A model generated the notes under the pieces. It saw nothing but the letters and a program-made list of their open reading frames with translations, was not told the DNA's origin and ran no database searches. 64,000 nucleotides of DNA from Brevundimonas sp. (GTDB taxonomy: Bacteria; Pseudomonadota; Alphaproteobacteria; Caulobacterales; Caulobacteraceae): the NCBI RefSeq assembly GCF_027484365.1, contig NZ_JAIXTC010000019.1:62001-126000 (forward strand), written 5' to 3'. The translations under genes and the position numbers were made by a program. Positions 1-64,000 of the stretch are shown in pieces; position 1 is the stretch's first letter; the number at the start of each line of letters is the position of its first letter.

Positions 1-1511
1 CCGGCGAAGGAATAGTCGATGGCCGGCTGTGTCGCGCCCTCGGGCGGATAGGGGAAGGTCGAGGCGGCCCAGACGACAATCATCAGCGGCAGGATGATCC
101 GCGCCGCGCGCTCCATGAATATCCGGGCGCGAAGCCACAGATTGAAAAGAATATTCTTCGCGTCGGGCAGCTTGTAGGCCGGCAGTTCCATCATGAAGGG
201 CTCGACCGCGCCCCGCCAGAAGATCTTGCGGATCACGAAGGAGACCAGCAGCGCCGACACGATGCCCGCCGCATAGAGGCCGAACATCACCAGACCCTGC
301 AGATTGGCGAAGCCCCAGACTGTCTGCTGGGGAATGAAGGCGCCGATGATCAGGGTGTAGACCGGAATCCGCGCCGAACAGGTCATCAGGGGCGCCACCA
401 TGATGGTGGTCAGCCGGTCGCGCCTGGCGTCGATCACCCGCGCGGCCATCACGCCCGGAATGGCGCAGGCGAAACTGGACAACAGGGGAATGAAGGCGCG
501 CCCGTGCAGCCCTGCCCCGCCCATGATGCGGTCCATGAGGAAGGCCGCCCGGGCCATATAGCCGAAGTCTTCCAGCAGGATGATGAAGGCGAACAGGATC
601 ACGATCTGCGGCAGGAAGACCAGCACGCCCCCCACGCCCGCGATCACCCCGTCGACGATCAGGCTCTGCACCAGGGGCCAGACCGGCCCCGAGTCCGGAA
701 CGACGGCGCCGACGCCCGCGCCCAGCAGGCCGAAGCCCGCCTCGATCGCATCCATCGCCGGGGTCGCCCAGGCGAACACCGCCTGGAACATCACGAACAA
801 CAGGGTCATGAGGATGACGAGGCCGATGACGGGATGCAGCAGGACCCCGTCGATCTTCCCGGTCAGGGTGTCGGGCCGCTCGGGCGGACGCACCGTGGCC
901 CGCATGATCTGTTCTGCCCGCCGGTGCGCGCCGCGAATGGCGTCGGCGTCCGGCGCGGTCCAGGTTTCGCCCCCGGAAATCCACCCGGGTCCGGCCGCAG
1001 TCTCGATCTCGGCGACCAGGTCATCAATGCCGCGCTTGCGCGTCGCCACCGTGGTCACGATCGGCACCCCCAATTCAGCCCGCAGCGTCTCCAGATCGAT
1101 TCGAAGACCCTGCCGCTGGGCGATGTCGTACATGTTGAGGGCCAGAACCATCGGCCGGCCCACGGCCTTCAGCTCCAGGATCAGCCGCAATACAAGCCGC
1201 AGGTTGGTCGCGTCGGCTACGGCCACGATCACATCGGGCGCGGCCTCGCCCTGAAGCCGTCCAAGGACCGCGTCCCGGGTGACTTCCTCGTCAGGGCTGC
1301 GGGCCCGCAGGGAATAGGTGCCGGGCAGGTCCAGCACCGACATCGACCGCCCTGAGGGGGACTGGATGCGGCCCTCCTTCCGTTCGACGGTGACGCCGGC
1401 GTAGTTGGCCACCTTCTGGTGGGCGCCGGTCAGGGCATTGAACAGGGCGGTCTTTCCCGAGTTGGGATTGCCGACCAGGGCGACCCGGACGGGCCGAACA
1501 GCGACGTCCAT
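1..1511 (-). CDS. feoB: Ferrous iron transport protein B (FeoB), 3' end cut by window edge
   Basis: GTP-gated inner-membrane Fe(II) permease. About 503 residues from the N-terminus are visible; the C-terminus lies left of the window. The N-terminal G domain shows the G1 P-loop GNPNSGKT at about residues 15-22, the G3 DLPGTYS and a G4-like LNMYD. From about residue 215 on there are long hydrophobic segments and the FeoB gate signature around SFACAIPGVMAAR, typical of the nucleoside-recognition (Gate) region. The ATG (1509-1511) directly abuts the feoA stop codon, so the two genes are translationally coupled. Family identity is firm; only the unseen end is unknown. Confidence 0.95.
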   Translation of the reverse strand, partial: MDVAVRPVRVALVGNPNSGKTALFNALTGAHQKVANYAGVTVERKEGRIQSPSGRSMSVLDLPGTYSLRARSPDEEVTRDAVLGRLQGEAAPDVIVAVADATNLRLVLRLILELKAVGRPMVLALNMYDIAQRQGLRIDLETLRAELGVPIVTTVATRKRGIDDLVAEIETAAGPGWISGGETWTAPDADAIRGAHRRAEQIMRATVRPPERPDTLTGKIDGVLLHPVIGLVILMTLLFVMFQAVFAWATPAMDAIEAGFGLLGAGVGAVVPDSGPVWPLVQSLIVDGVIAGVGGVLVFLPQIVILFAFIILLEDFGYMARAAFLMDRIMGGAGLHGRAFIPLLSSFACAIPGVMAARVIDARRDRLTTIMVAPLMTCSARIPVYTLIIGAFIPQQTVWGFANLQGLVMFGLYAAGIVSALLVSFVIRKIFWRGAVEPFMMELPAYKLPDAKNILFNLWLRARIFMERAARIILPLMIVVWAASTFPYPPEGATQPAIDYSFA

Positions 1512-1784
1512 CTATTCAGCGGCTTCCGCGAACAGTTCGACGGTCAGGCCCCGCGCCTCATGCCGACGCAGGGCGACACGCATATCGTCGACTTTCAGGG
1601 CCATGGGATCACGGCCGAACACGCCCTGATGAAGCAGCTGGATGCGCGCGCCCTCGACGAAGCCCAGTTCCAGCAGGCGGCGCTCCAGTTCTGCGCCGTG
1701 CTCGTCGCCGCCGACTGATCCGACCCGGGTGATGACGCCCCGGTCGCCCAGCCGTGCGTCGCTCAGGGATATGACGTTGCTCAT
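1512..1784 (-). CDS. feoA: FeoA family SH3-like iron transport accessory protein
   Basis: Small cytosolic protein of 90 residues, the usual FeoA size, with the SH3-like fold pattern (RRLLELGFVEGARI, then a DPMALKV strand and RRHEA). FeoA is thought to bind and modulate the FeoB G domain during Fe(II) uptake. It sits immediately upstream of feoB with no gap between its stop and the FeoB ATG, the classic feoAB arrangement. No FeoC-like gene is seen on this side. Confidence 0.93.
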   Translation of the reverse strand: MSNVISLSDARLGDRGVITRVGSVGGDEHGAELERRLLELGFVEGARIQLLHQGVFGRDPMALKVDDMRVALRRHEARGLTVELFAEAAE

Positions 1785-1871
1785 TGCGAACGCTTATCAG
1801 GAGCGACGGGAAAGTCCAGCGGCGACACGACGCACCCCGCCTCTCTCGAGGGATCCGGGACGTGGTGAGGC

Positions 1872-4800
1872 CTATTCCGCCGCGGCCGGGATCGGATCGT
1901 TGGCGGTCGCTTCCCGGGCCTCCCACTCCTCGATCTTGCGGGCCGTGTATTCGGGCGACCGCGTGAAGCGAGCCAGGGCGCCATAGATCACCGGCACCAC
2001 GAACAGGGTCAGCAGCGTAGAGAACATCGCTCCGGCGAAGATGACCACGCCGATGGTCTGGCGGCTCCCCGCCCCCGCGCCTTGCCACAGGACCAGCGGG
2101 AGCGCGCCGAACGCCGTGGCGATCGAGGTCATGATGATCGGGCGAAGGCGCAGCGCCGAGCTCTCGACGATGGCCTCCTTGATGGAGCGACCCTGATCCC
2201 GCAGCTGGTTGGCGAACTCCACGATCAGGATGCCGTTCTTGGCCGCGATCCCGATCAGGATGATCAGTCCGATCTGCGAATAGATGTTCAGGCTCGACCC
2301 GGCCATGAGCAGGCCGAACAGACCCCCGGCCGCCGCGAGCGGCACGGTCAGCATGATCACCGCCGGAGTGATCCAGCTTTCGAACTGGGCCGCCAGCACC
2401 AGGAAGACGAGCAGCAGAGCCAGGCCGAAGGCCCAGGCCACGGCGCCGCCGGCCTCCTGCTGGTCCCGCGCCGCGCCGCCGTACTGGATGCTCACCACGC
2501 CCTGCGGCTGTTTGGCGATCTCCGCCTCCATGAAGGCGACGGCGTCGGCGATGGTCGTACCGGGATTGAGGTCGGCGCTGATCGTGATGGCCCGCTGCCG
2601 ATCCAGACGTCGCCGGTCCGGCGTATCGCCGGAGGTCTGGGTCGTGACAACCGAAGACAGAGGGACCAGCGCTCCCGAGCCCGCGCCAACATAGAGCCGT
2701 TCAAGGTCGGCGATCGACGTCCGGTCGGCACGATCCGTCTGCAGGATGACATCGTACTCCTGCCCGCCACGGATATAGGTCGTGGCCCGGCGCGATCCGA
2801 ACATCGTCTCCAGCGTCCGCCCGATCTCCTGGGACGACACGCCGAGGGCGGCGGCCTTCTCCGGATCGACATCGACCAGCAGGCGGGGCGCGTTCGGCTC
2901 ATAGTTCAGACGCGGACGCGAGAAGCCCGGATTCTCCTGAGCCGCCGCGAGGATGGGCTGCAGCCAGTTGTAGATCTCCTCGTATTCCTGACCGGTCGCG
3001 ATCACCTCGATCGAGTTTCCGCCACCGCCGCCACCGCCACCGCCCCCGCCACGCTGGAAGGCCCCCGGCACCGAGGCATTGACCTGGGCCCCCGTCTGAC
3101 CGCGCAGCTTGCCGTTCAGCTCCTGGGCGATCTCGTCGGCGGACCGGTCGCGCTCGGACCAGTCCTTGAGGATCAGCGACGCATTGCCGGAGTTGAAACT
3201 GCCCCCGCCGAAGCCGGGAGATGAGATGAGGAAGCTCTCGACCTCGCCGGCGTTCTTGTACTCGGCCAGGATCGGTTCGAGGCCCATCATGATGTTGCGG
3301 GTATAGTCGAAACCCGCGCCTTCAGGCCCGGCGACCCGCACCTGAACGCGGCCCCGATCCTCCGGCGGCACCAGCTCATCGGGCAACGTCAGGAACATGC
3401 CCGCGGCCCCGGCCCCGACCAGCAGGATCAGCAGGGAGACTCCGATGACGGCGAACCGCTGGCCGACCATGGCGTCCAGCGAATGAGCGTAGGAGGTTTT
3501 CAGCCCCTCCATCGCCCGGTCGACATTCCGCGCCAGCCAGCCGGAGCCGGCGGCGGGCCTGAGGATCTTTGAGGCCAGCATCGGCGACAGGCTCAGCGCC
3601 AGGAAGGCCGAGAAGGCCACGGCCGCGGCGATCGCCGCCGCCAATTCGACGAACAGCCGCCCGACATATCCGGGCAGGAACAGCAGGGGGGCGAAGACGG
3701 CCAGCAGAGTCACAGTCGTGGCGATGACAGCGAAGAAGACCTGACGCGTGCCGCGCTCGGCGGCCACCAGCGGCGGCTCGCCGTGGTCGAGGCGGCGCTG
3801 GATGTTCTCGGTCACGACGATGGCGTCGTCGACGACGAGGCCGATGGCCAGAACGAGGGCCAGCAGCGTCAGCAGGTTCAGCGAGAAGCCCAGCGGCGCC
3901 AGGACGATGAAGGTCGCCAGAAGGCAGATCGGGGCCACGATCGACGGGATCAGCGCCGCCCGGAAACTGCCGAGGAAGATGAAATTCACGAGGGCCACCA
4001 GCACCATGGAGATGCCGATGGTGATCCAGACCTCGTCGATCGCATGGGAGGTGAAGACCGAGTTGTCCGAGCCCACAACCAGTTCGGTGCCCGGCGGCAG
4101 GGTGCCCTGCAACTCGCCGACGAGAGCCGTGACGCCCTTGGAGATTTCAAGGTCGTTGGACTGGGCCTGACGGGTGACGGCCAGACCGATCTGATCGAGA
4201 CCGTTGCCGCGGAACAGGCGCCGCACCTCGGCGGGCCCTTCCTCGACGCGGGCGATGTCGCCCAGCCGCGTCACATAGGTGGCGCGCGCCTGCAGGGCGC
4301 CGGTCGCGCCCGAACCGTTGGGGATGGAGCCGGTCGAGACCGCGCCGGAGGCGCCGCTGGATCCGATCGAGGCGGACCCGGCCGTGCCGATCGGCAGCTG
4401 GGCGAAGTCCTGGGGCCGGGCATAGGTCCGCGCCACGCGGACGGTGTAGTCCTTGTCCGTTGACTCCAGGGCACCGGCCGGCAGTTCGACGTTCTGGCTG
4501 GTCAGGGCCTGTTCGACATCCGAGACCGTCAGGCCGCGCGCCCCCATGGCGGCGGCGTCGAGCCAGATCCGCATGGCGTAGCGCTGCTCGCCGTAGATCT
4601 GGGCCTGGGCAACGCCGGGCACGGTCGCCAGACGGTCCAGCAGGTTGCGGTCGGCGTAGTCGGTCAGTTCCAGCCGGTTCATCGACGACGACCGCAGGAA
4701 CAGGATCATGATGGGGGCGCTGTCGGAATCGGCCTTGGACACTTCAGGCGGCTGGGCCTGATCCGGCAGGCGGCCCTGCACCCGGCTGACCCGGTCGCGC

Positions 4801-5123
4801 ACGTCCGAGGCGGCGACGTCGATGTCGCGATCAAGGGCGAACTCGATGGTGACGTTGGATCGGCCGTCGCGGCTGGACGAGGTGATCCGCTCGACGCCCT
4901 GGATGCCGGCGACCTGCTGTTCGATCGGCTCGGTGATCCGGTTCTCGATGACCTCGGCCGAGGCCCCTGCATAGGCGGTCGACACCGAGACGATCGGCGG
5001 ATCCACGTCCGGCAGTTCCCTCACCGGCAGGAAGAAGAAGGCCGCCGCCCCGATCACGCAAAGGACGATCGCGGCCACGGCCGCGAACACCGGCCTCCGG
5101 ACGGAGACGTCAGACAGCATCAT
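1872..5123 (-). CDS. RND efflux transporter permease (AcrB/MexF-like HAE1 family)
   Basis: Proton-driven tripartite efflux pump subunit of the inner membrane, 1083 residues, the normal length of HAE1 RND permeases. Starts MMLSDVSVRRPVFA, the standard N-terminus before TM1. TM4 carries the paired aspartates of proton relay in IGLVVDDAIVV. Second half repeats the TM bundle. Two odd low-complexity insertions are visible: a Ser/Gly-rich stretch near residues 250-275 and a run of 11 glycines in the second porter loop (minus strand of about 3018-3050). The gene overlaps the upstream adaptor by 4 bases (ATGA), so they are one operon. Substrate cannot be read from sequence. Confidence 0.93.
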   Translation of the reverse strand: MMLSDVSVRRPVFAAVAAIVLCVIGAAAFFFLPVRELPDVDPPIVSVSTAYAGASAEVIENRITEPIEQQVAGIQGVERITSSSRDGRSNVTIEFALDRDIDVAASDVRDRVSRVQGRLPDQAQPPEVSKADSDSAPIMILFLRSSSMNRLELTDYADRNLLDRLATVPGVAQAQIYGEQRYAMRIWLDAAAMGARGLTVSDVEQALTSQNVELPAGALESTDKDYTVRVARTYARPQDFAQLPIGTAGSASIGSSGASGAVSTGSIPNGSGATGALQARATYVTRLGDIARVEEGPAEVRRLFRGNGLDQIGLAVTRQAQSNDLEISKGVTALVGELQGTLPPGTELVVGSDNSVFTSHAIDEVWITIGISMVLVALVNFIFLGSFRAALIPSIVAPICLLATFIVLAPLGFSLNLLTLLALVLAIGLVVDDAIVVTENIQRRLDHGEPPLVAAERGTRQVFFAVIATTVTLLAVFAPLLFLPGYVGRLFVELAAAIAAAVAFSAFLALSLSPMLASKILRPAAGSGWLARNVDRAMEGLKTSYAHSLDAMVGQRFAVIGVSLLILLVGAGAAGMFLTLPDELVPPEDRGRVQVRVAGPEGAGFDYTRNIMMGLEPILAEYKNAGEVESFLISSPGFGGGSFNSGNASLILKDWSERDRSADEIAQELNGKLRGQTGAQVNASVPGAFQRGGGGGGGGGGGNSIEVIATGQEYEEIYNWLQPILAAAQENPGFSRPRLNYEPNAPRLLVDVDPEKAAALGVSSQEIGRTLETMFGSRRATTYIRGGQEYDVILQTDRADRTSIADLERLYVGAGSGALVPLSSVVTTQTSGDTPDRRRLDRQRAITISADLNPGTTIADAVAFMEAEIAKQPQGVVSIQYGGAARDQQEAGGAVAWAFGLALLLVFLVLAAQFESWITPAVIMLTVPLAAAGGLFGLLMAGSSLNIYSQIGLIILIGIAAKNGILIVEFANQLRDQGRSIKEAIVESSALRLRPIIMTSIATAFGALPLVLWQGAGAGSRQTIGVVIFAGAMFSTLLTLFVVPVIYGALARFTRSPEYTARKIEEWEAREATANDPIPAAAE

Positions 5124-6274
5124 CGCGTGGCCGCCGGGACTTGCGCATTGCCCTGGCGTGCGCCGCCGCCTGGACCACCGCCCGCGCCCGCAACGGTCAC
5201 AGGGGCATTGGGCTGTATCCGGTTCAGGCCGGAGCCGACGACCCGGTCGCTGGCCGACAGACCGGAGACGATCTCGACAAAGCCGTTCTCGACCGCGCCG
5301 GTCTCGACGGTCACCCGCTGGGCGGTCGATCCCCGCTCGCCGGCGGCGATACGATAGACGAACGCCCCGTCGCCTTCGTACTGGATCGCGGATTCAGGGA
5401 CGGACGGCGTCTGCCGCTGGCCCTGCTGGATACCGACCCGCATCAGCATGCCCGGCCGGATACGCCCGCCGGGATTGGGGAACTCGGCGCGCGCGGTCAC
5501 CGCGCGGGTCGTCTCATTGATCCGGGTGTCGATCAGGGCGATCCGGCCCGAGAACTGTTCGGCCCCGTAGGCGTCGGCCGTGGCCACGATCGGCAAGCCC
5601 TGACGCAGCACGCCGAGATACCGTTCGGGCACCGGGAAATCGACCCGGATCACAGACGTGTCGTCCAGGGTGGCGATCACCGCCCCCGGGCTGATCAGCG
5701 TCCCTGCCGTCACCGTGGAAAGCCCGAGTGTGCCGGCGAACGGCGCCCGGATCATCCGGTCCCCGCGACGCGCCTCGGCGGCGGACAGGGCGGCCTGGGC
5801 CGTTTCCAGCGCGGTCTCGGCGTCCTCGGCGGAGACCCGGGGCGCGACTCCCCGCTCGGCCAGTTCCCGGAACCGATCGTACTCGCGCTGGGCCTGCGCC
5901 ACCTGGGCGCGGGCCTGGATGATGCTGGCGTCCTCCTCGCGCGCCTGAAGCTGCACCAGAGGCGTCCCCGCCGCCACCCGCTGGCCGTCCGAGAACAGGA
6001 CCGCCGTGATCAGTTCGGACGTGCTGGAGGTGATGTTCACGGAACGTCGCCCGCGCGCGACGCCGAGCACATTGATCTGGTCGCTGAAGGGACGGAGCGT
6101 CACCACCGCTTCCGACACCGTCTGACCGCGCCCGCCGCCCGGACCGCCCCGGCCGCCGCCCGGGCCACCCGCGCTGCCTCCATCGCCCGCGAAGGCGACG
6201 CGCAGCACGGCGGCGACGATCATCAGACCGAGCACGGCGGCGGCGATGACGAGGAACGAATGACGTCTGATCAC
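5120..6274 (-). CDS. RND efflux periplasmic adaptor subunit (HlyD/AcrA family)
   Basis: Membrane fusion protein that links the RND permease to an outer-membrane channel. One N-terminal TM anchor (residues about 7-25) is followed by a Gly/Arg-rich GGPGGGRGG linker, a lipoyl/hairpin region with coiled coil (QVAQAQREYDRFRELAERG) and beta-barrel domains; the C-terminal tail is again Gly-rich. The GTG at 6274 is preferred because it starts directly before the anchor; a longer reading from a TTG at 6337 adds 21 residues without family resemblance. Stop overlaps the permease start. No TolC-type gene is adjacent. Confidence 0.9.
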   Translation of the reverse strand: MIRRHSFLVIAAAVLGLMIVAAVLRVAFAGDGGSAGGPGGGRGGPGGGRGQTVSEAVVTLRPFSDQINVLGVARGRRSVNITSSTSELITAVLFSDGQRVAAGTPLVQLQAREEDASIIQARAQVAQAQREYDRFRELAERGVAPRVSAEDAETALETAQAALSAAEARRGDRMIRAPFAGTLGLSTVTAGTLISPGAVIATLDDTSVIRVDFPVPERYLGVLRQGLPIVATADAYGAEQFSGRIALIDTRINETTRAVTARAEFPNPGGRIRPGMLMRVGIQQGQRQTPSVPESAIQYEGDGAFVYRIAAGERGSTAQRVTVETGAVENGFVEIVSGLSASDRVVGSGLNRIQPNAPVTVAGAGGGPGGGARQGNAQVPAATR

Positions 6275-6394
6275 GCGGCACAGTCTCTGAAAGCAAGCGG
6301 GCGGGGCCCGGAATAACCATTCCGACCCCAGAGGCAACCTAAAGAGTATGTAACGCCTGCCGTTCCGGTTTCCGTCGCGCCATTCGGTCGCGGA

Positions 6395-7180
6395 TCAGAA
6401 CCGTCGCCACAGGGCGATGACCGCGCCCTCCGCGAGCGGCGTCTCCCGTCCCGCGACGGTGCGTCGCCACCCGGCCTGCAGACTCCACTGGCCGAGATTG
6501 CGCACCACTGAAGTCTCGACCGACAGCCAGCGCGCGCCGTCACCGTCGGTCATTCCGCCGAACGCCTGACCCAGGACCATCCAGCCTTCGCCGAAGTGGC
6601 TCCCGAACGTGACATCCGCCCGCGTCTCGTCCGGCAGGCCGTCGCGCATCCTTCGAGCCGCCTGGACTTCCACGAAAGACCGGTCCGGCCCCCATCCGCC
6701 CGCAAGCCCCCGGCCCGGCCCGCCCAGTGACCGGCCTGCGGACACGCGGACCTCCCAGTCCTGGTCGCCTACGCCCGGCGCGGCATAGCCGGCGTTGCGC
6801 CCGTCGCCCGCCATCGCATAGCCGGCATAGAGGCTGACGGCATTGCGATCGTCGCGATACGCCTGCCAGGTCAGGCCGAGTTCGACGGGTCCCCGCCCGA
6901 CATAGTCGACGAAAGCGTCCTCCCCCGACTGCCAGTCACCCTTGAACTGCAACGTCAAGGTCTCGGTCAGCCCGTACTCGACGAACAGCCCCAGCGAGCG
7001 ATCCTCCCGCTCCGCCGGCAAGGTCAGGACGGCGCCCGTAGGGTCGTACCCCTCCTTCGCCCGCATCGCCTCTGCCTTGACGATCACCTGGCCCTTTCCC
7101 CTTTGCTGGGTCCAGGCGTTGGCCGAGGCCGAGGTGGCCGCCGTCGCGAGCAGCAGGCCCGCGAGGCAGCGATGCAGCAT
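6395..7180 (-). CDS. Exported, probable outer-membrane beta-barrel protein of unknown function
   Basis: 261 residues with a clear signal peptide (MLHRCLAGLLLATAATSASA, cut likely after ASANA). The mature part has alternating polar and aromatic strands (SLYAGYAM, WEVRVSAGR, TLQFKGDW) and ends in RRF, with a terminal Phe as in outer-membrane barrels. Its ATG shares a base with the stop codon of the upstream class II aldolase gene (TGATG), so the two are co-translated, although no functional link is obvious. I do not recognise a named family. Confidence 0.75.
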   Translation of the reverse strand: MLHRCLAGLLLATAATSASANAWTQQRGKGQVIVKAEAMRAKEGYDPTGAVLTLPAEREDRSLGLFVEYGLTETLTLQFKGDWQSGEDAFVDYVGRGPVELGLTWQAYRDDRNAVSLYAGYAMAGDGRNAGYAAPGVGDQDWEVRVSAGRSLGGPGRGLAGGWGPDRSFVEVQAARRMRDGLPDETRADVTFGSHFGEGWMVLGQAFGGMTDGDGARWLSVETSVVRNLGQWSLQAGWRRTVAGRETPLAEGAVIALWRRF

Positions 7181-7944
7181 CAGGCGTCGTAGCCTGGAGA
7201 TTTGCGATCCAGCAGACGCAGCGCGCCGGGCCAGGCGAGGGCGGAAACGAACCCGATCCCGCGCCCCTGCTCCTTCGTCTCGGCCTGGGCCGCGTCCGGC
7301 GCCATCAGCACATGCTCGCGTCCGCCGGACAGGGCCGCAATCTGCTGAGCGCAGGCCCGCTCCAGGAAGAACATTCCGACCCAGGCCGCCGCCGCGGTCT
7401 GACCGACCGCCAGCGTCCCATGATTCCGCAGCAGCATCAGCGGCTTGTCGCCCAGATCGGCCACCAGCCGTTCGCGCTCGTCGTGGTTCAGCGCCAGCCC
7501 CTCATAGCCGTGATAGGCGACCTGGTGCTGCAACAGACAGGCGTTCTGGCCGATCGGCAGAAGGCCCTCCTGCTGCGCCGCCACCCCGACGCCGGCCACG
7601 GTGTGCAGATGGATGACGTAGTGCGCATCCTCGCGCGCCCCATGGATGGCCGAATGAATGGTGAAACCGGCCGGATTGATGAAGTTCTGTGTCTCCTGGA
7701 CGATGTTCCCGTCCAGATCGACCTTCACGAGAGACGAGGCCGTGATCTCCTCGAAATAGTAGCCGTAGGGGTTGATCAGGAAGTGGTGTTCCGGACCGGG
7801 CACCCGCGCGGAAATATGGGTGAAGATCATGTCGTCCCAACCGTGCAGGGCGACCAGCCGGTACAGGGCGGCCAGATCGACCCGCGCCTGCCATTCCTCG
7901 GCGGACACTCGCGATTTCATGGACTGGGCGGCGCCGTCGGCCAT
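7180..7944 (-). CDS. Class II aldolase/adducin family protein
   Basis: 254 residues, the size of the fuculose-aldolase/adducin head family. Zn-binding histidines are visible in the HLHTVAG motif (about residue 115) and in LRNHGTLAVG (about residue 180), with the early IFTHIS motif near residue 40. These enzymes cleave phospho-sugars or similar beta-hydroxy-carbonyls with a divalent metal; the substrate here is not predictable. A strong ribosome binding site, GGAGGAG five bases before the ATG, supports the start. Coupled to the following barrel-protein gene. Confidence 0.88.
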   Translation of the reverse strand: MADGAAQSMKSRVSAEEWQARVDLAALYRLVALHGWDDMIFTHISARVPGPEHHFLINPYGYYFEEITASSLVKVDLDGNIVQETQNFINPAGFTIHSAIHGAREDAHYVIHLHTVAGVGVAAQQEGLLPIGQNACLLQHQVAYHGYEGLALNHDERERLVADLGDKPLMLLRNHGTLAVGQTAAAAWVGMFFLERACAQQIAALSGGREHVLMAPDAAQAETKEQGRGIGFVSALAWPGALRLLDRKSPGYDA

Positions 7945-8100
7945 ACTGACTCCTCCATCGCCTCTTTGCGGGCGACGCCTACCGTCGCGCCAACCTCCGA
8001 TCGGGTCAAGGCAAACGGCATTCAGCCTTGATTAACCGAGTTTTCACCACCCACGGCCAAGGTGGCCCCGTCGGATATTCAAATCCGGCCGGAGTTCGCC

Positions 8101-9237
8101 GTGACCGCAGTCGTCAAGCTTCAGTCCCATCGCTCTTCGGACACGGAGACCCTGTCGTCTGCACAACATCTGCTTGAGCTGGCGCGAAGCAAACACGTGG
8201 ACGACCGCCGCCGGCTGCTGCTCGGCATCGCCGCCCTTTGCGACGCGACCCCGCCCGGCGCCGAGGCCTCCCCCATCCTCGGCGAGATCTTCATGGTCAT
8301 CGCCCGTCAGGCCGAACGCGAAATCCGCAAGGCCCTGTCCGACAGCCTCGCCGCCGCCGAATGGGCCCCGCCCGCGCTGATCGCCATGCTGGCGCTGGAC
8401 GAGATCGAGATCGCGCGGCCCGTCATCGCACGGAGCCCGCTGCTCAAGGATCAGGACCTTCTGCGCGTCCTGGTCGAGGCCACCATCGAACATCAGATCG
8501 AAGTCGCCCGTCGTCCGCACATCAGCGGTCGCGTCGCCGACGCCATCATCGACCGCGGCGAACCGGCCAGCCTCACGGCCCTGGCCGGCAACAAGACCGC
8601 CGAGGTCAGCGATGACGCGCTCGGCCGGCTGGTCGAACAGTCGCGGCGCATCGCCGCCCTGCGCGCGCCCCTGACCCGACACCCGCGCCTGAACGACGCC
8701 CTCGCGACGCAACTCTATCAGTGGGTGGGTCAATCCCTGCGCGAGGCGATCGGCGAGCGGTTCCGCGTCGATGAAAGCAAGCTCGTAGAGGCCATCGACA
8801 CCGTCGTCCGGCCCACTCCTTCAGGAGGAGCCGAGCCGCTCGGCATCGCGGCTGCTGATGTCACCGATCCCGAGGAGATGGAACGGCGGCTCGTCGCCAA
8901 GCTGCAGAGCTCGGGCCAGTTGCGGGCCGGTTTCCTGATCCGGGCCGTGCGCGAACAACGCCTGAGCCTGTTCGAACATGGTATCGCGGCCCTCGGCGGC
9001 TTCCCGATCACCCATATCCGCGCCGCGATCGTGCGCCCCAGCCCGGACGCCCTGTTCCTGGCCTGCGCCGCCGTCGGCATCGACCGGGCCGTCTTCCCGG
9101 CCGTCCTCGATGAAATCCGGAAGTTGAACGGCGGCTGGCCCGGCGACGGCGACGAAGGCTATGCGGGGCGGCTGACCCTGCCGCCGTCAGCAGCCATGCG
9201 CGAATTCCGCGCTCTGATGGGTCACATCGGGTCCTGA
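8101..9237 (+). CDS. DUF2336 domain-containing protein (first copy)
   Basis: All-helical, repeat-like protein of the alphaproteobacterial DUF2336 family; function unknown. Reads through to about 378 residues from a GTG at 8101, chosen because a GGAG sits six bases upstream (8091-8094); an upstream in-frame GTG at 8062 has no such site. Motifs shared with the second copy at 10915-12060 include the pattern PVI.RSP...D.DLL..LVE and a C-terminal block SLFEHGIA. It lies just upstream of NAD kinase on the same strand with a 15-base gap. Confidence 0.85.
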   Translation: MTAVVKLQSHRSSDTETLSSAQHLLELARSKHVDDRRRLLLGIAALCDATPPGAEASPILGEIFMVIARQAEREIRKALSDSLAAAEWAPPALIAMLALDEIEIARPVIARSPLLKDQDLLRVLVEATIEHQIEVARRPHISGRVADAIIDRGEPASLTALAGNKTAEVSDDALGRLVEQSRRIAALRAPLTRHPRLNDALATQLYQWVGQSLREAIGERFRVDESKLVEAIDTVVRPTPSGGAEPLGIAAADVTDPEEMERRLVAKLQSSGQLRAGFLIRAVREQRLSLFEHGIAALGGFPITHIRAAIVRPSPDALFLACAAVGIDRAVFPAVLDEIRKLNGGWPGDGDEGYAGRLTLPPSAAMREFRALMGHIGS

Positions 9238-9252
9238 ACGACCGCGAGGCGT

Positions 9253-10068
9253 TTGACTTCCCTCGCAGGCTCGGCTTCTCGTGACCGGGTGAGCGTAGAC
9301 CCGTCCTCTCTCAGAATCGCTTTTTGCGCCAGCGACCGGCCGGAGGCCGCGCAGGCTCGCGAACGGCTGTCCGAACGCTACGGCGGAGTTCCGGAGGCCC
9401 AGGCCGATGTTATCGTGGCCCTGGGCGGCGACGGCTTCATGCTTGAGACGATGCACGCCAATCTGATGCGCAAGATTCCGGTCTACGGCATGAACAGGGG
9501 CTCGGTCGGGTTCCTGTTGAACGACTATGACGAGGAAGGCCTGCCCGAACGGATCGCCGCCGCAGGCCGCGCCGTCATCCACCCGCTGCAGATGGACGCC
9601 GTGACCGGGACCGGCGAGACCCACACGGGGCTGGCCATCAACGAGGTCTCCCTGCTGCGCCAGACCCGCCAGTCAGCCAAGCTCAGGATCAGCGTCGACG
9701 GCAAGGTCCGGCTGGAGGAGCTGACTTGCGACGGCTGCCTGGTGGCGACCCCCGCCGGGTCCACCGCCTACAATCTTTCGGCCCATGGACCGATCATCCC
9801 GATCAATGCACGGATGCTGGCGCTCACGCCGATCAGCGCCTTCCGGCCCCGACGCTGGCGCGGCGCCCTGCTCTCCCACCGCGCCAGAGTGGAGTTCGAG
9901 GTGCTGGAAGCCGACAAACGCCCCGTCAGCGCCGTGGCCGACGGACTGGAGATCCGCCACGTCGTGAAGGTCGCCGTCAAGGAACGCCGCGACGTCGGCC
10001 TGACGATGCTGTTCGACGCCGGCCGGTCCTTCGAGGAACGCGTTCTGGCGGAGCAATTTACGGGCTGA
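9253..10068 (+). CDS. nadK: NAD kinase
   Basis: Phosphorylates NAD to NADP in the cytosol. Diagnostic motifs are GGDGFML (about residue 58), [11 protein letters not shown] and [15 protein letters not shown] (about residue 165), all typical of PpnK/NadK. Length 271 residues from a TTG at 9253, which has GAGG just upstream; a GTG at 9289 would give 259 residues, closer to other alphaproteobacterial enzymes, so the start is open. Located between a DUF2336 gene and an Hpt gene on the same strand. Confidence 0.93.
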
Positions 10069-10132
10069 TTGCAAGTCACGGGTTCTTAAGGCCCCGCGTG
10101 CATCTTGTGCGGGTTCGTTCTCAGGAGTCGTC

Positions 10133-10612
10133 GTGAGCAATCCGGCCCAGGTCATCCGTCCGCCCAACATGCTGCGCGCCAAGGTCGGCGGCGGCTTCGG
10201 AGGCATCAATGCCGACGCCATCGCCAAGGCCGAAGAGGCCCTGAAGGCGATGTCCGGCCAATTCGGCCAGTGGCTTCAGGACGAAATCACCAAACTCGAC
10301 GCCGCCCAGGCCGCGATCCGCGCGGAAGGCTACAACGCCGCTACGGCCGAGGGCCTGTACTACCGCGCCCACGACCTGAAGGGTCTTGGCGCCACCTACC
10401 AGTATCCCCTGGTCACCCGTCTCGCCGGTTCGCTGTGCAAGCTGATGGACGATCCCATCAAGCGCCTCGACGCCCCGATGATGCTGATCGACGCCCACAT
10501 CGACGCCATCCGCGCCGTCGTCCGCGACCAGATCCAGACCGACGACCATCCCACGGGCCGCGTCCTGTCGGAAACGCTCGAAGCCAAGGTCGCCGCGCAC
10601 CGGGCCGGGTAA
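10133..10612 (+). CDS. Hpt domain histidine phosphotransfer protein
   Basis: 159-residue stand-alone phosphotransfer protein. The phospho-accepting histidine lies in RAHDLKGLGATY (about residue 82), the Hpt signature in a four-helix bundle. Such proteins relay phosphate between a hybrid kinase and a response regulator; no partner is encoded nearby. GTG start at 10133 with AGGAG-like CAGGAG eight bases upstream. Same strand as nadK, 64 bases downstream. Confidence 0.85.
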   Translation: MSNPAQVIRPPNMLRAKVGGGFGGINADAIAKAEEALKAMSGQFGQWLQDEITKLDAAQAAIRAEGYNAATAEGLYYRAHDLKGLGATYQYPLVTRLAGSLCKLMDDPIKRLDAPMMLIDAHIDAIRAVVRDQIQTDDHPTGRVLSETLEAKVAAHRAG

Positions 10613-10914
10613 GCGCTCCCTCTCCCGGCTGGAGACGGTTCGTCTTTGATACCCATCAACGGATCGTCCGAATCCGCTTTTGAAATCAATGCTCGGCCCT
10701 GACGAGAGCCTTTATCTGAGGCGCCCGGTTAAACGCACGTACACTGCCGTTGTCCGGTCTTTGACAATCCAGGTGCGCCGACCAACAGGCAATTTCGCAT
10801 AATCCTGTCCGGCGGACATTTACTCGCCAGGCAAACCCCTGAAATTGCTCGGGCGACTAACCGTTTCGTCCGTTTCGTCAGGGTATTTTCGTCCGGACTG
10901 CGCGGACGAACGTC
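10613..10914. other. Convergent intergenic region
   Basis: 302 bases between the Hpt gene (plus) and the second DUF2336 gene (minus). No credible reading frame. Contains two tandem TTTCGTC words near 10863-10879 and the inverted repeat listed separately at its right end. Confidence 0.6.
10888..10910. terminator. Inverted repeat, possible terminator of the convergent genes
   Basis: Perfect 8-base stem TTCGTCCG / CGGACGAA with a 7-base loop, placed five bases past the stop of the second DUF2336 gene. There is no T-run on the minus strand, so it is at best a weak or Rho-assisted terminator. Confidence 0.35.
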
Positions 10915-12060
10915 CTAGGCTGCGTTCGCGGCCGTCATTCTGCCGGGCGCGACGGCCGGCTGATCCAGCCGCTCCATCAGATAGGCCAGGTCATCCCTCG
11001 GCGCGTTCGGCCGCTGGGTCAGGAACCGTTCCAGCATCCGCTCGCGGAAGGCCTCGCCGGATGTATCCGCGCCCTCGGCCGAAAGCTGACGCCAGGTGTC
11101 GACCCCGGCCCGGAAGGCCTGGAACAGACGCGGCGGCAGACCGGCCCGGTCGTAGATCGCCTTCAGCCCCAACGGCCCCGCATCGTGCACCATCAGCCAG
11201 GCGCGTTGATGCGGCGTAGACGACAACTCGGCGAGCCCATGCTCGAACAGGGTCATCTTGCCGCGCGCCAGGGCCCGCAGAAGCAGGGACGCCGTCAGGG
11301 CCTTCCGCGCATTCAATTGCGAAACAAAGGTCGTCAGATCGGCGCTGGCCCCTGCCTGGTCGATCAGATCCACGGTCGCCCGCTCGCGGGCGAAGCCCGA
11401 CAGGCGGATCGCGGTCTCCGGCGCCACGGCGTGGCGGGTGATCAGGTGTTCACGCACGGCATCTGACGCAAGCGCGACCAGCCGTTCAGTGATGTCCAGC
11501 GGCAGGACCTGGCGATAGGCCAGAGCCGCGACGACCTCGGGCTTGTCGCCGAACCGGTCCACCACCTTGCCCATCGCGCCTTCCGAAAGGTCGGCGTTGT
11601 CGTTCGAGGCCAGGGTTCGAACTGCGGTCTCGCAGCCGTCGGTGCTCAGAACATCGGCCACGTCGCGCGAGACAGTCGGACGGGCGGCGATCGCGACCTG
11701 CCGCACTGCCGAGCCGGCGCGCACGATCTCGATCAGGTCCTCGTCGCTGAACACGGGCGACGAGCCGATGATCGGCAGGGCGATGGAATCCACATCGGCG
11801 GCCAGAATCCGGGCCACGTCCCGCGGCAGGAGATCAGAGCTTTTCAGCGTCACGGCCAGGGCCCGGCGCACCAGTTCGGCGGCGTCGTTGGCCAGGACCC
11901 GCAGGATCTTCTGCGCCGCATCGCGATCCTCGTCTGTCAGATCGGCCCGGTCGATGCTGCGACACAGTTTGTGGGCGGCCGAGGCGCGTTCGTCGTCATC
12001 GGTCGCCTTGATCAGGCGGCGGATGTCGAACTCGGTCAGGCGGGCGCGATGGGCGGTCAT
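10915..12060 (-). CDS. DUF2336 domain-containing protein (second copy)
   Basis: 381 residues, paralogous to the protein at 8101-9237: both have a helical repeat core with PIIGSSPVFSDEDLIEIVR versus the corresponding ARSPLLKDQDLLRVLVE, and the conserved FEHGLAELS block. Function unknown. ATG at 12060. It is convergent with the nadK-hpt unit and followed downstream only by an inverted repeat. The upstream neighbour on the same strand is a transglycosylase gene, 75 bases away. Confidence 0.85.
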   Translation of the reverse strand: MTAHRARLTEFDIRRLIKATDDDERASAAHKLCRSIDRADLTDEDRDAAQKILRVLANDAAELVRRALAVTLKSSDLLPRDVARILAADVDSIALPIIGSSPVFSDEDLIEIVRAGSAVRQVAIAARPTVSRDVADVLSTDGCETAVRTLASNDNADLSEGAMGKVVDRFGDKPEVVAALAYRQVLPLDITERLVALASDAVREHLITRHAVAPETAIRLSGFARERATVDLIDQAGASADLTTFVSQLNARKALTASLLLRALARGKMTLFEHGLAELSSTPHQRAWLMVHDAGPLGLKAIYDRAGLPPRLFQAFRAGVDTWRQLSAEGADTSGEAFRERMLERFLTQRPNAPRDDLAYLMERLDQPAVAPGRMTAANAA

Positions 12061-12135
12061 GGGGTTCTTCTGGCGAGTCGCGGTCGGACGACGTCAGGGT
12101 GAACCTGCAGGCTTAACGCCCGGTTTACTATGGCC

Positions 12136-12927
12136 TCACGCGCCCGATTTGGCCTCAGGCGAGAATGCCCCGCCGAAACCCCCGCCCTTCCCGTCGCCGT
12201 CCTGACCCAGAAGCAAGGCCAGCAGGCTCTGGTCCTGCTTCAGCCGGTCAAGCCGGGCCGCCAGGGCCTGATCCTGTTCGCTCAGCGGCGGCGCCGAAGG
12301 ACCGACCGGCGTCACCGCCCCGCCCTCCCCGGCCGTGCGCTGGAGATTGGCGTGAACCTCGGCCACCGTCGCCGCCCGCCCGTCGCGATAGAAGATCGAA
12401 CGGTTGGCCGCCGCCGCCTGCGGGAACATGGCCACGGCGCTGGATCCCGGCCGGGTCTGCATGGCTTCCATGATCTGGGCGGCGCCCGCAGGTCCGAGGA
12501 AGTGGGCGGCATAGAGGTCGCCCGCGCCCGGCTCCCGCCCCGTCCGGCCACGGAGATAGGCGGCGTTCGACGCCGTCAGCTCGCCCGCCATGATCGATGC
12601 GGCCTGGGGATCGAAGCGAAGGTCCAGCACCACGTTCCGCGCCGAGCCCTCGACGCGCCAGCGACCATCCGATCCGCGATGGATCAGGTCGGCATACTGG
12701 CCGTATCCGTGCTTGGCCCCATGCTGCTTCACCGTTGCCAGCCAAGTCTGCTCGATGAACTGGAACAGGCCCGAGGCCGAGGACGTCGGCGCCTTGGCAT
12801 TGGGATTGAACGAACTTTCCCGCCGCGCCGTGCGCATCAGGAAATCGTAGTCCACGCCGGTCGAGTTCGAGGCGCGTCGAATCGCGGCCTCCACTCCTCC
12901 CGACGCTGGAATCGCTCCGACGCTCAT
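12136..12927 (-). CDS. Lytic transglycosylase domain protein
   Basis: 263 residues. The N-terminal part matches the SLT goose-lysozyme-like fold: the catalytic glutamate is in ARRESSFNPNAKA (about residue 37), then SASGLFQFIEQTW, then a Y-G-Q-Y region near residue 75. A later GAGDLYAAHFLG segment is typical of the family's last helix. No signal peptide is visible, so export would need another route, as in flagellar or pilus-linked transglycosylases. The C-terminal 80 residues are Ala/Gln-rich and not recognised. Divergent from the TonB-like gene at 13120. Confidence 0.82.
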   Translation of the reverse strand: MSVGAIPASGGVEAAIRRASNSTGVDYDFLMRTARRESSFNPNAKAPTSSASGLFQFIEQTWLATVKQHGAKHGYGQYADLIHRGSDGRWRVEGSARNVVLDLRFDPQAASIMAGELTASNAAYLRGRTGREPGAGDLYAAHFLGPAGAAQIMEAMQTRPGSSAVAMFPQAAAANRSIFYRDGRAATVAEVHANLQRTAGEGGAVTPVGPSAPPLSEQDQALAARLDRLKQDQSLLALLLGQDGDGKGGGFGGAFSPEAKSGA

Positions 12928-13119
12928 GCGGCGCAGGCTCGGAGATCATGGTTAATCGAGCGTTAATGTCGGTTAACGACGTCGCTCTCGCTCCAGATGG
13001 TTTCCTGATCGTCGTTCAGTCAGAAACGGTGATTTCGGACGCCCCAATCCCGCCATGAGCCGCGCGCGTCATTCTCCCATGGGTTGCTGGGGAGCGGCAC
13101 TGAGAGGGAAGTGACGGCC

Positions 13120-13863
13120 ATGATGATACAAACCGCAGGCGGCCCCGGACTGGTCAGCCCCATCGACTTCGGCGAGCGGCGAAAGCCCCTGCCCCGTGCG
13201 ACATGGATCGCGATCAGCGTGGTCGCTCTCGCCCATATCGGGGTCGGGACGGCGCTGTACTACCAGCGGTTCGAACTCAAAATGCCGCCGGACCGCAGCG
13301 AGCCGCGGGTCATCGACGGCAGCGTCATCGTGCTCGAACGCAAGCCGCCGCCCCCGGTCATCGCAATAGACCCGCCGGCGCCGAATCCGCCGGTGCATCG
13401 TCCGGAGACGCCGCCCGCAAATGTCGAGACTCTGGCCACGGTCATTCCCGACGTCCCGACCGCCGCGACCGGCCCGGTCATCAACACGACGGTTCTGGTC
13501 GATCCTGCAGCGGCGACCGGTGCGGCTGCCGAACCAGCCGTAGAAGCGCCGCGCAGCCCTCCGGTCATCCGCTCGCCGCAGTGGATCAGCCGCCCCACCG
13601 GGGACCAGTTGACGCGTGCCTATCCCTCGCGTGCGCTCACCGGCGAGGTCGCGGGCTCGGCCACGCTCAGCTGCCGCGTCCAAGCGGCCGGTACGGTAAC
13701 AGGCTGCACCGTCGTATCGGAAACACCAGGAGGTTACGGCTTCGGCCGGTCGGCCCAGCAGCTGGCCCGTTACTTCCGGATGAGTCCCCGGACGGTCGAC
13801 GGTCAGGCGATCGACGGAGCCCAGGTCAGCATCGGCATCCGCTTCACCCTGCCTGAGGACTGA
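13120..13863 (+). CDS. TonB-like energy transducer protein
   Basis: Cytoplasmic N-terminus, one TM segment ([18 protein letters not shown], about residues 26-45), a Pro-rich periplasmic spacer ([22 protein letters not shown]) and a C-terminal TonB-type domain (SGTVTGC-like, then a final beta strand [12 protein letters not shown]). Such proteins pass proton-motive energy to TonB-dependent receptors. ATG at 13120 (or 13123) chosen over an upstream in-frame TTG because GAGAGGGA lies about 10 bases before it. No ExbB/ExbD genes nearby. The last 20 bases overlap the convergent gene's 3' end. Confidence 0.8.
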
Positions 13864-14866
13864 ACCTAAGCGGGTCGAGGGCGGTCGCGTGGGATCCGCG
13901 CGGCCGCCCTTCGACCCCGTCGGCCACGATACGGCCGACGAGCGGTCCCAGCAGCCAGCCGTTCCGCCTCGGCGCCAGGGCGAGATGAAGTCCTGTGCCC
14001 ACCGTGCCCGCCAGAGGAAGGCCGTCGGCCGTCGCTCCGCGTACGCCGCCTCGCCATTCGACTGCCTCCGGAGCCGCCGCTGCGGACAGCCGCATGGCGA
14101 CCTCGATCAACCTCGCCGACTCCGCCGGGTCAGGCACGGCATCCCGGCTGCGGCGGACCATCGTCGCCCCGATCAGAGATCCTGCCGATACCGGCGCGAC
14201 ATAGCCCCCGGCGCCGCGCACCACCCTGTCGGTCAGAGGCGCTTCGGTCCGCCCGATCTGACCGGCGATCGGCTCGATCCCGCTGATCAAGTCCCTGACC
14301 ATCGGCGGCAGGCCCGGCAAGGCGGCAGCGACCCCGGTGGCAATAACCAGTTGTCGAGTTTCGATCGGGCCAGCCGTTGTCTCGACACACCAGCCCCGGC
14401 GCGTCGAGACGACACTCCGTGCCTCGGCGACGACCAGACCGGCGCCCAGTCCCCCCCGAAGGGTTTCAAGCGCCATCACCGCATCGATGCGTCCGTCGCT
14501 CCCGGCTGTGACCCTGTCGCCCGCCGCACTTGCCGGGAAGCCGAGACGGCAGAGCGCTTCAGCGACCTCGCCCGCATCCGGCCCACGCCACTCGGCCGGC
14601 CTTGTGTCCAGCGACAGTCCTGACCGCGCAGCAAACTCCGGCCACAGGGCCGCCGCGTCGCGCAGCAAGGCCGCCCTGTCGGCATCGACCCTTTCCAGCA
14701 CGCTTTCGAAGGCCGGTGCGATCATGCCCGCAGCGACCGAAGAGGCGTTCGGCCCACCGGGATCCACGACGCGGACATCGTGCCCGCGTGCCCTCAGTTC
14801 GGCGGCGACCGACAGGCCCAGCACGCCGGCCCCGATCACCAGGATGTCACAGGAGATGTCCGCCAC
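13844..14866 (-). CDS. FAD-dependent oxidoreductase, DAO family (ThiO/amino-acid oxidase-like)
   Basis: 340 residues. N-terminal Rossmann FAD motif [12 protein letters not shown] (about residues 11-22) and the DAO-family block [17 protein letters not shown] fit glycine oxidase/D-amino acid oxidase-like enzymes. C-terminal [16 protein letters not shown] is the second FAD contact typical of the family. Substrate not predictable; without thiamine genes nearby, ThiO is only one option. GTG start. Tail overlaps the TonB-like gene by 20 bases. Confidence 0.82.
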
Positions 14867-14920
14867 GGCCGGTCCTTCGACCGACCGGGCGGGGATTTCA
14901 AGCCTCAGGCAACCCTTGAC

Positions 14921-16783
14921 CTATTCTGCCGCAAGTTCCGCCGCCTCGCGTTCGTCCTTCGCAGCGTCCAGCCGGTCGACCAGGGCGTCGTGCTGACGCC
15001 AGAGGGCGGCAGGCAAACGGTCGGCGAACTGGGCGTAGAACTCGGGAATCAGGGCGGCTTCCTCGGACCAGACGTCGACGTCGACATCCAGCAGGGTCGC
15101 CAGGCCATGATCCGACAGGGACAGGCCTTCGAGATCCAGAGCGGCCCGCGTCGGCACGCGGCCGACGGCCGTGTCCAGCGCCTCAGCCTTGCCGTCCAGC
15201 CGCTCGGAAATCCACTTCAGGACGCGGGCGTTGTCGCCGAAGCCCGGCCAGACAAAACGGCCGTCCTCGTCCTTGCGGAACCAGTTGACGAAATAGACGC
15301 CCGGCAGTTTCGCCGGATCGGCCTTCTCGCCGAGGCTCAGCCAGTGAGCGAAATAGTCGCCCATGTTGTAACCGCAGAAGGGCAGCATCGCGAACGGGTC
15401 GCGGCGGAGGGTTCCGATGGCGTTTTCCGCCGCCGCCGTGCCTTCAGAGGCAACGGTCGAGCCCATGAACACCCCATGCTCCCAGTCGAAGGCCTCGGTC
15501 ACCAGAGGCACGGCGCTGGCGCGGCGGCCGCCGAACAGGATGGCGTCGATCGGCACGCCCCTCGGGTCCTCCCACTCCGGCGCAATCGTCGGGCACTGGG
15601 ACGCGGGCGCGGCGAAGCGGGCGTTCGGGTGAGCCGCCGGTTCTCCGGACACCGGATCGTGCGGCTGACCCTTCCAGTTGGTCATGCCCTCTGGCGCCTC
15701 CTTCGTGAGGCCCTCCCACCAGACGTCGCCATCGGCCGTCAGGGCCGTGTTGGTGAAAACCGTATTGGTCGCCAGGGTCGCCAGGGCGTTCTGATTGGTG
15801 TTGCGGCTCGTGCCCGGCGCGACGCCGAAGAAGCCGGCTTCCGGGTTCACGGCGTACAGACGCCCGTCATCGCCGAAGCGCATCCAGGCGATGTCGTCGC
15901 CGATCGTCTCGGCCTTCCAGCCCGGGATCGACGGCTGCAGCATGGCGAGATTGGTCTTGCCGCACGCCGACGGGAAGGCGGCGGCCATATACTTGGCCTG
16001 ACCCTCGGGATTGGTCAGCTTGAGGATCAGCATGTGCTCGGCCAGCCAGCCCTCGTCGCGGGCCATGACCGAGGCGATGCGCAGTGCGTAGCATTTCTTG
16101 CCCAGCAGGGCGTTGCCGCCGTAGCCGGAGCCGTAGGACCAGATTTCGCGCGTCTCGGGATAGTGGACGATCCACTTGTCGGCATTGCAGGGCCACGGCA
16201 CGTCGGCCTCGCCCTCGGCCAGCGGCGCGCCCAGCGTATGGACGGCCGGCACGAAGACACCCTCGTCTCCCATCAGGTCCAGCACCGGCTGGCCCATGCG
16301 GGTCATGATGCCCATCGAGACGGCGACATAGCCGCTGTCGGTGATTTCGACACCGAGGGCGCTGAGCTCGGAGCCCAGGGGCCCCATGGAGAAGGGCACG
16401 ACATACATGGTCCGGCCGGCCATGCAGCCGTCGAACAGGCCAGCCATCCGTTCGCGCATCTCGGCCGGATCGGCCCAGTTGTTGGTCGGGCCGGCGTCCT
16501 GTTCGTCCGTGGAACAGATGAAGGTGCGGCTCTCGACCCGAGCGACGTCGCGGGGGTCGGAGGCGGCATAGTAGCTGCCGGGCCGTTTGGTCTGGTCCAG
16601 GACCTTCAGCGTGCCCTTGTCGATCAGGTCGGCGATAATCGCCGCCTTCTCCGCCTCCGACCCGTCGCACCAGTGAACCCGTGACGGCCTGGTCAGGGCG
16701 GCGATCTGTTCGACCCAGGCGATCAGGCCCTGATGACGGGTCGGCGCCGGGCGAAGGCCCGGTACGGCGGTGCTGGAATCCAC
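14921..16783 (-). CDS. pckG: Phosphoenolpyruvate carboxykinase (GTP)
   Basis: Gluconeogenic enzyme: oxaloacetate plus GTP to PEP, GDP and CO2. 620 residues, the normal GTP-type length. The P-loop-like [12 protein letters not shown] and the [11 protein letters not shown] substrate block are diagnostic of the GTP-using, not ATP-using, family. The GTG at 16783 is preferred: AGGAGA lies seven bases upstream, while a longer reading to 16840 adds an unconserved Arg-rich stretch. Divergent from the DUF938 gene at 16996. Confidence 0.95.
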
Positions 16784-16995
16784 GCGAACTCTCCTGATGC
16801 GTCGGCCCGGCTGGTCTGTCGCCGCCGTGGCCTCTCCCAATTGTTACAAGACCTCACGGGCTGTAACAGGCGCAAAGACACCCGACGCGACGCCACGTCA
16901 ACCGGCGCAAGATTTCGCCTCCGCACTGCGCCCCCACGCACCCCCATGGGCCGAATCCGGTCGCGCGACGGCGTCAGCGGCTGTATCTGCCTTCT

Positions 16996-17634
16996 GTGCA
17001 GACGCTCGATTCCGTCCAGACCGCCGCTCCGCAGGGCGCCCTCGCCTCCCCGGCCGTGGCCCGCAACACTGCGCCCATCCTTCAGGTGCTGCGCGCTCAC
17101 CTGCCCGCCCGCGCCCGCGTTCTTGAGATCGCTTCCGGCTCCGGCGAACACGCGATCGCCTTCGCCCGAGCCCTGCCCGCCACGACCTGGACGCCCAGCG
17201 ACCCGTCGCCGGAGGCCCGCGCCAGCATCGCCGCCTGGACCACAGAGTCCGCCCTGGCCAATGTCGCTCCGGCCCTGGCGCTGGACGCCGCCGATCCCGA
17301 CCGATGGCCCGAGGTCGATGTCCAGGCGATCTTCTGCGCCAACATGATCCACATCAGCCCCTGGGCCGCGACAGAGGGGCTGATGGCCGGAGCCGGGCGC
17401 GTCCTGCCCGATCCCGGCGGTCTTCTGGTTCTCTATGGTCCGTACCGCGAGACCGACATCCCCCTGGCCCCGTCCAATGTCGCCTTCGATGAGAGCCTGA
17501 AGGCGCGCGACCCGGCCTGGGGCCTGCGCGAACTGGACGATGTCGTCGCCCTGGCAAGGTCCCATCGCCTGCACCTGACCCGCCGGGTCGAGATGCCCGC
17601 CAACAACCTGTTGCTTCTCTTCCGCCGCGCCTGA
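16996..17634 (+). CDS. DUF938 family putative methyltransferase
   Basis: 212 residues with a SAM-binding fold: VLEIASGSGEHAIAFA (motif I, about residues 42-57), TWTPSDPSPEA (motif II) and FCANMIHISPW, a DUF938 signature. Substrate unknown. GTG start at 16996. Shares the plus strand with the following heme-binding-like gene, 14 bases apart, suggesting an operon. Confidence 0.85.
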   Translation: MQTLDSVQTAAPQGALASPAVARNTAPILQVLRAHLPARARVLEIASGSGEHAIAFARALPATTWTPSDPSPEARASIAAWTTESALANVAPALALDAADPDRWPEVDVQAIFCANMIHISPWAATEGLMAGAGRVLPDPGGLLVLYGPYRETDIPLAPSNVAFDESLKARDPAWGLRELDDVVALARSHRLHLTRRVEMPANNLLLLFRRA

Positions 17635-17648
17635 CTGGAGTTTCGACC

Positions 17649-18140
17649 ATGAAAGCCCTGATCCTCGCCCTGGCCCTCACCGCGCTTGCGCCCGTCGCAA
17701 CGGCGCAGACGACGCCCGGGCTCTCCAAACAGGCCAACCCGCCCTCCTACGGCGCGCCGATCTCACTGGCCGCCGCCGAGGACCTGATCGACCGCGCGGT
17801 CACGGCCGCGCGCGCCGCGGGCCACCGCATGGCCGTCGCCATCGTCGAACCGAACGGCGAACTGGTCGCCTTCGCCCGCATGGACGACACCCAGTACGGC
17901 TCGATCCGCGTCGCCCAGCGCAAGGCCTGGACGGCCGCCCGGTATCGGACGGCCACCTCAACGATGGAGGAGCGGACGCTGGCCGGGCGGACCGTGACCC
18001 TGGCCAACGACGACTCCTTGCCGATTGCCGGCGGCATTCCGATCGTCGTCGACGGCCTCATCGTGGGGGCCATCGGCGTGTCGGGCGCCTCGGCCGCCGA
18101 AGACGCCGTTGTCGCCACCGCCGCGCTCGCGGCAGACTGA
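17649..18140 (+). CDS. Exported GlcG/HbpS family protein
   Basis: 163 residues: signal peptide (MKALILALALTALAPVATA), then the GlcG/HbpS domain with AAARAAGHRMAVAIVEPNG-like start, RMDDTQYGSI and the Gly-rich end GGIPIVVDGLIVGAIGVSG. Members bind heme or small ligands; the role here is unknown. TGGAG lies upstream of the ATG. Followed after 7 bases by the pseudouridine synthase gene. Confidence 0.85.
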   Translation: MKALILALALTALAPVATAQTTPGLSKQANPPSYGAPISLAAAEDLIDRAVTAARAAGHRMAVAIVEPNGELVAFARMDDTQYGSIRVAQRKAWTAARYRTATSTMEERTLAGRTVTLANDDSLPIAGGIPIVVDGLIVGAIGVSGASAAEDAVVATAALAAD

Positions 18141-18147
18141 GCCCGCC

Positions 18148-18903
18148 TTGGCGATTTCCCGCACCTATGACGGCGCCGAACCGAGCCGGATCAACAAATG
18201 GCTGGGTCAGTCGGGGGTCTGCTCGAGGCGCGAGGCGGACGCCCTGATCGCCGACGGTCTCGTCTCCATCGACGGAGAGGTCGTCAGGGACGCCGGCCGC
18301 AAGATCGAGGCGGGCCAGACCCTGACCCTGTCGGACCGGGCGACGACGGCCCTGGCGGCGGGCGTCACCATCGTGATGCACAAGCCGGTGGGCTATGTCT
18401 CCGGCCAGCCTGAGCCGGACAAGATCCCGGCGGTGCGGTTGCTGACCGACGCCAACCGCATCGGCGAGGGCGCGACCCCGGCCGCCGACGCCTCCCTGCC
18501 GCCCATCGGCCGGCTGGACGAGGATTCGCGGGGGCTTTTGATGCTGTCTTCGGACGGCGTCGTGGCCAAGGCGGTGATCGGACCGGAATCGAAGCTGGAC
18601 AAGGAATATCTGGTCCGGGTCGCAGGGGACGTGACCGAAAAGAAGCTGAACCTGCTGCGCCACGGCATCATGCTGGACGGGCGTCAGTTGAAGCACGCGC
18701 GGGTCTCGCGGATGGAGCAGCAACGGCTGAAGTTCATCCTGACCGAGGGACGCAATCGCCAGATCCGGCGCATGTGCGAGCATGCGGATCTCGAAGTGGT
18801 GGATTTGCTCCGTGTACGGATCGGACCCATCCATCTGAACAATCTGCCCGAAGGCGCCTGGCGGATGCTGACCGCCGAGGAGCGGGCGGCGCTGGTCGGT
18901 TAA
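18148..18903 (+). CDS. RluF-like 23S rRNA pseudouridine synthase
   Basis: 251 residues. N-terminal S4 RNA-binding domain (INKWLGQSGVCSRREADALI) and RsuA/RluB/E/F catalytic domain with GRLDEDSRGLLML containing the catalytic Asp, and EGRNRQIRRMCEH at the end. The DSRGL and NRQIRRMCE pattern is closest to RluF, which modifies U2604 of 23S rRNA. No in-frame ATG precedes the S4 domain; the TTG at 18148 is the likely start, seven bases after the previous stop. A longer in-frame reading from 18025 overlaps the previous gene and is not supported. Confidence 0.87.
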   Translation: MAISRTYDGAEPSRINKWLGQSGVCSRREADALIADGLVSIDGEVVRDAGRKIEAGQTLTLSDRATTALAAGVTIVMHKPVGYVSGQPEPDKIPAVRLLTDANRIGEGATPAADASLPPIGRLDEDSRGLLMLSSDGVVAKAVIGPESKLDKEYLVRVAGDVTEKKLNLLRHGIMLDGRQLKHARVSRMEQQRLKFILTEGRNRQIRRMCEHADLEVVDLLRVRIGPIHLNNLPEGAWRMLTAEERAALVG

Positions 18904-19175
18904 GCGGCCTGACTCCGGAATTCAGAGTCCAGATAGTCCGTAGAGTCCCGTTCAGCGTCGCGCCGAACCCGAAAACACAGTCCGAAGCGTCCGAAGAGAC
19001 CGAAGCGTCCGGAGCGGCCCCACCTCGGCGCGACGAGGGCTCAACCTTTCAAAGACCGGTTCCGGCAAGTGGCGACTGGGTATCGGGCCTGCAAGACGCT
19101 CTTCGGAATAAATTCTCTCGCCTCACCCCTGACTCTGACGGTGCCGGTCCGACCCCACCCTCCGACGTGGCGGGT

Positions 19176-19814
19176 CTACCCCTCGCCGGGGCGGGTCAAG
19201 GTATAGGGTCGGTAGACCGAGGCGAAGGCCGGCAGCCTTTCGCAGGCGTCGGCATGGGCGGTCAGGGCTGCATAGGCCGCCATGTCGAACGCCCCCTCCA
19301 GCGCCTCGGTGATGAACCGGTAGACCGTGGCGAGGATGACGTCGGCGTGGCTCAGGCTGTCGCCGAACAGCCAGGGCGTGGTCCGCGCCGCCCGCTCCCG
19401 CTCCAGCACAGCCAGGGTGTCACCGACCTGGCTGCGGCAACGCGCGACCCACATGTCCAGGGCCGTGTCGCGGAAGGCCCGTTCGTAAAGCAGGCTGACC
19501 CCCTTGTCGGCAACGCCCGCCGTCAGGGCCGCCAGCCGCAACATCTCGCGCCGCTCGGGCCAGGGCCGGTCCAGTGTCGCGGCAGCCGGCCCGACCAGCC
19601 GATCAAGAGCCTCAAGAATGACCATACTGTCGGTCAGGGCGACGCCGTCGTCCATCACCAGCACCGGGACCCGTCGCAGCGGATTATAGGATGCGATCGC
19701 TTCCGCATCGCCGAAGGTCGAGAGCGGGGCGTTCTCGTAAGGGACGTCGTAGAGGTTCAGCGTCACCGCGACCCGACGCACGAATGGCGAGTCGTATTGA
19801 CCGATCAGCAGCAT
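19176..19814 (-). CDS. Glutathione S-transferase family protein
   Basis: 212 residues with the N-terminal thioredoxin-like fold (MLLIGQYDSPFVRRVAVTL, a Ser in the active-site position) and cis-Pro motif RVPVLVMDDG, then the helical C-terminal domain (SLSHADVILATV). Cytosolic conjugation or reduction role; substrate unknown. It stands alone between the pseudouridine synthase (convergent) and the BlaR1-like gene. Confidence 0.88.
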   Translation of the reverse strand: MLLIGQYDSPFVRRVAVTLNLYDVPYENAPLSTFGDAEAIASYNPLRRVPVLVMDDGVALTDSMVILEALDRLVGPAAATLDRPWPERREMLRLAALTAGVADKGVSLLYERAFRDTALDMWVARCRSQVGDTLAVLERERAARTTPWLFGDSLSHADVILATVYRFITEALEGAFDMAAYAALTAHADACERLPAFASVYRPYTLTRPGEG

Positions 19815-19890
19815 CCATCCCTCCCGAGAGCACCGCTTCCGGCGTAGCGAGTGCAGGCGGCAGGGTCCAGCCCGGCCGCCCGCCGGTCAC

Positions 19891-21756
19891 TCAAACGTCG
19901 TCGGCGCGTGCGGCCAGTTCATCGGCGCGCCGTTCCAACTCCGCGGCCTGGGCAGGCATTCTGCGGCCGGCGGCCTGCAGTTCGGCGTCGGTGACGGTAT
20001 TGCCGCGGGAGGCATTCTCGCGGATCTGCCGGGCGCGGTAGGCCGGATCCTGAAGGCGGCGGCTCTCTTGCCGCAGTTGCTCCGCGCCGCGACGCATGTT
20101 CACCACGCCGGCGCGCATGTTGACGCGGGCGTCGGCCCGGGCGCGACGCGCACCTTCCATAGCGACACGAGACTGGGCCTCGGCCTGGGTCCTCGCCTGT
20201 TCGGCGGCGCGGCGGCCTTGGTCCGCATGGGAGAGAGCCACCTGACGCGCGCGCTCTCCGGCGAGACGGCCGTGTTCGGCCGCGGTCCGGGCGGATTCGG
20301 CCTGCAGGCGGGCGATGTCCGCCTGATGGCGGGCCATGTCGGCCTGATCGCGATCCCGGTCCGCCTGACGACGGGCGAGGTCAGCGTCACGGCGGTGCTG
20401 GTCGGCTTCAATCCGGGCCTCCACGGCGGCCTGGCGGGCTTCGACGGCGGCCTGGCGCGCCTCCTCGACCCGGGCCTGCTCAGCGGGAGTCAGATCCTCC
20501 CAGCGGCGGCCGTTGTAGGTGTAGACGTGATGGCCGGACTGCGACACGGCAGGCGGCGCGGGCGGCGCAGGGGGCGAGGGCGGTGTCGGCCAGGCGCCAC
20601 GCGCGGGCGGGGCCGGAGGGGCCGGCGGAGCCGGAGGCGCGAGCCCCACCCACGAGAGCATGGTCCTGGCCGGAGCAGCCGGCACCGCGGGAACGACCGA
20701 CGGCGGCGCCGGGGGAGCGGGCGGAGCCGGCGGCGCCGGCATGTCTCCGTCGTCGTTGATCTGAACCGCCGAACCCCCGTCGGAGATCAGGTTCGTCCGG
20801 GAATGCAGTTCGAGCGCTGCGATCGGGGTGGCCACGGCGGCCAGGGCGGCGACGGCGGTCAGGATGACGGCCGGACGACGTGCGGGGGACTTGTCGGTCA
20901 TGAGGTTGGCGATCCTTCGTTTCAGGGAGCGGCCGTCGCCCGCCATCGCGGTCGCGGCCAGGGACGTGTTTTGCGGGCCCGGAGCGGCGGCGAGGCCGAT
21001 CAGGGCGCGGGCGTAGGCGTGACGATCCACCTGTCCGACGGCGACGGCGTCGGCCGCCTCCTCGGAGCGTTCGATCAGGCTGCGATGAAGCATCCAGACC
21101 AGGGGATTGAACCAGAACAGGGCGAGGGCCAGCCGCGACAGGACCAGGAACAGCCAGTCCCGACGGCGGATGTGGGCCATCTCGTGAGCCATGACGGCAG
21201 CGGCCGTATCGGGTCGGGAGAGGGTGACCGGGTCGATCAGGACAGCCCCGGGCGGCAGACCCCAGCTCAGCGGACCGGTGATCCGGTCGCTGGACTTCAG
21301 CTGCGGGCGGGCCGCCGGTGCGAGGCCTGACAGGGCCTCGCTCCAGACCCCGGCCTTCACGGGCTTGCCGGCCTCGGTCCAGCGCGACAGGGTCCAGACG
21401 CCGGCCGCGAACCGGCCGGCGACGACGAGGGCCCCGACGGTCCAGACGAGCGCCAGGGTCTGCCCCAGCGACGGCAGCAGGAGGGAGCCGGAGACGGTCA
21501 CCCCCTCGACCGGATGCAGGTCGCCGCTCCACAGGGCGGGTGGTGGCGCAGCCTGGACAGCCGCAGGCAAGAGGGCGAGGCTGAGCGCCGGGCCGAAGGT
21601 CATCAGCACCGGCAGGGCCAGGACGATGCAGACGGTGGCGCGCAGCACGTCGACCCGGTCGAAGGCGCTGCGGGCGACGGTGGCGGACAGGGCCAGACCG
21701 AGCGCCGTGACGACCGACGACTTGGCGAGCAGGGCGACCAGGAGGGCGGCGCTCAT
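19891..21756 (-). CDS. BlaR1/MecR1-type M56 metallopeptidase with coiled-coil C-terminus
   Basis: 621 residues. Several N-terminal TM helices surround the M56 zinc site HEMAH (about residue 190) and a later ERSEEAADAVAV glutamate motif. These proteins sense a signal and cause loss of the BlaI repressor. Instead of a penicillin-binding sensor, the outside region here is Pro-rich (APPAPPAPP runs, about residues 340-400) followed by about 180 residues of Ala/Arg/Gln coiled coil with repeating R-Q-A-D. What it senses is unknown. Its start overlaps the stop of the blaI-like gene by 4 bases. Confidence 0.87.
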   Translation of the reverse strand: MSAALLVALLAKSSVVTALGLALSATVARSAFDRVDVLRATVCIVLALPVLMTFGPALSLALLPAAVQAAPPPALWSGDLHPVEGVTVSGSLLLPSLGQTLALVWTVGALVVAGRFAAGVWTLSRWTEAGKPVKAGVWSEALSGLAPAARPQLKSSDRITGPLSWGLPPGAVLIDPVTLSRPDTAAAVMAHEMAHIRRRDWLFLVLSRLALALFWFNPLVWMLHRSLIERSEEAADAVAVGQVDRHAYARALIGLAAAPGPQNTSLAATAMAGDGRSLKRRIANLMTDKSPARRPAVILTAVAALAAVATPIAALELHSRTNLISDGGSAVQINDDGDMPAPPAPPAPPAPPSVVPAVPAAPARTMLSWVGLAPPAPPAPPAPPARGAWPTPPSPPAPPAPPAVSQSGHHVYTYNGRRWEDLTPAEQARVEEARQAAVEARQAAVEARIEADQHRRDADLARRQADRDRDQADMARHQADIARLQAESARTAAEHGRLAGERARQVALSHADQGRRAAEQARTQAEAQSRVAMEGARRARADARVNMRAGVVNMRRGAEQLRQESRRLQDPAYRARQIRENASRGNTVTDAELQAAGRRMPAQAAELERRADELAARADDV

Positions 21757-22136
21757 TGATCCCGCTCCCGGGCGGCGTCGAGCAGTTTTTCCAGGGCCTT
21801 GATCTCGTCGGGCTTCAGCGGCTCGCCCATGCCCAGAAGAGCGGTGGCGGCGCTGGCGGCCGAGCCGGCGAAGAAGGTGTCGACCATCCGCTTCAGGGCG
21901 CCCGCAGCGACGGTTTCAGTGCGGGGAACGGGCCGATAGTCGAACCCGTCCCCGCCCGCCGCCCGCGACACAAGCCCGCGATCTTCCAGTCGCTTCAGCA
22001 GGGTGCGGACGGCGGAATCGCTCAATGTGTCAGGCAGGGCCGCGCGCACGGCCGCGGCGGTCGCGACCTCCAGGCGGCACAGGAGTTCGAACACCTCTCG
22101 CTCCCGCCTCGGCAATCCCTCGATCATCGCCGTCAC
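21753..22136 (-). CDS. BlaI/MecI/CopY family transcriptional repressor
   Basis: 127 residues. Winged-helix N-terminus (LPRREREVFELLCRLEVATAAAV, then LSDSAVRTLLKRLEDRGLV) matches the BlaI family; the C-terminal helices dimerise and hold the cleavage site. Paired and translationally coupled with the M56 peptidase gene, as in bla/mec systems. Two TACA-N2-TGTA dyads just upstream are the likely operators, implying autoregulation. No beta-lactamase gene lies nearby, so the regulated genes beyond the pair are unknown. Confidence 0.9.
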   Translation of the reverse strand: MTAMIEGLPRREREVFELLCRLEVATAAAVRAALPDTLSDSAVRTLLKRLEDRGLVSRAAGGDGFDYRPVPRTETVAAGALKRMVDTFFAGSAASAATALLGMGEPLKPDEIKALEKLLDAARERDQ

Positions 22137-22151
22137 TCCGCCTTGGTCCGC

Positions 22152-22175
22152 TACATTTGTAGCGTTACATTTGTA
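22152..22175. promoter_or_regulatory. Two BlaI-type operator dyads upstream of the repressor gene
   Basis: The word TACATTTGTA occurs at 22152-22161 and again at 22166-22175, 14 bases apart start to start. TACA-N2-TGTA is the core dyad bound by BlaI/MecI repressors. Both copies lie 16-39 bases before the repressor start codon, overlapping the expected promoter. Confidence 0.8.
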
Positions 22176-22228
22176 GCGGATTAGGGCGGGATTGGGGCGA
22201 CGAAGATGAAGCTTTGGACAGGCGTCCG

Positions 22229-23110
22229 TCAGGCCTCGACGGGCACGTGAAAGTCGAGGGTCACGCCCGGCGTCGTCGGCTCGAACCGGCTGTCGTACAG
22301 TTCGAAGTCCGGGCTTTCGGCCAGGGTCAGACCGCTACCCGGAACCAGTTCGCCCCAGATCGTCTGCATCGCAGCCTTGATCTGCGGATGGACCGGACCG
22401 CCGTCGAGGGTGATGCGGAACACAAGGTAGGTCGCGGCCGGCACGTCTTTGGCCTCGAATCCCTCGGGCGGCGTCGCGCCGGGTTCGATTCCCACCCCGG
22501 CCATATAGGCGAAACTCCCCTCCTCCCGGTCGACGCCCCAGACGACGCCATAGGTGTTCCAGCCTGGAACCTGCCCCTCGAACGGCAGGGCTCCGACCAG
22601 CCGGGCCCAGAGCTGGGGAATGCTGGACTTGGTGGCGTCATCGAAGCGGCGCGAAGGGCCCGCGACGGTGAAGGCCTCCATCGTCTTGAGCCCGGGCAAC
22701 CGGGCGACGGCGGCTTCGCCGGAGACAGATGCGGTCATGGGGGAGTGTCCTTGCATTGGGGTGACGGGGACGACGCGTCGACGGAACCGGCCGGGCGAGA
22801 CGCCGAAGATGCGGACGAAGGCGCGGGTGAAGGCCTCTTGCGACTCGAACCCGCTATCGAGCGCCAGATCGATGAGGCGCAGGCCGGGGTCGTCGACCAT
22901 CCGGCGCGCCGCGCGGATCAGCCGCCGGGCGCGCACATGGGTCATCACGCTCCGTCCCATCCGGGCGGAGAAGACGCGCGAGAAATGATAGGGCGACAGG
23001 CCCGCCTGATCCGCGATCGCGGCCAGGGTCAGCGGCGCGTCCAGATGCGCCTCGATCCAGTCGACCGTGGCGGTCAGACGATCGGTTCCAGTGGTCGGCG
23101 CAATCTCCAT
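22229..23110 (-). CDS. AraC family regulator with GyrI-like effector domain
   Basis: 293 residues. Two AraC helix-turn-helix motifs occupy the N-terminal third (LAAIADQAGLSPYHFSRVF and DLALDSGFESQEAFTRAF), followed from about residue 120 by a GyrI-like/effector-binding domain (LYDSRFEP at the end). Rob/SoxS-like multidrug-responsive activators share this layout. Same strand and 57 bases downstream of the alcohol dehydrogenase gene. Confidence 0.88.
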   Translation of the reverse strand: MEIAPTTGTDRLTATVDWIEAHLDAPLTLAAIADQAGLSPYHFSRVFSARMGRSVMTHVRARRLIRAARRMVDDPGLRLIDLALDSGFESQEAFTRAFVRIFGVSPGRFRRRVVPVTPMQGHSPMTASVSGEAAVARLPGLKTMEAFTVAGPSRRFDDATKSSIPQLWARLVGALPFEGQVPGWNTYGVVWGVDREEGSFAYMAGVGIEPGATPPEGFEAKDVPAATYLVFRITLDGGPVHPQIKAAMQTIWGELVPGSGLTLAESPDFELYDSRFEPTTPGVTLDFHVPVEA

Positions 23111-23167
23111 GCGCCGGAATATGGACCGGTCAGAACGCCTCGTCCTGACCGGTCTTGCTGTTCGCGA

Positions 23168-24223
23168 TCAGGCTGCGGGGGCGTCCAGCGTCGCCATGTC
23201 GATGACGAAGCGGTAGCGGACGTCCGACTTCTCCATCCGGTCGAAGGCGTGGTTGATCTCGTCCATGCGGATCATCTCGACGTCGGGGTGGATGTTCTTC
23301 TCGGCGCAGAAGTCGAGCATCTCCTGGGTCTCCCGGATGCCGCCGATCGGCGAGCCCGAGACACGGCGACGGGCCATCAGCAGCGGCAGGGTCGACATCT
23401 CCTCCATCGGACCCAGCTGGCCGACGATCACGAGCGTGCCGTCGATGTCGAGCAGGGGCATATAGGAGTTGAGGTCGTGCTTGACCGGCACGGTGTCGAT
23501 GATCAGGTCCAGGCTGTTCGCCGCCGCCTTCATCGCCGCCCGGTCGCTCGAGACCAGCAGTTCGTGCGCGCCCAGTTCCTTCGCATCAGCCTCCTTGTCG
23601 GCCGTGCGGCTCAGCACAACGACGTGGGCGCCCAGACCCACGGCCAGCTTGACCGCCATATGGCCGAGACCGCCCAGGCCGATGACGCCGACGCGGGTGC
23701 CTTCCTTGACGCCCCAGGTCTTCAGCGGCGACCAGGTCGTGATGCCGGCGCAGAGCAGAGGCGCGGCCTTGGTGATGTCGAGCGCGTCCGGCACCGACAG
23801 GACGAACTCCTCGCGCACCACCAGATGCTTGGAATAGCCGCCGTAGGTCGGCTCGCCCGTGACCCGGTCCCGGCCGTTATAGGTCTGGGTGTTGCCGTTC
23901 CGGCAGAGCTGTTCCTCGCCCTTGTCGCACTGGTCGCAGTGCTGGCAGGAATCGACCATGCAGCCGACGCCGACGCGGTCGCCTTCCTTGAACTTCGTGA
24001 CCTCGGGGCCGACAGCGGTGACGACGCCGATGATCTCGTGGCCCGGCACGACCGGATAGGAGGAGAAGCCCCAGTCGTTGCGCGCCTGGTGCAGGTCGGA
24101 GTGGCAGACGCCGCTGTACAGGATCTCCATGGCCACATCGTTCGCGCGCAGGTCGCGCCGGTCGAACGCCCAGGGAGCCAGCGGCGTCGTGGTCGAATGG
24201 GCGGCGTAACCGATGGTCTTCAT
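23168..24223 (-). CDS. Zinc-dependent NAD(P)-dependent alcohol dehydrogenase (YahK/CAD-like)
   Basis: 351 residues from the ATG at 24223 (MKTIGYAAH). Catalytic zinc ligands are seen in GVCHSDLHQ and PGHEIIG, the structural zinc site in the four-Cys run CQHCDQCDKGEEQLC, and the nucleotide site in GLGGLGHMAVKLA. The family reduces aldehydes, usually with NADPH. A longer in-frame reading to 24406 has no support and is excluded. Confidence 0.92.
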   Translation of the reverse strand: MKTIGYAAHSTTTPLAPWAFDRRDLRANDVAMEILYSGVCHSDLHQARNDWGFSSYPVVPGHEIIGVVTAVGPEVTKFKEGDRVGVGCMVDSCQHCDQCDKGEEQLCRNGNTQTYNGRDRVTGEPTYGGYSKHLVVREEFVLSVPDALDITKAAPLLCAGITTWSPLKTWGVKEGTRVGVIGLGGLGHMAVKLAVGLGAHVVVLSRTADKEADAKELGAHELLVSSDRAAMKAAANSLDLIIDTVPVKHDLNSYMPLLDIDGTLVIVGQLGPMEEMSTLPLLMARRRVSGSPIGGIRETQEMLDFCAEKNIHPDVEMIRMDEINHAFDRMEKSDVRYRFVIDMATLDAPAA

Positions 24224-24471
24224 GGAGTAGTCCTTCAAAAGGCGGACAGGAGCCGGCACCGCACATCCGGAACGCACCGATCCCGTCGATCGATCCGGAA
24301 CAGGCCGCGATTCCGCATCCGATTGCGCGATATAGTCGACATCGACCCGTGAATGGCAATCATCAATGAAGCGCGGCGGTCCCGGCGACCTCGCCGCCTT
24401 CCACACCCTGGCCGACGCCGGCGTTCACGGCCCTGATCGACGCCCTGCGGTATCGACGGCCGTAGCGCGAC

Positions 24472-25137
24472 CTAGTGGTTGGTGGTCAGGACGACGCCGA
24501 CGAGCACGGCGGCCCAGTGGACGCTGGCGGCCGCGACGACGTGGCCGTGCCAGATGGCCCGGAACCACTTCAGCTTCTTGCGCACATAGAAGACCGCACC
24601 GGTCATATAGAGGACCCCGCCGATCGCCAGCAGCAGCAGGGCGATCCACGACCCGTGCGCGACCATCGGCTGGAAGGCGATCACCACCAGCCAGCCCAGG
24701 GCGATATAGACCCCGACCCAGAACCCCTTGCCGATACCGGGCAGGAACAGCTTGCCGAGGGCCCCGAGCGTCGCCAGCCCCCAGACCGCGCCCGTCATCG
24801 CCCAGGCCCAGACGCCTTCCAGATTGTGGGTCGTGAACGGCGTGTAGGACCCCGCGATCATCAGGAAGATGCCGGCGTGATCCAGACGGCGCAGCAGGGG
24901 CCGCCACTGGGGCTTTGCGAAATTATAGGCGGTCGAAAAGCCGAGCATCGCCAGCATCCCGATCGCATAGACCCCGACCGCGACCACCAGCCCCAGATCG
25001 CCCCGCGCCACCGAAAGACCCAGCAGAACACCGCCGCCGAACAGGGCGAAGGCCAGGCCAGACAGGTGGACCACGAGGTCCGCGCACTTGGCGCGAGGCG
25101 TCGGATAATGCCGGGGCGGAAGTGGCGTCGATGTCAT
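24472..25137 (-). CDS. trhA: TrhA/hemolysin III family membrane protein
   Basis: 221 residues with seven predicted TM helices and the family's metal-site residues: an early H in CADLVVHLSG, RRLDHAGIFLMIAGSYTPF and a terminal HGHVVAAASVHW. Related to PAQR receptors; in bacteria linked to membrane energy or fluidity homeostasis rather than proven haemolysis. ATG start. Divergent from the CoA-transferase gene. Confidence 0.9.
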   Translation of the reverse strand: MTSTPLPPRHYPTPRAKCADLVVHLSGLAFALFGGGVLLGLSVARGDLGLVVAVGVYAIGMLAMLGFSTAYNFAKPQWRPLLRRLDHAGIFLMIAGSYTPFTTHNLEGVWAWAMTGAVWGLATLGALGKLFLPGIGKGFWVGVYIALGWLVVIAFQPMVAHGSWIALLLLAIGGVLYMTGAVFYVRKKLKWFRAIWHGHVVAAASVHWAAVLVGVVLTTNH

Positions 25138-25302
25138 GTCGTCAGCCTAGCAGAAAACGGAGTGCTGTCGTCTGGTCTTCCGCGTGCATGCATGGCCCAG
25201 GTGCTCGAAATGGGGCGCGACGGCGATCCTGGGCCCGACGTTTTGTGAGCGCACGGCCGGAGATGACGCTAGAACCGGCGGAACCCGCGGATACGAGACG
25301 CC

Positions 25303-26628
25303 ATGACCGACTTCCATTCTGTCTATGCGTCCCGGCTCATGCCGCCGGCCGAGGCCGCCGCCCTGATCCCGTCCGGCGCGAAGATCGTCATGTCGCTCGG
25401 CGTCGGTCAGCCGCCCGCCATTCTCAAGGCCATCGCCGACCGGGCCGAGGCGGGACAGGTGGAGGGCCTGCGCTTCTACTACCTGCTGTCGACCGCCATC
25501 GCGGGCGAGACGGTGCTGCGCTACGAGCTGATGGACCGGATCCGACCCTGCAGCCTTTTCCACAGCGCCATCGAACGCCGTCTTGACGCCCAGGCCCGCG
25601 CCGAGGGTCGCCCGCCCGTGGTCGAGTTCATCCCGACCGGCTTCCAGCAGACCCCGCGCGTCCTGTGCGAGGAGATCGGCGTCGACACCCTCGTCGCCAC
25701 GGTCTCGCCGATGGACGCGGACGGCCACTTCAGTTTCGGGACCAATACGGACTATGCCGAGCCGGTGTCGAAGACGGCGATGCGGCTGATCCTCGAGGTC
25801 AACCCCAACATGCCGCGGGTCTTCGGCCAGTCGACCGTCCACGTCTCGCGGGTCACGGCCCTTGTCGAGAATGCGGTTCCGCTGCTGGAAATCCCCAAGG
25901 CCGCGCCGCAACCGGCCGACACCGTCATCGGCGGACTGATCGCGGCCCAGGTCGAGGACGGCGCCACGCTCCAGATGGGGATCGGCGCCTTGCCGGACGC
26001 CGTCTGCGCGGCCCTGACGGGGCATCGGGACCTCGGCATCCACACCGAAATGCTGACACCCGGTCTGGTCGAGCTGATGAAGGCCGGGGTCGTGACCAAC
26101 GCCCGCAAGACCCTGCATCCAGGCGTTACCGCCTTCGCCTTCTGCATGGGCGACCGTTCGACCTATGCCTATCTGCACGAGAACCCGGCAATCGAGGCCT
26201 ATCCGGTCTCGTACATCAACGACGTATCCGTCATCGCGCGGAACGAACGGATGGTGTCGGTCAATGCGACGCTGGAGATCGACCTCAACGGCGCCTGTTG
26301 TTCAGAGCATCTGAACGGCCTGCAGTTCACAGGCTCAGGCGGCCAGCTCGACTTCGTCCGGGGGGCCTATGCCTCGGCCGGCGGCCAGTCGATCATCGCC
26401 TGCCATGCCACGGCGAAGTCCGGGACCCTGTCGCGCATCGTGCCGAAGCTCAGCGGGCCGGTGACCACGCCGCGCAATGACGTGCACAAGGTCGTCACGG
26501 AATACGGCGTCGCCGACCTGAAGGGACTCAGCACCTCGGAGCGCGCCCGCGCCCTGATCGCCCTCGCCGCGCCGCAGTTCCGCGAGGACCTGACGGCCCA
26601 GGCGAAGGCGATTGCCCTGATCGGCTAG
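25303..26628 (+). CDS. Acetyl-CoA hydrolase/CoA-transferase family protein
   Basis: 441 residues, the length of 4-hydroxybutyrate or acetate CoA-transferases. The family end-motif GSGGQLDFVRGA (about residue 346) and the catalytic region INDVSVIARNERMVSVNATLEIDL are visible; a Glu forms the acyl-enzyme thioester in relatives. It moves CoA between short carboxylic acids; the precise acids are not readable. Single gene, with its own upstream region shared divergently with trhA. Confidence 0.88.
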   Translation: MTDFHSVYASRLMPPAEAAALIPSGAKIVMSLGVGQPPAILKAIADRAEAGQVEGLRFYYLLSTAIAGETVLRYELMDRIRPCSLFHSAIERRLDAQARAEGRPPVVEFIPTGFQQTPRVLCEEIGVDTLVATVSPMDADGHFSFGTNTDYAEPVSKTAMRLILEVNPNMPRVFGQSTVHVSRVTALVENAVPLLEIPKAAPQPADTVIGGLIAAQVEDGATLQMGIGALPDAVCAALTGHRDLGIHTEMLTPGLVELMKAGVVTNARKTLHPGVTAFAFCMGDRSTYAYLHENPAIEAYPVSYINDVSVIARNERMVSVNATLEIDLNGACCSEHLNGLQFTGSGGQLDFVRGAYASAGGQSIIACHATAKSGTLSRIVPKLSGPVTTPRNDVHKVVTEYGVADLKGLSTSERARALIALAAPQFREDLTAQAKAIALIG

Positions 26629-26685
26629 GCCGGCATGCCGTCGTTTTGCGGCCCCCCGGCAGGGCGCCCCGAAGACCGGCCGCCG

Positions 26686-28302
26686 TCAGTCGTTGAGATG
26701 GCTCCAGACCCTGGAAATGACCACCGAGCCTTCGCCCACCGACGATGCGACCCGTTTGACCGAACCGGCGCGGACATCGCCCACGGCGAAGATTCCCGGT
26801 TCTGACGTCGCATAGGGCGAGGCGGCCGACGCGGCGTCACCGGTCAGGACGAAACCCTTGTCGTCGAGCGCCACAAGCCCAGAGAGCCACGCGGTGTTCG
26901 GTTCGGCTCCGACCATTATGAACAGGGCGCAGGTCGAGACCACACGGTCCGTTCCATCCACCCGGTTGCGGAGGACGACGGTCTCGAGCCTGGCCGATCC
27001 ACCGACAGCTGTGACCTCCGTCTCGTATTCGATCGTGATCCGGGGATCGGCCTCCAGACGGCTGGAAAGATAGCTCGACATCGAGGCGGCCAGCGACCGG
27101 CCCCTGACGATCAAATGGACGCGGCTGGCCGACCGGCTCAGATACATGGCGGCCTGACCGGCGGAGTTGCCGCCGCCAATGATCACGGCGGCCGTATCGC
27201 GGCAGTATCGCGCCTCGTTTTCGGTTGCGGCGTAGTAGACCCCGGCGCCCTCGTAGTCCGCGAGACGGTCGATCGGCAGTCGCTTGTACTGGACGCCGGT
27301 CGCCACAACGACGGCCCCGGCCGAAATCCGGCGACCATTGTCGAAGACGGCGCAGAAGCGCCCGGTGTCCTGGTGCTCCAGAGAGACGACGCGACGCGGC
27401 ATCAGGAAGCGTGCCCCGAACTTCATGGCCTGGACCTCGCCACGCCAGACCAGGTCCGCGCCCGAAATCCCGGTCGGGAAGCCCATGTAGTTTTCAATCC
27501 GGCTCGATGTGCCCGCCTGGCCGCCGATGGCGGTATCCTCGACCACCAGGGCGCTCAGCCCCTCCGCACCGGCGTAGACGGCGGCAGCGACCCCCGCCGG
27601 ACCGCCGCCGACGATCAACACGTCGAACGGCGCGTCGTCGTCGAGATCATAGTTTACGCCCAGAAGGCGGGCGACCGTCTCCGGGGTCGGATCCTCCACC
27701 ACATGCCCGCGACCGAAGATCACTGCAGGCGTGTCGGCGGAGAGGTCGCAACTGGTCGCAACCTCCAGCGCCTCGGGGCTTCCGACCTCGTACGAGGCAT
27801 AGGGCAGACGGTTACGGCTGACGAAGTCCGCGATCCGGCGGACGTTTCTGTCCCGGTCCTCGCCGATCAGGACCAGCGGACTGAACCGTGTCTCGAGCTG
27901 TTTGCGTCGCCGCGCAGCCAGAACAGTGATGATGATGTCCGACATCTCCGGAATCTCGGACATCAATCGCAACATCGCGGGCCGTGGGACTTCCAGAACG
28001 CTTGTCGTGCGCACGGCGCGCAGGGGCATCGACCAGTTTCCCCCGTTGAGAAAGGAGATCTCGCCCATGAATTGGGCCGGACCCAAGGTGGACCCCGTCG
28101 CACGCGCGTCAGAGAACGGGTTTACGACCTCGATCTCGCCATCGAGAAGATAGACGAACCGGTCCACCGGATCGCCCGGCTGCACCAGGAAGACGCCGCC
28201 GTCATAGGTCACGACCGTTCCGACAGACCGCATCGCATCGACATGCGCCGCCGCCAGCGGCGTGCGCTGCATCTCTTCAAGGTCGCGGCCGATCGTTTCC
28301 AA
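26686..28302 (-). CDS. cNMP-binding-domain flavoprotein, thioredoxin-reductase-like
   Basis: 538 residues. The first about 140 residues are a cyclic-nucleotide-binding fold (FLVQPGDPVDRFVYLLDGEIEV). From about residue 230 comes a thioredoxin-reductase-like FAD/NADPH module: VGGGPAGVAAAVYA, then IIGGGNSAGQAA, then FAVGDVRAGSVKRV. The CxxC redox pair expected before the second Rossmann motif is absent, so it cannot work as a normal thioredoxin reductase. It is the first chromosomal gene left of the island boundary and, in the uninterrupted chromosome, would lie directly downstream of guaA on the same strand. Confidence 0.87.
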   Translation of the reverse strand: METIGRDLEEMQRTPLAAAHVDAMRSVGTVVTYDGGVFLVQPGDPVDRFVYLLDGEIEVVNPFSDARATGSTLGPAQFMGEISFLNGGNWSMPLRAVRTTSVLEVPRPAMLRLMSEIPEMSDIIITVLAARRRKQLETRFSPLVLIGEDRDRNVRRIADFVSRNRLPYASYEVGSPEALEVATSCDLSADTPAVIFGRGHVVEDPTPETVARLLGVNYDLDDDAPFDVLIVGGGPAGVAAAVYAGAEGLSALVVEDTAIGGQAGTSSRIENYMGFPTGISGADLVWRGEVQAMKFGARFLMPRRVVSLEHQDTGRFCAVFDNGRRISAGAVVVATGVQYKRLPIDRLADYEGAGVYYAATENEARYCRDTAAVIIGGGNSAGQAAMYLSRSASRVHLIVRGRSLAASMSSYLSSRLEADPRITIEYETEVTAVGGSARLETVVLRNRVDGTDRVVSTCALFIMVGAEPNTAWLSGLVALDDKGFVLTGDAASAASPYATSEPGIFAVGDVRAGSVKRVASSVGEGSVVISRVWSHLND

Positions 28303-28392
28303 GCGGGTCCCCTCCCCTCCGCCCGCGCGCGGGCCACCTGACGAGTGAACCCTAGGCCTGGCCGGGGAAATCAGGGAGCCCCCCGGGCGGGA

Positions 28393-28407
28393 TTATTCCC
28401 ACTCGAT
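28393..28407 (-). repeat. guaA 3'-end remnant: putative ICE attachment site (attR-type)
   Basis: On the minus strand the bases read ATC GAG TGG GAA TAA, exactly the usual last codons of guaA (Ile-Glu-Trp-Glu-stop), yet upstream codons do not encode GMP synthase. The end of guaA, around GAGTGGGA, is a known integration site of tyrosine-recombinase islands. Chromosome-like genes lie to the left, conjugation and metal-resistance genes to the right. The match is short, so proof needs the second copy at an intact guaA to the right of the window. Confidence 0.72.
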
Positions 28408-28418
28408 TACACAAATTA

Positions 28419-28449
28419 CCCCAAGCCCCTGATCGGCTTGGGGTTTTTT
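28419..28449 (+). terminator. Rho-independent terminator next to the att site
   Basis: Stem CCCCAAGCC / GGCTTGGGG (9 base pairs, 7-base loop) followed directly by six T on the plus strand. A textbook intrinsic terminator. It points rightward, into the island, with no plus-strand gene upstream, so it would shield the island from chromosomal antisense read-through. Confidence 0.8.
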
Positions 28450-28710
28450 CTCGCTCATCGGCCGCCGGACCGATTGAACAACCGACAGACGAGAAGTATT
28501 CTGAAAACATTCAGAAAATTCTAAGCAATAACATTTGCGTGAATTCGTCATCTTTTGCGGTCTATCGGACTTTCTGAGCACTGAGATGCAATGCAACGAG
28601 TTCGATTCGCCTTGCCACCTTGCACCATCACTTGGACGTACACTGTATCTCATCCGCACGTCCGTCGTCGAGCTTACCGGGTCGATCGTATGGCGATAGC
28701 GACAAGACTC
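28450..28710. other. A/T-richer island-end spacer without genes
   Basis: About 260 bases right of the terminator, visibly richer in A and T than neighbours (for example around 28495-28560). A minus-strand frame of 115 codons ending at the att copy crosses it but has no family resemblance. Could hold recombinase arm sites; none is proven. Confidence 0.4.
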
Positions 28711-28883
28711 GTCGGTGCCTTTCATGTCGCGCTCGAACACCGGAAGACAAACGCCGCACTGGCTTTGGGGCCGACGGCGTCCTGACTTTCGACGACGGCG
28801 GGACTGGCCGATCGGTCTTTTGCCACGAGGACGACAGATGGCGGATTACGCACATCCGTTGGTCCTCGGACGCGGTGCGCTGA
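28711..28883 (+). pseudogene. Decayed SnoaL/DUF4440-like gene, paralog of the one at 34840
   Basis: The frame from 28711 gives VGAFHVALEHRKTNAALALG, matching VDAFHVALKAGDTAVALALM of the intact gene at 34840-35331. At about 28770 similarity switches to the +2 frame: ADGVLTFDDGGTGRS versus APDVMIFEEGGAERS, then, after a gap of about 50 residues, DDRWRITHIRWSSDA versus ADGWRIHHIHWSSRA. So it carries a frameshift and an internal deletion. It sits at the very end of the island. Confidence 0.75.
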
Positions 28884-28891
28884 TCTCGCGA

Positions 28892-29317
28892 TCAGGCGGG
28901 GGGAGTCGCCGACGCTCCCTTCTGGGCGAGCCAGGCGTCGATCAGGGTGATTTCGCGCTCCTGCGCCGTGATCACTTCTTGGGCCAGACTCCGCGCCTGA
29001 GCGTCCTTGCCTTGCGCAAGTTCCACACGGGCCATCGAGATGGCGGCGACGTGGTGACCCCGCATCTGCTTCATGAAATCGATGTCCGCGTCTCCGGTGA
29101 AGGCCGGCATCGCCTCCATCATGGTGTTCATCGAGGCCTTGTAGCCTTGGGTGGCGATGGAGTCGCCGGCCGCGGCCGCGGCCATGCCGCCCTCCATCGC
29201 GCCGTGGGCGCCCGCCGTTGCGACGACCTCCGGCGCGGCCACTGCTGGCTCGTCGGCTTGCGGGGAACAGGCCGCTGACAGGGCGCAGGCGGCGAGGACG
29301 AGGCTGATGCGTTTCAT
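28892..29317 (-). CDS. DUF305 lipoprotein
   Basis: 141 residues with a lipobox (LSAAC, Cys at about 17), an Ala/Gly-rich linker and a DUF305 ferritin-like helix pair: DIDFMKQMRGHHVAAISMARVEL, with the conserved M-x2-H-H-x2-A-x2-M metal-type motif. DUF305 proteins often travel with copper or silver resistance genes. AAGGAG five bases before the ATG at 29317 fixes the start. Same strand and downstream of the CsoR-type repressor gene, so probably metal-induced together. Confidence 0.88.
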   Translation of the reverse strand: MKRISLVLAACALSAACSPQADEPAVAAPEVVATAGAHGAMEGGMAAAAAGDSIATQGYKASMNTMMEAMPAFTGDADIDFMKQMRGHHVAAISMARVELAQGKDAQARSLAQEVITAQEREITLIDAWLAQKGASATPPA

Positions 29318-29376
29318 GAAGGCTCCTTGGGATCCCGACATTAGCGACCGGACCGTCTCGTTCGTTCCGTAAGGCC

Positions 29377-29652
29377 CTACCGACTGGCCCGCGCCAGGAG
29401 TTCGATCAGCTCGCTGGCCTTGGCTTTTCGATCCTCGAGATCGTCGCCGGTCATGGCTCCCATGACGCAGTGGTCGAGGTGATCCCTCAGCACTTCGGTC
29501 TCAACGCGATGGAGCGCGGCCCGGACAGCCTGCAACTGGGTCAGCAGATCGACGCAGTACCGGTCGTCTTCGACCATGCGGGCGATTCCCCGCACCTGGC
29601 CTTCGATCCGGCTGAGCCTGTTGAGGACTTTGGGTTTCGTGTCGGTTTGCAT
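29377..29652 (-). CDS. csoR: CsoR/FrmR family metal-sensing repressor
   Basis: 91 residues, all-helical DUF156 family: RLSRIEGQVRGIARMVEDDRYCVDLLTQ, then LRDHLDHCV. The Cys (in RYC), His and Cys (in HLDHC) fit the C-H-C Cu(I) site of CsoR, although FrmR and RcnR relatives look similar. Start at the ATG at 29652 with AGGAGG upstream; earlier in-frame codons belong to the operator region. Divergent from the Cu(I) ATPase gene with two operator dyads between them. Confidence 0.9.
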   Translation of the reverse strand: MQTDTKPKVLNRLSRIEGQVRGIARMVEDDRYCVDLLTQLQAVRAALHRVETEVLRDHLDHCVMGAMTGDDLEDRKAKASELIELLARASR

Positions 29653-29678
29653 GCGGCCTGTCCTCCTGAGCCTCCCAT

Positions 29679-29722
29679 ATACCCCACAAGGGTATCTTGC
29701 GATATACCCCCCGTGGGTATAT
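29679..29722. promoter_or_regulatory. Two CsoR-type operator dyads between csoR and copA
   Basis: Two G/C-tract dyads of the form ATACCCC-N-GGGTAT: one at 29679-29695, and a longer one at 29702-29722 with ATATACCCC and GGGTATAT arms. This is the known operator type of CsoR/RcnR-like repressors (T-A-run flanking C-runs). Placed between the divergent repressor and ATPase genes, they can control both. Confidence 0.85.
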
Positions 29723-29753
29723 GTGAGCCCTTCGATCATCCGGAGAGAGCGAC

Positions 29754-32108
29754 ATGTCTACGCATCCTCACAATCATGACTCGGGTCACGCCTGCTGCGC
29801 GGCGAAGGCCTCGGATGGAGCGGCTGCGGTCAAGGATCCCGTCTGCGGCATGTCGGTCGATCCGACGACTACCGCTCATCGAGCCAGTCATGATGGTCAG
29901 GACTATTTCTTCTGCTCGGCGGGGTGCCGGACCAAATTCGTCGCCGATCCGGCGCGTTACCTGACTCCTCGTGCGGAAGCCGAGCCGGTAATTCCCGGCG
30001 CCATCTACACCTGCCCGATGCACCCCGAGATCCGGCAGGAAGGCCCAGGCTCCTGCCCGATCTGCGGCATGGCGCTCGAGCCGGAGACGGTCACCGCGGA
30101 AGCCCCGCCCAACCACGAGCTGATCGACTTCACGAGACGCTTCTGGGTCGGTCTGGTCCTGACCCTGCCGGTCTTCGCCCTGGAAATGGGCGGACACCTG
30201 GCCAATCTCCACATGTTCATCCCGGGCCAGATGTCGAACTGGATCCAGTTCGCTTTGGCGACCCCCGTGGTTCTCTGGTGCGGCTGGCCCTTCTTCGAGC
30301 GCGGCTGGACATCGCTGCGCACCCGTCGGCTGAATATGTTCACCCTGATCGCCATGGGGGTCGGCGTGGCATGGCTTTACAGCGTCGTGGCCGTCGTCGC
30401 GCCAACCCTGTTCCCGCCCGCCTTCCTGAAGGCCGACGGAAGCGCGCCGGTGTATTTCGAGGCGGCGGCGGTCATCACCGTGCTGGTCCTCGTCGGGCAG
30501 ATCCTGGAACTGCGCGCCCGCGAACAGACGTCGGGCGCGATCCGCGCCCTGCTTGACCTCGCGCCCAAGACCGCGCGCCGGATACGGGCGGACGGCGTCG
30601 ATGAAGACGTCTCGCTTGACCAGATCGCCGTCGGCGACCGCCTGCGGGTCCGGCCCGGAGAGAAGATCCCGGTCGATGGCGAACTCCTGGAGGGTCGGGT
30701 CGCTGTCGATGAATCCATGGTGACCGGCGAGTCCATGCCGGTGACCAAGGACGTCGGCGACCGCGTCGTGGCCGGCGCGCTCAACAAGACCGGATCCTTC
30801 ATCATGCGCGCCGACAAGGTGGGCGCCGACACCCTTCTGGCGCAGATCGTCCAGATGGTGGCCCAGGCCCAGCGCAGTCGCGCTCCGATCCAGAGGTTGG
30901 CCGATACGGTCTCCGGATGGTTCGTTCCCACAGTGATCGCGATCGCCCTGCTCGCCGCCGTCGTCTGGGGCCTGGTCGGTCCCGAACCCCGCCTGTCCTA
31001 CGCCCTGGTCGCCGCCGTTTCGGTGCTCATCATCGCGTGTCCCTGTGCGTTAGGTCTGGCCACGCCGATCTCGATCATGGTCGGGGTCGGACGTGGGGCG
31101 CACGCCGGCGTCCTGATCAAGAACGCCGAGGCCCTCGAACGCTTCGAGAAGGTCGACACCCTCGTTCTGGACAAGACCGGCACCCTGACCGAGGGCCGTC
31201 CTTCGGTGACGGCGATCCTGCCCGCCCAAGGCTTCGACGAAGCGGACATCCTGCGTCTTTCGGCAAGCCTTGAGCGTGGCAGCGAACATCCGTTGGCCGA
31301 CGCGATCGTCCGAGCCGCCAACGACCAGGACATTCCCCTTTCGGAGGCCGTGGACTTCGACAGCCCCGTCGGTCGCGGAGTCCGCGGGACGATTGACGGC
31401 CGCCAGATCGCCTTGGGCAACACCCGTTATCTCGGCGAGCTTTCGATCGACGTCTCCGCGCTGGAGCCGAAGGCGGAAGCCCTCCGCCACGACGGCGCCA
31501 CAGCGATCTTCGTCGCGATCGACGGAAAGGCGGCCGGGGTCATCGGCATCGCCGATCCCATCAAGGCCACCACGCCGGAGGCGATCCGCGCGCTGAAGGC
31601 AGCCGGTCTGCGGCTGGTGATGATGACGGGAGACAACCGGACGACGGCTGAAGCCGTGGCGCGACGGCTCGGCATCGACGAAGTCCAGGCGGAGGTCCTG
31701 CCGCAGGACAAGGCGTCGGTCGTTCAACAGCTTCGTTCGCAGGGTCGAATCGTCGCCATGGCGGGAGACGGCGTCAACGACGCCCCTGCCCTCGCCGCTG
31801 CCGATGTCGGCGTCGCCATGGGGGCGGGTTCGGACGTCGCCATCGAAAGCGCCGGCGTCACCCTGCTGGGCGGCGATCTCCAAGGGATCGTGCGCGCACG
31901 GCGTCTGTCCCGCGCGGTGATGGGCAACATCCGCCAGAACCTCGTTTTCGCCTTCGGCTACAACGCCCTTGGCATCCCCGTGGCGGCCGGCCTGCTCTAT
32001 CCCGTCTTCGGCTGGCTTCTCTCGCCGGCGCTGGCGGCGCTCGCAATGGCGCTCTCCTCGGTCAGTGTGATCGGCAATGCGCTGAGACTGCGCGGGGTGA
32101 GGCTCTAG
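29754..32108 (+). CDS. copA: Cu(I)-exporting P1B-type ATPase with YHS and metal-binding N-terminus
   Basis: 784-residue inner-membrane copper export pump. Order: His/Cys-rich tip (residues 1-20), YHS domain (DPVCGMSVD, about 28-67), heavy-metal-binding domain (YTCPMHPEI...CPICGMAL, about 83-108), TM helices, actuator (TGES), CPC in TM6 (ACPCALG, about residue 430) that binds the metal, phosphorylation site DKTGTLT (about 473), SEHPLADAI nucleotide-binding motif and [10 protein letters not shown]. The CPC points to Cu(I)/Ag(I). It has no CxxC HMA domains. Behind two CsoR-type dyads. Confidence 0.95.
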
Positions 32109-32257
32109 CCAGGACGGGCTGACCAACAGTCCCTTCCACCGACCCAAGGGAGGAACCGGCGGCGACGAGCCGGATTGTTCCGGACGTCACCCGCATTCAC
32201 CGGGTATTCGCAACCCACCGGCGATGGCGAACTGACATTTCTGAAGAGGAACCGACG

Positions 32258-32752
32258 ATGTCTCATCAACAGATGGATCACGACCGGCGAGGCGGCGCTC
32301 GTGGACTTGGCCCTTACCGGAGCCTGTACCTGGAGTTGGCGCTCGATTTCGTCATCATGTACCTGGTCATGTACACGATGATCGCCACGCTCGGTCATTT
32401 TTACCTCAACCTGAACAACGTCTACATGACGCTGATGATGGTCGCACCGATGGCGGTCTTCATGCTCGTCTTCATGCGGTCCATGTATCCGTCGCGCAAA
32501 ACGAACCTGGTTATTGGAGCGGTCGCGGCCGTGATCTTCGTCGGCAGCTTCATCGGCATGCGCACACAGGCGTTCGTTGGCGACGACGAATTCCTGCGAT
32601 CGATGATCCCGCACCATTCCGGGGCCGTGTTGATGTGCGAGCAAGCCTCCCTGACCGATCCGGAGATCATCGCCCTGTGCGACGGCATCGTGCGTGGTCA
32701 ACAGGAGGAGATCGCCCAGATGCAGGCGCTCCTCGAGAAGCGTCGCCGCTGA
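32258..32752 (+). CDS. Membrane-anchored DUF305 protein
   Basis: 164 residues. His-rich start (MSHQQMDHD), three TM helices within residues 23-105, then a short DUF305 tail with MIPHHSGAVLMCEQA (about residue 115), the paired-His metal motif. A second DUF305 protein of the island, differing in being membrane-embedded. Follows the copper ATPase gene on the same strand after 149 bases and precedes copC. Confidence 0.87.
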   Translation: MSHQQMDHDRRGGARGLGPYRSLYLELALDFVIMYLVMYTMIATLGHFYLNLNNVYMTLMMVAPMAVFMLVFMRSMYPSRKTNLVIGAVAAVIFVGSFIGMRTQAFVGDDEFLRSMIPHHSGAVLMCEQASLTDPEIIALCDGIVRGQQEEIAQMQALLEKRRR

Positions 32753-32869
32753 CCCCGGCGTGCGGGGGAAGGCCTCAGCCGCCGCCCGCTTCTTCTTCAT
32801 GAGGGACGCGGTCGTGTGGCGCGTAGAGAAGCAGAAGGCCGGGACCGGCCAAACGTCTGGAGACTGAGT

Positions 32870-33232
32870 ATGCGTTACTTCAACCCCGCGCCCTTTATCG
32901 CCGTCGCGGCGGTCGTGGGCTTCGCCGCCGGACCGGCGGCGGCCCACGCTCGCTTGGTCAGCGCCACCCCGGCGCCCGACTCCACCGTGGCCGCGACCCG
33001 GACGCTGACCCTGACCTTCAGCGAACGCAGCGTTCCCGCCTTTTCCGGCTTCGACGTCGTCAATGCGGCGGGGGAGAAGATCGCAATCCGCACCTCGGTC
33101 GCCGAGGACGGCAGGACCCTCACGGGCGCGCTGGCTCGCCCTCTGGTCGCCGGCGCCTACCGCGTCGACTGGCGTATCGCCTCGAGCGATGGCCACCGCA
33201 TGACGGGATCCTACACCTTCACGGTGCGCTGA
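32870..33232 (+). CDS. copC: CopC-type periplasmic copper-binding protein
   Basis: 120 residues. Signal peptide to about residue 25 (ending PAAAHA), mature N-terminus HARLVSATPAPDSTV with the metal-binding first His, and the C-terminal SSDGHRMTGSYTF His of the Cu(II) site. Binds copper in the periplasm and hands it to CopD. Five bases upstream of copD, same operon. ATG at 32870. Confidence 0.92.
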   Translation: MRYFNPAPFIAVAAVVGFAAGPAAAHARLVSATPAPDSTVAATRTLTLTFSERSVPAFSGFDVVNAAGEKIAIRTSVAEDGRTLTGALARPLVAGAYRVDWRIASSDGHRMTGSYTFTVR

Positions 33233-33236
33233 CGCC

Positions 33237-34151
33237 GTGCTGGAAGTCGCGGTCATCGCACTTCGCTGGCTTCAATACGGCGGCGGCGTCGTCCTTCTCG
33301 GCGCGCCGCTGTTCCTTCTCTACAGCTTCAGAGGCGCCGACGCGCCGGACCTGGCCTGGTCGCGACCGACATTGCGCCTCGCCGCGATCATCGTCGCGCT
33401 CGGCTCGCTCGCCGCCCTGGTGGCACAGACGGCCGTCATGGCGGGGTCGCTGGGCGAAGCCGTCAAACCCGCGTCACTGTCCTTCATGGTCACCGGCACG
33501 GCCCTGGGCATGGCGATGGTCGTGCGGGCCGCCGCCGCATTGCTTGAGCTTGTCGCCTTGGTCGCCCTGAAACCCGGTCGCGCGCTCTGGAGCGTGACGA
33601 CCGCCTTGGGTCTGATCGTGGCCGCCAGCTTCGCGTGGACGGGTCACGGCGCGGCCACCGAGGGCCCTGGCGGGCCCATCCATCTTGTCGCCAACATCAT
33701 TCACGCGGTGGCAGCGGCCTTGTGGCTGGGCGCCCTGGCGGCGTTGACGGCCCTGCTTCTGCGCCGAACCGGTCCGGACGACCTTGCAATCCATCGCGCC
33801 CTGCATGGCTTCGCCGGCCTTGGAACGCTCGCGGTCCTGTTGCTGGTGCTGACCGGTCTCGTGAACAGCTGGTTCCTAATCGGTCCCGAGCGCGTGGCGT
33901 CGATCGCGGGCAACCTCTACGGCCAGCTTCTGGTCGCCAAGCTCGTCCTCTTCGGTTGGATGCTTGCGCTGGCGGCGAGCAACCGGTTCCGGCTGACGCC
34001 GACACTGGGCTCTGCGCTGGAGACGGGCCAACCCTCCGTCGCCGCCATGAGCGCGCTCCGGCGCAGCCTGTTGGTCGAAACGGGCCTGGGACTCGCCCTG
34101 ATCGGCGTCGTGGCGGTCATGGGAACCCTGCCGCCCCCGGCGTCTCTGTAG
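33237..34151 (+). CDS. copD: CopD family copper import/resistance membrane protein
   Basis: 304 residues with about eight TM helices and the CopD domain in the second half (FAGLGTLAVLLLVLTGLVNSW, LVAKLVLFGWMLALAA, then RRSLLVETGLGLALI). Partner of CopC. GTG start four bases after the copC stop. The mid-protein IHLVANIIHAVAAALWLG contains the conserved histidines. Confidence 0.92.
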   Translation: MLEVAVIALRWLQYGGGVVLLGAPLFLLYSFRGADAPDLAWSRPTLRLAAIIVALGSLAALVAQTAVMAGSLGEAVKPASLSFMVTGTALGMAMVVRAAAALLELVALVALKPGRALWSVTTALGLIVAASFAWTGHGAATEGPGGPIHLVANIIHAVAAALWLGALAALTALLLRRTGPDDLAIHRALHGFAGLGTLAVLLLVLTGLVNSWFLIGPERVASIAGNLYGQLLVAKLVLFGWMLALAASNRFRLTPTLGSALETGQPSVAAMSALRRSLLVETGLGLALIGVVAVMGTLPPPASL

Positions 34152-34213
34152 GTTCGATTGCGATGATCAAAATGAGATCGTCGCTCCGCCGACCGTTGAA
34201 GTATGATCAGACA

Positions 34214-34546
34214 ATGCCGTTCCTGCGTCATGACCTCGTCCGACTGACGACCGCGCTGCTCGCGGCGTTTGCCGTGCTGTTCGTGTCCACCGCTTCGATC
34301 GCCTGCGAAGCTCCGGTCGATCAGGATATGGCGTCCATGTCGATGAGCGGCGACGGCGTCCCGTGCGAGCCGAAGACCGTCAGGATCTCGTGCCATAAGG
34401 CGTGTCTGGCCATCTGCCAGGGCCTTGTCCCCCAGGGCGGTGAACCCACCCCCGCACGGGTCTATGCATCTGTCCTCTATCCATCCCTTGATGCGCGCCA
34501 TGCCGATTTCACTGCGGAGGCGGACGACCCTCCCCCACGACGCTGA
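34214..34546 (+). CDS. Small exported hypothetical protein of the copper operon
   Basis: 110 residues from the ATG at 34214; a start at 34163 would add 17 residues. A hydrophobic signal-like segment (TTALLAAFAVLFVSTASIA) is followed by a Met- and Cys-containing part: MASMSMSG, then C-x6-ISCHKACLAICQG. Met-Ser repeats and clustered Cys suggest copper contact in the periplasm. Not a family I can name. Directly downstream of copD. Confidence 0.6.
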   Translation: MPFLRHDLVRLTTALLAAFAVLFVSTASIACEAPVDQDMASMSMSGDGVPCEPKTVRISCHKACLAICQGLVPQGGEPTPARVYASVLYPSLDARHADFTAEADDPPPRR

Positions 34547-34594
34547 TCCTGTTGAAGAAGACCGAACTCATTCAATCAAACAGAGATCAAAAAC

Positions 34595-34741
34595 ATGAAA
34601 CGCACTCTCACCCTCGCAGCCCTGGTGCTGCTGGCTTCCGGTTCAGCCGCCTTCGCGGCCGCGCCGGACGCCGTGGCGCAGGCCGTATGCGCTTGCTGCG
34701 ACGCTATCGCAGCCTGCGCGGAAGCTTGCACCTGCTGCTGA
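34595..34741 (+). CDS. Tiny Cys-rich exported peptide, metallothionein-like
   Basis: 48 residues. A clean signal peptide (MKRTLTLAALVLLASGSAAFA) leaves a mature peptide of about 27 residues with 7 cysteines, patterned C-x-CC-x5-C-x3-C-x-CC. No named family. Position between the CopCD block and a strong terminator, and its Cys density, suggest a secreted soft-metal binder (Cu or Ag). The motif CACCDA also occurs in the DUF411 protein at 35381. Confidence 0.7.
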   Translation: MKRTLTLAALVLLASGSAAFAAAPDAVAQAVCACCDAIAACAEACTCC

Positions 34742-34754
34742 TCGATTGATCGGG

Positions 34755-34780
34755 GACGCCCGCCCGCGAGGGCGGGCGTC
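34755..34780 (+). terminator. Strong stem-loop terminator after the copper operon
   Basis: Perfect 11-base stem GACGCCCGCCC / GGGCGGGCGTC with a GCGA tetraloop, followed by TTCT. It lies 13 bases past the stop of the Cys-rich peptide gene and ends the rightward copper operon; the next genes are on the minus strand. Confidence 0.75.
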
Positions 34781-34839
34781 TTCTCGAGGTTCCCCACCGA
34801 CGTCGCAGGGCCGGCGACCCGCTGGCGCGGGCCTGAGCG

Positions 34840-35331
34840 TCAGCCGGGCGCGCGCGACGACCAGTGAATGTGGTGGATGCGCCAGCCGTCGGCATGGCGT
34901 TTGAGGACCATGGTTTCGGTCGTCAGGCGGTCTACGGCGCGGCCGTTGAATTGGCCCGTAGTGCGGCCTTCGGTGGTGATCCAGGCGATGTCCCCGTCGG
35001 CCCATCCCGATCTGCGCGTCACCGTCGCTTCAGAGGCGGCGGCGAAGGCGGCGTCCGAGCCCAGGTGATGGGACGCATACTCGTCGCGCGATCGCTCCGC
35101 GCCACCCTCCTCGAAGATCATCACATCCGGCGCCATCAGGGCCAGGGCGACGGCCGTGTCGCCGGCCTTCAGGGCGACGTGAAAGGCGTCGACGGCCGCC
35201 GCCGCGTCCGCAGCTTCCGCGGCGACCGAGCCGGCGGCCTGGACGTGCCCGTGGGCGTGGTCCTGGGCGAAGACGGAGGTCGCCGAAAGCACGGCGAGCG
35301 ACAGGACGAGTGCGAGAGAGGTGCGGGACAT
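34840..35331 (-). CDS. Exported SnoaL/DUF4440-like (NTF2 fold) protein
   Basis: 163 residues. Signal peptide ending SVFAQ, a His-containing mature start (DHAHGHVQ), then an NTF2-like domain (VDAFHVALKAGDTAVALALM, IFEEGGAERSRDEY, WRIHHIHWSSRAPG). Role unknown; relatives occur in metal-resistance islands. CGGAG six bases before the ATG at 35331. A broken paralog lies at 28711-28883. First of a minus-strand group with the DUF411 and acyltransferase genes upstream. Confidence 0.8.
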   Translation of the reverse strand: MSRTSLALVLSLAVLSATSVFAQDHAHGHVQAAGSVAAEAADAAAAVDAFHVALKAGDTAVALALMAPDVMIFEEGGAERSRDEYASHHLGSDAAFAAASEATVTRRSGWADGDIAWITTEGRTTGQFNGRAVDRLTTETMVLKRHADGWRIHHIHWSSRAPG

Positions 35332-35380
35332 GGCGAACTCCGGATTGTGGGTGATCTGAACGGGCTGAGCGCGATCTGCG

Positions 35381-35857
35381 TCAGGCCGGCGGGTTGTGGC
35401 GGGCGAACACGCGGGTCGCGCCCGAGCGAAGCACCAGCAGGGTGTCGTAGGGCTCCTTGTGCCCCTGCGGCGTCTCCATGCCGGGCGAACCGAGCGGCAT
35501 GCCCGGGACCGCGACACCCACCGCCGCCGGTCTCTCGGTCAGCAGTCGAATGACGTCCGGGGCCGGCACATGACCCTCGACCAGATAACCATCGATCAGA
35601 CCAGTATGACAGGAGGCGAGCGCGTCCGGCATGCCCCGGCTGCTCCGGACCGATTGAAGGCTCGGAAGGACGGTGATGGTGGTGGTGAAGCCCGCCTCGC
35701 GCATGTGGGCGATCCAGGCGTCGCAACAGGCGCAGGTCGGCGTCTTGAAGACGGTGAGGTTTCTGGACGGACGGGTCTTGGCGCACGCGGATCCGCCCAT
35801 GCCGATGAAGACGGCCGCGCCCATCAGCAGACGACGGTTCAGATTGGCGGGATTCAA
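35381..35857 (-). CDS. DUF411 metal-binding protein
   Basis: 158 residues, exported (Tat-like or Sec start NRRLLMGAAVFIGMGGSA). DUF411 signature TPTCACCDAWIAHMREAGF and GVAVPGMPLGSPGME are present; the Cys pair and Mets likely bind copper. DUF411 genes are common beside cop/cus genes. Start overlaps the acyltransferase stop by 4 bases (ATGA), so they are coupled. Confidence 0.9.
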   Translation of the reverse strand: MNPANLNRRLLMGAAVFIGMGGSACAKTRPSRNLTVFKTPTCACCDAWIAHMREAGFTTTITVLPSLQSVRSSRGMPDALASCHTGLIDGYLVEGHVPAPDVIRLLTERPAAVGVAVPGMPLGSPGMETPQGHKEPYDTLLVLRSGATRVFARHNPPA

Positions 35858-37008
35858 AAGGGTTCTCCCTGATCGCTGTGGACGGATCGCTGCGCCTCGA
35901 CAGGGTCAGCGCGCTCCGGCGCCAGCCGCGCCCGCAACCACCGTCGGCCAGGCTGCTCCACGAAGACATGGATGGCGGCCGCAGCGGCGAGCGTCAACAC
36001 AAGCATGGCGGCCAGTTCAACCAGGCCCATTCGATAGTCGGCGCCCCAGCCGGCGAACGCCTGCGCCGCGTTGCGCCACACCATCAGGATGGGGATGTGG
36101 ACGAGATAGAGGGCGAACGAGGCCTCGCCGGCGAACAGAAGGACGGGGTGAGACAGGAAGGTCTGGACCGGAGCCTTGGCCAACAGGGCGAGCGACAGGA
36201 TGAAGGGACCGGCCGCCGCCACGATGACCCGGTCGTCGGCGCCGATCTGCATGAGCGTCAGCAGCAGGGTCGTGGCGGCGAGGGCGCCCATGAGGGACAA
36301 TCGCGGCGAAGGCGTCCAGCGCTGACCGAGATAGTAGAGGCCAATGCCGTAAAGGAATTCGGGAACGATCCGCAGGATCCCGAGGCTGTCCTCGGCTCGA
36401 GGCAGCATCCGGCCGAACCAGGTGCGGTAGAAGGCGTCGAGGGCGACGAACAACAGCATGGCGAGTGCGATCAGGACCCACGGCCTGGCCCGCAGCCGGA
36501 GCGCGAGGGCGGCATAGGCGGGAAAGGCCAGATAGGCGAACCACTCCGCCGACAGCGACCAGGCCGGTCCGTTCCAGAGCGCCATGCTCTCGCGCGGGAA
36601 CCACGCCTGAACCAGTAGAAGGGTTCCCGCGAAGTCGACGGGATTAAACCGGCCAGGCTCGAGCCCGACGCCGAACACAGGCGCGATCAGCACCAGCCCA
36701 AGCATGGCCAGGAGGATGAACAGGTGAGCCGGATAGATCCGGGCGAAGCGCGCCGCCAGGAATCGACCGTAGTTCGGGGCCCTGTCTCCCTGCAGGTAGA
36801 CGTGGGTCAGGATGAAGCCCGACAGGATGAAGAAGACATCCACGCCCAGGCGCGCGCGGTTCAGCAGGCCCGCGCTCTCCGCCGGGAGCGTCCAGTAGAG
36901 CTGGAAGTGGAACAGCACGACGCCGAGGGCGAGAAAGAACCTCACGCCCGTGAGCGGATCGAGCACGTCGGGGAATGGAACCCGCGTGGGCCCTGCTCTG
37001 TCGCTCAC
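35854..37008 (-). CDS. Acyltransferase family 3 (OafA/YrhL-like) membrane protein
   Basis: 384 residues with about ten TM helices. Family marks: LTGVRFFLALGVVLFHF at the start (catalytic His), LGVDVFFILSGFIL, and ARFARIYPAHLF. Such enzymes O-acylate sugars or lipids at the inner membrane. The GTG at 37008 is chosen because GGGGA lies six bases upstream and it leads straight into the first motif. Odd company for metal genes; coupled to the DUF411 gene. Confidence 0.88.
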   Translation of the reverse strand: MSDRAGPTRVPFPDVLDPLTGVRFFLALGVVLFHFQLYWTLPAESAGLLNRARLGVDVFFILSGFILTHVYLQGDRAPNYGRFLAARFARIYPAHLFILLAMLGLVLIAPVFGVGLEPGRFNPVDFAGTLLLVQAWFPRESMALWNGPAWSLSAEWFAYLAFPAYAALALRLRARPWVLIALAMLLFVALDAFYRTWFGRMLPRAEDSLGILRIVPEFLYGIGLYYLGQRWTPSPRLSLMGALAATTLLLTLMQIGADDRVIVAAAGPFILSLALLAKAPVQTFLSHPVLLFAGEASFALYLVHIPILMVWRNAAQAFAGWGADYRMGLVELAAMLVLTLAAAAAIHVFVEQPGRRWLRARLAPERADPVEAQRSVHSDQGEPF

Positions 37009-37136
37009 GTCTTTTCCCCGGACGACAGGGCGCGTCCCGGTCGTTCTCTGGTATCTACGCGGGCGACGGCTCGTCCCCTCGTGAGGGGACCGGAAGGCCG
37101 GCGCGTATGGCATATGGGGCGTGACGCAGGTGCGCA

Positions 37137-37415
37137 ATGACTGACGACATGAATGAACTGATCGCAGCGGTCGGGCCGGGCGACGCCGGCCGGCTGGTCG
37201 GCATGGAAGACGCGGTCTGGGTGCGGATCGGCGAACGCAGGGAGCGCGCCCGCATGGGTCAGGTCCGGGTCGCCGCCGTTGCGCTCGCGCTGGTGATCGG
37301 CGTCGCGAACGGAGGGCTGATGCTCATGGCTCCGCGGCCGGAGCCGTCCGAGATGCGGATTTTCACCGTCTCGGCGGGCTTGTCGCCTCTTTCCGGCCTG
37401 GACGTTCGGGGATGA
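37137..37415 (+). CDS. CnrY-like anti-sigma factor
   Basis: 92 residues: a soluble N-terminal part (about 40 residues), one TM helix (VRVAAVALALVIGVANGGLML) and a short periplasmic end. Sequence is poorly conserved, but size, topology and position before a CnrX-like sensor and an ECF sigma gene match the CnrY-CnrX-CnrH order. It would hold the sigma factor at the membrane. Overlaps the next gene by 4 bases. Assignment rests on context. Confidence 0.65.
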   Translation: MTDDMNELIAAVGPGDAGRLVGMEDAVWVRIGERRERARMGQVRVAAVALALVIGVANGGLMLMAPRPEPSEMRIFTVSAGLSPLSGLDVRG

Positions 37416-37852
37416 GGGCCGCCTGGAAGTCGATTTTCATTACGGCCATCCTGGCCGCGCTGGCCAGCGGCGCGGCGACCTGGGCGAGCGCGACCTGGGT
37501 CATGCGGGAGCGGCAGCCGCCAAGCCTGCACAGCGTCGTCCATGAGAAACTCGACCTGAGCCCTGAGCAGGATCGACGGCTCGACGTGGTCGAAGCCCGG
37601 TTCGCCGCTCAGCGGCCCGCGCTCGAAGCGGAAGTCCGCGCGGCCAATCGCGAACTGGCGGCCGCCATCGCCGCCAGTGACGGCGACACGCCCCAGGTCC
37701 AGGCCGCGGTTGATCATTTCCACGCCGCCATGGGCGATCTGCAGAAGGCGACGATCACCCACGTGTTCGAGATGCGATCCGTCCTGACCCCCGCGCAGGC
37801 CGAGGTGTTCGACGCCGCCGTCGTCGAGGCCCTGCACGACGACGCCGGCTAA
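37412..37852 (+). CDS. CnrX-like periplasmic heavy-metal sensor
   Basis: 146 residues, close to CnrX length. N-terminal TM/anchor (IFITAILAALASGAATW), then a helical hairpin: HSVVHEKLDLSPEQDRRLDVVEARFA, and HFHAAMGDLQ, HVFEMRSVLTPAQAEVF. This is the Spy/CnrX-type fold; His, Glu and Met residues can ligate Ni, Co or Cu. Coupled by overlap to the CnrY-like gene and 10 bases before the sigma factor gene. Confidence 0.8.
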   Translation: MRAAWKSIFITAILAALASGAATWASATWVMRERQPPSLHSVVHEKLDLSPEQDRRLDVVEARFAAQRPALEAEVRAANRELAAAIAASDGDTPQVQAAVDHFHAAMGDLQKATITHVFEMRSVLTPAQAEVFDAAVVEALHDDAG

Positions 37853-37861
37853 GCGGCGCGC

Positions 37862-38431
37862 GTGGGTGCCGAGCAGAGCATCGAGGCCCGTGCAGCGACC
37901 GGAGACCGGGCCGCCTTCACCGCCTTGATGGCCGCCACAAAGGCCGATCTCTACCGGTTCGTGCGCCGCTATGTCGGCGATGAGTCCGAAGCGCATGACG
38001 TGCTTCAGGAAAGTTATGCGTCCGCCTGGCTCGCCCTGCGGCGGTATGATCCGGCGCGGCCGTTCGACGTCTGGCTTCGCTCCATCGCCCTCAACAAATG
38101 TCGAGACTGGGGCCGGCGGCGCGCGGTGCGCCGGGTCGTGCGCGGCGTCATGGGCCTGGAGGCGCCCGAGGCGGCGGCGGTGGGCGACGATGCGCCCTCA
38201 CCCGAGACCCGGCTGGACGATCAGCGCAGGGCCGAAGCTCTGCAACGCGCCTTGCGGGACCTTCCCGACGCCCTGAAGGGGCCGCTTCTGCTCGCCACGC
38301 TCGAGGGACGGTCTCACGCCGAGATCGCCTCGATCCTCGGCATTACGCCCAAGGCGGTCGAGACCCGCGTAGCCCGCGCCCGCAAGACCTTGACGGCGGC
38401 TCTGGGCCAGGCTCCCGGCGGAGACGCTTGA
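37862..38431 (+). CDS. ECF RNA polymerase sigma factor, CnrH-like
   Basis: 189 residues. Sigma-70 region 2 (DLYRFVRRYVGDESEAHDVLQESYASAW) and region 4 (HAEIASILGITPKAVETRVARARKTL) are clear. GTG start. With the two genes before it, it forms a CnrYXH-like metal-response module; the likely target is the multicopper oxidase/copB operon starting 128 bases downstream, though no promoter motif was proven. Confidence 0.9.
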   Translation: MGAEQSIEARAATGDRAAFTALMAATKADLYRFVRRYVGDESEAHDVLQESYASAWLALRRYDPARPFDVWLRSIALNKCRDWGRRRAVRRVVRGVMGLEAPEAAAVGDDAPSPETRLDDQRRAEALQRALRDLPDALKGPLLLATLEGRSHAEIASILGITPKAVETRVARARKTLTAALGQAPGGDA

Positions 38432-38559
38432 CCTTGCCATGATGGGAAGGTGCACAGGCTGCGATCCCGACGTCTGTGGCGTCCTGACGCAAGGGGTACG
38501 CCGCCCGGCTGCGTATCTGAACGAACGGCTGAATAGCCCGACCAAGGAATTTCTCGCCT

Positions 38560-40371
38560 ATGTCCACGCCCCGCCTCGATCGCCGAACGCTTCTCCGTGG
38601 CGCAGCCGCCGGCGGCGGGCTGCTGGGCCTGCAGGGTTTGCTCCCCGCCTGGGCGCAAACAGGATCGGCGGGACTGCGGGCGGATCTTCCGACACTGACG
38701 GGACCGAACATCGACCTGACCGTCGGACACACGCCCTTCACCGTGGGCGGCCGCACCGGCCATGCGGTGACCATCAACGGCGTTCTGCCGGCGCCGCTGT
38801 TGCGTCTCCGGGAGGGCCAGAACGTCCGGCTGTCGGTGACCAACGGCCTGGACGAGGACACCTCGATCCACTGGCACGGCCTGCTCGTCCCGTTCCAGAT
38901 GGACGGCGTGCCCGGCATCAGCTTCCCCGGCATCCGGGCGCGTGAAACCTTCGTCTACGAGTTCCCGATCAAGCAGTCGGGCACCTTCTGGTATCACAGC
39001 CACTCCAACCTTCAGGAGGCGATGGGCCACTACGGTCCGATCGTCATCGACCCGGCGAGCGCCGATCCGGTCGCCTACGACCGCGAGCATGTGCTGGTCC
39101 TGTCGGACTGGAGTTTCATGCATCCGCACGAAATCCTGGCCAAGCTGAAGAAGAGTCCGGGCTACTTCAACCAGCAGCGCACCACGCTGGCGGGGCTCAT
39201 GGACGGCAGCGACCGCATGAGCCTGGAGGAACGGCGCATGTGGGGCCAGATGCGGATGGACCCGCGCGACATCCTCGACGTCAGCGGATCGACCTACACC
39301 TATCTGATCAACGGCCATGGGCCGCAGGAGAACTGGACCGGCCTGTTCCGGCCCGGCGAGCGGGTGCGGCTGCGCGTCATCAACGCCTCGGCCATGTCGA
39401 TCTTCAACGTCCGCATCCCGGGCCTGCCGATGACCGTGGTGCAGGCCGACGGCGAGAATGTGCGCCCGGTCGAGACGGACGAGTTCCAGATTTCAGTCGC
39501 CGAGACCTACGACGTCATCGTCCAGCCGACCGAGGACCGCGCCTACACCATCGTCTCCGAAGCCATCGACCGGTCCGGCATGGGCCGGGCGACCCTGGCG
39601 CCGCGCCTGGGCATGACCGCAGAGGTCCCTCCCCTGCGCGAGATCCCGAACCTGACCATGCGCGACATGGGCATGGGCGGAATGGATCACGGCGCGATGG
39701 GCGACATGTCCGGTATGGACCATGGCGCGATGGCCGGCATGGACCACGCGGCTCCGGCCCAGAACGCGCCCGCAGCCGGCGAGATGACCGGGATGTCCAT
39801 GTCGGGCATGAACATGCGCGATCCCGAGAACGCTCCGCCCGACATGGCGGTAGGCGTCGGCGTCGATGCGATCGCCATGGACCCCGCCAACCGTCTGGGT
39901 GAGCGTCCGATCGGTCTCACGACCGTCGATCATCGCGTCCTCGTCTACACCGACCTGGTGTCGCTCCAGCCGAACAAGGACCCGCGGCCGCCCTCGCGCA
40001 CGATGGAAATCCACCTGACCGGCAATATGGAGCGGTTCATGTGGGGGTTCGACGGCCGCAAGTTCAGCGAACTGGTCGAACCCATCCGCTTCGAACGCAA
40101 CGAGCGGGTGCGGGTGACCCTGGTCAACGACACCATGATGGCCCACCCGATCCATCTGCACGGCCACTTTTTCGAACTGGTGACGGGCGGGCCCGCCGGG
40201 CATCAACCGCTGAAGCACACGGTCAACGTCGCGCCCGGCGGCAAGGTGACCTTCGACCTGACCGCAGACGCACCCGGCGACTGGGCCTTCCACTGCCATA
40301 TGCTGATGCACATGCACGCCGGCATGTTCAACGTCGTGACGGTGCGGCCCATGGACGGAGCCGCCCAATGA
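38560..40371 (+). CDS. CopA-type multicopper oxidase (periplasmic copper resistance)
   Basis: 603 residues. Tat signal (RRTLLRGAAAGGGLLG). Copper ligands: HWHGLLVPFQ, HSHSNLQEA, HPIHLHGHFFE and the T1 site HCHMLMHMHAGMF at the end. A Met/His-rich insert of repeated GMDHGAM units (about residues 367-395) is typical of PcoA/CopA and binds Cu(I). Oxidises Cu(I) to Cu(II) in the periplasm. Overlaps the copB start by 4 bases. Confidence 0.95.
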   Translation: MSTPRLDRRTLLRGAAAGGGLLGLQGLLPAWAQTGSAGLRADLPTLTGPNIDLTVGHTPFTVGGRTGHAVTINGVLPAPLLRLREGQNVRLSVTNGLDEDTSIHWHGLLVPFQMDGVPGISFPGIRARETFVYEFPIKQSGTFWYHSHSNLQEAMGHYGPIVIDPASADPVAYDREHVLVLSDWSFMHPHEILAKLKKSPGYFNQQRTTLAGLMDGSDRMSLEERRMWGQMRMDPRDILDVSGSTYTYLINGHGPQENWTGLFRPGERVRLRVINASAMSIFNVRIPGLPMTVVQADGENVRPVETDEFQISVAETYDVIVQPTEDRAYTIVSEAIDRSGMGRATLAPRLGMTAEVPPLREIPNLTMRDMGMGGMDHGAMGDMSGMDHGAMAGMDHAAPAQNAPAAGEMTGMSMSGMNMRDPENAPPDMAVGVGVDAIAMDPANRLGERPIGLTTVDHRVLVYTDLVSLQPNKDPRPPSRTMEIHLTGNMERFMWGFDGRKFSELVEPIRFERNERVRVTLVNDTMMAHPIHLHGHFFELVTGGPAGHQPLKHTVNVAPGGKVTFDLTADAPGDWAFHCHMLMHMHAGMFNVVTVRPMDGAAQ

Positions 40372-41501
40372 TCCGCCTCGCCGTCGCCTTCGCCCCGCTG
40401 ATCCTCGCCGCCAGCGCCTTCAGCGCCCAGGCCCAGGACCCGCACGCCGGCCATACGATGCCGGCGCCGACCCGCCCTGCTCCGGCCCCGACGCCGCAGG
40501 CGCCCGCCCGACCGGCGGCGCAGGACCCGCACGCGGGTCATGTCATGGTGCCCGCGCAGACCCCGCCCGCACCCGATCCTCATGCCGGTCACCCGATGCC
40601 GGCCCAGCCCGCGCCCGTCGATCCCCATGCGGGCCACGACATGTCGGCCCCGGCCCCGGCGCAGCCTGATCCGCACGCCGGACACGACATGTCGACCATG
40701 AGCATGGGACCGCCCGACGTGCCGACCAGCGCCGACAATCCCGGCCGTCCTCCGGAGGACCCGCTCCCGGCCGCCGCCCTGGGCGGCCCGGTCCATGCGG
40801 CTGACCTCGTCTTCGGCGCCGAGGCGATGGCCGCCTCCCGCCGGACCCTGGTCCGCGAGAACGGCGACGTCCGCACCACCGCCGTCATCATCGACCGTCT
40901 CGAGGCCGGTTTCAGCGACGACGGCGAATCTTATCTCTGGGACGTCCAGGGTTGGACGGGCGGCGACATCAACCGCTTCTGGTGGAAATCCGAGGGCGAA
41001 GGCGACTTCGGCGGCGATCTGGAGGAAGTCGAACTCCAGGCGCTCTACAGCCGCGCGGTCACGCCCTTCTGGGATGCTCAGGCCGGCGTGCGTCAGGACT
41101 TCCGTCCCGACGGCGAGGACACCACGCATCTGGTGCTCGGCCTCCAGGGCTTGGCGCCTTACTGGTGGGAGATCGACGCCGCCGCCTTCCTGTCGACCGA
41201 GGGCGACCTGACCGCCCGCATCGAGGCGGAGTACGACCAGCGCATCACCCAGCGCCTGATCCTCCAGCCCCGCCTCGAAATCGACGCTTCGGCCAGCGAT
41301 ATTCCGGAGCAGGAGATCGGCTCGGGCCTGTCCTCGGTCGAGGCGGGCCTGCGACTGCGCTACGAGTTCCGCAAGGAGTTCGCCCCCTATATCGGCGTCG
41401 AGTGGAGCCGCGCGCTCGGAGACACTGCCGACTACATCGAGGCCCGAGGCGGCGAGGCTGACGACATCCGCTTCGTCGTCGGCCTCAAGGCCTGGTTCTA
41501 A
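40368..41501 (+). CDS. copB: CopB/PcoB outer-membrane copper resistance protein
   Basis: 377 residues from the ATG overlapping the oxidase stop. Signal peptide (ends SAQA), then a linker with five DPHAGH repeats between about residues 23 and 105, each followed by a Met, then the CopB barrel domain (DRLEAGFSDDGESYLWDVQGW, FWWKSEGEGDF) ending in aromatic KAWF. The repeats form a His-based metal trap; the same hexapeptide recurs in the next protein. Confidence 0.93.
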   Translation: MIRLAVAFAPLILAASAFSAQAQDPHAGHTMPAPTRPAPAPTPQAPARPAAQDPHAGHVMVPAQTPPAPDPHAGHPMPAQPAPVDPHAGHDMSAPAPAQPDPHAGHDMSTMSMGPPDVPTSADNPGRPPEDPLPAAALGGPVHAADLVFGAEAMAASRRTLVRENGDVRTTAVIIDRLEAGFSDDGESYLWDVQGWTGGDINRFWWKSEGEGDFGGDLEEVELQALYSRAVTPFWDAQAGVRQDFRPDGEDTTHLVLGLQGLAPYWWEIDAAAFLSTEGDLTARIEAEYDQRITQRLILQPRLEIDASASDIPEQEIGSGLSSVEAGLRLRYEFRKEFAPYIGVEWSRALGDTADYIEARGGEADDIRFVVGLKAWF

Positions 41502-41518
41502 CCGAAGGAGCCCACCCC

Positions 41519-41905
41519 ATGATGATCCGTACCCTCGTTATCACCGCCGCCCTGGCGGTCGCCGGCGGCGCCGCCGCACAGGACCCGCATGCGGGTCACG
41601 CTATGCCGGCCCAGGCCGTCGCGCCCCAATCCGGCATCACGACCGTTCCTGCGAATGGCGCGATGACCCAGGGTTCGCCCGATCGGTTCAGCGTCACGTT
41701 CCCCCACGCGATGGTCCTCAAGACCGTCACCCTCTCCGCCGAAGGTCAGGCTCCGGTCGACGTCACTGTCCCCGCCGCGCCGGCCGCCGCCACCGTCGGC
41801 GTGGCTCTTCCGCGCCTCGCGCCGGGGACCTACACTGCCGCCTGGACCGCCGAAGGTCCGGACGGTCACAAGATGTCCGGCTCCGTCAGCTTCATGGTTC
41901 ACTAG
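41519..41905 (+). CDS. CopC-domain copper-binding protein with DPHAGH tag
   Basis: 128 residues. Signal peptide, then DPHAGHAMPAQ at the mature N-terminus, then a CopC-like beta fold ending GPDGHKMSGSVSFMVH, parallel to the SSDGHRMTGSYTF of the other CopC. It lacks the N-terminal mature His-Ala-x-Leu start, so the DPHAGH tag may replace it as a ligand. 17 bases after copB. Confidence 0.85.
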   Translation: MMIRTLVITAALAVAGGAAAQDPHAGHAMPAQAVAPQSGITTVPANGAMTQGSPDRFSVTFPHAMVLKTVTLSAEGQAPVDVTVPAAPAAATVGVALPRLAPGTYTAAWTAEGPDGHKMSGSVSFMVH

Positions 41906-41915
41906 GAGAACGACG

Positions 41916-42140
41916 ATGAAGGTTTCCAACCTGTTGGCCGCCGCTGGCGCGATTCTGACCCTGAGCGCGGGCGCGGCCCTGGCGGCCGAAGGCTGCGAGT
42001 GTTGCAAGGACATGGCCGCGGACGCCGCCATGACGTGCTGCGACGAGATGAAGACCGAGCCCGGTCCGGCGGAACCCGCGCCGCCCGCGCCGGCGCCATC
42101 AGACACGCCGGCGCCACAGGGGCACGCCGACCACCACTGA
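41916..42140 (+). CDS. Small Cys-rich exported peptide with Pro-rich tail
   Basis: 74 residues: signal peptide (ending ALAA), then EGCECCKDMAADAAMTCCDEM, a five-Cys cluster with Mets, a Pro/Ala tail and a His-ending HADHH. Looks like a periplasmic Cu(I) binder. Not a named family to me. Last gene of the oxidase-copB operon, 10 bases after the CopC-domain gene. Related in style to the 48-residue peptide at 34595. Confidence 0.75.
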   Translation: MKVSNLLAAAGAILTLSAGAALAAEGCECCKDMAADAAMTCCDEMKTEPGPAEPAPPAPAPSDTPAPQGHADHH

Positions 42141-42157
42141 TCGCCGCGGCTCGATCG

Positions 42158-42193
42158 GCTCCAGCGTCCTCCGGTTTGGGGGGCCGCTGGAGC
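42158..42193. terminator. Stem-loop between convergent genes
   Basis: 9-base stem GCTCCAGCG / CGCTGGAGC with an 18-base loop, between the Cys-rich peptide gene (plus) and the DUF7662-like gene (minus). No T-run, so efficiency is uncertain; it could serve both directions. Confidence 0.45.
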
Positions 42194-42202
42194 GGTCGGG
42201 AA

Positions 42203-42502
42203 TCAGAGCGGCCCGCCCCATTCGTCGACCTGCCCTGCGTTGGCCGACGCCCTGATCGCGTCCCGCCGGACGAAGTGAACGGTTTCCGCTCGCGTTCGCG
42301 GTACGGCGACGAAGCCGGCATTCGCGAATGCGATGTGCTGGGGCATCAAGGGTCCGGATGGATCCGCTCGCCACCATCCGTCCACGGCCGCAGCCTTGGG
42401 AAGGATGCCGCCTACAATCCGTTCGATGTCCCGGAACGTCAGATCGACCTCAGCCTGCTTCTGCCGCCGAAGGAAGGATGTGAGGGGAGCGTATTTGGCC
42501 AT
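42203..42502 (-). CDS. DUF7662-like small protein
   Basis: 99 residues from the ATG at 42502. Pattern KYAPLTSFLRRQ, LTFRDIERIVGGILPKAA, GWWRAD, AFANAGFVAV, VHFVRR matches small orphan proteins of bacteria and mobile elements described as DUF7662; function unknown. It separates the metal region from the lasso locus. Confidence 0.65.
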   Translation of the reverse strand: MAKYAPLTSFLRRQKQAEVDLTFRDIERIVGGILPKAAAVDGWWRADPSGPLMPQHIAFANAGFVAVPRTRAETVHFVRRDAIRASANAGQVDEWGGPL

Positions 42503-42699
42503 CGGCGTGTTTTCCTCTCTCACCGCGGTCGGTCAAGCCCGACTCGCGAGACCGGCCATGAGTTGTGTAAGATCATCAGCGGCGGGTTCCGGGAACGATA
42601 GGCGCCGATCAAGAGCCAGGGGACGCGTGAGCGTCGGCGGCGATCGGCGGTGAAACGCCGGGCTTCTTCACAGAAGTTCCTGGCCCGCCCCCTTTCTCC

Positions 42700-42969
42700 T
42701 CAGGCCGGATCGATCAATCCGTCGCGGACGGCGGTCGCGACCGCCTCTATCCGGGTGCGGACCCGCAATTTGGCGCAAACCTTTTCGAGATAGGAATCGA
42801 CCGTTCGGGGCGACAAGGACAGGATTATCCCGATGTCAGCGGAGCTTTTTCCGCGACACACCCACTGAAGGCACTCTTGTTCGCGCGGGCTCAGGGAGAC
42901 GGCGCTGGGCTGTCGATCCGGATCTTCGGCAACGGCTTCCATTGTACACCACTGGTTGTCCGCTCTCAT
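42700..42969 (-). CDS. Stand-alone LuxR-type HTH regulator (first copy)
   Basis: 89 residues, only a GerE/LuxR helix-turn-helix: LSPREQECLQWVCRGKSSADIGIILSLSPRTVDSYLEKV, then LRVRTRIEAVATAV. No receiver or ligand domain. A similar single-domain protein lies at 54619-54885, sharing VRTRI-x-AVA, so the element carries two. Located just before the lasso ECF/FecR/receptor genes and divergent from them; a role in their control is possible but not shown. Confidence 0.82.
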   Translation of the reverse strand: MRADNQWCTMEAVAEDPDRQPSAVSLSPREQECLQWVCRGKSSADIGIILSLSPRTVDSYLEKVCAKLRVRTRIEAVATAVRDGLIDPA

Positions 42970-43425
42970 CCGTACACGGGGTATTTGCTCACGGGCAACG
43001 TCAATGTTTTGCGGGTCATCCGCCGCTTTTTTGCGGGTTCAAGGCCGGCTCGACAGAGTTGAAGCGTGCGCCGGCGGCGACTACAGCCATGGCGTCGGGC
43101 GCCGTGAGATAGGCGTGTAGCTGGAGTCAGGGTTCGCCTATGGCGGAGGCAGCGCTGGGCGCCGAAGTAGCGGGCCTCATTCGCAGAGGATTCCAACGCC
43201 CGACCCCTCCGCCTTGCGTCTCGATTCCGTTTGATTCATGCTCCGGTGTCGGCGTCCGCGCCGATAGGGGCCTGGAATCCCCTGTGCGAAGTCAAACTCA
43301 ACGACGCGCGTCCTACGCGCCTGTCGCTTGTCAGCGGCCCGAACTCGTGCGCTCGCCCGGGCTGCGGAGCTTGCGCGATCTCGTCTGCGGATTCCCCGTC
43401 CTTCCCCGGAGGCCGGAGAGATGCG
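42970..43425. other. Divergent intergenic region before the lasso sigma factor gene
   Basis: 456 bases between the LuxR-type gene (minus) and the ECF sigma gene (plus). Long frames cross it but start well before the sigma domain and look like read-back of the coding frame. A small GCGG-N5-CCGC hairpin followed after three bases by six T is at 43011-43032. No promoter motif could be assigned. Confidence 0.5.
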
Positions 43426-43914
43426 TTGACCGATGCCAAAGAGCTGAAACCGGAAGTGGCGGAGGGCCTGAACGGCCTTTATCGCCGCTATGCCGGCTGG
43501 CTCGATGGACGGCTCAGGGCGCATGTCGGCGCCGATCAGGCGGCCGACGTGGTCCAGGAGACCTATCTTCGCGCGGCACCCTATCCGAGTGGGGACATCC
43601 GGCACCCTAAGGCCTTCCTGCTGCGGATCGCGCTCAATCTGGTGCGCGATGAGAGTCGACGCCTGAAGCGCCAGCGCGAGTCGTCAGGCGATTTCGGGCA
43701 AGATCAGAGCGAGTCCGCGTCTCAGGCGGAACAGCTGATGCTGAAGCAGATCGTCATCTCCATGCCTCCGCTTTATCGGGACATCTTCGTATTGAGCCGC
43801 TTTGGCGGTATGACTTATCCCGAGATCGCCGCGGCGCGCGGCCTCAGCGTCAAGACCGTCGAGTGGCGGATGTCGAAGGCGCTGGAGCACTGCGTCGCCC
43901 GGCTGGACGATTAG
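43426..43914 (+). CDS. FecI-type ECF sigma factor of the lasso locus
   Basis: 162 residues from a TTG at 43426, which has GGAGAG five bases upstream; longer frames from 43231 add an unconserved Pro/Arg stretch. Region 2 (LYRRYAGWLDGRL...GADQAADVVQETYLRA) and region 4 (MTYPEIAAARGLSVKTVEWRMSKAL) are clear. Forms a FecI-FecR-receptor cascade with the next two genes, a common arrangement beside proteobacterial lasso isopeptidases. Confidence 0.87.
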   Translation: MTDAKELKPEVAEGLNGLYRRYAGWLDGRLRAHVGADQAADVVQETYLRAAPYPSGDIRHPKAFLLRIALNLVRDESRRLKRQRESSGDFGQDQSESASQAEQLMLKQIVISMPPLYRDIFVLSRFGGMTYPEIAAARGLSVKTVEWRMSKALEHCVARLDD

Positions 43915-43920
43915 GCAGGT

Positions 43921-44907
43921 ATGATGACGGTCGATGGCGACCTCGACATCCGGCGGCAGGAAGCCGCTTCCTGGTTTGCCCGCCTGAGCCAGCGGCGCGT
44001 CTCCACGGACGACGTCAAGGCGTTCAGCGCCTGGCGGCGAGACCCGGACAACGCCCGCGCCTACGAACGGGTCGAATCCGTCTGGAGCGCCACCAACACT
44101 CTGGCGGGCGACCCCGACATCAGCGCCCTGACGGCGGAAGCGCTGGGCAAAGCCCCGCCGCCCGTGCGCGCGCGGGCCATGGTGTCCCGGCTCTGGAAGC
44201 CGCTCGGCGGCGTTGCACTCGCCGCGGTCGCGGTCCTCGCCGCCGGAACCCTCTGGGCCGTCAACCGGCCGCTCGACTATGCGACGGCCGTCGGTGAGCA
44301 GCGCACGGTTCGTCTGGACGACGGGTCGCGCGTCACGCTCGACACGGGGACCCGTATTCAGGTCCGACTGCGCGACGACCGAAGATCGGTGGCGCTCCTG
44401 TCGGGACAAGCCTTCTTCGACGTGGCCGGCGACCCGGCTCGGCCCTTCGTGGTCACGGCGGGCGACACCGACGTCACGGCGGTCGGAACCCGTTTCGACG
44501 TGCGGCGGGATGGCGACGGCGCCCGGGTGACGCTGATCGAAGGCCGGGTCGCGGTCCGGGAGACTACCCGGGCGGGGACAGGCTGGTCGCTCGATCCGGG
44601 TCAGCAGGTGGTCACGACGCAGGCCCGACCAGCGGTGGCGTCGATCGATGTCGTGCGCGAGACGAGCTGGACCACGGGCCGGCTGATCTTCGAAGGGACC
44701 CCGATCCGTGTCGCCGTGGCGGAGGTGAACCGCTACAGCGACGCCAAGATCGATCTGCGGGCGTCCCACATCGCGGACATCCCGGTCAGCGGCGTCTTCG
44801 ACACCGGCGACACCGACGGCTTCATCGCCGCGCTTCAGGACCTCTATGGCGTCACCGCCGAACGGCGGCCGGACGGCGCCGTGATTCTGTCGGGCCCGAC
44901 GGCCTGA
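43921..44907 (+). CDS. FecR-type anti-sigma/signal transducer
   Basis: 328 residues. N-terminal DUF4880 (EAASWFARLSQRRVSTDD, AWRRDPDNARAYERVESVW), one TM helix near residues 94-115 (ALAAVAVLAAGTLWAV) and a periplasmic FecR domain (GEQRTVRLDDGSRVTLDTGT). The C-terminal part reads a signal from the receptor's STN domain and releases the sigma factor. Six bases after the sigma gene; receptor gene follows after 92 bases. Confidence 0.9.
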   Translation: MMTVDGDLDIRRQEAASWFARLSQRRVSTDDVKAFSAWRRDPDNARAYERVESVWSATNTLAGDPDISALTAEALGKAPPPVRARAMVSRLWKPLGGVALAAVAVLAAGTLWAVNRPLDYATAVGEQRTVRLDDGSRVTLDTGTRIQVRLRDDRRSVALLSGQAFFDVAGDPARPFVVTAGDTDVTAVGTRFDVRRDGDGARVTLIEGRVAVRETTRAGTGWSLDPGQQVVTTQARPAVASIDVVRETSWTTGRLIFEGTPIRVAVAEVNRYSDAKIDLRASHIADIPVSGVFDTGDTDGFIAALQDLYGVTAERRPDGAVILSGPTA

Positions 44908-44999
44908 AATTAATTCGTAAGCGGACTTAGGGTGACCCGCCCTCCCCGTCGTCTCTTCCCCGTCCCGCCAACGAGCGGGTAACCTAAGGGGGAAAGAGT

Positions 45000-47957
45000 A
45001 TGCGTATGGGTCTGGGTTCAACAGCGCTGTCCGCGCTGCTCCTGGCGTCGGCGACGCCGGTGATCGCGCAAACCGCGGACGCGGTGAGACGCTATGACGT
45101 CGCCGCGGGACCGCTTGATCGCGCACTGACGGCCTTCGCCCAGCAGAGCGGGCAACAGATCCTGTACCCGGCCGCTCTCGTCGCCGGCCGTCGATCGCCG
45201 GGCCTCAGCGGGAGCCATTCGGCCGAGTCCGCCTTGGCGGCGTTGCTCCGCGACACCGGCCTGTCGCATCGGCGGACCCGTCCCAATGTGTTCGTCCTCT
45301 ACGACCCTTCGGCGCGGGCGGACGCGGATGCGGCCGAAGCGACCGAACTTGAGGAAGTGGTCGTTACGGGAAGCCTGATCCGTGGAGCGGGCGATGGCCC
45401 TTCGCCCGTGGTGACTGTGACCCGCGACCAGATGGACCGCGAAGGACGGGCGACGGTCGCCCAACTGCTCGCGAGCCTGCCGCAGAATTTCGGCGGCACC
45501 GCCAACGAGGGCGCACTGAACAATGGCGCCGACCGATCGGGGACCAACTCGACCTTTGCGAACGGCGTGAATCTTCGCGGCCTGGGCAGCGACGCCACCC
45601 TGGTTCTGATCAACGGTCGACGCCTGGCCGGCACCGGGGCCAAGGGTGACTTCGCCGATGTTTCCTCGATCCCCACGGCCGCGATCGCACGCGTCGATGT
45701 TCTGCTCGACGGGGCCTCCGCCCTGTATGGCGCCGACGCCGTGGGGGGCGTGGTGAACATCATCCTGCGTGATGACTACGACGGTGCGGAGACGCGGATT
45801 CGGTTGGGCGACACTTGGGACGGCGCGAGCGGCGAGTATCAGTTCGGACAGACGATCGGCCGGCGATGGACCGGCGGCGGCGCGATGATCACCTATGAAT
45901 ATTACGATCGGGAGGCGCTGGCGGGGTCTAAACGGCGGCTCGCCAGCGACGCGGACCTGCGTTGGCGCGGAGGAACGGATCGGAGGCAATACTATAGCAA
46001 TCCGGGCAACATCGTCGTGTTCGACGCCGCTTCGGGGAGCTACGTTCCAACCTACGCAATCCCGCCGGGGCAGACAGGCGTCGGCCTTCGGCCCGGCGAC
46101 TTTCTTGCCGGGCAAACCAACCTCGAGAACCACCGGGCCGGGGTCAATGTTCTCCCCCGTCAAACCCGGGAGAGCGTCTACGCTGCCGCCCGGCAAGACC
46201 TGGGAGACCGCTTCGAGATCAGCGGCGACGCGCGCTACGGACGACGCAACTACGAGACGGTGTCCTTCCCAATCAGCACCCTGTTGACGGTCACCTCGGC
46301 CAACCCGTTCTTCGTGTCGCCGACCGGCGCACGGTCGCACACCGTCGCCTATTCGTTCCAGAAGGAGATTCCGGCTCCGCGCATCAGTGGCGAGGTGGAA
46401 AGTCTCGGCGCCACCGTGGGCGGCGTGGCTGATCTGTTCGCGGACTGGAAGCTCGACGCCTATGTCGCCTATTCCTCCGAGGAAAGCCGCAACGCAACGG
46501 ATGGCGCGCTACAATCGACCTATCTGCGAGAGGCGCTCGGAGCCGTAGCAGACAATCCGGCCACGCCTTTCAGCGCCGTTCGGGACGGCTATCTGAACCC
46601 CTTTGGCGACGGGCTGATCAGTAACAGAACCGTGCTTGATTTCATCAGCTCCGGCTACACGCGGACCTACAGCCGCACGACCGTCTCATCCGCCAATCTC
46701 CAGGTCGGCGGCACGATTCTCGATCTCCCGGGCGGCCCGTTGCGGCTGGCTGCGGGCCTGGCCTTCCGGGAAGAAACATTCGAGCGCCAGTTCACTGGAT
46801 TCACGTCCGGGAGCGCGCCGGCCGTGGGCGCATCGACGGAAACGAGCCGACAGGTCTCGGCCGCCTTCGCCGAGGTGCGCCTGCCGCTCTTCGGCACCGA
46901 CAACGCTCGCCCGGGATTGGAACGCCTTGAGCTCTCCCTTGCGGCGCGGTTCGAGGACTATGGCGACGTGGGGCAGACGACCAGTCCCAAGGTCGGCGTT
47001 CTCTGGAAGCCCACGAACGAACTGCTCTTCAGAGCCAACTACGGCCGCTCATTTCGCGCGCCCGCCCTGCGCGAGCTTAACGATGCGCCCAGCGCCAGTC
47101 CCTCCATCCTGCCGCGAGGGTCTCAACAGATCCTCTCGATGATCCTCTACGGCGGCAACCCGGATCTTCAGCCCGAGGAAGCCGACACCTGGACCGGCGG
47201 TTTCGAGGTCCGGCCGGAAGCGGTCCCCGGGCTTCAGTTCGGGGTGAACCTTTTTCGAACCGACTTCGACAACAGGATCGGCCAACCGGCGCTGGAGAGC
47301 ATTCTCACGGCCTTGGGCGACCCGTCGCTGGCGCCGTTCGTGCGCACACTCGACCCGACCAACAACGCCGACGATCGGGCGGCAATCCAGGCCATTCTCG
47401 ATCTGCCGACCACGGGTCTTCGAGACCTTTTCCCCGCCACCTCTTACGGCGCGATCGTCGATGCGCGTTACGTCAACACGGCGCGGGTCCAGGTTCAGGG
47501 TGCCGACCTCACCGCCGACTACGGCTTCGATCTCGGCCCGAACACGTTCAACGTGGCGGTGAACATGACCTGGCTGGAGCGTTTCGACGCTCAACCGACA
47601 CCGACATCGCCCACCGTCTCACAGGTCAACCGCCCCAATTTCCCAGTCGGGCTTCGCGGCCGGACCTCGGGCAGTTGGTCGCGCGGATCCTGGACCGTCG
47701 CCCCTTCCCTGAACTACGTCGGATCGTACCAGGACCTCGTCGGTAACAGGATCGGGTCATGGACGACCGCTGATGTGCTGGTCCGATATGCGCCGGAGGA
47801 CGGCTTCCTCGCCGGGACGAAGCTTTCGCTCACGGTCCAGAACCTGTTCGACCGTGATCCCCCATTTTACGACGCGCCCCAAGGCGTGGCCTACGACGCG
47901 GCCAACACCAATGTACTGGGCCGGTTCGTGTCCTTGCAGCTGACCCGGAGCTGGTGA
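45000..47957 (+). CDS. TonB-dependent receptor with STN signalling domain
   Basis: 985-residue outer-membrane transporter. Signal peptide, then an STN domain (about residues 30-102, YDVAAGPLDRALTAFAQQSGQQ), plug (EEVVVTGSLIRGAG, about residue 118) and a 22-strand barrel ending LQLTRSW. The STN talks to FecR. Next to a lasso isopeptidase gene (stop and start share a base), it most likely imports lasso peptide for cleavage or senses it. AGGGGGAAAGAGT precedes the ATG. Confidence 0.92.
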   Translation: MRMGLGSTALSALLLASATPVIAQTADAVRRYDVAAGPLDRALTAFAQQSGQQILYPAALVAGRRSPGLSGSHSAESALAALLRDTGLSHRRTRPNVFVLYDPSARADADAAEATELEEVVVTGSLIRGAGDGPSPVVTVTRDQMDREGRATVAQLLASLPQNFGGTANEGALNNGADRSGTNSTFANGVNLRGLGSDATLVLINGRRLAGTGAKGDFADVSSIPTAAIARVDVLLDGASALYGADAVGGVVNIILRDDYDGAETRIRLGDTWDGASGEYQFGQTIGRRWTGGGAMITYEYYDREALAGSKRRLASDADLRWRGGTDRRQYYSNPGNIVVFDAASGSYVPTYAIPPGQTGVGLRPGDFLAGQTNLENHRAGVNVLPRQTRESVYAAARQDLGDRFEISGDARYGRRNYETVSFPISTLLTVTSANPFFVSPTGARSHTVAYSFQKEIPAPRISGEVESLGATVGGVADLFADWKLDAYVAYSSEESRNATDGALQSTYLREALGAVADNPATPFSAVRDGYLNPFGDGLISNRTVLDFISSGYTRTYSRTTVSSANLQVGGTILDLPGGPLRLAAGLAFREETFERQFTGFTSGSAPAVGASTETSRQVSAAFAEVRLPLFGTDNARPGLERLELSLAARFEDYGDVGQTTSPKVGVLWKPTNELLFRANYGRSFRAPALRELNDAPSASPSILPRGSQQILSMILYGGNPDLQPEEADTWTGGFEVRPEAVPGLQFGVNLFRTDFDNRIGQPALESILTALGDPSLAPFVRTLDPTNNADDRAAIQAILDLPTTGLRDLFPATSYGAIVDARYVNTARVQVQGADLTADYGFDLGPNTFNVAVNMTWLERFDAQPTPTSPTVSQVNRPNFPVGLRGRTSGSWSRGSWTVAPSLNYVGSYQDLVGNRIGSWTTADVLVRYAPEDGFLAGTKLSLTVQNLFDRDPPFYDAPQGVAYDAANTNVLGRFVSLQLTRSW

Positions 47958-50404
47958 TGCGGAGCTCGCTATTGGCGCTCGCCGTGGCGGCGAGCCTGGC
48001 CGGAGTCTGTCCCGCGTCAGCCCAGTCCGGCCGACCGTTCACCGTCGATGACCTCGTCGGACACGAAGACACCGGCACGGTTCGCGTCAGTCCTGACGGA
48101 CGGTGGATCAGCGTCGAGCGACAGGCGGCCTATGATCAGGCCGGCTCCTATGCGCTGTCGACGGCGGTGAATTGGCTGCTGAGCGAACTTGAGGTTCGCC
48201 CCGCCGCGGGTGGCGAGCCGACGGTCCGGCTCGCTTCTTCCGGCCACGACGTCGGCTATGTTTCCGGGCCCTTCTCTCCGGATGGCGCACGGATGGTGGT
48301 TTTCCGCGTCACCGAAAACAGTGTGCGCCTGGGCGTCCTGACGCTCGACACCGGCGCCGTTGATTGGCATCCGTTCACGCCGGAATGGATCCAGTTCGGC
48401 CGGACGGTCGCCTGGCGCTCGCCGACTGAACTGGTTTTCGTGGCTCGGCCCACGGATGATCCGCCGGTGGCGATGCGCGTCGGCTACCAGGCCCAGGCGC
48501 GGATCGAACGGCTGTGGCGTACAGCCGCGAGCGGCCACGGCGCCAGCTCGGTCTACATCCCGAGCGGCAGGCAGCGCGACAGCCGATCTCAGGCCCTGGC
48601 ATCCAATCTTGTCGCTCTCGACGTCGCCAGCGGGCGTTCGCGGGTCTTGGCTTCGGGCGAATGGTTCGACCTTCGACTCTCGCCGGACGGCGGCCACGCG
48701 GCCCTCATTGAGGACGCCGAGGATCTTCAACCCAGTCCCGGCAGGCCATTGAGGGTCGGCGACCCTCTCCGCCGCCGTCGGCTGACGCTCATCGACCTGG
48801 AAACAGGCGCAACCCGGCAGCCGCTGCCGGATGAAGACCTGGCCATGTACCTGCTGTCATGGTCACCGGACTCGGCCCGCCTTCTGGTCTTCGGACGCCC
48901 TCTCGGCGGCGACTTCGACCAGGACGGGCGTTACTGGCTGGTCCCGGCGGACGGTCGCGCCCGACCGCTGGTCATGGGCGAGGACGCGCCCTGGATAGAG
49001 CGGACCTGGGACGGCGTCGCCGTGCCCCTGGCGAGTTGGGACGGCCCCCAACCTGTCGTCCAGGCACGCTCGCCAGCCGGCGCCAGGGTCTGGTTGCGGC
49101 CGGAAGCGGCAGGCGACCTTCGAGTCCCGGTCGTTGAACCGGCCGAACGCCTGGTGTCGCTTCACGGACGCGCGGCGATCCAACGGTCGGACGGCGTCTA
49201 TCGCTTCGGCGGCGACGGCGCCCGCCTCGTCGCCGGGCGGCTCTGGGGCCAGGGTGCGAGTGGCGATGGCGGAAATCCGGAGCGGTGGAACCCCAGCGCG
49301 CTCGAGGCCGGCTCGCACACCGTCGTCGAGGGCGCGTGCCTGTCTCGCCTCGCCGGCGGCGGCCAGACGTGCGTGACGCCGTTGCAACCCGACGAGCGAA
49401 TCCTCGCCGCCGGCCCGGACGCCAGTTTCCTCGTGACGCATTATCTGACCGATCGGGGTGACAGCGGTCTTCGCGTCCACCGGTCGGGCGGCGTTGAAGC
49501 GATCGCTCCCGCGAACGCAGGGTGGCGGGACATCGACTGGGGCCGGATCGTGCCGGTGCCTCACCCGGGCCCGGACGGGCAATCCCTGACCAGCTGGCTG
49601 CTGCAGCCGCCGGGCTTGCCGGAGGGCGCCCGGCCGCCGGTCGTGGTCGTGGTCTATCCCGGCTCCGCGCCGCGCTCGGCGCCGGCGGCCCTTTCGCCGG
49701 GCACGACACAGCTCCAGAACAACCCCGTGGTGCTTGCCGGGGCCGGCTATGCCGTCCTGGTCGTCAGCCTTCCCCTTAAGCCCGGCGGGCCTCCGGCGGC
49801 GGAGGGTCTCGCCGACCGCATCCTCGCGATCGTGGACGAGGCCGGCCGGCGGGGATTGATCGACGCGGATCGCGTCGCCCTGATCGGACACAGTTTCGGC
49901 GGATACGGCGTCCTGAGCGCCGCAACCCAGAGCGATCGGTTCCGCGCCGTGATCGCCTCGAACGGTTATGCGGACCTGAGCCGCTCCATGGAGTTGCCCG
50001 CCTTCTATCGCGTCGCGCCAGACGAGGGCGTTCCGGTCGGCCAGATGGCCGGCTGGGGCGAGACCGGCCAAGGCTCGATCGGCTTTTTCGCACAACGCCC
50101 AGAGGCCTATGTCGAGGCCAGCCCGCTGTACCGTGTGGATGATCTGCGCGCGCCCGTTCTCCTGATCGAGTCGGACCTGGACACGGCAAGGATGGGCTCG
50201 CTTTTCGGCGCACTCTACCGGCTCGACCGGGAAGCGGCCCTCCTCACATATTTCGGAGAGGGCCACACCTATGCGAGTCCGGGAAACCTGCGAGATCTAC
50301 ATGACCGGATTCTCGACTGGCTGGCGCGCTATCTGGGGCCGCCCACGCCGCTCGATCCGCTCAGTCCAGTGCCTGGCCCAGGTCTCCAGGACCGCCAGCA
50401 GTAG
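47957..50404 (+). CDS. Lasso peptide isopeptidase (AtxE2-like S9 family)
   Basis: 815 residues from the ATG at 47957. Signal peptide (ends ASAQS), a beta-propeller half (HEDTGTVRVSPDGRWISVE), then an alpha/beta-hydrolase domain with the Ser nucleophile in GHSFGGYG (about Ser 646), Asp in ESDLDTARMG and His in EGHTYASPG. Proteobacterial lasso clusters pair such enzymes with TonB receptors to open the lasso ring after uptake. Its 3' end overlaps the convergent cyclase gene by 108 bases. Confidence 0.87.
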   Translation: MRSSLLALAVAASLAGVCPASAQSGRPFTVDDLVGHEDTGTVRVSPDGRWISVERQAAYDQAGSYALSTAVNWLLSELEVRPAAGGEPTVRLASSGHDVGYVSGPFSPDGARMVVFRVTENSVRLGVLTLDTGAVDWHPFTPEWIQFGRTVAWRSPTELVFVARPTDDPPVAMRVGYQAQARIERLWRTAASGHGASSVYIPSGRQRDSRSQALASNLVALDVASGRSRVLASGEWFDLRLSPDGGHAALIEDAEDLQPSPGRPLRVGDPLRRRRLTLIDLETGATRQPLPDEDLAMYLLSWSPDSARLLVFGRPLGGDFDQDGRYWLVPADGRARPLVMGEDAPWIERTWDGVAVPLASWDGPQPVVQARSPAGARVWLRPEAAGDLRVPVVEPAERLVSLHGRAAIQRSDGVYRFGGDGARLVAGRLWGQGASGDGGNPERWNPSALEAGSHTVVEGACLSRLAGGGQTCVTPLQPDERILAAGPDASFLVTHYLTDRGDSGLRVHRSGGVEAIAPANAGWRDIDWGRIVPVPHPGPDGQSLTSWLLQPPGLPEGARPPVVVVVYPGSAPRSAPAALSPGTTQLQNNPVVLAGAGYAVLVVSLPLKPGGPPAAEGLADRILAIVDEAGRRGLIDADRVALIGHSFGGYGVLSAATQSDRFRAVIASNGYADLSRSMELPAFYRVAPDEGVPVGQMAGWGETGQGSIGFFAQRPEAYVEASPLYRVDDLRAPVLLIESDLDTARMGSLFGALYRLDREAALLTYFGEGHTYASPGNLRDLHDRILDWLARYLGPPTPLDPLSPVPGPGLQDRQQ

Positions 50405-52054
50405 GGGACGGTTGCTGAGAGGACTCCATACCAGACGCTCCGGCGTCAGTTCGCGCTCCAGATCGACCCGGTCGATAAGGCGGTGTTCACTCAGCAGACC
50501 GTCGAGGAGAAACGGACGGAGCTCGGCGAGGCTGGAGAGGACGACCCGGCCATAAAACTGGCTGAGGTCGCCCTTGTCCCGGCGTTCGAGAATCGAGGGC
50601 GGCAACCGCTCGAAGAAGGCGACGCGAGCCAGTCCCCGATCTCTGACGCCCAGGATCAGACGATCCGCAGGGACCGCCATGACATGCTCGATCACCGGCT
50701 GGGTGAGGAGGGGATGCAGGAGTTGGGCCGCCCTCGCCCGTCGGCAATCGCTCCAGAACAGCTGGCAGTTCGCCAGCCGGAGGATCTGGCCGCGCTTCGC
50801 CGGTGGTATGTCATCGGCGTCGGCGAGCCAGGGATGGCGGCGGCGGACCGGGCTCGAAGGCCGCGGCGGCCAAAGGGCCAGGCCGCCCAAGGTCCAGGCC
50901 GAATGGCGCGTCCAACGTCCGACGTCGGCCCAGTAACGCGGGTCCAGACCACCCAGCCCTTCTCGGCGACGTCGGTCGATGACCACCTGGGGATCCGGAG
51001 CCTGGAAAAATACGGCATCCCCGCCCTGTCCCGTGATCAGGGCGGTGGCTCCGAGGCGGCCGATACGCTGGGCCACGTCCTCGTCGTAAGCTACGTCGAC
51101 GCCATGAAGCGCGGGACGGAAACCCCAGCCGAGGGGCGCGAGCTTCTCCGGCGTGATGGGCGCGACCGGCTTGCGCGCCATCGTAAGGCGCGCACCACTT
51201 TTGTCAGCCGCAGCCTTTGCATAGGCGCGTTCGTCGCCCTCGGCCCAGTCCCCGAAATAATTGACGTAGGACGCCTTGGACCCTGCACCGACGGCCGCAA
51301 GGCTGCTGGAGACGATCGCGGAGTCCAGCCCGCCAGAGATTTCGCCGAGCAGGATCGAATGCCCTTCCGATACGCCGGCCACGGCGCCATCGACCACGCG
51401 GCGTAGGGCGTCGGGCGAGTCGTCCCAGGACCGCCCCCGGCAAGCGTCCGCGGGACGCCACACGGCGTGCGCCTCAAACTGATCACCGACCAGGGCGACG
51501 TCGCCCGGCGTAACCGAGGTTAGTCCACGCAGGGGCGGCCGATCGCTCAACAGACCGGGCTGGTCGGCGATCTCGTCCAACACGGGCCAGTCGATCGCGA
51601 CCGCCTCCGGCAGAAGCAGATCGACCTCGGGCGGCAGTTGATCTGCGGCGACACGAAGCCCCCCGCGACGCCAGGCCAGGCAGTCGATCGCCCCGCTCGG
51701 GTCACGCAGCAGGCCGAGGCGGTCGTCGTCGGTGCCCCAGGCCAGGATGTATCGCCCCCAGCCGGCCCGGACGGCGCTGCGGCCCAGGTCGATCGGACCG
51801 CGGCTGCCGCCAATGACGGCGGACAGGGCCTGATCACGCCAGCGATACTCCCCGATAAGGACATGACGGCGTTGCACGAGACGCACGTTCAGCGGCGAGC
51901 GCGGTCCCAGATAGACCTCCAGGCCTCCCACCGAGATCGCGCATCGCCACCCGACCGCCTGAAGGGCTCCGCGCGCCCGGTCCAGGACGGCGGCGTCTTC
52001 GGCGCTGGGCCGGCTCGTCTGAATGACCAGATACCCGCGATCGGCCCAGGTCAT
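50297..52054 (-). CDS. Lasso peptide macrocyclase (C protein, asparagine synthetase-like)
   Basis: 585 residues from the ATG at 52054, which overlaps the B gene stop (ATGA); a longer frame to 52231 is the shadow of the B gene. N-terminal glutaminase-like domain lacks the catalytic Cys (MTWADRGY start), and the synthetase part has the ATP-pyrophosphatase loop SGGLDS at 240-245. It adenylates the Asp/Glu side chain of the core and closes the ring onto residue 1. Second half: HPLLTQPVIEHVMAVPADR, DKGDLSQFY. Confidence 0.92.
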   Translation of the reverse strand: MTWADRGYLVIQTSRPSAEDAAVLDRARGALQAVGWRCAISVGGLEVYLGPRSPLNVRLVQRRHVLIGEYRWRDQALSAVIGGSRGPIDLGRSAVRAGWGRYILAWGTDDDRLGLLRDPSGAIDCLAWRRGGLRVAADQLPPEVDLLLPEAVAIDWPVLDEIADQPGLLSDRPPLRGLTSVTPGDVALVGDQFEAHAVWRPADACRGRSWDDSPDALRRVVDGAVAGVSEGHSILLGEISGGLDSAIVSSSLAAVGAGSKASYVNYFGDWAEGDERAYAKAAADKSGARLTMARKPVAPITPEKLAPLGWGFRPALHGVDVAYDEDVAQRIGRLGATALITGQGGDAVFFQAPDPQVVIDRRRREGLGGLDPRYWADVGRWTRHSAWTLGGLALWPPRPSSPVRRRHPWLADADDIPPAKRGQILRLANCQLFWSDCRRARAAQLLHPLLTQPVIEHVMAVPADRLILGVRDRGLARVAFFERLPPSILERRDKGDLSQFYGRVVLSSLAELRPFLLDGLLSEHRLIDRVDLERELTPERLVWSPLSNRPLLLAVLETWARHWTERIERRGRPQIARQPVENPVM

Positions 52055-52689
52055 CGGCAATAGATCGGGCTGTAGGCGGTCAGCCGTTCCACATCGTCGT
52101 TCAGACACAGACCGTCGGTCTGAACCCAGCAGTGGGCCATGAACGGGAAGAGCCTCACGCCGAAGACCCAGTCGGCCCGCAGCCCGCGTCGGCGAAGGAA
52201 ACGCATCAGCAACGCCGATCGAACGAGACATTCGCCCTCGATCGGAAGCCAGGGCGCGAGCCGCCAGAAGGTCCGCGCCGCTTCGGCGACGCGGTCTGGC
52301 GTCCGATCATTCCCATCGTCGGCTGCGCCGGCGAGGTAGGCCTCGACCCCGGCCCCCGATCTTATGCGGCGCATCTCAGCCGTGGCGGCCAATGCCGCCC
52401 CCCAATCGAGAAGGCTCGCCGCCCGGGAAGGCCGCCCGTGGATCACGGTCTGTGTCGGCCGGGGCGGCGGCGGCGGCATGCGCGGTCGTGGTCCCTCAGC
52501 CAGAAGTCCGGCCTCAGCCAGGGCTCGCCCGACCATCCCCGCGCCAAAGATCGGGGCGCCGTCCGCGCCGCGGATCAGGTCACCGGCGCCATTGGGCAGG
52601 CAAAGATAGCTGTCGGCGGCCAGGTCGAGCAGGACCATGGCGTCGCCGACATAGGCGACATGCACATCGCCTCTCAGATCAGAGCCCAT
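52051..52689 (-). CDS. Lasso peptide B protein: PqqD-like RRE fused to transglutaminase-type protease
   Basis: 212 residues. N-terminal about 65 residues resemble a PqqD-like leader-binding domain (AMVLLDLAADSYLCLPNGAGDLI); then a Pro-rich linker and the cysteine protease part with Cys154 (GECLVRSALLMRFLRRRG), His186 (AHCWVQTDG) and Asp192. It cuts the leader from the core. Start at the ATG at 52689 because GAAGGA lies seven bases upstream; the frame extends to a TTG at 52704. Between precursor and C gene. Confidence 0.92.
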   Translation of the reverse strand: MGSDLRGDVHVAYVGDAMVLLDLAADSYLCLPNGAGDLIRGADGAPIFGAGMVGRALAEAGLLAEGPRPRMPPPPPRPTQTVIHGRPSRAASLLDWGAALAATAEMRRIRSGAGVEAYLAGAADDGNDRTPDRVAEAARTFWRLAPWLPIEGECLVRSALLMRFLRRRGLRADWVFGVRLFPFMAHCWVQTDGLCLNDDVERLTAYSPIYCR

Positions 52690-52747
52690 CGCCGTATCCT
52701 TCAAGGCGACAAGGCGCCGGCCTCTGGGGCCGACGCCTTGCGACAGG

Positions 52748-53092
52748 TCAGCGGGCTGCGCCGCCCATTTCCCAGCGCTGCACCGGGATCAGCTCCAACT
52801 GGCCTTCCTCGGAGTCAGCCCGCGTCCGCGTTTCGGCCGCGCCCAGGCGGACGACCTCGGCGCGCACCCCGGTGTCTTCGTAGGTGAAGACAGGGTTGAG
52901 CTCGGTCTTCGGGCCGGGACCGGTGGCGCGGGTTTCCTGGCCGGCGGCGCCGAGGCGCTGCAGGCCGATGCGACCGCCATCGTCGTCGTAGTGATAGATC
53001 GGATTGAGTTCGGCCTTCTCGACGCCGACCTCCGCGCGGGTTTGGCTTTCGGCCGATCCGAGGCGGATCAGGCCGGACAGGGTCTTCAACAT
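52748..53092 (-). CDS. Lasso peptide precursor with three tandem leader-core units
   Basis: 114 residues from the ATG at 53092 (AGGAGG seven bases upstream). A 19-residue leader ends LIRLGSAESQTR, with Thr at -2, the proteobacterial lasso leader pattern. Then three core-like blocks start at Ala20, Ala56 and Ala92, each after Thr-Arg and each with Glu at position 9: AEVGVEKAELNPIYHYDDD, ATGPGPKTELNPVFTYED and ADSEEGQLELIPVQRWE. Spacers QRLGAAGQETR and VRLGAAETRTR repeat the leader. Conserved: Ala1, Glu9, Leu10, Pro12, aromatic 16, acid 17. Followed directly by B and C. A precursor role is strongly supported; the number of products is inferred. Confidence 0.88.
   Translation of the reverse strand: MLKTLSGLIRLGSAESQTRAEVGVEKAELNPIYHYDDDGGRIGLQRLGAAGQETRATGPGPKTELNPVFTYEDTGVRAEVVRLGAAETRTRADSEEGQLELIPVQRWEMGGAAR
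52751..53068 (-). repeat. Three 36-residue (108-base) leader-core repeats inside the precursor gene
   Basis: Units at precursor residues 9-44, 45-80 and 81-114, in DNA 52961-53068, 52853-52960 and 52751-52852. Each unit opens x-RLG-x-A-x(3)-T-R and then Ala1 to Glu9 to Leu10-x-Pro12. The first two also share LNP. Spacing is exact; the last unit is two codons shorter because the gene ends. Protein similarity exceeds obvious DNA identity, suggesting old duplications under selection. Confidence 0.88.
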
Positions 53093-53107
53093 GACATTGC
53101 CTCCTAA

Positions 53108-53130
53108 AGCCGGAACGGGATGCTCCGGCT
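53108..53130 (-). promoter_or_regulatory. Stem-loop in the leader RNA just before the precursor's ribosome site
   Basis: 7-base stem AGCCGGA / TCCGGCT with a 9-base loop; the 3' arm ends two bases before the AGGAGG of the precursor gene. It lies in the 73-base gap between the GntR gene stop and the precursor start. Could stabilise the RNA end or modulate translation; function not shown. Confidence 0.45.
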
Positions 53131-53165
53131 GGACAGCAAGTCGTCCAACGCCCTCTATTTTCAAT

Positions 53166-53783
53166 CTATATTTGATCAATACTTTCCGCTGATTTTCGCA
53201 TCATGGCGAACACAGGCTGCGCATGCGCTGCTCGCTCACTGTGGTAGGTCTCGACTACCGGTGAGAGATGATCGAGCCGCGCCTGAGAAAGCAGGCCTTC
53301 CATGCGATCGACGACCTCGGAGGGAAGCGGCGCCACACGCTCCTCAACGATGCGAATCGGCCTTAGCTGCGCCACCGTTCGGCGATGAGCGCGGACAAGA
53401 GCTCCGTTTCCGGACGCCTCGACGAGTTGGGCGAAGAGCCGTTCCAAGCGCTCCTGCGGGGCCCCCGCTTTCTCCGCGACGGGCCAGACGAGGCTGCTCC
53501 CGCAACGGATGAGCGCCCATTGCGCCAATCGCCCGTGGAGCTCGTAAAGTTCAATGATATCCGACGAGCTGGGACTGAGCGCGAAATACCCGCGCCCAGG
53601 TCGATGCTCGATGACGCCCTCGCCGGCTAGCCGCGCGAGCGCCTCGCGTACGGGCGTCGGGCTTAGCCCCAGTTCCTCGGCGACGGCTGTCGTGACCAGC
53701 GGCATGCCCCAGCCGAACCGGCCGGCTCCAGCGAACTGGGTGAGGGCCGTCAAGGCGAGGTGATAGGGATCCCTTATCTTCAC
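53166..53783 (-). CDS. GntR family transcriptional regulator (FCD-like)
   Basis: 205 residues from a GTG at 53783. N-terminal winged helix (MPLVTTAVAEELGLSPTPVREALARLAGEGVIEHRPGRGYF in parts) is plain GntR; the helical C-terminal part resembles FCD ligand domains (LYELHGRLAQWALI). First gene of the minus-strand lasso unit: precursor, B and C follow. A GntR gene beside lasso genes is a recurrent arrangement in related bacteria. A longer frame to 54119 is not supported. Confidence 0.86.
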   Translation of the reverse strand: MKIRDPYHLALTALTQFAGAGRFGWGMPLVTTAVAEELGLSPTPVREALARLAGEGVIEHRPGRGYFALSPSSSDIIELYELHGRLAQWALIRCGSSLVWPVAEKAGAPQERLERLFAQLVEASGNGALVRAHRRTVAQLRPIRIVEERVAPLPSEVVDRMEGLLSQARLDHLSPVVETYHSERAAHAQPVFAMMRKSAESIDQI

Positions 53784-54050
53784 GACGTTTCGCCTTCCGT
53801 CTCCGGAATCGCTACGCCCAGGAAGTCTTTGGCATGGCGGATCATCCCGCTCGTCCCTTGGCGGACGTGGATCGAACGAAAATTCTACAGGTTTCGTTAG
53901 CAACCCGCATGTTGTTTGCGCCTTTCCGCAAGCTTTAAACACCGTTTCCTTGGCGCCTTTCATTTGAAGCGTCGTTGGCGCATTTTTCAACCAGTAGGGG
54001 TTCTGAGGCGTAAGTCCGGCAGCCTCGAGAACGACGAGGAAAGCCGACCG

Positions 54051-54557
54051 ATGGATCGTGCCGAACGCCAGTCCCAGAGCGAAACCCTGTCGGCTGCGCT
54101 TCGCCTGATCCGGACCCATCGCCGGATGAAGACAACCGAGATTGCTCAGGCGATGGGCATGGCCCTTCGATCATACGAACATTTCGAGTCCGGCGGCGGG
54201 CGCGTGAATCTCGAACGAATTCATCGCTTCGCCGAAGCGACGGATTGCGACGCCTACGCGATCCTGGCCGCGCTCGCTCTTGGATCACCGGAGTTCGCCC
54301 TGCGAACCGCCGACAACAAGTTGATGACGATTCTGATGGTCGCTTTGCAAGAGTTCGATGCCGAGGTCGGCGACGTGCTTGGCGAACTCGACGCCCGCAC
54401 GATCATAAACACCTTCACCAAGGCGCTTAAGGATCTGGCCCTGCAGTCCGTGCGCCGCGACAGCGCCGCCAATGCATGGTTGCAGCAAAGGTTGGGAAAG
54501 TTGGTTGCGCCCGGCAACGGCGAGGACGGAGAATCCTCCGGGAATCCGACACCGTAG
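54051..54557 (+). CDS. XRE-type HTH regulator
   Basis: 168 residues from the ATG at 54051 with GAGGA about 10-14 bases upstream. Cro/CI-type helix-turn-helix: LIRTHRRMKTTEIAQAMGM, LRSYEHFESGGGRVNLERI. The C-terminal about 80 residues are helical and unassigned. Position just before the conjugation operon and divergent from the lasso GntR gene suggests control of transfer, or of both regions. Confidence 0.83.
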   Translation: MDRAERQSQSETLSAALRLIRTHRRMKTTEIAQAMGMALRSYEHFESGGGRVNLERIHRFAEATDCDAYAILAALALGSPEFALRTADNKLMTILMVALQEFDAEVGDVLGELDARTIINTFTKALKDLALQSVRRDSAANAWLQQRLGKLVAPGNGEDGESSGNPTP

Positions 54558-54618
54558 ACGTCCCGCCGAGAACCTGCGGGCTTGCCGCAAACCCGCCGCT
54601 GGGTCTGTGTTTGAGCGC

Positions 54619-54885
54619 ATGTCCGCGTATTCGTCCAGTAACCCGTTTCCCGGTTCGGACCTGACCGAACGTCTTTCCGACCGGCAGCGCCAATGTCTCG
54701 CCCTGGCGGCCCAGGGTCTGAGCTCCGCCCGGATCGCCGAACAGATCGGCATCTCGGGGCGGACCGTCGACGAACATCTGATGCTGGGTTGCCGCGCGCT
54801 CGGCGTTCGCACGCGTATCCAGGCGGTGGCGCGCCTGGCGGGCCAGGCGCGGCGACCCGGGGAACCGCGGACCTTCCTACCGTAG
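54619..54885 (+). CDS. Stand-alone LuxR-type HTH regulator (second copy)
   Basis: 88 residues: LSDRQRQCLALAAQGLSSARIAEQIGISGRTVDEHLML, then LGVRTRIQAVARLAG. Only the DNA-binding domain. Shares layout and the VRTRI-x-AVA tail with the protein at 42700. The ATG at 54619 sits after the XRE stop (62 bases); a longer in-frame reading from 54472 overlaps the XRE gene. Last gene before virB1. Confidence 0.82.
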   Translation: MSAYSSSNPFPGSDLTERLSDRQRQCLALAAQGLSSARIAEQIGISGRTVDEHLMLGCRALGVRTRIQAVARLAGQARRPGEPRTFLP

Positions 54886-54949
54886 ATTTCCGGCGGGAGG
54901 CTCGCGGGTCGTCAGCTCTCGGGCCGATCAGGTTTGCTTGGGGCTCTCG

Positions 54950-55576
54950 ATGGAGCCCGCCTTGTTGGACCTCAACCTGATCCTCAGCCTGTCCCAGGCC
55001 TGCGCGCCGCAGGTGGCCCCGGAAACCCTGGCCGCCATCGCCTATGCGGAAAGCCGCTTCAACCCGGTCGCGATCGGGGTGAACCGGGGTCCGCGCCCAT
55101 CCCGGCCGCCGCGTGACGCCGCCGACGCGGCGCGCATCGCCCGCGGCCTGCTGGCGCGCGGGGCGAATCTCGATCTCGGGGTGGCCCAGATCAACAGCGA
55201 CAATCTGGATTGGCTCGGCCTGTCGGTCGAAGCGGCCTTCGACCCGTGCCGCAACCTCGCCGCCGCCGGCGTCGTCCTGCGTGCGGGCTATCGGCCGGCC
55301 GAGGGCGTCGATCGGCAGACGACGCTGAGGGTCGCGCTCTCCCGGTACAACACCGGCCATCCCGAGCGCGGCTTCCGTAACGGCTACGTCGGCCGGGTCG
55401 AGGCCGCCGCCGCGTCCCTGGGCGTCCTGCCCCTGGGGGACGTTCGTCCTGCAACGGACGACAGCCCCGCGCAGCCGGCCACGCCGCAGTCCCCGCCGCC
55501 CGACTGGGACGTCTTCGCACGCGCCCGGATCAGCGCCGTCCTCACCTTCACAGCCGCCCCAGACACGGAGTTCTGA
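54950..55576 (+). CDS. virB1: VirB1-like lytic transglycosylase
   Basis: 208 residues. Catalytic Glu34 in AIAYAESRFNPVAIGVN, then GVAQINSDNLDWLGL and SRYNTGHPERGF, all standard VirB1/SLT motifs. Opens the peptidoglycan for the conjugation channel. No strong signal peptide is visible at the start. First gene of the virB operon; the pilin gene follows one base after its stop. An in-frame TTG at 54938 is an alternative start. Confidence 0.9.
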   Translation: MEPALLDLNLILSLSQACAPQVAPETLAAIAYAESRFNPVAIGVNRGPRPSRPPRDAADAARIARGLLARGANLDLGVAQINSDNLDWLGLSVEAAFDPCRNLAAAGVVLRAGYRPAEGVDRQTTLRVALSRYNTGHPERGFRNGYVGRVEAAAASLGVLPLGDVRPATDDSPAQPATPQSPPPDWDVFARARISAVLTFTAAPDTEF

Positions 55577-55577
55577 G

Positions 55578-55877
55578 ATGACCGCACGCGCGAACGCCCG
55601 CAGGGTCGGCGCCGCCGGCGCTATCGCCCTCGCCGCCAGCCTTCTCGTGGTTCAGCCGGCGCTCGCCTCGGCCAATGTCGAAGGCCTTCTCCAGAACGTC
55701 GTCGACATGCTCACCGGCAATACCGCCCGTCTGTTGGCGGTATTGGCGGTCGTGATCGTCGGCATCCTGTGGATGTTCGGCCTGTTCGACCTGCGCCGGG
55801 CGGCGATCGTCGTGCTCGGCATCGTCGTGGTCTTCGGCGCGGCCGAGATCGTCAACCTCATCACGGGCGGCGCCTGA
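55578..55877 (+). CDS. virB2: VirB2/TrbC-like conjugative pilin
   Basis: 99 residues: long signal-like N-terminus (to ALA, about residue 31), then two hydrophobic helices (LLAVLAVVIVGILWMFGLF, AAIVVLGIVVVFGAAEIV) separated by a short DLRR loop. This is the TrbC/VirB2 pilin shape. Builds the pilus. Stop and next start share a base. Confidence 0.9.
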   Translation: MTARANARRVGAAGAIALAASLLVVQPALASANVEGLLQNVVDMLTGNTARLLAVLAVVIVGILWMFGLFDLRRAAIVVLGIVVVFGAAEIVNLITGGA

Positions 55878-56059
55878 TGACCGTCGCCCCGCCCTGGCTG
55901 TGGATCGGGTCGGCGTCGGCCTTTCTCGCCCTGTGTCTGATGCTCGGCCTGAAGCTGATCTCGCCCAAGCGGTTCGCCCAGATCCTCGCCGGTCTCGGCT
56001 CGGGCCTGGCGATCGGCTTGGCCCTGACGCGCCTGTCGGCGGGAGGGCCCCATGGCTAG
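55877..56059 (+). CDS. Small membrane protein between virB2 and virB3
   Basis: 60 residues with two hydrophobic segments (LWIGSASAFLALCLMLGLKLI and ILAGLGSGLAIGLALT). Starts on the last base of the virB2 stop and overlaps virB3 by 8 bases, so it is translated within the operon. Not part of the standard VirB set; possibly an accessory of the pilin or of VirB3. No family recognised. Confidence 0.65.
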   Translation: MTVAPPWLWIGSASAFLALCLMLGLKLISPKRFAQILAGLGSGLAIGLALTRLSAGGPHG

Positions 56060-56387
56060 CGAACGTCTGACCGAGGATCCGCTGTTCCTGGCCTGCACGC
56101 GGCCGGCGATGATCCTCGGCGTGCCCATGGAGGCGATGGGCGTCAATGTCATCGTGTCGGGCGTCGTCTTCCTCGTCGGCGGCAGCCTGCTTTATCTGCT
56201 CGTCGCCCCGGCCCTGCACCTGGTGTTCCGGGCGATCTGCCGGGCCGACCACAACGCCTTCCGGCTGCTCTTCGTCTATGTCGACACCAAGGGCCGGTCG
56301 CGCAACGCGGCGCTCTGGGGCGGGAGTTCGGCGTCGCCCCTTCCCCTCGTCCGCCGCTATCGTCTGGCGGAGCTGTCCCGTGGCTGA
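56052..56387 (+). CDS. virB3: VirB3-like inner-membrane component
   Basis: 111 residues. Starts with LTEDPLFLACTRPAMILGVP, the VirB3/TrbD opening block, then one or two TM segments (VIVSGVVFLVGGSLLYLLVAPALHLVF in parts) and CRADHNAFRLLFVY. Works with VirB4. Overlaps both neighbours by 8 bases. Confidence 0.9.
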   Translation: MASERLTEDPLFLACTRPAMILGVPMEAMGVNVIVSGVVFLVGGSLLYLLVAPALHLVFRAICRADHNAFRLLFVYVDTKGRSRNAALWGGSSASPLPLVRRYRLAELSRG

Positions 56388-58755
56388 GGGCGGCGTTGCT
56401 CCGGCGCGGCTGCGGCGCGAGGCCGACGCCCGACCGCATCTGCCCTACGCCCGTCACGTCTCGGACCATGTGGTGGCGCTCGACAGCGGCGCCCTGATGA
56501 TGGTGTTTCAGGTCGACGGGGCCAGCTTCGAGACCGCCGACGCCCGCGATCTCAACGACTGGCACGTCAAGCTCAACCAGGCCTGGCGCAATCTCGCCGA
56601 CGACCGTCTGGCGGTCTGGCATCATGTGGTGCGACGCCCGGTCGAGCTGGAGCGGTCGGCCGGCTTCCGCTCGGCCTTCGCCGGCGAGCTCGGCGCCCTC
56701 TACGACGACCGTGTCGCGGGACGGCGGCTCTGGATCAATGAGTTGTTCGTCACCCTCGTCCTGCATCCCGGTCGGGACGCCGGCGACCGCGCCGCGGCGC
56801 TCGCCAAACGCCTGAAGGCGGCGCGCCGCCACGACGCCGAGGTCGAACTCGCCCATCTCCAGCGCATCGAGGAGGCCGGGCGCGATCTGGTTCAGTACCT
56901 CGGGCGCTATGCGCCGCGCCGGCTCGGCCTCTACGAACGCGGCGGCCTGTGGTTCTCCGAGCCGATGGAGGTCATGCGGCTGGTCCTGACCGGGCGCCGG
57001 TCGTCGGTCCCGATCGTGTTCGGCCACCTCGGTTCGGCGGTCTATACCGTGCGCGCCATCTTCGGGCGCGAGACCCTCGAGCTGCGGGACGCCGCCGAGG
57101 CGCGCTACGCCGGCGTCCTCGCCGTCAAGGAGTATCCGGCCACGACCCGGCCGGGACTGTGGGACGAACTGCTGAGCGTCCGGTTCGGCTTCGTGATCAG
57201 CCAGTCCTTCGCCTTCCTGTCCAAGGCCTCGGCCCGCGCGGTGATGGAGCGCAAGCAGAACCAGATGGTCTCGGCGCGGGACCGCGCGGCCTCGCAGATC
57301 ACCGGCCTGTCGGACGCGCTCGACGATCTCGTCAGCAACCGCTTCGTCATGGGCGAGCACCAGGCCTCGATCCTCGTCCATGGCGACACCCCGACGGCAC
57401 TGGCCGAGCACCTGTCCAAGGCCCGCGCCATCCTCGCCGATTCCGGCCTCGTCGTCGCGCGCGAGGACCTCGGCCTCGAGGCGGCCTTCTGGTCCCAGTT
57501 CCCCGGGGCTTTCGCCCGTCGCACCCGGCCGGCGGCGATCACCTCGCGCAATTTCGCGGCCCTGGCGCCGTTCCACGCCCATCCGGTGGGCAAGGCGCGC
57601 GGCAACCACTGGGGCGAGGCCGTCGCGGTGCTCCGCACCACGGCCGGTTCGCCCTTCTGGTTCAACTTCCATGTCGGCGATCTCGGCCACACCTTCATCT
57701 GCGGGCCTTCGGGGTCGGGCAAGACCGTGGTCCAGAACTTCATGCTGGCGCAGTTGGAGCGGTTTGACGCCCAGCAGCTCTTCATCGACAAGGACCGGGG
57801 CGCCGAGATCTTCGTCCGCGCCTGTGGCGGGACCTATCTCGCCCTGCGCAACGGCGAACCGACCGGCTTCGCCCCGTTCAAGGCCCTCGCCCCCAGTCCC
57901 GCCAACCGCGCCTTCCTCGTCCGCCTGGTCCGGACCCTCGTCGCCCGGCCGGACGAGACCCTGACGGTGCCCCAGGCCCGCGCCATCGATCAGGGCGTGG
58001 CCGCGCTGGAGGCCCTGCCGCGAGAGCGGCGATCCATCGCCGCCCTGCGCAGCCTCCTCGGCCAGGGCGACGCCAGCGGCGTGGGCGCGCGGCTGGAGCG
58101 TTGGCAAAGGGGCGGTCCCCTCGGCTGGGTCCTCGACAATGACGAGGACGCCCTCAGCCTGGAGGCCCGCTTCGCCGGCTTCGACATCACCCAGGTCCTC
58201 GACCACGACGAGGTCCGTACGCCAGCGATGTTGTATCTGTTCCACCGCATCGCCGACCGCGTCGACGGTCGTCGCCTCGTCCTCGACATCGACGAGTTCT
58301 GGAAGGTCCTCGGCGACCCGGCCTTCACGGAACTGGCCCAGGATGGGCTCAAGACCTGGCGCAAACAGAACGCCCTGATGGTGTTCGGCACCCAGTCGCC
58401 GGCCGACGCCCTGCGCTCCCCGATCGCCCACGCCATCCTCGAACAGTGCGCGACCAAGATCTTCCTGCCCAACGCCCACGGCCAGGCGCGCGACTATATC
58501 GACGGCTTCGGCCTCACCCAGGAGGAGTTCCGTCTGGTGCGGGAGGTCCTGACCCCGGAGTCGCACCGTTTCCTGGTCAAGCAGGGCCACGACAGCGTGG
58601 TCGTGGAACTGGACCTGAGCGGCATGGACGACGCCCTGGCGGTCCTGTCCGGCCGCACCGAAACCACGGCCCTGCTCGACCGCCTCCGCGCCGAGGTCGG
58701 CGACGACTACGCGCTGTGGCGCGATCCCTTCCATGACCAGAGGAGGTTCCTGTGA
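56380..58755 (+). CDS. virB4: VirB4-type conjugation ATPase
   Basis: 791 residues from a GTG overlapping the virB3 stop. N-terminal CagE/TrbE/VirB domain, Walker A GPSGSGKT at 442-449, Walker B LVLDIDEFWKVL and QSPADALRSPI. Energises pilus assembly and DNA transfer. Very close to the size of VirB4. An in-frame longer reading from 56146 overlaps virB3 and is not used. Confidence 0.95.
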   Translation: MAEGGVAPARLRREADARPHLPYARHVSDHVVALDSGALMMVFQVDGASFETADARDLNDWHVKLNQAWRNLADDRLAVWHHVVRRPVELERSAGFRSAFAGELGALYDDRVAGRRLWINELFVTLVLHPGRDAGDRAAALAKRLKAARRHDAEVELAHLQRIEEAGRDLVQYLGRYAPRRLGLYERGGLWFSEPMEVMRLVLTGRRSSVPIVFGHLGSAVYTVRAIFGRETLELRDAAEARYAGVLAVKEYPATTRPGLWDELLSVRFGFVISQSFAFLSKASARAVMERKQNQMVSARDRAASQITGLSDALDDLVSNRFVMGEHQASILVHGDTPTALAEHLSKARAILADSGLVVAREDLGLEAAFWSQFPGAFARRTRPAAITSRNFAALAPFHAHPVGKARGNHWGEAVAVLRTTAGSPFWFNFHVGDLGHTFICGPSGSGKTVVQNFMLAQLERFDAQQLFIDKDRGAEIFVRACGGTYLALRNGEPTGFAPFKALAPSPANRAFLVRLVRTLVARPDETLTVPQARAIDQGVAALEALPRERRSIAALRSLLGQGDASGVGARLERWQRGGPLGWVLDNDEDALSLEARFAGFDITQVLDHDEVRTPAMLYLFHRIADRVDGRRLVLDIDEFWKVLGDPAFTELAQDGLKTWRKQNALMVFGTQSPADALRSPIAHAILEQCATKIFLPNAHGQARDYIDGFGLTQEEFRLVREVLTPESHRFLVKQGHDSVVVELDLSGMDDALAVLSGRTETTALLDRLRAEVGDDYALWRDPFHDQRRFL

Positions 58756-59480
58756 GAGCCCGCATCCCCTTCGCTGCGGCGGCCGCCGCCCTCGTCCTCG
58801 CCTGCGCGCCGGCCGTCCAGGCGCAGCAGATCGTCCACGACCCCCGGGCCCTGGCCCAGATGGTCGAGGAGGCCCGCACCACCCTGGACCAACTGAGAGC
58901 GCTGCAGACCCAGATCGAGCAGGGCCAACAGCTCTTCGACAGCCTGAACGACCTGTCGGGCGTCAACGCCTTGGCCGCTGAACTCGGCCTGCCGACGGTG
59001 CGCAATCCGCTGCCGGACATGCGCGCCTTGCGCGCCGCGGCCGACGGCGATCTCTCCGCCCTCGGCGACCTCGCCGACCGCGCCGACGCCATCCGCCGCG
59101 ACACCCGGCTCTACACGCCGCCGGCGGGCGATCCGGGTTCAGCGGAAGCCTATTATCGCGACAGCCTCGAACGCGCCGGCGCCCGCACCGCGCGGGATCT
59201 CGCCATCGGCGAAGCCGTCGGCGGCGCGGCGGATCGCCGCCTGCAGGGTCTGGAGACGCTTCGCTCCGCCCTCGACACCGCGCCCAACGCCCGCGCGGTC
59301 ATGGACCTGGAAGCCCGCCTCGCGGCCGAACAGGCCCTGATCCAGAACGAGCAGGTCCGGCTGCAGGGTCTCGCCCTGACCCAGGCGGCCGAGGCGCGGC
59401 TGGAGGAGCAGCGCGCCCGGGAACGGGCCGAGGCCGCCCGGGCGGCCCGCATGGATGTCTACGAACGGGCGTTCCGGTGA
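58752..59480 (+). CDS. virB5: VirB5/TrbJ-like minor pilus protein
   Basis: 242 residues. Signal peptide (ends AVQAQ), then coiled-coil helices rich in Gln/Ala/Glu (VEEARTTLDQLRALQTQIEQ). This is the TrbJ/VirB5 pattern. Pilus tip adhesin in relatives. GTG start overlapping the virB4 stop by 4 bases; overlaps the next gene by 4. Confidence 0.9.
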   Translation: MRARIPFAAAAAALVLACAPAVQAQQIVHDPRALAQMVEEARTTLDQLRALQTQIEQGQQLFDSLNDLSGVNALAAELGLPTVRNPLPDMRALRAAADGDLSALGDLADRADAIRRDTRLYTPPAGDPGSAEAYYRDSLERAGARTARDLAIGEAVGGAADRRLQGLETLRSALDTAPNARAVMDLEARLAAEQALIQNEQVRLQGLALTQAAEARLEEQRARERAEAARAARMDVYERAFR

Positions 59481-59692
59481 AACGGTCCGCGCTGCTCGTC
59501 GCTCTCGGCCTCGTCGGCTGCGGGGCGACCGACCGGACCGCTGAAGACTTCGCCGCCGATCCCGAAGCGGCCGAAGCGATCGTGGCGGCATGCGACGCCG
59601 GCCGCACCAACGACGAATGCGAGGCGGCGCGGCGCGGTCTGGCCGACGCGCGGCGCGAGGCGCGGATGCGCGCCTATGAGCGGGCCTTCTGA
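59477..59692 (+). CDS. eexN: EexN-like entry-exclusion lipoprotein
   Basis: 71 residues with a lipobox LVGCG (Cys at 15) and the EexN spacing of two further Cys (AACDAGRTNDEC), then a helical Ala/Arg tail. EexN blocks entry of a second related element. Placed between VirB5 and VirB6 genes, the usual site. Overlap of 4 bases with virB5. Confidence 0.82.
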   Translation: MKRSALLVALGLVGCGATDRTAEDFAADPEAAEAIVAACDAGRTNDECEAARRGLADARREARMRAYERAF

Positions 59693-59703
59693 GGAACCCG
59701 ACG

Positions 59704-60624
59704 ATGAGCTTTCGCGTCTTCGAGCCCAGCTACGACTTCATCGACGAACGGCTCAACGTCTTCCTCGGCGACCGTCTGTCGTCGGTGATCGCCGAGGTCG
59801 AGGGACCGCTGCGCATCGCCCTGGTCCTCTATGTCGTGCTCTATGGCGTCGCCATCCTGAGGGGCGCGATCAGCGAACCGGTGATGGATTTCGCGGTCCG
59901 GTCGCTGAAGCTGGCCTTCCTGTATTTGCTGGCGACCACGGCCGCCTATTCGACCTTCGTCACCGAGCCGCTGTTCACCGGCCTGCCCAACGCCCTGACC
60001 CGGGCCGTCAGCGGCGCGGACACGCCCAGCGTCGGCGCGGCCTTCGACCAGTTCTTCGCCTATGCGGCCTGGCTGGGCGAGGACATCTCGCGCGAAGGCT
60101 CGGCCTTCAATCCCGGTCCCTGGGTGGTTTCGGCCGCCGTCTTCATCATCGGCGCCCTGGCCGCCGCCCTCGGGTTCGGCGTGGTGCTGGTGGCCAAACT
60201 GGCTCTGGCGCTGCTCGTCACCCTCGGCCCCATCTTCATCGCCTGCGCCCTGTTCGACGCCACCCGCCGCTTCTTCTTCGGCTGGCTCAGCCAGGCGGTG
60301 AACTATCTCGTCCTGTTCGCCCTGATCATCGTCATCTTCCAGCTGGTCCTGTCGCTCGTGCGCGACCAGTGGGGCGCGATCCAGGGAGCCGACCCGATGA
60401 TCGGCGGGCTGATCTTCATCGCCCTGTGCCTGCTCGGGGCGATCTTCTTTCTGCAGACCCCGGCCATCGCCGCCGGCATCGCGGGCGGCGCCAGCGCCGG
60501 CCTCGCCGACTTCGCCAACGCCGCGGCCCTGGGCGGGAGCGGCTCGGGCCGCTCCCAAGGTCCGCAAGAAGCCAGCCGCCAGCCGCCCAGGGGCGGCGGC
60601 ACCATCCGACCGAGAGGCGCCTGA
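59704..60624 (+). CDS. virB6: VirB6/TrbL-like polytopic membrane protein
   Basis: 306 residues with about six TM helices (ALVLYVVLYGVAILRGA, AFLYLLATTAAYSTF, FIIGALAAALGFGVVLVAK, LVTLGPIFIACALFDA, LVLFALIIVIFQLVL). The TLGPIFIACALF loop is VirB6-like. Inner-membrane channel part. Gly/Ser/Arg-rich tail. Confidence 0.9.
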   Translation: MSFRVFEPSYDFIDERLNVFLGDRLSSVIAEVEGPLRIALVLYVVLYGVAILRGAISEPVMDFAVRSLKLAFLYLLATTAAYSTFVTEPLFTGLPNALTRAVSGADTPSVGAAFDQFFAYAAWLGEDISREGSAFNPGPWVVSAAVFIIGALAAALGFGVVLVAKLALALLVTLGPIFIACALFDATRRFFFGWLSQAVNYLVLFALIIVIFQLVLSLVRDQWGAIQGADPMIGGLIFIALCLLGAIFFLQTPAIAAGIAGGASAGLADFANAAALGGSGSGRSQGPQEASRQPPRGGGTIRPRGA

Positions 60625-60625
60625 C

Positions 60626-60820
60626 ATGACCTATCGCTCCCTCCTGTTCGCCGGCCTGATGCTGCTGGGCGCCTGCGCCCACCGGGGCGATCCGGCGTTG
60701 CCGACCTGCGACGGCTCGGCCCGGCGGCCCGCCAATCCCCACGGATCGGTGCTCGCGCCGCAGACCGAACCCCCATCGGTCCCCGAGGCCGTAAGCTCGG
60801 ACACGGGAGGCTGCGCATGA
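60626..60820 (+). CDS. virB7: VirB7-like small lipoprotein
   Basis: 64 residues with a signal and lipobox (MLLGAC, Cys at 16). Cys- and Pro-containing tail (LPTCDGSARRP). Position before VirB8 genes and its lipobox fit VirB7, which stabilises VirB9. Sequence is not diagnostic. Overlaps virB8 by 4 bases. Confidence 0.72.
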   Translation: MTYRSLLFAGLMLLGACAHRGDPALPTCDGSARRPANPHGSVLAPQTEPPSVPEAVSSDTGGCA

Positions 60821-61500
60821 GCGGCGTCCCCTCCCCTGAACTGAAGCGCTACTTCACCGAGGCGCGACGCTGGGATCAGGACCGGCTGGCCTCGGCGCTC
60901 CGGTCCCGACGCCTGGCCTGGTCGGCCGCCGCCCTGGCTACGGGGCTAGCAGTGATCGCGACCGGCGCGGTGGCGATGCTGACCCCGCTGAAGTCCACCG
61001 AACCTTTCGTCATCCGGGTGGACCAGACGACCGGGGCGGTCGATGTCATGCGCGGCCTCTCGGCCGAGGATGGGCCGGTCCGCTACGACGAGGCCGTCAG
61101 CAAATATTTCCTCGGCCAATATGTGCGCCAGCGCGAGGGCTACCTCGATCCGGCCGCCGAGGACGCCTTCCGGCTCGTCTCCATCCTGTCGGCCCCGGCC
61201 GAACAGCGGCGCTGGGCCGATCTGTTCCGCGGCTCCAATCCCGCCAGTCCGCAGAACCTCTACGGCCGAGACGGCGAGGCCATCATTTCGATCCGCGCCA
61301 TCGGCTTCATCAACGACGGCGTCGCCAACGTTCGCTTCCACCGCACGGTCCGTCAGGCCCAGCAGACCGTGGAGAGCGACTGGATCGCCACCATCGCCTT
61401 CACCTACACCCGCGCGCCGATGTCCGAGCCGGATCGTCTGAGGAACCCCCTCGGCTTCCAGGTGACGTCCTACCGCGCCGATCCGGAGGTCATCCGATGA
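60817..61500 (+). CDS. virB8: VirB8-like assembly factor
   Basis: 227 residues: short cytosolic N-terminus (ELKRYFTEARRWDQDRL), a TM helix (AAALATGLAVIATGAVAML), then the NTF2-like periplasmic VirB8 domain (EPFVIRVDQTTGAVDV at its start, FTYTRAPMSEPDRLRNPLGFQV at its end). Nucleates the secretion complex. ATGA overlap with virB9. Confidence 0.93.
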   Translation: MSGVPSPELKRYFTEARRWDQDRLASALRSRRLAWSAAALATGLAVIATGAVAMLTPLKSTEPFVIRVDQTTGAVDVMRGLSAEDGPVRYDEAVSKYFLGQYVRQREGYLDPAAEDAFRLVSILSAPAEQRRWADLFRGSNPASPQNLYGRDGEAIISIRAIGFINDGVANVRFHRTVRQAQQTVESDWIATIAFTYTRAPMSEPDRLRNPLGFQVTSYRADPEVIR

Positions 61501-62324
61501 GACGCTCGCCTTCCCTCCTGGCCCTGATCGCCGCCCTCGCCCTCGCGTCCCCGGCCGCGGCGCAGGCCCCGCTGGACCCGCGGATCCGCGAGCTCACCTA
61601 TGATCCGGCGGCCGTCTACCGGATCGCCGGGGCGTTCCGCACGGCGACCCAGATCGTCTTCTCGCCGGAGGAGACCATCCGCCATGCCGCCATAGGCGAC
61701 AGCGTCGCCTGGGAGGTGGCCGCCGAAGGATCGGTGCTCTTCCTCAAGCCTCGGGAACGTCATCAGGCGACCAACCTTCTGGTCGTCACAGAGCGCGAGG
61801 GTGCGGTCCGGCACTACGCATTCGAACTGCTCGCCCGCGAGCCCGGCGACCGGACGGCGATCGCCTATCAGGTCCGGTTCCGCTACCCGGCCGACGAACA
61901 GGCCCAGGCGGCCGGTGCGCTGGCCGTCCAGGCCGCAGCCGTCGAGCAGCGCCTCATCGGACTGGAGCTGGAGCGAGGCGTGGTCGAGGGTCCCCGCAAC
62001 CTGGCCTGGTCGGCCCAAGGCGACGCCGCCTTGCAGCCGAGCGAGGTCAGCGACAACGGCCGCTTCACCGTGCTGCGTTTCCCTGGCGTCCAGGCCCTGC
62101 CCGCTGTGTTCGAAGTCGGCGAGGATGGATCGGAGCGCCTGGTCCCCTACGACGTCCGCGGCGAGTTCGTGGTGATCCACGGCGTGACGCGGGGTCTGCG
62201 GCTGAGGCGGGGCCAGTCGGTCCTGTGCCTGTTCAACGACGCCTATGACGCCCGTGGGGTCGGCGTGGGCACCGGGACGGCCTCGCCGGTCGTCGATCGC
62301 GCGCCCCTCGGAGGCCGGTCATGA
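61497..62324 (+). CDS. virB9: VirB9/CagX-like outer-membrane core component
   Basis: 275 residues. Signal peptide (ends AAAQA), N-terminal DPRIRELTYDPAAVY, typical of VirB9, and C-terminal GRFTVLRFPG and VIHGVTRGLRLRRGQSVLCLFND. Binds VirB7 and VirB10. Overlaps virB10 by 4 bases. Confidence 0.94.
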   Translation: MRRSPSLLALIAALALASPAAAQAPLDPRIRELTYDPAAVYRIAGAFRTATQIVFSPEETIRHAAIGDSVAWEVAAEGSVLFLKPRERHQATNLLVVTEREGAVRHYAFELLAREPGDRTAIAYQVRFRYPADEQAQAAGALAVQAAAVEQRLIGLELERGVVEGPRNLAWSAQGDAALQPSEVSDNGRFTVLRFPGVQALPAVFEVGEDGSERLVPYDVRGEFVVIHGVTRGLRLRRGQSVLCLFNDAYDARGVGVGTGTASPVVDRAPLGGRS

Positions 62325-63445
62325 GTGCGCCCGACCCCACGCCGCCGGCCGACGCGCCTCGCCCGCCCTCCGCGCCGGCCGATCGCGGCGTCTCGCCGAT
62401 TGCCGGACGGCTCGGCGGTCGGCAGGGCAAGGTCATCACCCTGGCCGCCCTGGCCGTCGGATGCGGCGTCTTCCTGATCGCCAGCTGGGATCGCGGTGAT
62501 GCGGGCAACGCCGAACCGGCCCGTCGCGACGAGCCCGCCCGGCAGACGACGCCGTTCGAGCCCGCCCGCCGCGAGGCGCCGCCCTTGCTGAGCGACGCCG
62601 TCGTCGATCCCGACGCGCCGACCCTGACCGGCGAAGAGGCCATCCCGCCGCTCGAAGCCGCCCCCCGGGATGGCGCGACACCCCGTTCCGGCTCCAGTCC
62701 GGTGGAACAGCGGCGCGCCCTGGCCGAAAGCGCCCGGCGCGCGCCCGTGCTCGCCTATAGCCGGGCGGCGGGCGGCCAGCCGGGGGCGCCGCCGATCTCG
62801 ACGACGCCGACGCCTCCGGGCGAACCGACGTCGCTCGACCAGCTGCGTCAGCTCACGCCCGTGGGCCAGACGCGCGCCGGCCGCCTGCCGGACCGCAACC
62901 TGCTGGTCACGGCGGGGACCAGCGTGCCCTGTGTCCTGCAGACGGCCCTGGACAGCACCACGCCCGGCTATGTGACCTGCGTCCTGCCGCGAGACGTCTG
63001 GTCCGACAACGGCGCCGTGGTCCTGATGGAGCGCGGCACCCGGGTTCTGGGCGAGTATCGCGGCGGCCTTCAACAGGGCCGCCGGCGGCTGTTCGTGCTC
63101 TGGACCCGGGCGGTGACCCCGACCGGGGTGGCTGTCGCCCTGGCCTCCCCGGCCGCCGACGCCCTGGGCCGATCGGGGTTCGACGGCGTGGTCGACACCC
63201 ATTTCTGGGACCGGTTCGGCGGCGCCCTGCTGCTCTCCATCGTCGACGACGGCGTCTACGCCGCCGCCGGCCGGAACGACGGCGCCTCCTCCATGGCGCG
63301 CGTCCCGTCCGACGCGGCGAGCATCGCCCTCCAGGGCTCGGTCGAGATCCCGCCGACGCTGCGCAAGGGCCAGGGCGCCGAGGTGTCGATCTTCGTGGCC
63401 CAGGACTTGGATTTCGCCGGGGTCTATCAGCTGCGGTCGCGCTGA
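62321..63445 (+). CDS. virB10: VirB10/TrbI-like envelope-spanning component
   Basis: 374 residues. Cytosolic Pro-rich start, TM helix near 45-60 (VITLAALAVGCGVFLIASW), a Pro/Ala-rich periplasmic linker and the C-terminal TrbI domain (LPDRNLLVTAGTSVPCVLQTALDS, GYVTCVLPRDVWSDNGAVVL, then LLLSIVDDGVYAA-like). Couples energy to outer-membrane opening. Last base of its stop is the start of virB11. Confidence 0.94.
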   Translation: MSAPDPTPPADAPRPPSAPADRGVSPIAGRLGGRQGKVITLAALAVGCGVFLIASWDRGDAGNAEPARRDEPARQTTPFEPARREAPPLLSDAVVDPDAPTLTGEEAIPPLEAAPRDGATPRSGSSPVEQRRALAESARRAPVLAYSRAAGGQPGAPPISTTPTPPGEPTSLDQLRQLTPVGQTRAGRLPDRNLLVTAGTSVPCVLQTALDSTTPGYVTCVLPRDVWSDNGAVVLMERGTRVLGEYRGGLQQGRRRLFVLWTRAVTPTGVAVALASPAADALGRSGFDGVVDTHFWDRFGGALLLSIVDDGVYAAAGRNDGASSMARVPSDAASIALQGSVEIPPTLRKGQGAEVSIFVAQDLDFAGVYQLRSR

Positions 63446-64000
63446 TGGACGACACCTCGGTCCTCGATCACTACCTCGCGCCGCTCCGCCCTTTCCTGGA
63501 ACCGGCGACCGTCACCGAGGTCGTCATCAACCGGCCCGGCGAGGTCGGGGTCGAGGCCGACGGGGTCTGGCGCTGGTCCGAAGCGCCGGAGCTGACCGAG
63601 GCCTGGCTGCGCACCCTGGCGGTGGCGGCCGCGGCCTATACCCGTCAGGACGTGGGCCCTGAACAGCCGATCTGTTCGACCACCCTGCCCGGCGACGTGC
63701 GCTGCCAGATCGTCCTGCCCCCGGTGGCGGCGGACGGCGGCCTCTCCCTGACCCTGAGAAAGCCGTCGCGGCGACGCCTCGGCCTGGCGGAGTTCGCGGC
63801 GGCCGGCCTGTTCGATCAGGTCGCGGACGCCCAGGCGGAGGCCACGGACCTGGCCGACGCCGAACTGGTGCGTCTGCGCCAGGCCGGGGATTGGCCGGGG
63901 TTTCTGACCCTGGCGGTCGCGGCCCGACGCAACATCCTGATCTCCGGCGCGACCGGCTCGGGTAAGACCACCCTGGCCAAGGGGCTGATCGAACTCATCC
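63445..64000 (+). CDS. virB11: VirB11-type hexameric ATPase, 3' end cut by window edge
   Basis: About 185 residues visible. N-terminal domain (PFLEPATVTEVVINRPGEVGVEA) and the Walker A GATGSGKT at about residues 168-175 mark VirB11/TrbB. Hexameric cytoplasmic ATPase of the conjugation channel. The rest lies right of the window. Confidence 0.93.
   Translation, partial: MDDTSVLDHYLAPLRPFLEPATVTEVVINRPGEVGVEADGVWRWSEAPELTEAWLRTLAVAAAAYTRQDVGPEQPICSTTLPGDVRCQIVLPPVAADGGLSLTLRKPSRRRLGLAEFAAAGLFDQVADAQAEATDLADAELVRLRQAGDWPGFLTLAVAARRNILISGATGSGKTTLAKGLIELI

What the first reader, a model, noticed from the sequence alone, without database searches (positions are those of the whole stretch)
52748..53092. 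One lasso precursor with three leader-core units
Seen: the 114-residue product repeats at exactly 36 residues the pattern RLG-x-A-x(3)-T-R followed by a block that starts with Ala and has Glu at position 9. Three blocks share Ala1, Glu9, Leu10, Pro12, an aromatic at 16 and an acid at 17. Known: lasso precursors usually have one leader, with Thr at -2, and one core whose residue 1 is joined to Asp/Glu at 7-9; Ala1 rings exist. Inference: B and C could cut and cyclise each block, giving three different lassos with nine-residue rings from one gene. How the C-terminal tail of cores 1 and 2 is freed from the next leader is unexplained and would need an extra cut, perhaps near the Gly at position 20.
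Basis: partly seen in the sequence, partly recalled or inferred. Interest (0 to 1): 0.94.

Follow-up and report, generated by a model that had tools for sequence, protein, structure and literature searches.

The report
One gene encoding three lasso peptides
A bacterial gene (genus likely Brevundimonas) carries three complete guide-plus-peptide blocks in one protein chain, beside genes resembling the cutting and ring-closing enzymes of lasso peptides, so it likely yields three different knotted peptides, where lasso precursors generally carry one.

Summary
Confirmed and extended. The 114-residue product (53092-52748, minus strand) repeats at exactly 36 residues; each unit has the leader motif LGxAxxxTR and a core with Ala1, Glu9, Leu10, Pro12 and an aromatic at 16. 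Directly downstream lie a lasso B protein (RRE plus cysteine protease) and a cyclase-like C; an isopeptidase-like gene and a TonB receptor converge on them. It is not a one-off: 68 distinct tandem sequences (63 complete) turned up in related genomes and public protein collections, with two or three units each, and nearly all keep Glu9 in every unit. B and C of the tandem loci form one clade. Its sister has two separate single-core genes, 12 nt apart and in frame, so the tandem gene likely arose by fusion of neighbours. Most likely B cuts after each Thr-Arg and C closes each Ala1-Glu9 ring; the same cuts would free the upstream lassos with the next leader as tail, so no extra protease is required. 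Products are not shown. Ten full-text searches of an open-access library that lacks most subscription journals gave no description of tandem leader-core lasso precursors that I recognised.

The parts
52748..53092 (-). three-unit lasso precursor gene (A), 114 aa
   Evidence: 36-residue period; homologs
53100..53105 (-). Shine-Dalgarno AGGAGG, 7 nt before the ATG
53036..53092 (-). leader 1 (aa 1-19, ends ..RLGSAESQTR)
52958..53035 (-). core 1 and linker (aa 20-45), predicted ring Ala1-Glu9
52928..52957 (-). internal leader 2 (aa 46-55, RLGAAGQETR); predicted also to be the tail of lasso 1
52850..52927 (-). core 2 and linker (aa 56-81), predicted ring Ala1-Glu9
52820..52849 (-). internal leader 3 (aa 82-91, RLGAAETRTR); predicted also to be the tail of lasso 2
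52751..52819 (-). core 3 (aa 92-114), predicted ring Ala1-Glu9, ends at the protein's C-terminus
52051..52704 (-). B protein: likely N-terminal RRE plus C-terminal transglutaminase-like cysteine protease (leader peptidase)
50297..52231 (-). C protein: asparagine-synthetase-like lasso cyclase; the likelier start is 52054, where ATGA overlaps the B stop
   Evidence: Pfam PF00733 E 3.3e-15; overlap
47954..50404 (+). S9-family peptidase, likely lasso isopeptidase (AtxE2-like)
   Evidence: NF033523 E 3e-21, 75.8 bits, below cut-off 400; PDB AtxE2 5txc E 2.7e-4, behind another S9 peptidase 8wt1 E 2.6e-11
45000..47957 (+). TonB-dependent receptor of the cluster
   Evidence: Pfam PF00593, PF07715, PF07660; found in 18 of 19 other tandem loci
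53166..54119 (-). GntR-type regulator beside the precursor (start mechanical)
   Evidence: Pfam PF00392; 19 of 19 other tandem loci, 68 of 76 other loci read
53916..54557 (+). divergent helix-turn-helix regulator (start mechanical)
   Evidence: weak HTH match, PF13560 E 2.5e-5, just under its cut-off; 19 of 19 other tandem loci, 68 of 76 other loci read

Best explanation
This gene encodes one chain of three leader-core units, by motif and neighbours a lasso-peptide precursor, and each unit is predicted to be cut after Thr-Arg by the B protein and closed into an Ala1-Glu9 ring by the cyclase C, likely giving three different lasso peptides. Shown by sequence: three units, intact leader and core motifs in each, adjacent B and C genes, and conservation of the tandem architecture across many genomes. 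Inferred: the RRE of B binds each internal leader just as it binds the N-terminal one; its protease domain cuts at each TR/A bond; C uses each new Ala N-terminus. The cut at the next TR/A bond also ends the previous unit, so lasso 1 and lasso 2 would leave as 36-residue peptides whose tails are the spent next leader, later trimmed by ordinary carboxypeptidases up to the lower steric lock. No extra protease is needed. The tandem gene likely arose when the stop codon between two neighbouring single-core genes was lost, with later gain (or loss) of a middle unit.
For: Repeat and motif. Enzymes. Breadth: 68 distinct tandem sequences, 63 of them complete. Gly-8 and Thr-2 are required by the search pattern; beyond it, Ala-6 and Arg-1 are 68 of 68 in first and in last units, Glu9 68/68, 5/5 and 66/68, position 16 Tyr in 68/68 first and 5/5 middle units, and Trp (55) or Tyr (11) in last units, two being truncated. 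Last leaders keep V/I/L/M/A at -12 (67 of 68) and Leu/Ile/Val/Met at -9 (68 of 68). In the window's genus, 20 of 25 close-clade cyclase loci have open tandem precursors, 1 has one with its first leader out of frame, 2 have none found, 2 end at contig edges; 0 of 75 other fetched cyclase loci have one. B+C tree (FastTree, midpoint root): the 20 tandem loci plus L059 and L060 form one clade (support 0.955), sister (0.973) to two loci with separate single-core genes, there 12 nt apart and in the same frame. Purifying selection: pooled pN/pS within groups (18 of 20 tandem genes) 0.40 (ring) and 0.12 (residues 10-17) for the first core, 0.29 and 0.20 for the last, 0.23 for the last leader, 0.55 for the first leader; ring of the middle core 0.00. 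Tail extensions of lasso precursors are tolerated for astexin-1 and pandonodin, and carboxypeptidases trim tails (PMC13352647 passages; PMC8498205 section 5).
Confidence: 0.68

Rival explanations
1. All units mature, but the upstream cores are released by a second, dedicated cut after Arg22 (GxR/A-[DE]), giving about 22-residue lassos like those of stand-alone genes.
For: Arg22 in 35 of 48 period-36 units, often followed by Ala-Asp/Glu as at the TR/A-D/E junction; Gly20 43 of 43 in the period-36 set; the sister clade's single cores are 22 and 23 aa. The S9 peptidase of the cluster cannot be excluded as a further trimming enzyme.
Against: The site is missing in the groups with linkers KAGVGSE, EAGSG, DPS and DASTTQ, some of which are in loci with the same cluster genes; no second leader-type protease was recognised among the cluster genes scanned; Gly20 is also in last cores.
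Confidence: 0.2
2. Only one unit, most likely the last one with a free C-terminus, becomes a lasso; the upstream units act as an enlarged leader that binds B.
For: Known precursors generally have one leader and one core (PMC13352647 section 15 part 1); tail extension often lowers yield.
Against: First units keep Glu9 and Tyr16 in 68 of 68 sequences and Ala1 (66) or Gly1 (2); first cores are under purifying selection; the sister clade has the two cores as separate genes, each with its own start.
Confidence: 0.1
3. Recent tandem duplication without function: one block works and the copies are drifting or were misassembled.
For: Tandem duplications are common (recalled); one homolog has a last core with Lys9 (P0017), and one locus has its first leader out of frame (L060); in the L053/L054 type the first and last units lie near each other in the unit tree.
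Against: Elsewhere in the unit tree (weak supports) first and last units fall into different groups; the architecture is in 20 genomes of the genus and in another genus (G156); third codon positions have diverged while motifs in all units are kept.
Confidence: 0.02

Closest known systems
Caulosegnin I-III, caulonodin and astexin-2/-3 clusters (alphaproteobacterial lasso clusters with several precursors)
   Same: One set of enzymes serving several precursors (PMC13352647 passage; PMC7549694 passage); isopeptidase gene in clusters without ABC transporter; Thr at the penultimate leader position; caulosegnin rings of 8 and 9 residues. Ala1 rings in caulonodins are recalled; here I saw only a reference title naming unprecedented N-terminal residues.
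   Different: There the precursors are separate peptides from separate genes, each with one leader and one core (layout partly recalled); here two or three leader-core units are one reading frame with internal leaders.
Two adjacent single-core precursor genes of the sister clade (loci L069, L070)
   Same: Same leader motif, Ala1/Glu9 cores, aromatic 16 (Phe in gene 1, Trp in gene 2; tandem first units have Tyr, most last units Trp), nearest B and C in the tree.
   Different: Separate genes with a stop codon and a 12-nt gap; not fused.
Multi-core RiPP precursors of other classes (cyanobactins, plant RiPPs, pheganomycin, graspetides such as plesiocin)
   Same: Several cores in one precursor (PMC10349150 passage; PMC9484694 passage; PMC13003496 passages).
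   Different: Other chemistry and enzymes; here every unit has its own lasso-type leader motif and a free N-terminus must be made for each ring.
Long-tailed lassos: pandonodin and astexin-1 fusion proteins
   Same: Lasso closure tolerates a long C-terminal extension.
   Different: Natural or engineered tails, not a following leader-core unit.

Membership tests
lasso peptide biosynthetic cluster | precursor with leader ending in Thr at -2 | tested here: met
   T-R at -2/-1 before each of the three cores
lasso peptide biosynthetic cluster | core with Asp/Glu at 7-9 able to close a ring with residue 1 | tested here: met
   Ala1 and Glu9 in all three units; 130 of 131 units of the 63 complete tandem sequences, window included, have Glu9
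lasso peptide biosynthetic cluster | B2 leader peptidase (transglutaminase-like) | tested here: met
   NF033537 84 bits vs cut-off 33; PF13471 75.4 bits vs 26
lasso peptide biosynthetic cluster | B1 / RRE domain that binds the leader | tested here: inconclusive
lasso peptide biosynthetic cluster | asparagine-synthetase-like cyclase C | tested here: met
   PF00733 57 bits vs 21; SGGLDS in the sequence; but NCBIfam NF033535 only 19.4 bits vs 525
lasso peptide biosynthetic cluster | threaded product | not testable with these tools
   needs mass spectrometry, NMR or protease tests
lasso peptide biosynthetic cluster | usual (not strictly defining) layout: one leader and one core per precursor | tested here: not met
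   three leader-core units; usual layout from PMC13352647 section 15
AtxE2-type lasso isopeptidase | score over the NCBIfam NF033523 cut-off | tested here: not met
   75.8 bits vs 400, so it is called only AtxE2-like
AtxE2-type lasso isopeptidase | fold of AtxE2 / SpI-IsoP | tested here: inconclusive
   AtxE2 5txe is rank 7 and SpI-IsoP rank 21 among many S9 peptidases, 8wt1 being first; model mean pLDDT 69.7
multi-core RiPP precursor (general) | two or more cores, each with its own recognition sequence, in one chain | tested here: met
   (by sequence; processing not shown)

The most novel reading that the evidence does not exclude
A lasso polyprotein: one chain is cut by one leader peptidase at each internal Thr-Arg/Ala bond, so that every internal leader has two jobs, guiding the enzymes to the next core and then staying as the C-terminal tail of the lasso before it. 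Fusion of neighbouring genes by loss of a stop codon turned a set of single lasso genes into a fixed-ratio set of two or three different lassos across Brevundimonas.
Probability: 0.4. Interest if true: 0.85.

Novelty: new variant of a known kind. Interest (0 to 1): 0.74.

Why it matters
Lasso precursors are described as generally one short leader and one core (PMC13352647). A natural family in which several lassos share one chain would show that the enzymes accept internal leaders and very long tails. It would fix the ratio of different lassos made by one operon and offer a natural template for multi-lasso or lasso-tagged protein engineering. It also gives a before-and-after view of a gene fusion: in-frame neighbours 12 nt apart in the sister clade and the fused form in its relatives. 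Genome-mining tools that expect one short precursor could miss or miscount such genes; the names given to homologs, where any, are 'hypothetical protein' or 'Uncharacterized protein'.

Tried and rejected
Misassembly as the cause of the repeat: rejected, since the frame has a clear SD and start and 19 other genomes of the genus carry tandem precursors. Beads-on-a-string product (several lassos still joined): rejected by reasoning, since each ring needs a free Ala1, hence a cut in front of every core. Cyanobactin-type paired N- and C-terminal proteases: no second RiPP protease was recognised among the seven cluster proteins scanned. Plasmid origin: no close cyclase in the plasmid collection (3 of 72,556 records matched at E 1e-20, all under 35 percent identity). 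Phage and viral collections were not searched. Class-wide survey with NF033537: 33 of 385 genomes had B2; among the 30 loci returned only the window's own has a tandem, but my motif found few precursors of any kind there, so this is weak. Precursor profile over the class: 1 of 385 genomes, the window's own. PDB sequence search with C: nothing. The isopeptidase model was too poor (mean pLDDT 69.7) to say more than S9 fold. Whether three units are ancestral or arose twice is unresolved: three-unit loci sit in two places of the B+C tree, and middle units group only weakly. A promoter/terminator scan of 50200-54200 found nothing useful.

Limits of counts: I counted 104 rows as 101 places (one cyclase in two rows, one broken gene in three); 25 are the close clade, and I fetched 75 of the other 76 (the broken gene in G062 left out). 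The tree used 73 of 98 loci (those with at least 250 aligned residues). In 34 of the 75 other loci my motif found no precursor at all, so separate genes are shown for 41 only. One search scored only the 7996 candidates sharing most words. The 68 tandem sequences include 5 partial or odd ones; P0015, counted as two-unit, looks like a three-unit sequence cut by its start call. The G156 precursor is not among the 68. pN/pS values are uncorrected proportions, the pairs are not independent, and 2 of 20 tandem genes (L064, L066) were left out. Ten paper searches (the last found no paper; two searches listed 40 of 346 and 15 of 417) gave no paper that I recognised as describing tandem leader-core lasso precursors. 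I looked at listings, at passages of eight papers, at section 5 of PMC8498205 and at part 1 of 5 of section 15 of PMC13352647.

Full report
What is there. On the minus strand, 53092-52748, lies a 114-codon gene with a good ribosome-binding site whose product is three leader-core units at an exact period of 36 residues. Each unit has the leader motif RLGxAxxxTR, and a core with Ala1, Glu9, Leu10, Pro12, an aromatic at 16 and an acid at 17. The 36-residue self-match scores 112 against a maximum of 19 in 5000 shuffles. The strict unit pattern occurs nowhere else in six frames of the window. The genus is inferred to be Brevundimonas: two genomes of the same genus hold contigs of the same lengths as named contigs of B. 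diminuta 470-4 and B. bullata HAMBI_262.

It is a family. Protein searches and genome loci gave 84 distinct precursor-like sequences, 68 of them tandem; 63 of these are complete. The units are two or three; none has more, although the search length limits would have allowed it. Glu9 is kept in 68/68 first, 5/5 middle and 66/68 last units; position 16 is Tyr in all first and middle units and mostly Trp in last units. Periods are 36 (48 times), 34 (13), 32 (7), 35 (4) and one odd 48. Apart from that one, the length changes lie in the 3-7 residues between core residue 17 and leader residue -12. Within groups of related genes the pooled pN/pS is below 1 for every part measured; the single ratios near or above 1 are told in the Against line.

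Where it came from. In 131 genomes of the window's genus, cyclase matches fall into a close clade (51-100 percent identity, 25 places including the window) and others (at most 44 percent). Of the 25, 20 have an open tandem precursor, one (L060) has a tandem whose first leader is out of frame, two (L052, L059) have no precursor in the stretch read, and two end at a contig edge. Of 75 other fetched loci none has a tandem; 41 have one to three separate single-core genes, and in 34 my motif found none. In a midpoint-rooted tree of B plus the first part of C the tandem loci form one clade (20 of its 22 leaves, support 0.955), whose sister (support 0.973) has two separate single-core genes. In that sister the two genes are 12 nt apart and in the same frame; in the other clusters listed, neighbouring precursor genes are 58-225 nt apart. 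The first gene has Phe16 and the second Trp16, like the Tyr16 and Trp16 of first and last tandem units; the order Tyr16 then Trp16 is also seen in many other single-core pairs (sequences), so it likely predates the fusion. Loss of one stop codon would fuse the pair; the 36-residue period then needs a later shortening, since the sister pair would give about 47. Three-unit genes occur in two places of the tree (window and L046; L062-L066). Their middle units resemble each other and the first units of P0022, P0025 and P0029, but with weak support.

How it likely works. B would bind each leader through its RRE and cut after Thr-Arg, and C would close Ala1 onto Glu9 (B and C roles from PMC5067487 passages, and PMC13352647 section 15). 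Because every internal leader is followed by a TR/A site, the cut that opens unit 2 also ends unit 1. Lasso 1 would therefore carry the spent leader 2 as its tail. Long tails and fused proteins are tolerated by astexin-1 and pandonodin, though tail additions typically lower yield, and tails are trimmed by carboxypeptidases up to the lower lock. The alternative is a second cut after Arg22: Arg22 is in 35 of 48 period-36 units, and R-A-[DE] there resembles the TR/A-[DE] junction, but whole groups lack it.

Range. A profile of the tandem precursor finds 16 of 398 genomes of the order at E 0.001. The match covers both units in six of these, window included, one of them from another genus of the same family (G156); the weaker ones are single-core genes where I read them. 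It finds only the window's own genome among 385 genomes of the class.

Novelty. Multi-core precursors are known in other RiPP classes, and several precursors per lasso cluster are known. Tandem leader-core lasso precursors did not appear in ten full-text searches or in the passages read of eight papers. The library lacks most subscription journals, so I claim only that I did not find it. I therefore call it a new variant of a known kind.

Noticed in passing
window 54938-62324: A conjugation-type T4SS block (SLT transglycosylase, VirB2, VirB3, VirB4, T4SS/VirB5-type, VirB6/TrbL, VirB8, CagX/VirB9) lies directly beside the lasso cluster. The transglycosylase is near the cluster in 19 of 19 other tandem loci and in 16 of 76 other loci, where only about 3 kb upstream was read, so the cluster may travel with an integrative conjugative element.
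   Followed up: partly
window 29754-41501: Heavy-metal block: P-type ATPase with YHS and HMBD domains, multicopper oxidase and CopB.
   Followed up: no
L052: Region on a contig of the same length as one of Brevundimonas diminuta 470-4: cyclase (lacking its first residues), isopeptidase-like gene and TonB receptor matched, but no B or precursor; a T4SS transglycosylase match lies just upstream of C. It looks like a decayed cluster.
   Followed up: partly
L059 (G010, second cluster): B and C of the tandem clade with no precursor, isopeptidase or TonB receptor found in the 15 kb read, in a genome that has another, complete tandem cluster (L053).
   Followed up: partly
P0023: An 86-aa homolog of the three-unit precursor in which the internal leader between cores 1 and 2 is missing, giving a period of 48; deletion variant or assembly error.
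   Followed up: no
L060, L067: First leader of a tandem precursor out of frame (L060) and a cyclase split over two frames (L067); some tandem clusters may be decaying or mis-sequenced.
   Followed up: no
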